Shown here: positions 1-34,200 of the stretch, piece by piece | How the letters are laid out: each line of letters begins with the position of its first letter | Numbering within the stretch: the stretch's first letter is position 1 | DNA from: Clostridia bacterium | Lineage (GTDB): Bacteria; Bacillota; DSM-521; Neomoorellales; Neomoorellaceae | Assembly: GCA_030445865.1 (NCBI GenBank) | Contig: JASUSV010000016.1 | Coordinates: 1 to 34,200, forward strand | Direction of reading: 5' to 3' | DNA: 34,200 nucleotides | The notes under the pieces: model-generated | Told to the model about the DNA's origin: nothing | Database searches by the model: none | Seen by the model: only the letters and a program-made list of their open reading frames with translations | Program-made: the position numbers and the translations under genes

Positions 1-128
1 CGGGCATCCATGCCCTCGGGTCCGCCTCCGCTTTCGGCCTCGTTAAGTTTGGCTAGCCGCTCGGGTTTAGTCGCTCGCTTTCAAGCCAAAGCAGGCCTCT
101 CCCAGCGAAAACTGGGGATAACCCAGCA
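1..128. other. Intergenic end downstream of eno with hairpins, no gene
   Basis: No credible coding frame is seen. The sequence holds an inverted repeat GGGCAT-CC-ATGCCC at 2-15, the palindrome GGCTAGCC at 51-58, and several short CGAAAGCGG-like stretches when read on the minus strand. It looks like a structured or repeated intergenic element rather than random spacer. I recall similar strings from intergenic regions of other Clostridia but cannot verify that here. Confidence 0.35.
108..126 (-). terminator. Possible weak intrinsic terminator after eno
   Basis: Just past the eno stop the minus strand reads CTGGG-TTATC-CCCAG followed by TTTT, a 5-bp stem with a short U tract. A second CTGGG at 105-101 could pair with the same CCCAG instead, giving two mutually exclusive hairpins. 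The stem is short, so termination may be partial. Confidence 0.4.
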
Positions 129-1445
<1,317 letters not shown>

Positions 1446-1454
1446 TTAGCCATC

Positions 1455-2981
1455 TTACACCTCAATTAAATTCCGGCCCGTCATCTCGGGCGGCTGCGGC
1501 AGGCCCAAAAGGGCGAGAATGGTGGGAGCCACATCCTCCAGAGCCCCCTCGCGGAGCTTAACGCCCCGGTAACGCCTGTCCACCAGAATAAAAGGAACGG
1601 GGTTGCTCGTGTGGGCCGTATGAGGCCCGCCGTCCGGCTCCAGCATCTCTTCGGCGTTGCCGTGATCGCCCGTAATGAGAAGCGGAGCCCCCCTTTCCTC
1701 TATGGCCGCCGCAATACGGCCCAGGCAAGCATCCACCGCCTCTAAAGCCTTTACCGTAGCTTCCAGCACGCCGGTATGCCCGACCATGTCCGGGTTGGCA
1801 AAGTTGAGGACGATAAAATCGTAGAGGTCCAGTCGTTCCAGCACTTTCTCTGTTACCTCATAAGCGCTCATTTCAGGCTTGAGGTCGTAAGTAGCCACTT
1901 TCGGCGACGGCACCAGCACCCGGTCTTCCCGAGGAAACGGCTCTTCTAAGCCCCCGTTAAAAAAGAAGGTCACGTGGGCGTACTTTTCCGTCTCGGCGAT
2001 GCGCAGTTGCTTGAGCCCGGCCGCGGCTATTTCCTCCCCCAAAGTACGCCGCAGCTCCTGTGGCGGGAAGGCCACCGGCGCCGGGATGGTGGCGTCGTAC
2101 TGGGTCAGGCAGACGAAATATAACTGGAGCCGGCCGCCCGGGCGCTCAAAGGCCGTAAATTCACGGTCTACAAAGGCCCGCGTCAACTGGCGGGCCCTAT
2201 CGGCGCGGAAGTTAAAGAAAATAACGGCGTCGCCGGTCTCCACCGTAGCCACCGGCCTCCCCCGTTCTTCAATTACCGTTGGCTGCACAAACTCGTCGGT
2301 TTCTCCCCGGGCATAGGCCTGCTCTACCGCCGCCGTTGCCGCAGGAGCCTTAAGCCCTTCCCCGGCCACAATGGCCCGGTAGGCCCTGGCCGTCCTCTCC
2401 CAGCGCCGGTCGCGGTCCATGGCGTAATAACGCCCCATAACCGTAGCAATGCGGCCTACTCCCAAACGGCGGCATTCTTCTTCCAGAGGCACAATATATT
2501 CCAGGGCATTGGCCGGCGGAACGTCCCGGCCGTCGAGAAAAGCATGGATATAGACCTTCTTTAAATCCTCCCGCCGGGCCAATTCCAACAGGGCAAACAG
2601 GTGATCTAAATGGCTGTGTACGCCGCCGTCGGAAACCAGGCCCATGAGGTGCAAGCTGCCGCCTGCTTCCCGCGCAGACCTGACAGCCTCAAGGAGGACC
2701 TCATTGGCGAAAAAAGACCCTTCCCGGATGGCGCGGCTGATGCGCGTTAATTCTTGATAAACGATGCGGCCGGCCCCCAAATTGAGGTGGCCCACTTCAG
2801 AGTTGCCCATCTGGCCGGCCGGCAGGCCGACGGCTTCTCCTGCCGCCGCCAGTCTGGTTGTGGGATAAGTAGCCTCCAGCCGGCGATAATTGGGCAAATT
2901 AGCTTTAAGAATAGCGTTTCCTTCTTTTTCTTCCTTTAAACCCCAGCCGTCGAGAACGACTAATAAAAGCGGTTTACCCAA
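1455..2981 (-). CDS. gpmI: 2,3-bisphosphoglycerate-independent phosphoglycerate mutase
   Basis: Interconverts 3- and 2-phosphoglycerate in the cytosol using two Mn ions and a phosphoserine intermediate. The 508-residue protein has the usual length for this alkaline-phosphatase-superfamily enzyme. Visible motifs are LDGWGL (metal Asp11), GQMGNSEVGHLNLGAGR with nucleophile Ser61, MGRYYAMDRD, and the C-terminal ITGDHGNAEEM metal site. Start choice: an upstream frame reaches 3020 but would overlap tpiA. The TTG at 2981 follows the tpiA TGA by one base, has AAAGGG upstream at about 8 nt, and gives the typical MGKPLLLVVLDGWG beginning. Translational coupling to tpiA is likely. Confidence 0.95.
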   Translation of the reverse strand: MGKPLLLVVLDGWGLKEEKEGNAILKANLPNYRRLEATYPTTRLAAAGEAVGLPAGQMGNSEVGHLNLGAGRIVYQELTRISRAIREGSFFANEVLLEAVRSAREAGGSLHLMGLVSDGGVHSHLDHLFALLELARREDLKKVYIHAFLDGRDVPPANALEYIVPLEEECRRLGVGRIATVMGRYYAMDRDRRWERTARAYRAIVAGEGLKAPAATAAVEQAYARGETDEFVQPTVIEERGRPVATVETGDAVIFFNFRADRARQLTRAFVDREFTAFERPGGRLQLYFVCLTQYDATIPAPVAFPPQELRRTLGEEIAAAGLKQLRIAETEKYAHVTFFFNGGLEEPFPREDRVLVPSPKVATYDLKPEMSAYEVTEKVLERLDLYDFIVLNFANPDMVGHTGVLEATVKALEAVDACLGRIAAAIEERGAPLLITGDHGNAEEMLEPDGGPHTAHTSNPVPFILVDRRYRGVKLREGALEDVAPTILALLGLPQPPEMTGRNLIEV

Positions 2982-2982
2982 C

Positions 2983-3744
2983 TCAAATTCCCTTTCCACG
3001 GTAATTAATAATGGCGGCAAAACTTTGGGCCTTAAGGCTGGCCCCGCCTACCAGGGCGCCGTCGATGTCCGGCTCGGCCATCAGGGCGGCAATATTCTCG
3101 GGCTTAACGCTACCGCCGTACAGGATACGTACCTGCTCGGCCGCCTCCGGGCCGTAGATCGAGCCCAGTACGCCCCGAATGAAACTTATTACTTCCTGGG
3201 CATCTGCGGGAGTGGCCGTATGGCCCGTGCCTATGGCCCAGACGGGCTCATAGGCCAGTACCAGGCCGACAGCCTGCGCCGTGGTTAAACCCTTAACCCC
3301 CTCTTCTACCTGGCGCTGGCAGACGGTTAAAGTCTGGCCCGCCTCGCGCTCGGCCAAGGTCTCGCCCACGCAGACAATGGGCCTGAGCCCGTGCTCCAGG
3401 AGCGCCTTGACCTTCCTGTTAACCTTGGCATCGGTTTCGGCGAAATACTGGCGCCGCTCCGAGTGGCCGACGATGCAGTAGGAGCAGCCCAGGTCTTTTA
3501 ACATTAAAGGGGAGATCTCGCCGGTATAGGCCCCTTCATTTTCCCAGAATACATCCTGGCCGCCTATAACGATATTCGAACCGCGGGCAGCTTCTGCGGC
3601 CGCGGCCAGGGCCGTAAAAGGGGGGCAGACGACCACTTCGGCCTCCGCCCCCGCTACCAGCGGCTTTAATTCCCGGATAAAATCCGCTGCTTCCGCCGCC
3701 GTCTTGTACATCTTCCAATTACCCGCAATAACCGGCCTGCGCAA
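2983..3744 (-). CDS. tpiA: Triosephosphate isomerase
   Basis: Interconverts dihydroxyacetone phosphate and glyceraldehyde 3-phosphate. The 253-residue TIM barrel has GNWKM (Lys11), HSERR (His94), the catalytic Glu166 in YEPVWAIGTG, and the phosphate-gripping GGSVKPEN loop near the C-terminus, so all catalytic residues are present. The start is TTG at 3744 with AGGGGGT about 9 nt upstream; no ATG fits the conserved RRPVIAGNWK beginning. It lies 14 nt after pgk and its stop is one base from the gpmI start. Confidence 0.96.
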   Translation of the reverse strand: MRRPVIAGNWKMYKTAAEAADFIRELKPLVAGAEAEVVVCPPFTALAAAAEAARGSNIVIGGQDVFWENEGAYTGEISPLMLKDLGCSYCIVGHSERRQYFAETDAKVNRKVKALLEHGLRPIVCVGETLAEREAGQTLTVCQRQVEEGVKGLTTAQAVGLVLAYEPVWAIGTGHTATPADAQEVISFIRGVLGSIYGPEAAEQVRILYGGSVKPENIAALMAEPDIDGALVGGASLKAQSFAAIINYRGKGI

Positions 3745-3758
3745 AACTACTCTACCCC

Positions 3759-4940
3759 CTATTTCTCCCCCAGAGCAGCTACGCCCGGCAGGATCTTGCC
3801 TTCTAAAAATTCCAGGGAAGCTCCGCCGCCGGTAGAAATATGGCCGATACGCTCCGCTACCCCGGCTTTTTCTACGGCAGCTACAGAATCGCCGCCGCCC
3901 ACAATGGTCAGTCCCCGCACTTCGGCCACTGCCCGGGCTACGGCCTCGGTGCCGCGGGCAAAAGGCTCCAGCTCAAATACGCCCATGGGCCCGTTCCAGA
4001 CCACCGTCCTGGCCCCGGCTATAGCCCGGCTAAAGGCCTGCTGCGTCTCCGGCCCGATATCCAAGGCCATCCACCCATCCGGTACGGCATTTACTTTTAC
4101 TACCTGGTGGGGAGCATCGGCCGTCATTTTCGAGGCCACCACCAAATCCTGGGGCAGGAGCAGCTCCTTCCCCAGCCGCCGGGCCTCCTGGATGAGTTCG
4201 CCGGCCAAGCTTACCCGGTCTTCCTCCACCAGGGAAGCGCCTAGGTTTAACCCCATCGCCTTCAGGAAAGTGTTAGCCATGCCCCCGCCGATGAGCAGCT
4301 TGTCAACTTTGCCCAGCAGATTCTTGATGACGCCGATTTTGTCGGAAATTTTGGCCCCGCCGATGATGGCCACAAAGGGCCGCTCCGGGTCAGCCAGGGC
4401 TTTGCCCAGGGCCTCAATTTCTTTCTGCATTAAGAAGCCGGCGGCTGCCGGCAGGTAATGGGCCACTCCCTCGGTGGAAGCATGGGCCCGGTGGGCGGCG
4501 CCGAAAGCATCGTTGACGTAAATGTCCGCCAGCGCGGCAAGTTTTCTGGCAAATTCCGGGTCATTGGCCTCTTCTTCGGGATGGAAGCGAAGGTTTTCTA
4601 GCAAAAGTACTTCTCCCGGCTCCAAGGAAGCAACTGCCGCTTCTACTTCAGGCCCTATGCAGTCGTGTACTTTTTTTACTTTTCGTCCGAGAAGCTCCTC
4701 TAAAGTTCGGGCCACGGGGTCCAAGCGCAGCTCCTCTTTTACTTTCCCCTTGGGCCGCCCCAGGTGGGACATGAGGATTACCCTGGCCCCTTTGTCCAGC
4801 AAATAATTTATGGTCGGCAGGGAGGCCCGGATGCGGGTAGCGTCGGCAACCTGCCCTTCTTTCAAGGGAACGTTAAAATCTACCCGCACCAGCACCCTTT
4901 TGTCCTTTACGTCCAGATCTTTGAGACCGAGCTTGGCCAA
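3759..4940 (-). CDS. pgk: Phosphoglycerate kinase
   Basis: Transfers phosphate from 1,3-bisphosphoglycerate to ADP. The 393-residue protein has RVDFNVPL near the N-terminus, SHLGRPKG, the [13 protein letters not shown] hinge and nucleotide-binding region, WNGPMGVFE, and the C-terminal [11 protein letters not shown] loop. Start choice: the frame stays open to 5000, inside gap, but the TTG at 4940 is preceded by GGGGG at 8 nt and gives the standard [21 protein letters not shown]-terminus. It begins 5 nt after the gap stop, so the two are probably translationally coupled. Confidence 0.96.
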
Positions 4941-4945
4941 TAGAG

Positions 4946-6052
<1,107 letters not shown>

Positions 6053-6080
6053 GACTCCGAAAATCCTTTCATCATATATA

Positions 6081-6109
6081 AAAAAATTTAAGGCGACTTT
6101 TAAGTCGCC
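6081..6109 (-). terminator. Intrinsic terminator after rpoN
   Basis: Starting 3 nt after the rpoN stop, the minus strand forms GGCGACTT-AA-AAGTCGCC (6109-6092) followed by TTAAATTTTTTT. This separates the uvrC-rpoN unit from the glycolytic operon. There is no U tract in the other direction. Confidence 0.85.
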
Positions 6110-6112
6110 CCG

Positions 6113-7498
6113 CTAATATCGCCTGCGCTTGACAGCCGGGGGTATACCCAGATCCCCCCTGTACTTGGCCACCGTGCGGCGGGAAATGCAAAAACCATTT
6201 TTATTCAAAATCTCGGCCAGTTCCTGGTCCGTCAGAGGTCTTTTGCTGTCTTCTTTGGCTATGGCTTCGGCCAGCGCCTTTTTAATGCTCTCGGTGGCCG
6301 CCGCTCCCTCGCCCTTGGTTATGCCGTTGGCAAAGAAAAATTTCAACTCGAAGATACCTTGGGGCGTCTGGACGTATTTATTTGCCGTAGCCCTGCTGAC
6401 GGTGGATTCGTGCAAGCCCAGGGCTTCGGCTACCTTACGCATAGTCAAAGGTTTCAGGTATTTGCAACCTTTTTCCAAAAATTCCCGCTGCTCTTTAACA
6501 ATACAATTTACCACCCGGTAGAGGGTCAAGCGCCGCTGTTCGATGCTGCGTATTATCCAGGCGGCGGCATTCAGCTTGCCTTCGATAAATTTACGGGTGG
6601 AAGGATCGCAGCTTGCCTCCTGGCGCAGCAGGGCCTGGTAGGTAGGGTTGATCCCCAGGCGCGGGGCACCGACATCGTTGACTAACACCACATATTCATC
6701 GCCTACGCGCTCTATGATCACATCGGGGATGATATAACGCACATCGTGGGCGTGGCCGTAAGTCCGACCCGGTTTGGGATCTAAAGTACGGATGAAATCG
6801 ACCGCCGCCTGCACCTCGGAAAGGGTCATCTGCAAGCGCCGTGCAATCTTGCTAAAACGGCCGGCAGCCACATCTTTAAGATGATACCGGATAATATCTT
6901 CCACGCCGTAAGGCACGTTTTCCCGCTGGCGCAACTGGAGGAGCAAACATTGCGTCAAATCGCAGGCACCCACTCCGGGGGGATCAAAACGTTGAATTAT
7001 TTCTAAAACTTCTCTTACTCGACTTACCGGCACCTGCAAGTGGGCTGCCGCCTCGTTCAAGGAAATACGCAGGTAACCGTTATCGTCGATATTGCCGATT
7101 AAAAACTCTCCGATCCTGTACTGGTACGAATTGCTGATGGCAAGCTTAAGCTGGAGCAATAGGTAGTCGTGCAGGCTCGAGGCGCCGGCTAAAAAATTTT
7201 CGTAGGTCAGCTCGCGTTCCCTATCCTCTTTCTGGACGGGCAAATAACCCAAATCGCTACCGTCGGAAAAATATTCCCGCCAGTCGATGTCATTCTTTTC
7301 CATTTCTTCTGAAAGGTCTTCGGCATAAGATGGTTCTTCATCTTTTAATTCTAAAATCGGGTTCTCCTGCAATTCCTGCTGAATATATTCCGCCAATTCC
7401 AAGGTGGATAGCTGCAAGATAACTACCGCCTGCCTCAGCTCGGGCGTCATGATGAGCTTCTGGCTCTGTTCCAAGTTGAGGCCGACTCCCGATCGCAT
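6113..7498 (-). CDS. rpoN: RNA polymerase sigma-54 factor
   Basis: Alternative sigma factor recognising -24/-12 promoters and needing AAA+ enhancer-binding activators. The 461-residue protein has the Gln/Leu-rich region I at the start (LEQSQKLIMTPELRQAVVIL), an acidic linker, the core-binding domain, a helix-turn-helix near residues 355-375 (TMRKVAEALGLHESTVSRAT) and a C-terminal RpoN box at about 439-448. That box reads SRRTVAKYRG, differing from the consensus at its first and last residues. The start is ATG with GGAGGG 8 nt upstream. No sigma-54 activator gene is in the window. Sigma-54 next to gap is a common Firmicutes arrangement. Confidence 0.96.
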   Translation of the reverse strand: MRSGVGLNLEQSQKLIMTPELRQAVVILQLSTLELAEYIQQELQENPILELKDEEPSYAEDLSEEMEKNDIDWREYFSDGSDLGYLPVQKEDRERELTYENFLAGASSLHDYLLLQLKLAISNSYQYRIGEFLIGNIDDNGYLRISLNEAAAHLQVPVSRVREVLEIIQRFDPPGVGACDLTQCLLLQLRQRENVPYGVEDIIRYHLKDVAAGRFSKIARRLQMTLSEVQAAVDFIRTLDPKPGRTYGHAHDVRYIIPDVIIERVGDEYVVLVNDVGAPRLGINPTYQALLRQEASCDPSTRKFIEGKLNAAAWIIRSIEQRRLTLYRVVNCIVKEQREFLEKGCKYLKPLTMRKVAEALGLHESTVSRATANKYVQTPQGIFELKFFFANGITKGEGAAATESIKKALAEAIAKEDSKRPLTDQELAEILNKNGFCISRRTVAKYRGDLGIPPAVKRRRY

Positions 7499-7511
7499 TA
7501 CCTCTCCCTCC

Positions 7512-8153
7512 TTATCTTATAATATTCTTTCTTTTTTTTGCTTTTCCTGCCATGGAGAAGTTTTTTATTGCCGAAAGGAACAATAACAGGCCGAGGGCAG
7601 CCGTAAGAATTGCCGCGGCAGCCAAAGCGAGCCCAAACTGGTCGTTTCGAAAAAGATAAGGATGGAGGTCTAACCGGTAGTCCAAAAAATCATTTAAGGC
7701 CATCCAGAAAAAGAGGCCGGCCGCCTGCCGGAAATTTGCCGGCCAGTGGCGCAGGTAGAGAAGGCCTTCCGCGGCCATACCCAAATGGGAAAGCCAGAGG
7801 AGGAATTCTATTATCCCTACCGGAGCTCCTCTCAACCAGTAATGGCTAATGAGCACCATAGCCCAGAAGCCGTACTTAACGACGGCGGCAGCGGCCAGAA
7901 GGGCAAGCCAGCGGGAATGACGGCCGGAAAGGGTCAAAAGCAAGGCCAACCCGAAAAGGGTGGTCGATAGAGGGCTATCCGGTATAAAGGGCCACCAGTA
8001 GGCAGGGGTGGCGGCCAATTGCTGGTGGTACCAGTAGTAACCGTAGACAGAGCCCAGCAGATTTATAATTACCAGGCTGGCAAGGAGCCGGGGCCGGAAG
8101 GGGTCGTACCAGAGAATCGATTTCATATCATGCCACAGCTTATTCAAGGCCAT
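7512..8153 (-). CDS. DUF1405 integral membrane protein (YpjA-like)
   Basis: Protein of unknown function, 213 residues, with about six hydrophobic segments (roughly 22-42, 61-77, 82-103, 110-132, 140-156, 175-195) and a basic C-terminus. The motifs [21 protein letters not shown] and [13 protein letters not shown] are those I recognise from the DUF1405/YpjA family. The ATG at 8153 overlaps the end of the acyltransferase gene by 14 nt. GGGGG lies only a few bases upstream, so the TTG at codon 3 is a possible alternative start. It is likely co-transcribed with whiA and rpoN. No role can be given. Confidence 0.75.
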
Positions 8154-8631
8154 TCTCCCCCAAAAGCCGCGCCGGCACGCCTCCTACCCTGGCCCCCGGG
8201 GGGACATCTTTCGTCACCACCGCCCCGGCCCCCACAATGGCCCCATCGCCTATGCGGACGCCGGGAAGTATAGTGGCATTGGCTCCAATCAGCACCCAGG
8301 AGCCGATTTCAACCCGCCCCAGCCGAAACTCATGGGGTAAAAATTCGTGGCACAGAATGGTAGCATTGTAGCCGATTATGCTTTCCTCGCCTATGGTAAT
8401 TAAGTCCGGCCTTAAAAAGTCCAGCATAACCATGGCCCCGATAGACGCGCCGGCGCCGATCTTTACGCCCAGGCCGTGGCGCAGCAGCCAGCGCTTCCAG
8501 CTTAGAAAGGGCAGAAGGCGGGTGAGCTGGATGAGGGCAAAATTCCAGGCCACCCGCCATAAGGGGGCTACTTTCCGCCAGTAACGCATGGAATTGCCCC
8601 TGCTTACCGGGTAAACTTCCACCCGCCGCAA
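8140..8631 (-). CDS. Left-handed beta-helix acyltransferase (YvoF-like)
   Basis: Predicted cytosolic O-acetyltransferase with hexapeptide repeats, 163 residues. Residues about 55-155 contain the [LIV]-G-x4 repeat pattern ([61 protein letters not shown]) ending in GGVPARLL, as in LacA/Maa-type enzymes. CHEF near the middle supplies a candidate catalytic His. The start is taken as TTG at 8631, with GGAGG 12 nt upstream inside the whiA end, because the [13 protein letters not shown] stretch resembles YvoF as I remember it. An ATG at codon 15 (8589), with AGGGG at 7 nt, is a real alternative. The substrate is unknown. Confidence 0.75.
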
Positions 8632-8632
8632 A

Positions 8633-9544
8633 TTAAGTACCGGCCTCCTTCTGCCTTTCCGCCAGCTTATCGGCCAGGGTTTCTAAGCGGCGGAGGCGGT
8701 GGTTGATGCCGGATTTGCCTAACCGGGGCTCGAGCATTTCTCCCAGCTCGCGCAAGGAAGCCTCGGGATGGGCCAGGCGCAGCTCCGCCACCTCCCGCAA
8801 TGAAGCCGGCAAATGCTCCAGGCCAATCCGTTCCTGGAGGTAGCGGATTTTGGCCGTCTGGCGCAGTCCCGTATTAACCGTTTTATTTAGGTTGGCCGTT
8901 TCGCAGTTGACCAGGCGGTTGACGTTGGCGCGAACTTCTTTATACACCAGAACGCTTTCGTACTCCAGCACGGCGGCATGGGCGCCCATAATGCCCAGGC
9001 AGCGGATTATCTGCTCGCTGTCTTTAAGGTATACCGCATATCCCTGACGGCGCCTGTTTATTTTGGGTTCTAAATTAAAACCCCGGAGGAGCCGCACCAG
9101 GAAGGCGGCATCGCGCCTTTTCATGGCATTAAATTCTAGATGGTGAGTTACTTTAGGGTCGCTGACCGAACCGGAGGCCAAAAAAGCCCCCCGCAGGTAA
9201 GCCTGGCGGCAACATTGTTTCACAATGCGTTCGGGCGCGAGTTCGGAAACCCCTGCCCCTCGGGAGTCGATCTCCAACCGGTAAATGACGGACCGCTTTA
9301 ACCGGCGCTGGTGGCAGGAGTCAATTTTGGCCCTGAGGTTGAAGACCTCTTTAAGAAGCAAGTAAGCTTTTCTGGCTACGGCGGCATTTTCGGTCACCAG
9401 CAAAATCCTGCCGCCCTGCCCTTGATTTTCCCTGGGAGCGCCCAGCCTTAGGAGGGCCGCCAATTCGGCCAGGCGGCAGCAACTTTTGCTCATCCCCCCT
9501 CTGGCCAGTTCTTCTTTTGTCCTGTAGGAAAAAGAAGGTGCCAT
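8633..9544 (-). CDS. whiA: WhiA sporulation/cell-division DNA-binding protein
   Basis: Member of the WhiA family, which combines a degenerate LAGLIDADG homing-endonuclease fold with a C-terminal helix-turn-helix. In Bacillus it affects cell division and in actinomycetes it is a sporulation regulator. The 303-residue protein has the typical YRTKEELAR beginning, [26 protein letters not shown], a LAGLIDADG-like core to about residue 190, and the [26 protein letters not shown] near the end. The ATG at 9544 is preceded by GGGGGG at 7 nt and overlaps the yvcK 3' end by 55 nt in another frame. A crh gene, which often follows whiA in Bacillus, is absent. Confidence 0.93.
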
Positions 9545-10854
9545 CCTATTACCCCCCAAAAAGAGCGGCGACGGCGCCGGTACCGGTGCATTTCTTCCAG
9601 AATCAACCTTGCCAGGCGCTCAGGATGATGACGCACTACCTGGGATTCTTCGATTAACCACCCACGCAGCAGCTGCACGCCCAGGCGCTTGATGGCTTCC
9701 GGATCTATTTCTACCAGGCTTGCCCCCTGGAGCTGGTAGCGCCGGCGCAGGCTGCGGGAAACCGGGCCGCTGTGTACGATTATATAATCCACCAACCCTG
9801 CTCCACAGTGATCGAAAATAGCCTGTAAGTGGTCGGCAGCCGTATAGCCGTCGGTCTCGCCGGGCTGGGTCATGAGATTGCAGACGTAAAAAGTTAGCGC
9901 CGGCGACCGGCGAACGGCCTCGGCCACGCCGGGTACCAGGAGGTTGGGCAAAATGCTGGTATAAAGGCTGCCGGGGCCAATAACAATTACATCGGCGGTG
10001 GCAATGGCCTCCAGGGCCGCCTGGGGCGGCACACAGTTTTCCGGCTGCAGGAAAACCCTTTTTATTTTCTTGCCCACCGCCGGTATTTTACTTTCCCCCC
10101 AGACGACGGTGCCGTCGTCAAACTCGGCCCCCAGGTTAACCGTAGTCAGAGACGAAGGCAGTACTCTGCCGCCGAGGGCTAAAACTTTAGAAAGCTCTTG
10201 GATGGCCCGATCGAAATCTCCTGCCAGATCGGTCACCGCCGCCAACAGGAGATTTCCCAGGCTATGACCGGCCAGCCCTGCTCCCTGCTGAAAGCGATAA
10301 TTCAGCAAATCCTCCATTAAGCTTTCCGTCTCGGCCAGGGCCACCAGGCAGTTGCGCACGTCCCCCGGCGGCGGTATGCCTAAATCCGCCCGTAACCGGC
10401 CCGAACTCCCGCCGTCATCGGCCACTGTGACCAGGGCCGTCAGGTTGCGGGTATACTTTTTTAACCCGCGCAGCAGCACGGCCAGGCCCGTACCACCGCC
10501 GATGGCCACAACCCTCGGCCCTCGCTCCAGGTATCGCCGGCGATAGAGGGTTTCCAGCAAACCGATCCTGGGTTCGGGAATAAAAACGCCCACCACCGAC
10601 CGGGTCAGTTGCTGCAATCCCCAGATAAGCAAAATCAAGCCACCCAGGGCCGATATAATGCCCCCCGTTAAAGGCGAACCCAGGCGGCCGAGGGTCTGTA
10701 GGATAAACCAGGTGAGGCTCCATTCGGCATAGGCCAAAAGGGTAATGCCAAAAGTAAGGGTTAACCCCGCCACCAAAAAAAACAACCCTACCCCCGCCAC
10801 CAGCACCCAGCGTTTAACCCTTAGCCCCGGGTAAAGCCATTTAAAATTTAACAA
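9490..10854 (-). CDS. yvcK: YvcK/CofD-like gluconeogenesis factor with N-terminal membrane anchor
   Basis: YvcK-family protein that binds UDP-sugars and supports growth on gluconeogenic carbon sources and cell-shape control. The 454-residue protein has two hydrophobic segments at about 17-43 and 63-82, then the conserved CofD-like domain: VVAIGGGTGLAVLLRGLK (about 115-132), VTVADDGGSSGRLR, GDVRNCLVAL, GHSLGNLLLAA, IGPGSLYTSILPNLLV. The start is TTG at 10854 with AAGGAGG 7 nt upstream, directly after rapZ. A longer frame reaches 10992 but runs inside rapZ. The membrane anchor is absent from the Bacillus protein but fits clostridial homologues I recall. Confidence 0.93.
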   Translation of the reverse strand: MLNFKWLYPGLRVKRWVLVAGVGLFFLVAGLTLTFGITLLAYAEWSLTWFILQTLGRLGSPLTGGIISALGGLILLIWGLQQLTRSVVGVFIPEPRIGLLETLYRRRYLERGPRVVAIGGGTGLAVLLRGLKKYTRNLTALVTVADDGGSSGRLRADLGIPPPGDVRNCLVALAETESLMEDLLNYRFQQGAGLAGHSLGNLLLAAVTDLAGDFDRAIQELSKVLALGGRVLPSSLTTVNLGAEFDDGTVVWGESKIPAVGKKIKRVFLQPENCVPPQAALEAIATADVIVIGPGSLYTSILPNLLVPGVAEAVRRSPALTFYVCNLMTQPGETDGYTAADHLQAIFDHCGAGLVDYIIVHSGPVSRSLRRRYQLQGASLVEIDPEAIKRLGVQLLRGWLIEESQVVRHHPERLARLILEEMHRYRRRRRSFWGVIGWHLLFPTGQKKNWPEGG

Positions 10855-10868
10855 AGCGCTACCTCCTT

Positions 10869-11759
10869 TTAGGGGCGTTTTTGGTGGCGTATGACATCGC
10901 GGTGTTTGACGGTCACGCGGTAGCCTTCTTCCTGGAGCAAGGAACCCAACTTGTTGGCCAGCGTGACGGAACGGTGCTGGCCGCCGGTGCAACCTATGGC
11001 TATAACCAGATGGTTTTTGCCTTCGGCTGTATAGTGGGGAAGGAGAAAGCGCAACAGGCCGGCAAACTGATCTAAAAAATTATGGGTCAGCGGAGAGCTC
11101 ATAATAAACTCTTCCACGCAACGGTCGTGTCCGGTAAAGGGCCGCAGGGAAGGGATATAATGGGGGTTGGGAAGAAATCTTACGTCCATAACCAAGTCGG
11201 CGTCCAGCGGGATGCCGTATTTATAGCCAAAAGAGATTATACTTATGGCCAGCTGATTCTCCGCGCCCGCGGCAAAGAGCTCAATAATCTCCTCTCGCAA
11301 CTGACGCGGGGTAAGTTCTGAGGTATCGATAATTTTGCTAGCCCTGCCTCGGAATTCCTGCAACCTCTCCCTTTCTTCGATTATTCCTTCCAGGATACGC
11401 CCTTCACTGGAGAGGGGATGGCGGCGCCTGGTCTCTTTATAACGCCGTACCAGGACCTCATCGGCAGCCTCCAAAAAAAGGATCTCGTAACCCAGTTTCT
11501 CCCGGTCGAGATAATTTAGAGCTTCGTCCAGGCCGGCAAAAAACCTGCCGCCCCGGATGTCCATAACTACCGCCGCCTTTTTAACTTGGTTACCTTCTTC
11601 AACCGGCTGGCGCAATAATTCGATGAAACCGGGCAACAAGGTAGGCGGCAAGTTGTCGACGCAAAAAAAGCCCAGGTCTTCCAGGCAGCGGAGGGCCTGG
11701 GTCTTGCCAGCCCCCGAGAGGCCGGTTATTATTACCAGACGCAAGTTATTTTCCGCCAT
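10869..11759 (-). CDS. rapZ: RNase adapter / nucleotide-binding protein RapZ (YvcJ)
   Basis: P-loop protein of the RapZ/YvcJ family, 296 residues. In enterobacteria it targets GlmZ sRNA for RNase E; in Bacillus YvcJ has NTPase activity and affects competence. Visible are the Walker A GLSGAGKTQA (residues 14-23), FFCVDNLPPTL, VMDIRGG, FLEAADEVLVRRYKETRRRHPL, DVRFLPNPHY and the C-terminal IAIGCTGGQHRSV phosphate-binding loop. The start is ATG with GAGGAG 9 nt upstream. It sits in the conserved rapZ-yvcK-whiA order, 13 nt after the HAD gene. Confidence 0.94.
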   Translation of the reverse strand: MAENNLRLVIITGLSGAGKTQALRCLEDLGFFCVDNLPPTLLPGFIELLRQPVEEGNQVKKAAVVMDIRGGRFFAGLDEALNYLDREKLGYEILFLEAADEVLVRRYKETRRRHPLSSEGRILEGIIEERERLQEFRGRASKIIDTSELTPRQLREEIIELFAAGAENQLAISIISFGYKYGIPLDADLVMDVRFLPNPHYIPSLRPFTGHDRCVEEFIMSSPLTHNFLDQFAGLLRFLLPHYTAEGKNHLVIAIGCTGGQHRSVTLANKLGSLLQEEGYRVTVKHRDVIRHQKRP

Positions 11760-11772
11760 ATTACTTTACTCC

Positions 11773-12585
11773 TCAAACCGGCCCCTTTAATATAAATCTT
11801 TCCAGGGCCTCGGCCACGCCCCCATCGTTGTTGGTACCGGTAACGTAAACAGCCGCCGCCTTAACTTCCTCAGGCGCATTGCCCATAGCCACCGCCAGGC
11901 CGGCATACTGAAACATCTCCAGGTCGTTAAAACTGTCGCCGATGGCCATAATCTCCTCCCTGGCCACCCTCAGATACCGGGCAACCGCCTCCAGGCCCCG
12001 GGCTTTATTGGCCTCTGGATGGACGAACTCTAAATAATAAGGGAAGGAACGGGTCATATGAACCTGTCCACCGAATTCCCGGCGGCAGTCGGCTTCCAGG
12101 GCATTTAATTTGTCGGGATCTTCCATAACTAAGATTTTAATCGGCTCGCGGTCCCCAACAAACTGCAGCATATCGGGAGCGATCTGAAAAGGTACCCGGT
12201 TTTTGCGAGTATATTCCCTTAAGGCAGGGCTGTCTTCCTCGGTGCATAGAAAATCGTCCAGGTAGACATTGAAGGGAAAGCCGTAGGATTTTATTTTCCG
12301 GATTATCCTCCGGGCCAGGTCAGGACTCAAGAAGCGAGCATAAAGAACTTCGCCGGTGCCGGAATTTTTCACCAGAGCCCCCTGGTAGGTAATTAAGGGC
12401 AAATTTAGCCCCAGCTCCCGGGCAAAGGGGAGGGCGGCACAAAACATGCGACCGGTTGCTAGGGTGACTTCTACCCCGGCGGCGCGCGTAGCCCGAATGG
12501 CTTCCCGGGAGCGCCCGGATATGCGAGTATCATCGTCCAGGAGGGTGCCGTCAAGATCTATGGCCACCAACTTAATCTCGGGCAT
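11773..12585 (-). CDS. Cof-type HAD-IIB family hydrolase
   Basis: Predicted cytosolic sugar-phosphate or nucleotide phosphatase, 270 residues. The HAD motifs are clear: motif I DLDGTLLDDD at about residues 9-18, motif II with the Thr of LATGR, a class IIB cap in the middle, and motif III/IV in GDSFNDLEMF. The substrate cannot be read from sequence. Start choice: the ATG at 12585 has GGGGGGA 6 nt upstream and gives a normal N-terminus; a frame reaching 12747 overlaps uvrC. The retained start still overlaps the uvrC end by 14 nt, suggesting coupling. Confidence 0.9.
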   Translation of the reverse strand: MPEIKLVAIDLDGTLLDDDTRISGRSREAIRATRAAGVEVTLATGRMFCAALPFARELGLNLPLITYQGALVKNSGTGEVLYARFLSPDLARRIIRKIKSYGFPFNVYLDDFLCTEEDSPALREYTRKNRVPFQIAPDMLQFVGDREPIKILVMEDPDKLNALEADCRREFGGQVHMTRSFPYYLEFVHPEANKARGLEAVARYLRVAREEIMAIGDSFNDLEMFQYAGLAVAMGNAPEEVKAAAVYVTGTNNDGGVAEALERFILKGPV

Positions 12586-14392
12586 CAACAGTCCCCCCAA
12601 AGTAGCGCAGTATCTCTCCTGCCGCCCGGCGGTCCATCCCTTTAACCTTAAGCAAATCTTCCAGGCTGGCCCGGCGTATCCCTTCCAGCGAACCGAAGTG
12701 CTGGAGCAGGGCCCGCTTGCGTTTGGGACCGATGCCGGGGATTTCATCTAAAATCGAGCGGTAGGCCGTTTTAGCCCGGATCTGGCGGTGGTAAGTGACG
12801 GCAAAACGGTGAACTTCATCCCTTAGATGTTGTAATAACCTTAACGCCCGGCTGTCGCGCGGCAGGGCCAGGGGAACCGGGTTATCCGGGCTAAAGAGCA
12901 GTTCCTCTTCTTTGGCCAGGCTAAAAGTAGGGATGCCCCCTACTCCCAAAGTGAGCATAATTTCCCTGGCGGCATTGAGTTGCCCCCGCCCGCCGTCAAT
13001 TAAGACCAGGTCGGGGAGATCACCAAAGCGTTCGTCCCCCAGGCGCCGGAAACGCCTAGCCAGGACTTCCCGCAAGGCCGCATAATCGTCGGCGCCGGCT
13101 ACTGTCTTAATCCGGAAACGGCGGTAAGCGCCGGGCTGAGGCCGGCCATCGACAAATACGGCCATGGCCCCCACCTGTTCGCTCCCCTGGATGTGGGAGA
13201 TGTCGTAGGCCTCCATGCGCCGCGGCAGTTTTTCGAGGCCCAGAAATTGTTGCAGTTCCATAAGGGCGGCCTCGCCGGCGGCGGCCTGTAACTGCCGGGC
13301 CAGCCGGTGCTCGGACAAAATCTGGGCGGCGTTAGCCGCAACCATCTTTATCAATTTTAACTTTCCCCCCCGCCGCGGCACTTTAAGCTGCACCTTCCTG
13401 CCCAGTTTTTGGCTCAGCCATTGCCGGATTACTTCGCTGTCTTCCGGCGGGTACTCAAGCAAAATTTCCGCCGGTATTTCCATTTTATTACTATAATATT
13501 GCTTTACAAAAGCAGCCATGATTTCTTCCTGGGATTGATCGGCAGCCCCATCAAGGAAAAAATGCTCGCTGCCGATCACTTTGCCATCGCGGACAAAGAA
13601 GATCATCCCTACCGCTTCGTCACCCTCCCGGGCCACCGCCAGGGCATCGCGGTCGCCGCCGTCGGTACTCGCTACCCGCTGCTCCGCCAGGACATCGGTA
13701 ATGGCCTGGAGCTGATCCCTTAAAATGGCCGCTCGCTCAAATTCCAGCCTGGCCGCCGCCTCGTTCATCTGCCTTTTTATTTCTTTTACCAGATCATCCT
13801 GCTTTCCTTCCATGAAGAGGAGTAGCGCCTCCACCGCACGGCGGTATTCCTCCGGGTTTACCTTGCCGGTACAGGGCGCCGGGCAGCGCCTTATGTGAGC
13901 GTTTAAGCAGGGGCGGCTTTTGGGCTGTAAAGGCGTCTCGCGGCAGGTACGAACCGGGAAAAGGGCGCGTAAAAGCTTCAGGGTTTCTTTCAGGGCGCTT
14001 ACCCGGGTATAAGGGCCAAAATAGCGCGAGCCGTCCTGCAACGGCTGGCGCGTTACCTGGATGCGGGGAAACTCCTCTTGCACGGTAACCTTCAAGTAAG
14101 GATAGCTTTTATCGTCTTTAAGGTTGATGTTATAGTAAGGCCGGTGCCTTTTTATCAAGTTGCATTCCAAGACCAGGGCTTCGACTTCGGAATCGGTCAG
14201 GATATATTCCAGGTCGGCAACACGCCGCACCATGGCCTCGGTGCGCGGCGGGTGCTGGCCGTGAAAATACGAGCGCACGCGGTTTTTAAGGGAGGCCGCC
14301 TTTCCTACGTATATAATCTTACCCTGGTCATCCTTCATAAGATAGACGCCGGGATGATCGGGTAGATGCTCTAATTTTTCCTCTATATTCAT
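12572..14392 (-). CDS. uvrC: Excinuclease ABC subunit C
   Basis: Dual-incision nuclease of nucleotide excision repair, acting on UvrB-DNA complexes. The 606-residue protein has an N-terminal GIY-YIG domain (HPGVYLMKDD to YVGKAASLKNRVRSYF, residues 13-43) and a Cys-rich stretch (CRETPLQPKSRPCLNAHIRRCPAPC). A UvrBC-interacting UVR motif lies near 195-230, the RNase H-like endonuclease domain includes DLVLIDGGRGQLNAA, and C-terminal helix-hairpin-helix repeats include IPGIGPKRKRALLQHFGS. It heads the uvrC-rpoN transcription unit and is separated from uvrA by the RND genes. Confidence 0.96.
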   Translation of the reverse strand: MNIEEKLEHLPDHPGVYLMKDDQGKIIYVGKAASLKNRVRSYFHGQHPPRTEAMVRRVADLEYILTDSEVEALVLECNLIKRHRPYYNINLKDDKSYPYLKVTVQEEFPRIQVTRQPLQDGSRYFGPYTRVSALKETLKLLRALFPVRTCRETPLQPKSRPCLNAHIRRCPAPCTGKVNPEEYRRAVEALLLFMEGKQDDLVKEIKRQMNEAAARLEFERAAILRDQLQAITDVLAEQRVASTDGGDRDALAVAREGDEAVGMIFFVRDGKVIGSEHFFLDGAADQSQEEIMAAFVKQYYSNKMEIPAEILLEYPPEDSEVIRQWLSQKLGRKVQLKVPRRGGKLKLIKMVAANAAQILSEHRLARQLQAAAGEAALMELQQFLGLEKLPRRMEAYDISHIQGSEQVGAMAVFVDGRPQPGAYRRFRIKTVAGADDYAALREVLARRFRRLGDERFGDLPDLVLIDGGRGQLNAAREIMLTLGVGGIPTFSLAKEEELLFSPDNPVPLALPRDSRALRLLQHLRDEVHRFAVTYHRQIRAKTAYRSILDEIPGIGPKRKRALLQHFGSLEGIRRASLEDLLKVKGMDRRAAGEILRYFGGTVDARD

Positions 14393-14412
14393 AATCGCCT
14401 CGCTCCCTGCTA

Positions 14413-14418
14413 ATTATA
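14413..14418 (-). promoter_or_regulatory. Possible -10 box of the uvrC promoter
   Basis: A perfect TATAAT on the minus strand 21 nt before the uvrC ATG, after the RND terminator. No good -35 is seen at 16-18 nt, so the call rests on the -10 and the need for a promoter after the terminator. No Bacillus-type LexA box (CGAAC-N4-GTTCG) is visible. Confidence 0.35.
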
Positions 14419-14463
14419 AGTTTAACACAAAATCTCTCCGGGGCGTATATCTCCATCCCATTC

Positions 14464-14493
14464 AAAAAGCCGGGGCAGCAATTACCCCGGCTT
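14464..14493 (-). terminator. Intrinsic terminator of the RND efflux operon
   Basis: Downstream of the pump gene the minus strand forms AAGCCGGGG-N9-CCCCGGCTT (14493-14467) followed by TTT, a 9-bp GC-rich stem with a U tract. It isolates the efflux operon from uvrC. Confidence 0.85.
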
Positions 14494-14520
14494 TAGCGAG
14501 CGAATTATACCGCCGCCTCT

Positions 14521-17500
14521 TTAAACTTCTACCCTTACACCGTCCGTGGAACCCCGCCTGCGCCTCAAAATGCGGTCCCGGACATCCTCTAATACGGTGT
14601 AAATTACCGGGACGACTACCAGGGTCAGGACCGTTGAGGTGAGCAGGCCGCCGATTACCGCCGTAGCCATAGGCGACTGCAATTCCGCGCCCTCGCCGAT
14701 GCCGATGGCAATGGGCAGCATGGCCAGGATGGTCGTCAGAGCGGTCATAAGGATGGGCTGCAGCCTCACCTTACCCGCGGCCACGATGGCCTCAAGGCGC
14801 GGTATGCCGCGCTGCCGCAAAATATTGATAAAGTCCACAAGGACGATGGCGTTGGCCAGCACGATGCCGGTCAACATGATTACCCCGATAAAAGCGGTAA
14901 TGCCAAAGTGCCGCCCTGTAATCAAGAGCGCCAGCACCACCCCGATTAAGGAGAGGGGGATGGCGAACATAATGACAAAAGGATAAAGCAGGGATTCAAA
15001 TTGGGCAGCCATAATCATATAGACAAGCAGGATGGCGACGATGAGTACAAAACTTAGATCGCCAAATGTTTCCATCATCTGCTGGGTTTCGCCGGTATAA
15101 TCAATATAATAGCCGGACGGCAGTTTCATATCTGCCAGCTTCTGCCGTATATCCCCCATGACTTCGCCTAAAGGCCGCCCCTGCAGGTCGGCCGTCACGC
15201 TGGCAACCCGGTCCTGGTTGTAACGTTCAATGGTGCTGGGCGTAGTCCCCAGGCGCAGCCGGGCCACTTCTTTTAAAGGCACCTGTACGCCTGTAGGAGC
15301 CGGTACAGTTAGATTCTCCAGGTCACTCAGGTTCTGCCGGCTGGCCTCTTCCAGCCGCACGCGAAGGTCGTACTCGTCGCCGCCGACCCGGTAGCGGGTG
15401 GCCACCTTGCCCTGGATGGCCGCCGCCACCGTGTTGCCGATCTGAACAGCGCCCAGGTTGTAAAAGGCCGCGCGCTCGCGGTCTACCACCACTTCTACCT
15501 GGGGCCGGCCTTCTTCCAGGGAGCTCTTAACCGAAACCGCCCCCGGAACGGTTTCCACCCGCTTTTTAACTTCGGCTGCCAGCTGTTCCAATACCTTGAA
15601 GTCCTCGCCGTGGATGTCTATCTGGACCGGGGCCCCGCTTATACCATGCCTCATGAAGGAAGCTGCCGCTACGGTAATTTCCGCTCCCGGTATGTGGGCC
15701 ACCTCTTTACGGATGGCCGCAGCCACTTCGGCGGCGCTGCGCTTGCGGGCATTGAGGTCAACCAGGGTGACCTGGATATTGGCCGCCTCCGGCGTTTCCC
15801 CTCCCAAAAAAGAGGCCGTACCACCGGAGCTACCTATTTCCAGATAAATGTCCTTTACTTCCGGTTGCCTTTGGATTATTTCAACTACCCGGTCGGCCAC
15901 CCGGGAGGTTTCCTCCAGTACGGTTCCCTTAGCCAGATTAATGCTGACCGTTAATTCCCCCTGGTCGGAAGCCGGAAAAAATTCAAAACCGACCAGAGGC
16001 AACAAAAGCAGGCTCAGGATGAAAATAATCACCGCCGCCGCCAGGACCAGCTGCCGCCGGCCCAGGGACCAGCGCAAAAAGCGGCCGTAAGCCTCGCTTA
16101 GACGGTCGAACCACTGCCCGGACATGAGCTTCTGCCAAGTATTCCGCGGGTTTACAATCTCCCCCGGGAGCCTACCGGCAAACACCTTGGAGGCCAGCAT
16201 GGGCGTAACCGAAAGGGCGACAGCCAGCGAAGCCATTAAAGCGCTGAAGACCGTCAAGGCCATGGGAGTAAAAATCTGGGAAGCCAGCCCCTGGGCAAAA
16301 CTTATGGGCAGGAATACGGCCACCGTAGTTAAAGTTGAGGCCACAACCGCATTGGTTACTTCGCCGGCACCGAAGGCCGCCGCCTCGCTGGCCTCCATGC
16401 CCTCCTGGCGGTGGCGGTAAATATTATCCAGCACCACAATGGCGTCGTCGACCATGCGCCCAATACCGAGAGAAAGGCCGCCCAGGGTGATCAGGTTGAG
16501 GGTCATATGGCCAAAATACATCAAGACGAAGGTAGAAATTAAGGAAATGGGGATGGTTATCCCGATTATAAGGGTACTGCGCAGGTTGCGCAAAAAGATG
16601 AAAATAATGAGCATGGCCAGTATGCTTCCCAGGATAATATCCTGGTATATACTGTTAATCGATTTCTGAATAAAGTCTGCCTGATCTAAAACCGTCTCGA
16701 TGACCACGCCCGGAGGTAGCTCGCTCTTTAATTCTTTTAAAGCCTTCTTCACTTCCCGCGACACGGCCACCGTATTGGCGGTGGTCTGTTTCTGGATCGA
16801 CAGGCCAATGGAGGGCTGGCCGTTAAAGAGGGCGAAGCTCGTCCGGTCGGCATGGTAATCGCGAACATCGGCAATTTCGCCCAGGCGAACCGTCCCCCCG
16901 GTCGGCAAGGCCAGCGCTACCTGGCGTATATCATCTAGACTCTTGAACTCGCCGGTCACGCGGATAAGCAGGTCGCGGCGCGCATCCTCGAGTTTTCCGC
17001 CGGAAAAGGTGAGGTTCTCCGACTGCAGGGCCTGCACGACCTGGAGCAACGAGAGGTTAAAGGCGTGCAGGCGCTCCGGCTTAAATATAACCTGGATCTC
17101 CCGCTTCAGGCCGCCCTGCACGCTAACCGAAGCCACGCCTTCCAGCCGCTCCAGGCGGTTTTTAACCGTGTTCTCGGCCAAATCTTTAAGCCGTTGCTCG
17201 TCCATATCGCCGTGCATGGCCAGGGTAATAATAGGGAACATATTGGGATCCATTTTAAGCACCATGGGCTTCTCCGCCGCATCCGGCAGGTAAGCCTCGG
17301 CGAGGTCGACCTTCTCCCGCATGTCCAGGGCGGCGAAGTCCATGTCCGTGCCCCATTCAAACTCCAGCATGACAACCGAGGACCCGGTCATGCTCATAGA
17401 GCGGATATTTTTGACGTTCTGCACCCTGCCCAGCACATCCTCAAGCGGCCGGGTCACCGTTTTTTCTATTTCTTCGGGCCCGGCTCCGGGATAGCTCGTA

Positions 17501-17643
17501 ATGACCGCCGCCATGGGCAGTTCCAGTTCGGGCAGGAGGTCGATCCGGAGGCGGGTAAGAGATACGATACCTAATAAGATAACCACCAGGACGGCCATGG
17601 TAACCGCAACAGGCCGTCTAACTACAAATCGCGACCAGTTCAT
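14521..17643 (-). CDS. RND-family efflux permease (AcrB/SwrC type)
   Basis: Proton-driven exporter of the hydrophobe/amphiphile efflux RND family, 1040 residues. Visible are the N-terminal membrane helix (MAVLVVILLGIVSLTRLRIDLLPELELP), a large extracytoplasmic loop, the TM block with proton-relay Asp-Asp in GRMVDDAIVVLDN (about 400-412), a second loop after about 555, and the C-terminal TM block containing GIVLANAIVLVDF. In Gram-positive bacteria such pumps (SwrC/YerP) export surfactants, fatty acids or drugs; the substrate here is unknown. Its ATG overlaps the adaptor stop (ATGA), so the two are coupled. No outer-membrane channel gene is present, as expected for a monoderm. Confidence 0.93.
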   Translation of the reverse strand: MNWSRFVVRRPVAVTMAVLVVILLGIVSLTRLRIDLLPELELPMAAVITSYPGAGPEEIEKTVTRPLEDVLGRVQNVKNIRSMSMTGSSVVMLEFEWGTDMDFAALDMREKVDLAEAYLPDAAEKPMVLKMDPNMFPIITLAMHGDMDEQRLKDLAENTVKNRLERLEGVASVSVQGGLKREIQVIFKPERLHAFNLSLLQVVQALQSENLTFSGGKLEDARRDLLIRVTGEFKSLDDIRQVALALPTGGTVRLGEIADVRDYHADRTSFALFNGQPSIGLSIQKQTTANTVAVSREVKKALKELKSELPPGVVIETVLDQADFIQKSINSIYQDIILGSILAMLIIFIFLRNLRSTLIIGITIPISLISTFVLMYFGHMTLNLITLGGLSLGIGRMVDDAIVVLDNIYRHRQEGMEASEAAAFGAGEVTNAVVASTLTTVAVFLPISFAQGLASQIFTPMALTVFSALMASLAVALSVTPMLASKVFAGRLPGEIVNPRNTWQKLMSGQWFDRLSEAYGRFLRWSLGRRQLVLAAAVIIFILSLLLLPLVGFEFFPASDQGELTVSINLAKGTVLEETSRVADRVVEIIQRQPEVKDIYLEIGSSGGTASFLGGETPEAANIQVTLVDLNARKRSAAEVAAAIRKEVAHIPGAEITVAAASFMRHGISGAPVQIDIHGEDFKVLEQLAAEVKKRVETVPGAVSVKSSLEEGRPQVEVVVDRERAAFYNLGAVQIGNTVAAAIQGKVATRYRVGGDEYDLRVRLEEASRQNLSDLENLTVPAPTGVQVPLKEVARLRLGTTPSTIERYNQDRVASVTADLQGRPLGEVMGDIRQKLADMKLPSGYYIDYTGETQQMMETFGDLSFVLIVAILLVYMIMAAQFESLLYPFVIMFAIPLSLIGVVLALLITGRHFGITAFIGVIMLTGIVLANAIVLVDFINILRQRGIPRLEAIVAAGKVRLQPILMTALTTILAMLPIAIGIGEGAELQSPMATAVIGGLLTSTVLTLVVVPVIYTVLEDVRDRILRRRRGSTDGVRVEV

Positions 17644-18782
17644 GGCTTCTGGCCCCCAGTCCGAACCTCCACCCTCCGGCCTTCCTCCAAGAATTCCTGG
17701 CCCTTAACGACGATTTCCTCTCCTTCTTTTAACCCGGAGCGAATCTCTACCCTTTCAGTATCGCTCAAGCCCGGCTCTACTACCCTGGCGGCCGCCCTGC
17801 CTTCACGAACGAGAAAGACCAGATTCTGGCCGCCGCGGTTTATGACCGCCTGTTTGGGTATAACCAGCACATTTTTAGCCTGGGCGCCGGTGAAGGTAAC
17901 CCTGGCGGTCATGCCGGGCTTGATTACGCCGTTGGGATTAGGAATTTCTATTTTAACGGTATAAGTCTTAAGCCTGGGGTCTGCCGCCGGGCTGATATTG
18001 GTCACTTTACCTTTAAATTTCCCGGATGCAGCTGTAGGCACCTCAACGCTTACTTCCTGGCCTACTCTCAGGTAATTTATATCTTTTTCGGTAATTCCCA
18101 GAGTGACTATCACGCTGCTTAAATCGACAATGGTTAATAACGGCCCCTGGGCCATCTCGCCGGGATCCACCATGCGGGCCGTAATCACGCCGCTGAGAGG
18201 GGACTTCACCCGGGTGTTATCCAGGGCTACCCGGGCCTGCTCGACGCTGGCCGCCGTACTTTCTACCTGGACCTGGGCTACTTCCAGGCCCACTTTAGCG
18301 ACCTCGCAGGCCGTCTTGGCCTGGTCGAGCTGCTGTTCAGGCACAGCCCCGGCTTCAAAAAGCGCCTGGGTGCGCTCCAAACTTTTACGGGCGTTGTCGT
18401 AATTGGCCTGGGCCTGCTGCACGTTAACCCTGGCCTGGGCGGCCAGGGCTTCGGCCTGGCGCAGCCGGGCCAGAATATCGCGGTCGTCCAGGCGTACCAG
18501 CACCTGGCCCTCCGTAACTTTATCGCCTATATCTACTGCCACCTCGGCAACCTTACCGGGCACCTGGGCGACAAGATTTACTTCCGCCTTGGGTGCAACT
18601 GTGCCGCTAACTATCACCGGCGAGGCAATATCACCGCGCGCAACCCGGGCCAACTCCACCGGCACCACGGCCTCCTGGGCCTGCCCGGCGGCGGGATTGC
18701 GACGGCCGCAGCCGCCTGAAAGCATAATAAGTACTCCTGCTAAAAGCAGGGACAGGGCTATAGTAGGCTTCAACCCCCGCAT
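17640..18782 (-). CDS. RND efflux periplasmic adaptor (membrane fusion lipoprotein)
   Basis: HlyD/AcrA-type membrane fusion protein, 380 residues. It has a signal peptide with a plausible lipobox ending in Cys25 (SGGC), so it is probably lipid-anchored outside the membrane. Then follow the first half of a barrel-sandwich (PGKVAEVAVDIGDKVTEGQ), a coiled-coil hairpin at about 105-185 rich in Ala/Gln, the second lipoyl half (VKSPLSGVITARMVDPGEM), beta-barrel, and a membrane-proximal domain (VIPKQAVINRGGQNLVFLV). The start ATG has GGAGGGG 5 nt upstream. It is first in a two-gene operon with the pump. Confidence 0.93.
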   Translation of the reverse strand: MRGLKPTIALSLLLAGVLIMLSGGCGRRNPAAGQAQEAVVPVELARVARGDIASPVIVSGTVAPKAEVNLVAQVPGKVAEVAVDIGDKVTEGQVLVRLDDRDILARLRQAEALAAQARVNVQQAQANYDNARKSLERTQALFEAGAVPEQQLDQAKTACEVAKVGLEVAQVQVESTAASVEQARVALDNTRVKSPLSGVITARMVDPGEMAQGPLLTIVDLSSVIVTLGITEKDINYLRVGQEVSVEVPTAASGKFKGKVTNISPAADPRLKTYTVKIEIPNPNGVIKPGMTARVTFTGAQAKNVLVIPKQAVINRGGQNLVFLVREGRAAARVVEPGLSDTERVEIRSGLKEGEEIVVKGQEFLEEGRRVEVRTGGQKP

Positions 18783-18799
18783 TTCTTCCCCTCCAATTA

Positions 18800-18823
18800 A
18801 ACTGACCGGACGTTCGGTCGGTT
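18800..18823 (-). promoter_or_regulatory. TetR-type palindromic operator upstream of the efflux operon
   Basis: The plus strand reads AACTGACCG-GACGTT-CGGTCGGTT: arms match at 8 of 9 positions and the centre contains ACGT. It starts 12 nt beyond the -10 box, overlapping the expected early transcribed region, so a bound repressor would block initiation or elongation. ACCGACCG-type palindromes are typical of TetR/AcrR repressors. No such regulator gene is in this window. Confidence 0.7.
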
Positions 18824-18835
18824 AAACACATAACG

Positions 18836-18864
18836 ATTATATCCTCCCGCCCTATCGGTGTCAA
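18836..18864 (-). promoter_or_regulatory. Consensus sigma-A promoter of the efflux operon
   Basis: Perfect TTGACA (18864-18859), 17-nt spacer, perfect TATAAT (18841-18836) on the minus strand, beginning 9 nt past the uvrA stop codon. Such a strong promoter followed by an operator suggests tight repression and high induced expression. Confidence 0.88.
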
Positions 18865-18873
18865 TGCAACCTC

Positions 18874-21723
18874 CTACCCCAGAGCCGCCAGTCCGCCCTT
18901 CCTGCCGCGCTCCAGGACGGGGCGCAAATACTGGCCGGTATAAGATTCCTTAACCTTGCATACCTCTTCCGGCGTGCCGGCAGCCACCACATACCCGCCC
19001 CGGTCGCCACCTTCCGGCCCCAGGTCGATAATGTAGTCGGCAGATTTGATTACATCTAGATTGTGCTCGATGACGATGACGGTGTTACCCGCATCCACCA
19101 GCCGCTGCAATACGGCCAGGAGGCGCTGGATGTCGGCCATATGCAGGCCCGTAGTGGGCTCATCGAGTATATAAAGCGTGCGGCCGTTGCTGCGGCGGGC
19201 CAGTTCGGTAGCCAGCTTCACCCGCTGCGCCTCGCCGCCGGAAAGGGTGGTCGCCGGCTGGCCGAGCTGGATGTAGCCCAGGCCGACATCCTGGAGCGTC
19301 GCCAGTTTACGGTAAATGCGGGGAATGCGGGCGAAAAACTCCACCGCCTCGTCTACCGTCATAGCCAGCACATCGGCAATGGACTTCCCTTTATACTCTA
19401 CCTCCAGAGTTTCGCGGTTATAACGCTTTCCCTTGCATACTTCGCAGGGCACGTAAACATCCGGCAGAAAGTGCATCTCGATTTTAATAATACCGTCGCC
19501 GCTGCAGGCTTCGCATCGGCCGCCCTTAACGTTAAAGCTGAAACGACCCGGCCGGTAACCGCGGGCCCTGGCTTCCGGCGTAGAGGCAAAAAGCTGGCGA
19601 ATGTCGTCGAAGACGCCGGTGTAGGTGGCCGGGTTGGACCGCGGCGTGCGGCCGATGGGGGACTGGTCTACTTCAATGACTTTCTCTAGGTGTTCGCTTC
19701 CCCTGATCTCCCGGTGGGCGCCCGGCTGGGTGCGGGCGCCGTTGAGCTTCTGGGCCAGGGCGCGGTAGAGGATCTCGTTGACCAGCGTACTTTTGCCCGA
19801 CCCGGAAACGCCGGTAACGCAAATAAAGGTGCCTAGCGGGAAGCGCACATCGATATTTTTTAAGTTATGCTCGGAAGCGCCCAGGACTTCTAGCCACTGG
19901 CCGTTGCCCGGACGCCGGGAATCCGGTACCGGGATGGTAAGCTGCCCGCTTAAATATTGCCCGGTCAGCGACTGGGGCACGCGCATGACTTGGGAGGGCG
20001 TACCGGCAGCCACCACCCGGCCGCCGTTGGCTCCGGCGCCGGGGCCGATATCGATGATGTAATCAGCTGCCCGCATAGTCTCCTCGTCATGCTCCACCAC
20101 GATTACCGTATTGCCCAGGTCGCGGAGGTGTTTAAGGGTTTTAATGAGCCGGGCGTTGTCGCGCTGATGGAGGCCTATGCTGGGCTCATCCAATATATAT
20201 AGTACGCCTACCAGCTGGGAGCCGATCTGCGTGGCCAGGCGAATGCGCTGGGCCTCGCCGCCGGAAAGGGTAGCCGCCGGCCGGTCGAGGGTTAAATAGT
20301 CCAGGCCCACGTCCAACAGGAACTGCAGGCGGGCCAGGATTTCTTTTAATACCTGGCGGGCGATGAGTTCTTCTCTTTCAGTCAACCTAAGGTTGCGGAA
20401 AAAGGCCGCGGCCTGGGCCACCGAGAGGCCGGTAACTTCTTTGATGTTCCGGCCATTGACCAAGACGGCCAGGGCTTCCGGTTTAAGCCTGGCCCCGCCG
20501 CAGGCCGGGCAGGGTTTCTGGCTCATGTAGGACTCGATTTCCGAACGCGACCAATCCGACTGCGTTTCCTGGTAGCGCCGCTCAAGATTGGGGATTACCC
20601 CTTCAAAAGTCCCATACCAGCTACGCACCTGGCCAAAGCGGTTGGTATAACGGAACTTTATCTTTTCCCGCCCGCTGCCGTATAAAATAACCTTTAGATG
20701 CTCGGGGGCCAGCCGGCTTACCGGCACGTCCAGGCTGAAGCCGTAATGTTCGGCCAGGGATTCTAAAAGTTGGGAGTAGCCGTTATTGCTTTTGCTCCAG
20801 GGCAAGATGGCCCCTTCACGCAGCGTTCTGTCCTTATCGGGAATAACCAGGTCGGGATCGACTTCCATGGTCGTCCCCAGGCCTGTGCAGGCCGGACAGG
20901 CGCCGTAAGGGCTGTTGAAAGAAAAAAGGCGGGGCGTTATTTCCGGAAGACTTACTCCGCACTCAATGCAGGCAAATTTCTCGCTTAAGAGAAATTCTTC
21001 CTGGCCGACTACTTCTACTGCCACAACCCCGTCCCCCAGGCGCAAGGCCGTTTCTAAAGAATCCGCCAGGCGCCTGGCTACCCCCGGGCGGACAATTAAA
21101 CGGTCGATGATTACCTCCAAGGTATGTTTTTTATTTTTATCCAGCTTTATTTCCTCGCTTAACTCCCGTATTTCGCCGTCCACCCGCAAGCGCACGTAAC
21201 CCTGTTTGCGCAGTTCTTCCAGGAGCTGGCGGTATTCCCCCTTACGCCCCCGCACTACCGGCGCCATAATTACCAGGCGAGTCCCCTCCGGGTAACCCAT
21301 TAGCCTGTCCACCATTTGGGAAACCTCCTGGGGGCTGATGGGCCGGCCGCAGTTAGGGCAATGGGGCCGCCCGACGCGGGCAAAAAGCAGGCGCAGGTAG
21401 TCGTAAATCTCGGTTACCGTGCCGACGGTAGAACGCGGGTTGTGGCTGGCCGTCTTCTGGTCGATGGAAATGGCCGGCGACAGGCCCTCGATGTAGTCCA
21501 CATCGGGCTTATCCATCTGGCCCAAAAACTGCCGGGCGTAAGCCGAAAGGGATTCCACGTAGCGCCTCTGGCCCTCGGCATAAATGGTGTCGAAGGCCAG
21601 GGAGGATTTACCGGAACCGGAGAGTCCGGTAATTACCACCAGGCGGTCGCGCGGTATTTCGACATCGATATTCTTTAAGTTATGGGCGCGAGCCCCTTTA
21701 ACGATAATTTTGTCCTTAGACAA
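18874..21723 (-). CDS. uvrA: Excinuclease ABC subunit A
   Basis: Damage-recognition ATPase of nucleotide excision repair, 949 residues, with two ABC modules. Walker A motifs are GLSGSGKSS (residues 33-41) and [10 protein letters not shown] (about 640); signatures are [14 protein letters not shown] and [15 protein letters not shown]. Zinc-binding CxxC pairs include CPNCG, CIECG with CPACTG, CPACGG, and the C-terminal CEACSG/CEVCKG finger. The start is TTG at 21723 with GGAGGG about 6 nt upstream; it gives the standard [17 protein letters not shown] beginning. It follows uvrB after a 219-nt gap, and its stop lies just before the efflux promoter with no terminator between. Confidence 0.96.
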
Positions 21724-21942
21724 CTATAACCCTCCGTAAACCTGGACGCCCTCATTTGCTGAAGTTATTGCCTACTGTGGCTGAGGGTATAGGCCTGAGG
21801 CTTCGATGGTTCTCGGCTGACCCATCCCGTTCACCGCCGCAAAGCTAGCGGCTTCGCGCAAGTATCCTAACTTCGGACCAAGCCGACCGCGGCCTTTTCC
21901 CCAGCCTCAAAATAGAACTAGAATAATTACCTCCTAGCTATG
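21724..21942 (-). other. uvrB-uvrA spacer, possibly structured
   Basis: A 219-nt gap between two normally close genes, with no convincing open frame. On the minus strand TGAGGCT (21909-21903) can pair with AGCCTCA (21802-21796), closing a domain of about 90 nt. That domain contains GCCGC-TAGCTTT-GCGGC and other GC-rich inverted segments. A ribosome-site-like GGAGGT follows the uvrB stop but no good start fits it. It may be an RNA element, a repeat remnant or simple spacer. Confidence 0.35.
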
Positions 21943-23925
21943 CTATCCAGCCTGCTGTTTCAACTCCAGGATGGCGTCGCGCAGCTCGGCTGCCCGCTCG
22001 AATTCCAACCGCTTGGCTGCCGCTCGCATTTCTTTTTCCAAAGAGCTAATCAGCTTCGTTAACTCTCGCTTACTCATTTTCTTGCCAGGCTGCCGCACTA
22101 CCCTGTAGGTTGCCCGTTCTTCGGCCGCCCGCGTGGCTTCAATAATATCCCGCACCGCCTTCTGCACCGTTTGGGGAGTTATGCCGTGCTTGCGGTTGTA
22201 CTCCATCTGTATCTCGCGCCGCCGGTTAGTCTCTTCGATGGCCCGGCGCATGGATTCCGTTATGGTATCGGCGTACATGATTACCTGCCCTTCGGCATTG
22301 CGTGCCGCCCGGCCGATGGTCTGGATAAGAGAGCGCTCGGAACGCAAGTATCCTTCCTTATCAGCATCTAGGATGGCCACCAGCGAGACCTCCGGCAGGT
22401 CCAGCCCTTCCCGCAGGAGGTTAATGCCCACCAGCACATCAAACTCGCCCAGGCGGAGATCGCGGACTATCTCCATGCGCTCGATGGCGTTAATGTCCGA
22501 ATGCATGTACCGTACCCTGATGCCTACTTCGCGCAGGTAATCGGTAAGATCTTCGGCCATGCGCTTGGTTAGAGTAGTAACCAGCACGCGCTGCCCTTTG
22601 GCCACCCGCTTGTTGATTTCCCCTATTAAATCGTCTACCTGGCCGGCCACCGGCCGCACGATCACCTCCGGATCCACCAGACCCGTGGGCCTGATGATCT
22701 GCTCCACCACCTGCTGGGAATGTTCCAGCTCATACGGCCCTGGAGTGGCGGAGACGTAAATAACCTGGTGGACGCGATCCATGAATTCCTTAAAGGTCAA
22801 CGGCCGGTTGTCCAGGGCCGAGGGCAAACGAAAACCGTAATCTACCAGGGTCTTTTTACGGCTATAGTCGCCTTCATACATACCGCCGATCTGGGGTACG
22901 GTGATATGGGATTCGTCGATAAATAGAATAAAGTCTTCAGGAAAATAATCCAGTAAAGTGTACGGCGGCTGGCCCGGCTGCCTGCCGGTAAGATGCCTGG
23001 AGTAGTTTTCGATGCCCTTACAGAAGCCAATCTCGCGGATCATTTCCAGGTCGTAGCGCGTACGCTGCTCCAGCCTCTGGGCCTCCAGGAGCTTGCCCTG
23101 CGCCCGCAACTCGGCCAGCCTCTCCTCCAGCTCCTTTTCGATAGCCTGTAGGGCGCGCTCCCGCTTCTCATCCTCTACTACATAATGGCTGGCCGGGAAA
23201 ATGGCCACATGGTAGCGCTGCCCTAAAATCTCGCCCGTTAAAGTATCTATTTCTAAAATGCGCTCCAGGGTATCGCCGAAAAATTCCAGGCGGATGGCCT
23301 TCTCGGTAAAAGAAGCCGGGAAAACTTCCAAGGTATCCCCCCTCACCCGGAAGGTACCCCGGCGAAAGTCGTACTCGTTGCGCTGGTACTGTATATCAAC
23401 CAGTTTGCGCAAAATGGCGTCGCGGTCGTAATCCCGGCCCTCCCGGAGGGAAATCATGAGATTACGGTAGTCCTCCGGCGAACCCAGGCCGTAAATGCAG
23501 GAAACGCTGGCCACAATGATTACGTCCCGGCGTTCAAAAAGGGAGGCGGTGGCCGAGTGGCGTAGTTTATCTATTTCATCGTTAATCGAACTATCTTTTT
23601 CGATATAAGTGTCGGTCTGGGGCACGTAAGCTTCCGGTTGGTAGTAATCGTAGTAGCTTACAAAATATTCCACAGCATTATCAGGAAAAAATTCTTTAAA
23701 CTCACCGCAGAGCTGGGCCGCCAGGGTTTTATTGGGGGCCATAACCAAAGCCGGCCGCTGCACGGCCTGGATAACCTGAGCCATAGTATAAGTTTTACCC
23801 GTACCCGTGGCTCCCAAAAGAGTCTGGTGGCGGTAGCCCCTGCGGAGGCCTTCTACCAGGGCGGCAATCGCCCGCGGCTGGTCGCCCTTCGGCTCAAAAT
23901 CGGACTTTAATTTAAAAGCCGGCAT
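21943..23925 (-). CDS. uvrB: Excinuclease ABC subunit B
   Basis: Helicase-like damage-verification subunit of nucleotide excision repair, 660 residues. Visible are Walker A GATGTGKT (about 39-46) and the beta-hairpin region [16 protein letters not shown] with [22 protein letters not shown]-type DESH ([11 protein letters not shown]), helicase motifs V and VI ([29 protein letters not shown]), and the C-terminal UVR domain ([17 protein letters not shown]) that contacts UvrC follow. The start is ATG with GAGG 5 nt upstream. It follows the chemotaxis-type operon across a terminator and has its own likely promoter. Confidence 0.96.
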
Positions 23926-23949
23926 ACAGTCCTCGCCCCCTCGCCCTAT

Positions 23950-23958
23950 ATTTTATCA
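23950..23958 (-). promoter_or_regulatory. Possible extended -10 promoter of uvrB
   Basis: The minus strand reads TG-A-TAAAAT 24 nt before the uvrB ATG and after the preceding terminator. This is an extended -10 form; the -35 at 17 nt (TAGTAT) is poor. No CGAAC-type LexA box is visible. Confidence 0.4.
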
Positions 23959-23981
23959 CGGGAGGGAGGGAAATACTACGG

Positions 23982-24007
23982 AAAACAAAATACCCCCTTG
24001 AAGGGGG
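23982..24007 (-). terminator. Intrinsic terminator of the chemotaxis-type operon
   Basis: After the AbrB-like gene the minus strand reads CCCCCTT-C-AAGGGGG, with an effective stem of about 5 bp, followed by TATTTTGTTTT. It closes the operon that begins with the HD-GYP gene. Confidence 0.75.
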
Positions 24008-24050
24008 AAGTACCGGGGATTGGGGCCTGGGGCCCGCCAAAAGATGCCGC

Positions 24051-24263
24051 TTAAAAATCGAGAAAATGGCCGCCGCGAAAATCTGCGGCGGGCGGGACAA
24101 CGCCAGCCGTGGTTACCTTGGTAACTTCAACCCTGCCTTGCTCGTCAATCTCTATCTTAACATAGTCACCTCCTTTCCACCCGAGTCCAGCAAGAACCTC
24201 TGGTGGTAACTGAACCCTTCCGTTATGCCCGAGTCGCGTCAGGTGTACTCTCCTACCCACCAA
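24051..24263 (-). CDS. Small SpoVT/AbrB-like protein
   Basis: Protein of 70 residues. Residues about 8-50 match the swapped-hairpin AbrB fold: LGHNGRVQLPPEVLAGLGWKGGD followed by VKIEIDEQGRVEVTKV. This domain occurs in transition-state regulators and in antitoxins; the C-terminal tail PPAADFRGGHFLDF is unassigned. The start is TTG at 24263 with AAGGAGG 7 nt upstream; the next codon is GTG. It begins 13 nt after the Hpt gene and precedes the terminator, so it is the last operon gene. No toxin gene is adjacent, so a regulatory role is more likely than an antitoxin, but this is not proven. Confidence 0.75.
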   Translation of the reverse strand: MVGRRVHLTRLGHNGRVQLPPEVLAGLGWKGGDYVKIEIDEQGRVEVTKVTTAGVVPPAADFRGGHFLDF

Positions 24264-24276
24264 ACAAAAGCCTCCT

Positions 24277-25161
24277 TCAACCCGCTTCCTTCATTGTCAT
24301 CCGGCTAAGCACCCTGCAAGTGAGGTCGTCTCTTGAATGTAAGAGCCATCCGTGCCGCAGGGCTTCTCCAATAAACCTCAAGGCATTAACGTCAAGCTTC
24401 ACCGCACCGGGCATGAAGTCAAGGGCAATATGTTTTCCCTCGGATTCCAGCGCGTCCCCGTATTCTTTATATCTCTCCCAATCGGCATCCCGGATTTGCA
24501 GCATATACCTAACGTCAACATCTGTCACGTCCGGATAGCCCGCCAGGCGCTCATACACTTCTCGACCCTCGATTTCACTCTCTAAGACCACCGTCATGGC
24601 GTCTGGGAGCACTCTTCCGCACATCAGTTCACCCTCTGAAGGCCGGGCAAACTCCAGCCTACCTATCTCTTCTAGCCGCTTCAGTATAACGAACGCCCTA
24701 GCCGCGCGCATTTCTGAAGAGTTGTCCAGCGTGACCCGTACGAACAACTTCACGCACGGTTTATCGTTTTTCGCAGGACTGGAACCGCCTCCCGAGGCGC
24801 GCTCAAGCTCGCTGACTACCTTGTTATACTCCGGGGGAGCGCAATTCGCGATCCCTTCCTCAACGCCGCGTATTAGCGCCCGCAGCACATCCCCCGACTG
24901 CAGCAAGAGGCTGCAAATGCCCTGGCTTACCAGTACTTCCCCTTTCCGGATAGCATCCAGCAAATTCTCCATCTTATGGGCAAACTCCGCTACATCTTTA
25001 AGCCCTACACAAGCCGCCGAACCTTTGAGGGTGTGGGCAATCCTGAAAACCGCGTCAATAGCCCCCCTATCGTTCCACTCCAGTTTTAAAAGTAGCTGTT
25101 CCAACATATCCAGTTGCTCATGGGCTTCATTTAAAAACTCACGCATTAAGTCCACCGCCAT
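24277..25161 (-). CDS. Stand-alone CheA P1-P2 protein (Hpt phosphotransfer)
   Basis: 294 residues corresponding to the N-terminal part of a CheA. Residues 1-105 are an Hpt/P1 domain with the phospho-acceptor His43 in AHTLKGSA. A linker follows, then about 136-220 resembles the CheA P2 CheY-docking domain (VKLFVRVTLDNSSEMRAARAFVILKRLEEIG and VVLESEIEG). Residues 221-294 are an extra tail of unknown function. No dimerisation, ATPase or CheW-like domain is present. The gene lies 5 nt after the kinase gene that supplies P3-P4-P5. The likely role is to accept phosphate in trans from that kinase and pass it to CheY and CheB. The ribosome site is weak, suggesting coupling to the kinase gene. Confidence 0.88.
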   Translation of the reverse strand: MAVDLMREFLNEAHEQLDMLEQLLLKLEWNDRGAIDAVFRIAHTLKGSAACVGLKDVAEFAHKMENLLDAIRKGEVLVSQGICSLLLQSGDVLRALIRGVEEGIANCAPPEYNKVVSELERASGGGSSPAKNDKPCVKLFVRVTLDNSSEMRAARAFVILKRLEEIGRLEFARPSEGELMCGRVLPDAMTVVLESEIEGREVYERLAGYPDVTDVDVRYMLQIRDADWERYKEYGDALESEGKHIALDFMPGAVKLDVNALRFIGEALRHGWLLHSRDDLTCRVLSRMTMKEAG

Positions 25162-25166
25162 AGAGA

Positions 25167-26600
25167 TTACACCATCCTTCCGACCACACCGGAATCTAAA
25201 ATCAAAGCAATGTCCCCGTTCCCCAGCACCGCCGCGCCGGTAAACAACTTCAAATGGGACAGTTGGGGCGGGAGATTCTTCAACACTACGTCTTGTTCAC
25301 CCAAAACCTTCGGCACGGCTACCGCGACACCGGCCAAGAGGACTATAAGTGTAAGCTCATCACTTTCTACCCCCTCTGCACTGGTGTCGAGCAGGCGGGA
25401 AAGCCGGACAACGGGGTATACGGTCTCCCGCAGGGCCACTACTTCAATATCCTTTAAAGAGTGCGGCCTGTACGCCTCCACTTTTACTATCTCTTTGACC
25501 TCCCCTACCGGGATTCCGTACAGACCACCACACTCCAAGAGCACAACCTTGGTTATGCTCATCGAGATAGGCAGTTCCAGGGCTACCTCTGTCCCTGCCC
25601 CCTGCTCGCTGTGCAACATTACCTTCCCACCTAGCCGCTCGACCGTTTCACGTACCACATCCATACCTACGCCCCGGCCGGACACTTGGCTGGCCTCCTC
25701 CCTGGTGCTGAACCCAGGTATAAATATGAGCTGCAACGCTTCCTCAAAGCCCATCCTGTCTGCCTGTTCCTGGGTAATTAACCCCCCACCAACGGCTTTG
25801 CGCTTGACTGCCTCAGCATCAATCCCCGCGCCGTCGTCCTTCACTGTGATAACCACCCGCTCTCCTCTCCGCTCGGCCTTCAGCAGCAGTTCTCCCTCTT
25901 CCGGCTTTCCGGACCGTATCCTCTCTTCCGGCCCTTCTAAACCGTGGTCGAGAGCATTGCGGACCAGGTGCAGCAAAGGCTCGTAGAGGGTAGCGGCTAC
26001 ATTGCGATCTATTGTGACCTCCTCGCCGGATACTTTAAACTGCACCTTTTTCCCCAGCTCCTGTCCCAGTTCACGGATTACTCGTCGGAACCGCTCAAAG
26101 ACAAAACCTATCGGCATAAGCCGCATTTCCATGATTATATCCTGAATTCCCCAGCTCATCCGGCTAAGCGACGCCTGGTATTCTTTAAACTGCCTTAGTA
26201 TCTCCACCGGCAACCCCACTTCTTCCAGACGTCTTAACAGGTGAGTGATTCCGTTCGTGGTAACTATAAGCTCGCCCGTCAAAGCCAGGAGCTTGTCGAT
26301 TTTGCTCTGCTCCACCCTGACTGTCTGGGTGTCTCCCATCTCCCGTCCCGCATCGCGCGCTGTACGGGAAGCATCACCTAAAACCGATTTGCCCTGCAGA
26401 TAGTCCTCGACTAGCTGCCGGGAAGGCGCTACATATTCTTCAGACCTGACCTCGATTTCAAGGCCGTAGTCTCCCCCGTAATCCAGAATACTTACCTGAG
26501 CAAGCCACCCTTTTTCTTCCATTTCCCTCAACAAAGGCCACGCATCGCGGCCCGCCAGCTCCTGAGCCGTTATCCTTAAAGTCTTGGGCCCCTTTTCCAT
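25167..26600 (-). CDS. cheA: CheA kinase lacking P1 (P3-P4-P5)
   Basis: Chemotaxis-type histidine kinase core, 477 residues. Residues 95-155 are the P3 dimerisation helices. P4 ATPase spans about 160-345 with N box HLVRNALDHGLE (211-222), G1 DDGAGID (255-261), F-box region FIPGFSTREEA and G2 GRGVGMDVV. P5, the CheW-like receptor-coupling domain, spans 346-477. There is no Hpt domain; the substrate His is on the next gene. The first 75 residues form an unassigned alpha/beta segment. The start is ATG at 26600 with GGGGGAG 6 nt upstream, one base after the CheY stop; a longer frame to 26639 lies inside cheY. Confidence 0.93.
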   Translation of the reverse strand: MEKGPKTLRITAQELAGRDAWPLLREMEEKGWLAQVSILDYGGDYGLEIEVRSEEYVAPSRQLVEDYLQGKSVLGDASRTARDAGREMGDTQTVRVEQSKIDKLLALTGELIVTTNGITHLLRRLEEVGLPVEILRQFKEYQASLSRMSWGIQDIIMEMRLMPIGFVFERFRRVIRELGQELGKKVQFKVSGEEVTIDRNVAATLYEPLLHLVRNALDHGLEGPEERIRSGKPEEGELLLKAERRGERVVITVKDDGAGIDAEAVKRKAVGGGLITQEQADRMGFEEALQLIFIPGFSTREEASQVSGRGVGMDVVRETVERLGGKVMLHSEQGAGTEVALELPISMSITKVVLLECGGLYGIPVGEVKEIVKVEAYRPHSLKDIEVVALRETVYPVVRLSRLLDTSAEGVESDELTLIVLLAGVAVAVPKVLGEQDVVLKNLPPQLSHLKLFTGAAVLGNGDIALILDSGVVGRMV

Positions 26601-26601
26601 A

Positions 26602-26997
26602 CTACGCTCCCCCGTCGTGGTTGCTCCCACCTTTTGCACGACTAAACATTACACATACCCTTTCCAGTTCTTCCGGCCTGACCGGCTTGACCAGGTAAAG
26701 ATCAGCTCCGGCTTTGTACGCCTGAAACCTGTCATTAGAGCCTGCTTCCGTAGAGACCACGACAATTCCCACTTTCTTGCCCCGCTCGTTCTTCCGGATC
26801 TCTCGCACCAGGTCGTAGCCGTGCATCCTCGGCATATTAATATCTACCAGCACCAAGTCGTAATCAACCGCACAAAACTTCTCCAACCCTTCGTACCCGT
26901 TGTCCGCAAGGTCAACTTGGTGGCCCTGCCCTAACAGAATGCTGGCATGGTACGCCCGCACAGCGCTGGAGTCGTCCACAATAAGCACACGGGCCAT
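26602..26997 (-). CDS. cheY: CheY-like single-domain response regulator
   Basis: 131-residue receiver domain without an output domain. The acidic pair Asp8-Asp9, the phospho-acceptor Asp52 in LVDINMP, the switch Ser82 (usual Thr/Ser position) and Lys104 in VKP are all present, so it should be phosphorylated. The partner is presumably the adjacent P1-P2 protein. The start is ATG with GGAGG only 4 nt upstream. It ends in a short Gly/Asn/Asp-rich tail. Whether it acts on a flagellar switch or another target cannot be told, as no target gene is in the window. Confidence 0.92.
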   Translation of the reverse strand: MARVLIVDDSSAVRAYHASILLGQGHQVDLADNGYEGLEKFCAVDYDLVLVDINMPRMHGYDLVREIRKNERGKKVGIVVVSTEAGSNDRFQAYKAGADLYLVKPVRPEELERVCVMFSRAKGGSNHDGGA

Positions 26998-27024
26998 TGA
27001 ACCTCCATATTCCCCCTCACACTG

Positions 27025-27828
27025 TCACTTTTTGTAAATTATAGCGTTTTTAAACCGCACAGGCTTAAATACTGTAGTTATCCGGCTCATCGACTCCGAA
27101 TGGCCCAAGAACACGTATCCCCCAGGCTCTAGTGCCTGGTAGAAGTGCAGCGCGACCCGCCGGCGCGAAAGGTCGTCAAAATATATCAGGACATTGCGGC
27201 AAAATATGGCGTGGAAGCCCCTTATGTTCCGCATGGCAGCGTCGTCCACCAGGTTTAACTGGTAGAACCTTATCTTCCGTTTCAACAGGGAAGAAATAGC
27301 GTAATTATCCCCCAGAGGGGTAAAGTATCGCTTGAAATAGACTTCAGGCACCTGGCGGACGGCATAGTGATTATAAATGCCCTTCTCGGCCTTGTCCAAT
27401 ACTTCTGTATTTATGTCGGTAGCGTGGATCTCCCACTGCACATCCGGCGCCATCTCCTGCATTACGATAGCCAGGGTGTACGCTTCTTCGCCGGATGCGC
27501 ATCCCGCACACCATATCCTGACCCCGCTATGACCTATACCGTTCTGGCACCAGAGAGGAACGACTTCTTCTGCCAAGCACTTCAACTGGTCGTACTCGCG
27601 GAAAAAGTAAGTCTCGTTCACGGTGAGACTGTTCAAGAGCTCCTGGCGCATTCTGCTCGTAGTGTCAAACTTCAGAGCCCCCAGGTACGCCGTGAAGTCT
27701 TTGAACCCGTATTTTTCCATCTGCTGTTCCACGCGCTTTTCTACATAGTAGAGCTTGGTATCCTCAAAGTAGATGCCTGATTCGCGATATATGTATTCCC
27801 GCAGGCGTTCAAACTCTGCCTTCGTCAT
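27025..27828 (-). CDS. cheR: Chemoreceptor glutamate methyltransferase CheR
   Basis: S-adenosylmethionine-dependent methyltransferase that methylates glutamates on chemoreceptors, 267 residues. It has the N-terminal helical domain, NETYFFRE, the SAM motif CAGCASGEEAYT (107-118), ATDINTEVLDKA, FCRNVLIYFD and the closing LGHSESM. The start is ATG with AGGAG 7 nt upstream. It acts on the single MCP of the operon, presumably; that MCP has no C-terminal CheR-tethering pentapeptide. Confidence 0.95.
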   Translation of the reverse strand: MTKAEFERLREYIYRESGIYFEDTKLYYVEKRVEQQMEKYGFKDFTAYLGALKFDTTSRMRQELLNSLTVNETYFFREYDQLKCLAEEVVPLWCQNGIGHSGVRIWCAGCASGEEAYTLAIVMQEMAPDVQWEIHATDINTEVLDKAEKGIYNHYAVRQVPEVYFKRYFTPLGDNYAISSLLKRKIRFYQLNLVDDAAMRNIRGFHAIFCRNVLIYFDDLSRRRVALHFYQALEPGGYVFLGHSESMSRITTVFKPVRFKNAIIYKK

Positions 27829-27849
27829 CGTTCTTCTCCTTTGGAACCC

Positions 27850-28443
27850 CTAGCTGGCAATTTTATCGAACTCTCCGCGAAGGCGGGCCAGAGCCCTCTG
27901 GACTATAAAGTCAAGGTATGGGTGGCTAAACCTTTCCCTGCACTTCTCCACCAGCTCGGCGTCGCCCGGTTCCCCTATCTCACTTATGTATTCAATCGCA
28001 GCCCCGACTACGTTTATATCTTGGTCCACAGCCGCCGCCTTCCTCAGCAGGCTCAAGGCCCCAGGACACGTGCCCCGGCCCAAAGCGTGGACCGCCATCA
28101 CCCTCACGTCGCGGTCAGCCTCTTGTAAAAGGGCCTCAAAAATGCTCATACACTTCTCATCGCCCTTATACGCCAAAACCTCAAAGGCCATGCTGCGCAG
28201 GGACGCGTCTTCGCTCTTTAAGAGAGGCGCTACCTCCTCAACCACTTCTTCCGTGTCGCATATAAGGAGCGAAGCCACAATAGTTTCCCTTACCATCAGG
28301 TCCGTCTCACGGGCAAAGGCCTGGACCAGGACTTTCGCGGAGCCGGGAGCCCTGAGCGCTGCAATCTTACACACGACATCTACGCGCTCGCCCGCATCCT
28401 CTGTCCTCTCCAATACCTCGGTAAGGGCTGTTAACTCATCCAT
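27850..28443 (-). CDS. HEAT-repeat protein in chemotaxis operon
   Basis: 197-residue all-helical protein made of about five HEAT-like repeats, visible as recurring alanine/leucine helices with DxxVRxxA-type turns (LMVRETIVASL, ASLRSMAFEVLA, RDVRVMAVHALG, INVVGAAIEYI). This fold usually serves as a protein-binding scaffold. There is no catalytic motif. It lies between cheB and cheR, with a one-base gap to cheB and its ribosome site inside the cheB end, so it is an integral operon member. A HEAT-repeat protein is, as I recall, also part of the Myxococcus Che7 system. Its partner is unknown; CheR, CheB or the split kinase are candidates. Confidence 0.8.
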   Translation of the reverse strand: MDELTALTEVLERTEDAGERVDVVCKIAALRAPGSAKVLVQAFARETDLMVRETIVASLLICDTEEVVEEVAPLLKSEDASLRSMAFEVLAYKGDEKCMSIFEALLQEADRDVRVMAVHALGRGTCPGALSLLRKAAAVDQDINVVGAAIEYISEIGEPGDAELVEKCRERFSHPYLDFIVQRALARLRGEFDKIAS

Positions 28444-28444
28444 A

Positions 28445-29494
28445 TTACCTACCTCCTACCTTCCGCCGTATAATGTCCGCTATCTGATAGCTAGGGGCTA
28501 CCACGTCCACGCCCCCGCGTTCTATCGCGGCACGGGGCATGCCCCACACCACCGCCGTCTCCTCGCTCTCGGCTACAGTCCACCCGCCGCGCCTCCTTAA
28601 CTCTACCAACGCATCTGCACCGTCGTCTCCAATTCCTGTAAGGAGGACCCCAATGGTACGCCTGGGGTCGAACGCCTCCATCAAGGCACGCAAGGTTACA
28701 TCTACTGAGGGCCTGAACTCGGCGTCTTCTGGCCTGAGAGAGAGGTGACAGGCGACGGCACTGCCCTGCCGCCTGAACACAAGATGGTAGCCGCCAGGAG
28801 CAATTAGCGCTAGACCATTGCTCAATTTCATCCCCTCCTGGGCCTCACGCACATGAAGCCTGCAGTACTGATCGAGGCGTTGCGCGAGGCTCGCCGTAAA
28901 GCGCGGTGGCATGTGCTGTACTACCACTATGCCGGCAGGCAGATCCCCCGGAAGCTGCGGCAGTATGTCCTCCAGGACCCTGGGGCCCCCCGTGGATACA
29001 CCTATCATTACTACCCAGTTTAAGTCCGAGACGGCCACCAGGACCCGTTTTTCCACGCGGAGAACCCTTCTCCCAGGCGCTCTCCTCCGCACCCGCGCCC
29101 TGGCCGCCGCCCGCACCTTGCGTATGATCTCATCCGCAAGCCTGTTTATACCCAGCGAGATGGTGCCGTCCGGTTTGGCTACAAAGTCCACCGCCCCAAG
29201 CTCAAGTGCCTCAAACGTTATGAGCGCGTCCTCCTGGGTCAACGACGAAATCATGACTACTTTTGCGGTGGTCTTCGATGTTATATGCTGCAGGGCCGTG
29301 AGGCCGTCCATGCGGGGCATGTTGATATCCAGGGTCACCACGTCGGGCTGGAGGGCGATGGCCTTCTCCGCACCCTCCAGCCCATCCCGTGCCACATCCA
29401 CTACTTCGATATCAGGTGCTCTTTCCAATATTTGCTTTATGGCTCTCCGCATGAACGCCGAATCATCCACTACCAGCACCCGTATAGACTTCAT
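28445..29494 (-). CDS. cheB: Protein-glutamate methylesterase/deamidase CheB
   Basis: 349 residues. An N-terminal receiver with Asp10/Asp11, phospho-acceptor Asp56 and Lys at VAKPDG is followed by an Arg-rich linker and the methylesterase domain. Its catalytic residues are visible: Ser167 in GVSTGGP, His194 in VVQHMP, and Asp291 in TGIGDDGAD. It removes methyl groups from receptor glutamates when phosphorylated and may deamidate glutamines. The ATG overlaps the stop of the triple-CheW gene by 4 nt (ATGA), so they are translationally coupled. Confidence 0.95.
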   Translation of the reverse strand: MKSIRVLVVDDSAFMRRAIKQILERAPDIEVVDVARDGLEGAEKAIALQPDVVTLDINMPRMDGLTALQHITSKTTAKVVMISSLTQEDALITFEALELGAVDFVAKPDGTISLGINRLADEIIRKVRAAARARVRRRAPGRRVLRVEKRVLVAVSDLNWVVMIGVSTGGPRVLEDILPQLPGDLPAGIVVVQHMPPRFTASLAQRLDQYCRLHVREAQEGMKLSNGLALIAPGGYHLVFRRQGSAVACHLSLRPEDAEFRPSVDVTLRALMEAFDPRRTIGVLLTGIGDDGADALVELRRRGGWTVAESEETAVVWGMPRAAIERGGVDVVAPSYQIADIIRRKVGGR

Positions 29495-30999
29495 CCGCTG
29501 ATATCCGTCTCCTCCGTTGCTTCCATAGGCCCGACTCCCTCTTCCCAGGACAGCACGCGCCCCGGGTCCAAAAGTATTACGTTACGCTCGCTGCTAAACT
29601 TGGCTATCCCTGCCACGAAAGACTGGATCCTGTCCTTCACCAAAACTTGTGGAGTAGCTTCAATGCTGCTCACACTGATCTTCGCTACTTCCTTTACGCC
29701 GTCAACCATGAGACCCATCACTGAAGCATCCCCTTCGCAGATTAAGATTCGCACTTGTTCATCCATTTCTCTCTCGGGATAGCCGAATTTGCACCGCAAG
29801 TCGATAATCGGAACTATGCTCCCTCGAAGGTTCAATATCCCCTTCACGAAGTCAGGCGTCCTAGGTACGGCGGTTATGCGTCCCACGCGAATTATCTCGC
29901 GCACACTGTCTATAGGCAGGGCAAACTCTTCCTCACCCAAGATGAAAGTCACAAGTTGCCGCTCCTCTTCCAGTACCCTCCGGCTCCCAACACTGACTTC
30001 CTCTGCCTCACCCTGTTCCCACTCCGTAAGAAACGAAACGTCCCGCAACAGTTTGGAGGCGTCAAGCACAAATAACATACGCTCGTCAGATAGGCGACAT
30101 ATGGCGGTAAACTCGTCTCCGGCACGCCGCACTACCACAGGCACCGGCTCCAAGAGCCGCTCCGCCACCCTCAGAACCTCAGCTACGCTGTCCACTACAA
30201 GTCCAACCGCTACTCTCTTGCCTTCCCCCACGTAGACCACTACTATCCTACCGCCAGCAACCTCGCCCTCAGGAAGGCCGAAAAGCCTCCTCATACTGAT
30301 AAGAGGTAAAACCCTGTCCCGTAACGACACCAATCCCAGTACGTAAGGAGGAGCATCAGGCACTGCATTCCAGCTTTCCGGCAAATGCACTATTTCTTGA
30401 ACACCAGCGATGTCCAAAGCATACTCCTCTTTCCCTACTCGGAAGGTCAAAAGTTGTTGCTCGTTCTCCTGGGCCCTGCTTTCTTCTTCTCCCGCACCAC
30501 GGTTCTCGTACTCTTTAGTGTCGTTAAGGAAAGCAAGCTTGCTGTCGTTTAAACCCAGGTCTTTAAGCATCTGATCCATCTCTATAAGAAGCACAAGCTT
30601 GCCCTCGCCCACACGTGCTGCCTTGGTTACGTAACCTTCGGTATCACCTTTTTCCCGGAATTCATCTACGGCTTCTCTTGGGATATCTACAACGCCGTCT
30701 ACCCGGTCCACTACATACCCCGCCTGCTTCCCTCCAGCATTGGCCACTATCACCCGGTTGCTCTCGTCATCATCCGTACCGCTTATACCTAACCGTAAGC
30801 GGGTGTCATAAATCGGGAGAATGTTGCCCCTGAGGTTGGCGAGCCCCCGCATGTACGGGGGCATCAGGGGCACCTTTACTACGTAAGGAACTCGAATAAT
30901 CTCCTGGAGGTACTCTATGGCTATGCCGAAGCTTTCCTGGCCCAAACGAAACACCACGTATTGATCAAGGCTTGCAACCGAACCACCGGCTACTGCCAT
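29491..30999 (-). CDS. Triple CheW-domain coupling protein
   Basis: 502 residues made of three complete CheW domains at about 11-150, 180-322 and 345-486, joined by short acidic Glu-rich linkers. Each has the conserved receptor/kinase-contact segment: RGLANLRGNILPIYD, LGLVSLRDRVLPLIS and KGILNLRGSIVPIID. A normal CheW is about 150 residues, so this is a threefold fusion. It should couple the MCP to the kinase P5 and could set the geometry of an array. The copies are clearly divergent in sequence, so the fusion is not recent. The start is ATG with GAGGAGG upstream, 30 nt after mcp. Confidence 0.92.
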   Translation of the reverse strand: MAVAGGSVASLDQYVVFRLGQESFGIAIEYLQEIIRVPYVVKVPLMPPYMRGLANLRGNILPIYDTRLRLGISGTDDDESNRVIVANAGGKQAGYVVDRVDGVVDIPREAVDEFREKGDTEGYVTKAARVGEGKLVLLIEMDQMLKDLGLNDSKLAFLNDTKEYENRGAGEEESRAQENEQQLLTFRVGKEEYALDIAGVQEIVHLPESWNAVPDAPPYVLGLVSLRDRVLPLISMRRLFGLPEGEVAGGRIVVVYVGEGKRVAVGLVVDSVAEVLRVAERLLEPVPVVVRRAGDEFTAICRLSDERMLFVLDASKLLRDVSFLTEWEQGEAEEVSVGSRRVLEEERQLVTFILGEEEFALPIDSVREIIRVGRITAVPRTPDFVKGILNLRGSIVPIIDLRCKFGYPEREMDEQVRILICEGDASVMGLMVDGVKEVAKISVSSIEATPQVLVKDRIQSFVAGIAKFSSERNVILLDPGRVLSWEEGVGPMEATEETDISG

Positions 31000-31029
31000 A
31001 TACCTTCCTCCTCGTTTGCCCCGATTTCT

Positions 31030-32973
31030 TTAGCCCTGCTGGAGTTCGTCCGCCAGGGCCGCAATCTCCTCGATAGCCTGGGCAAGCTCCTTCATGCCTT
31101 CGGCCTGCTGGCGGCTGGCCGCGGCCGCTTCTTCTGCCGCCTTGCTGGCTTCCTGGGCAGACGTCGCTATCTGCTCTACTCCTTTAGTTGCCTCTTCCAC
31201 CCTTAGAAGGCTTTCGTCTGCCTGCCTTTTAACTGCTTGCACCCCTTCAAGGACCACTCGCATGTCGGCCTCGATAATATCAAGGTCGGCCGTCGTCTTT
31301 TTGGCCTTTTCCGCTTCTTTCTGAACTACTTCTCCAATACTGGTAATGTCGCGGAGAACGTTCATGACTTGCTCCTGGATACCCTTTACCATTTCCTTGA
31401 TCTGTTCAGCGTTGCGGGCGCTCTCTTGGGCAAGGTTCCGGATGTCCGACGCCACTACCGCGAACCCCTTCCCGTACTCGCCCGCCCGGGCCGCCTCTAT
31501 GGCGCCGCTTACCGCCAGCATATTAGTCTGGATGCTCACGCTCGCAATAGTATCCACTATCTTATCGATCATGCGGGCGTTCCGCTCAAGCTGGTTGACC
31601 TTTTGGGCATTCTCGAGGTTAACCGCCGCTGCACGCCTGATACCTTCGATAAGCTCATTTGCCCTCGCTTTGTTGGCAGCCAGCAGGTCGCTTAGTTCCT
31701 GGGTCGCCGTCCTGGACTCTTCGGCTTCCTTCGCAATTACCCCCATCGATTTTTCAATCTGCTTGATGGCGCTGGAAGCTTCTTCGGACGCTGAAGCCTG
31801 CTGCTCTGCCGATTTCGCAATTTGATTTAGGGCCGCGTTGATCTCTTCTGCCGAACGGCTGGCCTCCTCAATGGCCGAGGATAGCTCTTCCGCCGCTGCC
31901 GCCAGACTCTCTGCAGATTTGACCACATCAGTCGAGTGCTTGAGTTCATCAGCCAGGTCTGCTAAATTATTACTGCTGCTACTTACCTCGGCCAGCGCCC
32001 GGGCCTGTTGTTCAACCCCCTGCAAGGCCTGCTCGGTGGCGCTGGCCTGCTCCTCAGCTGTGGCCGCTATCTGCTCGCTGCCCTTCTGGAACTCGGCTAC
32101 CGCTTTTTCTACTTCAGTGATAAGCTGCTCAATTCTGGCGGCTCCCTCCACTACATTGGCTATGGAAGCAGCTATCTTCTTAAGCTCCTCAGTGATAACC
32201 TTGCCCTTTTCCGTCTCGCCCCTGGCTACCTCAGCCGCCTTGTTGATGGCTTCGGCCACCATTCGTACGTCTTCCTGCACGCTGTCTACTATCTTTCGTA
32301 TGTCGCTGGCCGCCTTCTCGGAAGTTTCCGCTAGAGTCCTCACTTCGTCCGCCACCACAGCAAACCCGCGGCCGTGCTCCCCAGCCCGCGCCGCCTCAAT
32401 CGCAGCGTTCAAGGCCAGGAGGTTTGTCTGGTCGGCTATCCTCACCACGGTCCGCACGATCTCGCCGATCTTGGACGCCTCTTCTTCCAGCTGCGCTACC
32501 AGCCTGGCTGACTCCTCGCTCCTGGCTGCACTGGCGTCTACCCCTTGTATCAGAACCTCAATATCGTCACTCGTGCGGCCTACAAGGCCCCTGATGGCTT
32601 CGCAGCGGGCCAGCGACTCCCGGGCCTGCTTCACCGAAGCTCTCGCAGCTTCGCCAATAACCCGAATGGCGGCCAGGGACTGCTGGGTAGCTCCGCTGGC
32701 CTCCTGCGCCCCGCTAGCTATCTGCTCCATGGCGGTGCGCAATTCCTGTACTGCACTGGAGGCCTGCTCCACGCCAGAGGAGAGCTCCTCCGTCGCACTG
32801 GCTATCCGCTCGGCTATCTGCTGCTGCTTCGCAAAGGTACGCGCTTGCCGCCGGCGCGCCTCCATTTCCTTCTTGTCACCTTCTCTGACCACGCCGGCCT
32901 TGGCGGTCTCGCTGTACACCCCCCGGGCGCCAGTCGGTAAAGGTTCCAGCGTCTTAGCAGGATTGGTGGGCAT
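31030..32973 (-). CDS. Soluble chemoreceptor with two tandem signalling domains
   Basis: 647-residue methyl-accepting chemotaxis protein, almost entirely coiled coil, with no membrane segment, PAS, GAF, Cache or HAMP domain visible. Two hairpin tips are present: [21 protein letters not shown] (about 179-199) and [21 protein letters not shown] (479-499). Flanking segments also repeat exactly 300 residues apart (EELSS at 62 and 362; EQIA at 300 and 600), so the whole signalling unit is duplicated without indels. The first 50 residues are basic and unstructured-looking. The start is ATG at 32973 with AAGGAGG 10 nt upstream; a TTG at 32982 is too close to that site. It should feed the triple CheW and split kinase. 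Confidence 0.93.
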
Positions 32974-33030
32974 AATTATCAAGCCTCCTTGAGTTTTAAA
33001 TTAAGTTTTAAAATCTTATTTTACCCAAAA

Positions 33031-33624
33031 TTAGAAAGAGCGAATTAAGTCAAATTTTTGGTTCGCTATTACTTTGAGCAAGTAACCCGCAATCTCAGCG
33101 TCCAACTTCCCCTTGTAAGCCTCCTCCATGACGATATCCAGGGCTTTCCTTACCGGCAGCGCCCCGCGATAGGGCCGAGGACTTACTAGAGCAGAAAATA
33201 CATCGGCCACTGCTATTAAACGACCGCCTGCGCTTAATCCCTCCCCCGTGAGCCCCCGCGGGTACCCGCTGCCGTCCAACCTCTCATGGTGTTGCTCGCA
33301 CGCCTCGATAATAGCAGGGTGGTAACGGTAATACTTTAATATCTGGCCAGTGTACGTAACATGTGCCTCCATAGCCCGGCGCTCGGCAGGCGTAAACACC
33401 TTCCTGCTCATCAAGACGCTCCGCGGTATGTACATCTTGCCTATGTCGTGGAGCAACCCGGCCTCGTAAAGCCACCCGTACCCGCCCCCAAAACCAATCT
33501 CCGCACATAACCGCCAGACTAGCTCCGCCACCGCAAAGCTGTGGGTAGCAGTTACACGGTCTACCGCCTCTAACTGTTGCATAAGATAATTTGTAGTCCT
33601 CGATGGTGTCGCGCCGGAAACCAT
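33031..33624 (-). CDS. HD-GYP domain phosphodiesterase
   Basis: 197-residue stand-alone HD-GYP protein, predicted to hydrolyse c-di-GMP or a related dinucleotide. Metal-ligand and signature residues are present: His28, HDIGK at 59-63, His88, HHERLDGSGYP at 112-122 and the ADVFSAL motif. There is no sensor or receiver domain, so regulation must come through partners or expression. The start is ATG at 33624 with AAGGAG 9 nt upstream; a TTG at 33645 precedes that site. It heads the chemotaxis-type operon, 57 nt before mcp. Confidence 0.9.
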   Translation of the reverse strand: MVSGATPSRTTNYLMQQLEAVDRVTATHSFAVAELVWRLCAEIGFGGGYGWLYEAGLLHDIGKMYIPRSVLMSRKVFTPAERRAMEAHVTYTGQILKYYRYHPAIIEACEQHHERLDGSGYPRGLTGEGLSAGGRLIAVADVFSALVSPRPYRGALPVRKALDIVMEEAYKGKLDAEIAGYLLKVIANQKFDLIRSF

Positions 33625-33785
33625 ATTTTGCCTCTCCTTATACAAGAACCCTTGGGCTTAGCCCTGAGCCCTTGTGGCGTCAGCGCTTAATAACACGCGT
33701 AGAAAAAACCTCGCTTATTCTCCACCCATGGCATTTTCGCCCCTATCTGTCTCCGCGATGCCCTGCCCCACGAAAATACCAGACT

Positions 33786-33824
33786 TAAAGAAAAGCACAC
33801 GGGAGCAGGCGACCTGCTCCCGTG
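33786..33824 (-). terminator. Strong intrinsic terminator in the leader of the signalling operon
   Basis: Perfect 12-bp stem CACGGGAGCAGG-TCG-CCTGCTCCCGTG (33824-33798) followed by TGCTTTTCTTT on the minus strand. It could end an upstream transcript or act as an attenuator controlled by the preceding foldable segment. Confidence 0.85.
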
Positions 33825-33960
33825 AACAGTGACAACCTGACTCCCCGGTACCCTGGCAGCCTGCCGACAATAGCCGATGAGGGGCTTCATGCCCTGGCCC
33901 TGCCCCGACCTCTTGGGGGCTTGCCCCTAAAAACAAGCGGCAGCACATCTTACCGGAGGA
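33825..33960 (-). promoter_or_regulatory. Candidate structured RNA leader (attenuator or riboswitch-like)
   Basis: The GC-rich minus-strand segment directly before the terminator can form several hairpins: GGGGC-AA-GCCCC around 33927-33916, GCCCC with GGGGC around the CAAGAGGTC loop, GGGC-ATGAA-GCCC near 33890, and GGCAG-G-CTGCC near 33855. Segment order faintly echoes the c-di-GMP-I riboswitch, but its invariant GGGACGCAAAGCC and GNRA loop are not present. The class, if any, is unknown. Confidence 0.35.
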
Positions 33961-34033
33961 GCCCTGTTAAGTTGTTTCTTACTTGAAATTAATCTATGCC
34001 TTTGGCCAAACTTTATTTCACCTAGGGGAGGGT

Positions 34034-34047
34034 CCCCCCCCCCCCCC
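34034..34047. repeat. Homopolymer tract of 14 C (G14 on the minus strand)
   Basis: Fourteen consecutive C directly after GGGT, about 410 nt upstream of the HD-GYP start. Such tracts slip during replication and are also prone to sequencing error. On the minus strand it lies in a short frame starting at the ATG at 34074, which ends at 34018 with 14 G but would run on to about 33927 with 13 G. Confidence 0.95.
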
Positions 34048-34170
34048 GTTACCATATATTACCAACAATTGCATCACTAATCTTCTTGTCCTCCCAAGAG
34101 CCCGTTTTAGCCTTCTTAAATCCCTTTCGCGTTGTTCTCACTATACACTGCTTTTAGGCTGTATCTATAA

Positions 34171-34177
34171 TTCGACA
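34171..34177 (-). promoter_or_regulatory. Spo0A-box-like heptamer TGTCGAA
   Basis: Exact match to the 0A-box core TGTCGAA, read on the minus strand and followed by TTATAG, an AT-rich -10-like stretch. A heptamer can occur by chance, and the distance to the first gene is over 500 nt, so the assignment is tentative. Confidence 0.35.
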
Positions 34178-34200
34178 TTCCTTGCCAAATTCCTCCTCAA

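Follow-up and report, generated by a model that had tools for sequence, protein, structure and literature searches.

The stretch of DNA analysed here (the window) is a complete 34.2-kb contig (C48) of the draft genome G000, which belongs to the Moorella family. Its minus strand carries a tight chemosensory operon of eight genes, with spacings that range from a slight overlap to about 31 bases. Using Pfam, the genes were found to encode, in operon order, a receptor-like protein (31030-32982), a triple-CheW protein (29491-30999), CheB (28445-29494), a HEAT-repeat protein (27850-28443), CheR (27025-27828), CheY (26602-26997), a CheA kinase devoid of P1 (25167-26600), and a separate Hpt-P2 protein (24277-25161). 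The receptor-like protein displays MCP signalling stretches across much of its length, and Pfam finds no sensory domain in it. The receiver residues of CheY (D8, D9, D52, T83, and K104) are intact. Upstream of the operon, on the same strand, lies a gene for an HD-GYP-type phosphodiesterase (33031-33645; HD_5, E = 2e-31; NCBIfam), and a similar HD gene adjoins several of the related operons; this neighbour is no more than a hint at cyclic-di-GMP. Directly after the Hpt-P2 gene there is a 70-aa ORF (24051-24263, minus strand) which by eye has the look of an AbrB/MazE-type DNA-binding protein. Elsewhere, the genome contains flagellin genes and a conventional CheA (contig C60).

The kinase and Hpt-P2 genes occupy 24277-26600, as an earlier reading of this DNA made from the sequence only had placed them. 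The kinase gene starts at an ATG adjoining the cheY stop and runs from 26600 to 25167, encoding 477 aa. Pfam identifies the P3 dimerisation domain (H-kinase_dim, PF02895, 26124-26327, E = 2e-11), the P4 ATP-binding domain (HATPase_c, PF02518, 25566-25988, E = 3e-18), and the CheW-like P5 domain (PF01584, 25194-25529, E = 1e-14) on this chain, and neither Hpt, P2, nor Response_reg. Residues 91-472 align end to end with the P3-P5 crystal construct of T. maritima CheA (phmmer against the PDB, E = 5e-84), and the N, G1, F, and G2 boxes fall in invariant columns of the orthologue alignment. P3, P4, and P5 are consequently found together on the kinase chain and P1/Hpt is not, which confirms what had been read from the letters. 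The chain begins with an extra module (aa 1-75; 26376-26600), predicted by AlphaFold2 to form a ferredoxin-like beta-alpha-beta-beta-alpha fold (pLDDT block means of 84-92 for aa 11-70). According to the alignment it is kept in all eight kinases of the clade described below, and it gives no Pfam match and no significant PDB match using Foldseek. It was also considered as a remnant of P1, P2, or the linker of a fused CheA; this was rejected, as hhalign detected no similarity and Foldseek gave no match below 0.001.

The separate Hpt-P2 protein has 294 aa. Pfam places a P1/Hpt domain (PF01627, 24886-25152) at residues 4-92 (E = 3e-19) and a P2 response-regulator-binding domain (PF07194, 24508-24741) at residues 141-218 (E = 6e-12), and finds no CheW, H-kinase_dim, HATPase, or Response_reg domain. 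His43 (codon 25033-25035), Lys46, His62, and Glu65 align with His48, Lys51, His67, and Glu70 in the P1 of E. coli CheA, and all four are invariant in the 12 standalone Hpt-P2 proteins compared. The AlphaFold2 model has a mean pLDDT of 84, and Foldseek matches it to the P1 of Salmonella CheA (TM 0.87) and to T. maritima P2 (1u0s; TM 0.86). The sequence-only reading was right about the Hpt domain with His43, the P2 domain, and the lack of a P5 domain. Its statement that the protein holds nothing else does not stand, since a C-terminal alpha/beta tail of about 75 aa is predicted beyond P2 (residues ~219-294; 24280-24507), mostly with good confidence, and the kinase has an additional module as well. 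The predicted topology of the tail is compatible with a STAS domain, and no STAS profile match above the cut-off was obtained for any of the Hpt-P2 tails. A sub-threshold match to STAS_2 (PF13466) is seen in two homologues from a sister clade only, with E about 0.02 when scanned alone. The tail of the window protein gives no STAS_2 match and no significant Foldseek match, and the idea that the tails of the two clades are one domain was rejected, as hhalign found no similarity between them. For these reasons a STAS-like tail is a suggestion only.

Relatives of the operon were sought with the triple-CheW protein as anchor, to which 40 of 398 genomes of the phylum matched strongly. The adjacent pair, with the kinase gene first, is present in G000, G007, G008, G010 (Moorella mulderi DSM 14980, contig NZ_LTBC01000028.1, of the same family as G000), G012, G014, G055, and G084, which make up the window clade; among the genomes surveyed, the seven carriers other than G000 represent Moorella, another genus of its family, and two other lineages. 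A survey of Moorella-like genomes, proposed together with the original observation, thus recovers the pair in the same order. Across the clade the Hpt-P2 proteins are 48-69% identical to that of the window in the alignment. Four genomes of a sister clade likewise have the two genes side by side with the kinase first, and in a Tepidanaerobacteraceae MAG (L098) a separate Hpt-P2 gene follows a kinase gene cut by the contig end. Since seven other surveyed genomes share the pair and its order, it is not an assembly error; the two-gene arrangement is real and old. Six of the 22 genomes within the class of the window genome carry it, and in a tree of the operon proteins G055 and G084, from the two other lineages, are nested inside the Moorella-family set, so that this patchy distribution perhaps reflects gene transfer or loss.

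Some of the related operons are damaged. In G008 (L063:10872-11898) cheY is absent and the kinase gene contains an in-frame TAA, the Hpt-P2 gene being intact. In G084 (L068:8150-9118) cheY is mostly deleted, and an apparent CheY-like C-terminal remnant lies beside an extended CheR. Judging by eye, the insertion that interrupts the receptor-like gene in G012 (L065:190-4607) carries two transposase-like ORFs. The presence or absence of cheY was read from the reading frames, and the gene is present in the operons of G010 and G014. The stop codon in the G008 kinase and the loss of all or most of cheY in G008 and G084 indicate that the system decays in places.

Most relatives of the operon have an ordinary fused CheA. 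A chain of 773-911 aa with Hpt, P3, P4, and P5 was found in 13 of the neighbourhoods examined, the domain content of ten of these having been determined using Pfam. None of these ten fused CheAs contains the PF07194 type of P2, which is present in the Hpt-P2 proteins and in the conventional CheA of the window genome. A full-length CheA with its own P1 in close relatives had been named as the observation that would speak against a genuine pair. Within the window clade the two genes are separate in every one of the eight members, fused forms being confined to outside clades or to a distant paralogue. One fused CheA (G306, L163:13599-15920) has fallen apart into an Hpt ORF and a kinase ORF that keep the canonical order; as its congener G048 has the fused form, this looks like a frameshift or a stop. 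In G335 (L177:14644-17228) a chemosensory cluster contains a gene for a HisKA-HATPase kinase followed by a separate Hpt-P2 gene. This case was rejected as an instance of the pair, a HisKA kinase with an Hpt-P2 protein being a different arrangement.

The kinases of G133, G240, G167, and G370 have an N-terminal extension of about 380 aa in which Pfam finds no Hpt. Together with the kinase of G350 they form the sister clade, and an alignment of 748 columns (E = 1e-130) shows this set to be colinear with the fused CheAs. In the four kinases the first ~130 residues, taken by themselves, match the P1 of the fused CheAs (hhalign probability 94%, E = 1e-7, against 1.3% for a reversed control), and the column of the phosphorylated histidine reads D, D, K, and K. 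From its sequence, the sister-clade kinase is full length with its own P1 dead. A separate Hpt-P2 gene follows the kinase gene in G133, G240, and G167, while the contig of G370 ends there. In G350 (L071:7019-9334) an in-frame CheY (Response_reg at residues 6-112) replaces the dead P1, and a separate Hpt-P2 gene is next. No pseudo-domains of a former full CheA are found in the window pair itself; the dead P1 is in the sister clade.

A tree of the P3-P5 region recovers the window clade with full support and groups it at 84/75 with the dead-P1 clade, nested among the fused CheAs. Five concatenated operon proteins place the window clade, the dead-P1 clade, and G138 on one side of a branch with support of 93/93, and all the fused relatives fall outside this branch. 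G138 (L166) has the same operon type with no CheA in the stretch read; GGDEF/EAL-like and reverse-transcriptase-like genes come next, as seen by eye. The simplest reading, with moderate support, is that the live P1 was lost once in the common ancestor of the two clades and that the dead part was later deleted in the window lineage. The pair was originally described as one CheA split into two genes. The fused relatives and the dead-P1 clade rather point to a kinase that lost its own P1 beside a separate P1-P2 gene, the P2 type of which is absent from the fused CheAs of this operon. Loss is thus favoured over splitting, and the separate P1-P2 was likely recruited from the front half of a classical CheA and not cut from the operon kinase, as both its P2 type and its BLAST scores favour such an origin. 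The best classical CheA scores 96-143 bits against the Hpt-P2 proteins and the best fused one 70-91, a gap made too wide by the matches to classical CheAs, which also take in P2. A tree of P1 alone fails to distinguish a classical from a fused origin of the standalone P1-P2, and a single clade of the standalone P1s is neither supported nor rejected (p-AU 0.27).

A P1-less CheA and an intact Hpt gene lie in one operon here, as in bipartite CheAs, and the two proteins most likely make up a two-protein CheA. The kinase would dimerise via P3 and be held to the receptor/CheW arrays by P5, and its P4 would phosphorylate His43 of the Hpt-P2 protein in trans. The P2 domain of the latter would bind CheY and CheB of the operon, and P1 would hand the phosphoryl group over to them. 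We infer the phosphotransfer, its direction, and its partners; trans phosphorylation of His43 is expected by homology, and recruitment of CheY fits the intact receiver residues. As to its origin, the gene of a fused CheA in an operon of this kind would have come to lie beside one for a separate P1-P2. The P1 of the fused CheA would then have lost the phosphorylated histidine, a stage that the sister clade still shows, and the dead N-terminal part would finally have been deleted in the window lineage. A more far-reaching version, in which the P1 was replaced in trans by a P1-P2 from a different CheA class, the dead-P1 kinases are living intermediates, and the free P1-P2 is a mobile phospho-carrier able to connect the array with two or more kinases or regulators, appears rather doubtful as a whole.

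Within the explanation by a two-protein CheA it may be asked how the Hpt-P2 protein reaches the kinase. Instead of diffusing, as had been suggested, it may be docked, the tail and/or the N-terminal module of the kinase holding the pair as one CheA in the array; docking or diffusion is here a matter of inference, and docking seems to have slightly less than an even chance. Each of the two proteins has an extra module that is conserved in the window clade, and tethering would compensate for the lost covalent link, but neither module has a significant match, and there is no sign in sequence or fold that they bind each other. It is also conceivable that the Hpt-P2 protein is shared. At least one further CheA-type gene is found in G007, G008, G010, G012, G014, G055, G084, G133, G240, G350, and G167, while in G370, whose operon kinase is truncated where the contig stops, only one was found. 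As conventional or other CheA-type genes coexist with it, the split operon is a second chemosensory system, and the Hpt-P2 protein might depend on, or contribute to, another system. It could then be phosphorylated both by the operon kinase and by a conventional CheA, joining the two systems, which would fit with a P1-P2 nearer to classical CheAs than to the fused CheAs of the operon type. However, its adjacency to one kinase is conserved and the covalent P1 of the conventional CheA would compete, making such a hub improbable.

The damaged operons described above, with the stop in the G008 kinase, the loss of cheY in G008 and G084, and the interrupted receptor gene in G012, would be expected if the kinase and the Hpt protein were coming apart in a decaying, non-functional relic. 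This is very unlikely for the window, where all the catalytic residues are intact, and for a pair that is kept together across lineages with Hpt-P2 identities of 48-69%. Breakage of an ordinary CheA by frameshift does occur, as G306 and its fused congener illustrate, and the halves then keep the canonical order and are divided at a break point. In the window the order is reversed, the genes are separated by five bases, and independent genomes have the same order. A frameshifted CheA was therefore rejected, and it is next to inconceivable that this or a rearrangement in sequencing or assembly has produced the pair. The original statement that the two genes are separate, with the kinase first, in a way that one stop or frameshift cannot explain is borne out by the order in the relatives.

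Two-piece CheAs have been described before. In the account of Rhodobacter (Cereibacter) sphaeroides CheA4 and CheA3, a P1-less P3-P4-P5 kinase phosphorylates in trans the P1 of a partner whose gene belongs to the same operon, and degenerate CheA domains are regarded as fossils of subfunctionalisation (PMC3591291; PMC10782961). As described there, CheA3 retains P5, and its very long middle part contains dead kinase domains, whereas the window partner consists of P1, P2, and a tail without P5, and the fossil, a dead P1, sits in the sister-clade kinase. The split CheA of Synechocystis, Hik36 (PilL-N) and Hik43 (PilL-C), is closer in one respect, as a separate Hpt protein without P5 and a P3-P4-P5-type protein are presented as one kinase with an interaction shown by two-hybrid analysis (PMC7656254). 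According to the same description, the two genes are far apart and belong to a type IV pilus system, and the domain diagram includes a receiver domain, with no PF07194 P2 reported alongside it (PMC7656254). An earlier count gave 11 split CheAs versus 470 complete ones (cited in PMC3591291). Bipartite CheAs with a separate, liberated Hpt gene in the operon were reported as a minority of CheAs by Berry et al. (2023; PMC10782961). Their general arrangement is that of the window pair, and the window family could be among these cases; the passage dealing with them names no species and is silent on the order of the genes, the place of P2, additional modules, and relatives with a dead P1. As first stated, the observation is thus not novel, given Hik36 as a P5-less Hpt precedent and the operon-borne Hpt genes reported in 2023. 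In summed content (P1, PF07194-type P2, P3, P4, and P5) the pair equals the classical CheA that this genome encodes on contig C60, but it differs in having two chains, the kinase gene first, and extra modules, and its kinase core falls in a different clade.

Given these precedents, the window family is a variant of the known two-piece CheAs, and the biochemical surprise is limited. As far as the literature compared shows, what is new is a partner made up of P1 and P2, a gene order that puts the kinase first, the additional modules, and a series of intermediates in which dead-P1 kinases occur. In this series there are kinases with a live fused P1, with a dead fused P1 next to a separate P1-P2, with CheY in place of the P1 region, and with P1 deleted, showing how a covalent kinase-substrate unit turns into two proteins. 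Models of split kinases indicate that a change in tethering can alter the response curve (PMC3591291), and the intermediates constitute a natural series for probing what the tethering of P1 gives CheA signalling.

Follow-up and report, generated by a model that had tools for sequence, protein, structure and literature searches.

Covariation and predicted structure suggest side-by-side signaling hairpins in DosM, a two-tipped chemoreceptor of a Moorella relative

The minus-strand gene at 31030..32973 of the window analyzed here (the whole stretch of 34,200 nucleotides, from a Moorella relative) encodes a chemoreceptor that carries two signaling domains and no sensor in a single chain, and it raises the question of how such a chain places its two tips within a chemosensory array. 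A sequence-only reading of the gene had offered two answers, a double-length or a side-by-side assembly. We addressed the question from the identity of the gene and its neighbors, the register of the two halves, the covariation between them, and the predicted structure of the chain.

A dosM gene in an F9-type operon

The gene belongs to an F9 operon-like run in which all members lie on the minus strand:

33031..33645, minus strand: HD-GYP phosphodiesterase, upstream of dosM
31030..32973, minus strand: dosM, double-signaling-domain chemoreceptor, 647 aa, ATG start
29491..30999, minus strand: cheW3, three CheW domains in one chain, 502 aa, with three PF01584 stretches
28445..29494, minus strand: cheB, receiver plus methylesterase
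27850..28443, minus strand: HEAT-repeat protein, 197 aa, a conserved F9 cluster member
27025..27828, minus strand: cheR
26602..26997, minus strand: cheY-like receiver
25167..26639, minus strand: split kinase part 1, CheA P3-P4-P5 without Hpt
24277..25161, minus strand: split kinase part 2, Hpt (P1) and P2

We identify the product of 31030..32973, with near certainty, as DosM of an F9 system. It combines two tandem MCP signaling domains with the absence of a sensory domain and a triple CheW gene alongside, and dosM and cheW3 share one cluster with cheA (split), cheB, cheR, and cheY. PMC9321776 gives as the signature of the F9 class a double-signaling-domain DosM together with a CheW of three concatenated domains; it reports the class in about 2% of 2,781 species, describes about 98% of DosM homologues as being without a sensor, and names horizontal transfer as the route by which the class is thought to have spread. 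The earlier suspicion that the layout exists elsewhere was therefore correct: it has already been described in F9 systems (PMC9321776 and PMC7534058), and the gene is a plain member of the known DosM family. What is absent from the F9 literature examined are the exact 300-residue ruler, the midpoint slip, and the covariation across hairpins reported below, whose novelty we regard as provisional.

Relatives of the host keep the identical gene order, and the order DosM-CheW3-CheB-HEAT-CheR-CheY-CheA recurs in Firmicutes, Proteobacteria, Acidobacteria, Actinoplanes, and a Spartobacteria (Verrucomicrobia) bin, often ending with a second CheY and an MCP of ~400 residues. A triple CheW is present at 80 of 84 homologous dosM loci. 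Between cheB and cheR, 66 of the 84 F9 loci examined encode a HEAT-repeat protein of ~200 residues, which the consulted portions of PMC9321776 and PMC7534058 do not name as an F9 component. An HD-GYP gene also precedes dosM in several other Firmicutes F9 loci, and a link to cyclic-di-GMP is possible. DosM homologues were found in 41 of 398 genomes sampled from the host's phylum, in 9 of 369 sampled Gammaproteobacteria, and in 6 of 396 genomes sampled from the phylum of the Acidobacteria locus; a tblastn search of DosM against plasmids at 1e-60 returned no match.

Cluster I (F9) of V. cholerae encodes a likewise sensorless DosM with tandem MCP signaling domains (VC1403), and its order—VC1403 (DosM), VC1402 (CheW3), VC1397 (CheA)—matches the operon here in its overall direction towards CheA (PMC7534058 and PMC9321776). 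Unlike in V. cholerae, the kinase is split across two genes, an HD-GYP gene lies upstream of dosM, and both a 24H membrane MCP of the VC1394 type and a second CheY are missing from the cluster. A split CheA is shared with the cytoplasmic cluster of Rhodobacter sphaeroides (TlpT, CheA3/CheA4), which forms cytoplasmic sandwich arrays (PMC3964821, PMC6829392), although TlpT has one signaling domain where DosM has two; moreover, the Hpt-P2 protein here is without P5, whereas Rhodobacter CheA3 keeps it. The P3-P4-P5/Hpt-P2 split also occurs in Moorella-type relatives and in Desulfovirgula, and other Firmicutes F9 clusters encode either a full CheA or a longer kinase with a separate Hpt-P2. Another relative (genome G008, L025:7896-9347) has two ORFs in place of an intact P3-P5 kinase gene. 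In a Moorella-group genome (G012) the operon dosM (L032:5773-8245) is interrupted by an IS21-type element with IstA and IstB genes, and a second, intact orphan dosM lies elsewhere (L026).

The host genome also holds a second chemosensory system (CheA, CheW, and a membrane MCP) on contig C60, alongside FliM/FliN genes; company of this sort, a further chemosensory class plus flagellar genes, is common for F9 but does not define the class. It has three MCP genes in total, and the two besides dosM carry membrane segments, as judged by sequence inspection. The third of these MCPs (contig C6:55116-55571, about 429 aa) has two N-terminal hydrophobic segments, between which a ligand domain is not apparent, and is a possible partner receptor. 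A search of the host genome for a small F9-type MCP, using a relative's gene, did not find one, the matches being the three known MCP genes. Elsewhere in the window, uvrB, uvrA, and uvrC (12572-23925) lie close together, separated by an RND efflux pump and its adaptor. On contig C69 of the host genome (24618-25619) a PilT match reads through one TAA, which may be a frame end or mark a broken gene. Matches from PADLOC and to the SMC/Rad50 family were rejected as coiled-coil noise.

Two hairpins in fixed register

Below, N1 and C1 denote the helices of hairpin 1, N2 and C2 those of hairpin 2. The parts of the gene on which the analysis turns are these:

32800..32844, minus strand: start of helix N1, residues 44-58 (ARTxAKQQ..AER), near-invariant
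32326..32442, minus strand: tip 1, residues 178-216, contact residues essentially invariant (Asp181 in 116/117 sequences, the rest in 117/117)
31924..31938, minus strand: midpoint, residues 346-350 (H-S-T-D-V), predicted helix break and one-residue heptad slip
31426..31542, minus strand: tip 2, residues 478-516, Gly490 in 117/117
31039..31083, minus strand: end of helix C2, residues 631-645, conserved

An alternative upstream TTG start would add three residues to the chain. MCPsignal is the sole functional Pfam domain, with one match per half in a six-frame search, and short motifs recur at a constant offset: EELSS at residues 62 and 362, AIEAARAGE at 191 and 491, and EQIA at 300 and 600, with a further copy of the latter at 83. 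Self-comparison at a lag of 300 gave 117 identities over 347 positions (33.7%) without gaps; the runner-up lags were 307 (18.8%, one heptad more) and 286 (14.1%), and none between 280 and 320 except 300 rose above 19%. A gapless alignment of one half against the other scored 503, compared with at most 144 in 200 shuffles. Self-comparison, shuffles, and Pfam thus bear out what had been read from the letters alone, namely two MCP hairpins offset by exactly 300 residues with no indel. The accompanying claim that the protein lacks a transmembrane or ligand domain also held, in that Pfam found neither a sensor nor a HAMP domain in DosM, which has no membrane domain either. Neither Pfam nor AlphaFold2 revealed a folded sensor hidden in the first 170 residues, AlphaFold2 predicting residues 1-30 to be disordered and the chain to be helical from 31 on, and both hairpins, rather than only one, are predicted.

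Each half of DosM corresponds to a hairpin of the kind seen in the Thermotoga maritima soluble MCP fragment Tm1143c (PDB 2ch7) and other 36H-44H MCPs: the second half aligned with a 2ch7-type hairpin over 304 residues at 4.1 Å, and the first half matches by sequence. Those receptors are single hairpins that dimerize with an identical copy, unlike the two-hairpin DosM.

The offset between the halves is a family property. Measured from the tip 1 glutamate (E193) to the tip 2 glutamate (E493), the spacing was 300 at 75 of 76 loci in a first scan, at all parsed loci of two further sets, and at 42 of 46 loci in a third set, where identity fell as low as 34%, the other four having 301. With duplicates removed there were 121 distinct homologues, drawn from several phyla, of which 117 keep 300 residues and four have 301 (L046 and L146; L172; L173; L182). 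In these four the added residue sits within an arm (near 226, 250-262, or 439) and never at the midpoint. Across 42 aligned DosM sequences, residues 44-645 contained neither an indel nor a proline. MCP length is known to vary by whole heptads (Alexander and Zhulin), so that the spacing in DosM is strict by comparison.

The tip cores had been put at about 179 and 479 in the sequence-only reading; two tips are indeed present, conserved over residues of about 178-216 and 478-516, on the minus strand. The positions that make trimer contacts on both tips were assigned by Tsr numbering. At the equivalents of Tsr 373, 377, 380, and 382 the residues of tip 2 are not the usual ones. Tip 2 is more variable than tip 1, and it has a conserved set of its own (Ile481, Met485, Val488, Asn/Ser489, and Gly490); besides Gly490, Glu493 and Gly503 are found in 117/117 sequences and Arg496 in 112/117. 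The distinct AVSG-type second tip noted at the outset is, across these 117 sequences, a conserved trait of the family. Such family-wide differences would fit a mixed tip pair as well as they would fit different binding partners. Methylation-type sites are present in both halves, with cheR and cheB nearby.

Covariation across the hairpins and a slip at the midpoint

We computed a ridge-regularized column covariance over 117 sequences (effective number about 62) and averaged it by the difference in height from the tip, the tip apex being set to residue 199 by within-hairpin controls; as a null, 100 alignments were simulated along this tree, each site having its own rate and residue profile. The within-hairpin controls peaked at equal height (N1-C1, z 6.6; N2-C2, z 6.0). 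Peaks at equal height were also found across the hairpins, for N1-C2 (z 4.9) and C1-N2 (z 5.2), both above the maximum of the 100 nulls; N1-N2 (z 2.2) and C1-C2 (z 2.5) covaried weakly. The cross-hairpin signal was seen in each of four height ranges between the tip and the midpoint and persisted without near relatives and under changed regularization. In a new set of 34 sequences taken alone, the N1-C2 signal was weak, and single couplings were noisy.

Two other sources of such a signal were considered and rejected. Columns at equal height might covary through shared variability, but N1-N2 and C1-C2 share it as well and yet were much weaker, and the simulated nulls show no peaks. Gene conversion between the halves would raise N1-N2 and C1-C2 rather than N1-C2 and C1-N2, a pattern that was not seen.

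The observed pattern is the one expected when N1, C1, N2, and C2 form a square four-helix bundle (in the order N1-C1-N2-C2) whose tips are level. Given that N1-C2 and C1-N2 covariation comes near the strength seen within hairpins, the two hairpins probably pack against each other in a mixed bundle, formed either by the chain folding back on itself or by two extended chains in an antiparallel rod dimer; covariation fits these two topologies equally. A mixed bundle would set the two tips side by side, which would explain the persistence of both.

The midpoint of the chain has a signature of its own. In alignment-averaged hydropathy, the core occupies positions 1 and 5 mod 7 from residue 44 to about 337 (N1, tip 1, C1) and positions 0 and 4 mod 7 from about 352 to the end—a one-residue heptad jump between about 338 and 352. 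Put differently, the spacing of 300 is 43 heptads minus one residue, where a continuous coil would want 301. A slip of this kind is what would be expected for a turn, unlike one continuous coil. It coincides with a conserved N-S-T-D-V-x-K-S-A/S-E motif, and the strongly conserved midpoint residues are Ser347, Thr348, Asp349, Lys352, and Glu355.

AlphaFold2, run on one full chain (pLDDT 87.7, pTM 0.60), predicts helices at residues 31-346 and 350-646 with a break at Ser-Thr-Asp, where the chain is turned back. Residues 270-430 modeled alone (pLDDT 93.6) show the helix break at the same midpoint, and antiparallel helical hairpins are its structural matches along the full 161 residues (RipA, 1.9 Å). 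For the full-chain model the matches are to compact bundles made of one chain, and they cover stretches, 122-577 for example, that include both tips. The predicted topology was read from these structural matches, and a run on one chain carries a bias towards burying interfaces within that chain. Pore-forming toxins, tweety channels, and tektin-like rods also came up as structural matches and were set aside as unrelated long-helix look-alikes.

Arrangement of DosM in the array

Our best explanation, slightly favored but tentative, is that a single DosM chain folds back on itself, as the heptad slip, the conserved break, and both AlphaFold2 predictions suggest. DosM would be the scaffold receptor of an F9-class cytoplasmic array, without a sensor of its own. 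Both tips have the residues through which MCPs trimerize and contact CheW and the kinase, and DosM would nucleate arrays with the products of the adjacent genes, triple CheW and split CheA; the neighboring CheR and CheB presumably control its methylation. Folding back at Ser347-Thr348-Asp349 would bring hairpins 1 and 2 side by side in a four-helix bundle ~22 nm long with both tips at one end, so that one chain may do the job of an ordinary receptor dimer, with the peculiarity that its two tips are non-identical. A sandwich array would arise if such bundles formed two layers whose non-tip ends face each other. Opposed 22 nm bundles overlapping by ~9 nm would fit the 35 nm layers of V. cholerae, if the spacing is 300 there as well; we liken this overlap to E. 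coli receptor fragments in 31 nm layers, which must overlap.

Three other readings have to be weighed against a folded-back chain. Published tomography of V. cholerae DosM supports an extended rod with one tip per end that spans two baseplates; of the two assemblies proposed from the letters alone, side-by-side hairpins are thus what covariation and AlphaFold2 point to, whereas the tomography favors the extended form. It speaks against folding back, as do a pTM that reaches only 0.60 and the preference of a one-chain prediction for intrachain interfaces. Extended chains running in opposite directions would mix tip 1 and tip 2 at each end and bind two baseplates. Such a dimer contains the same mixed bundle and hence predicts the same covariation, a further point against settling on the folded-back chain, as are the effective number of about 62 sequences, the noise of single couplings, and the weak N1-C2 signal in the 34-sequence set; the dimer agrees with the published rod and has equal ends, as a symmetric sandwich requires. 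Its difficulties are a one-residue heptad slip and a predicted break of the helix that would both fall halfway along the rod, and a length of ~44.5 nm (300 residues at about 0.1485 nm each, if the V. cholerae spacing is 300) against baseplates about 35 nm apart in V. cholerae (PMC3964821). We consider the antiparallel dimer a serious contender, if a less probable one.

Chains extended in the same direction, with like tips paired at each end (both copies of tip 1 at one baseplate, both of tip 2 at another, different one), would be the simplest reading of "one signaling domain at each end", and the conserved differences between the tips could then mean two unlike baseplates. A parallel dimer, however, predicts no N1-C2 or C1-N2 covariation away from the middle, and both exceed all 100 nulls and are found at all heights; this disfavors it, and we hold it to be improbable. 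Less credible still is that only one tip, tip 1, functions and that the second hairpin is degenerate structural filler. The unusual residues at the four Tsr equivalents and the greater variability of tip 2 would suit that reading, but mere filler is not expected to keep a tip conserved across phyla, and methylation-type sites occur in both halves.

Taking the folded-back chain together with its consequences for the array, we put at roughly 0.4 the probability that DosM is a covalent pseudo-dimer with its two tips side by side and that F9 arrays consist of obligate mixed tip pairs, the sandwich arising where the bases of opposed bundles overlap.

F9 arrays are said to be held together by DosM. 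If its hairpins pair with each other, the accepted picture of these arrays and the fits to their density will need rebuilding. The host is a lean case, in that its F9 array would need DosM alone or borrowed membrane receptors, and its genome tests the published inference that F9 arrays need another soluble receptor. Homodimeric receptors do not permit asking what each half does to the kinase, whereas a receptor "dimer" with two fixed, different tips would, if the arrangement is true, let the effect of each half on the kinase be asked.
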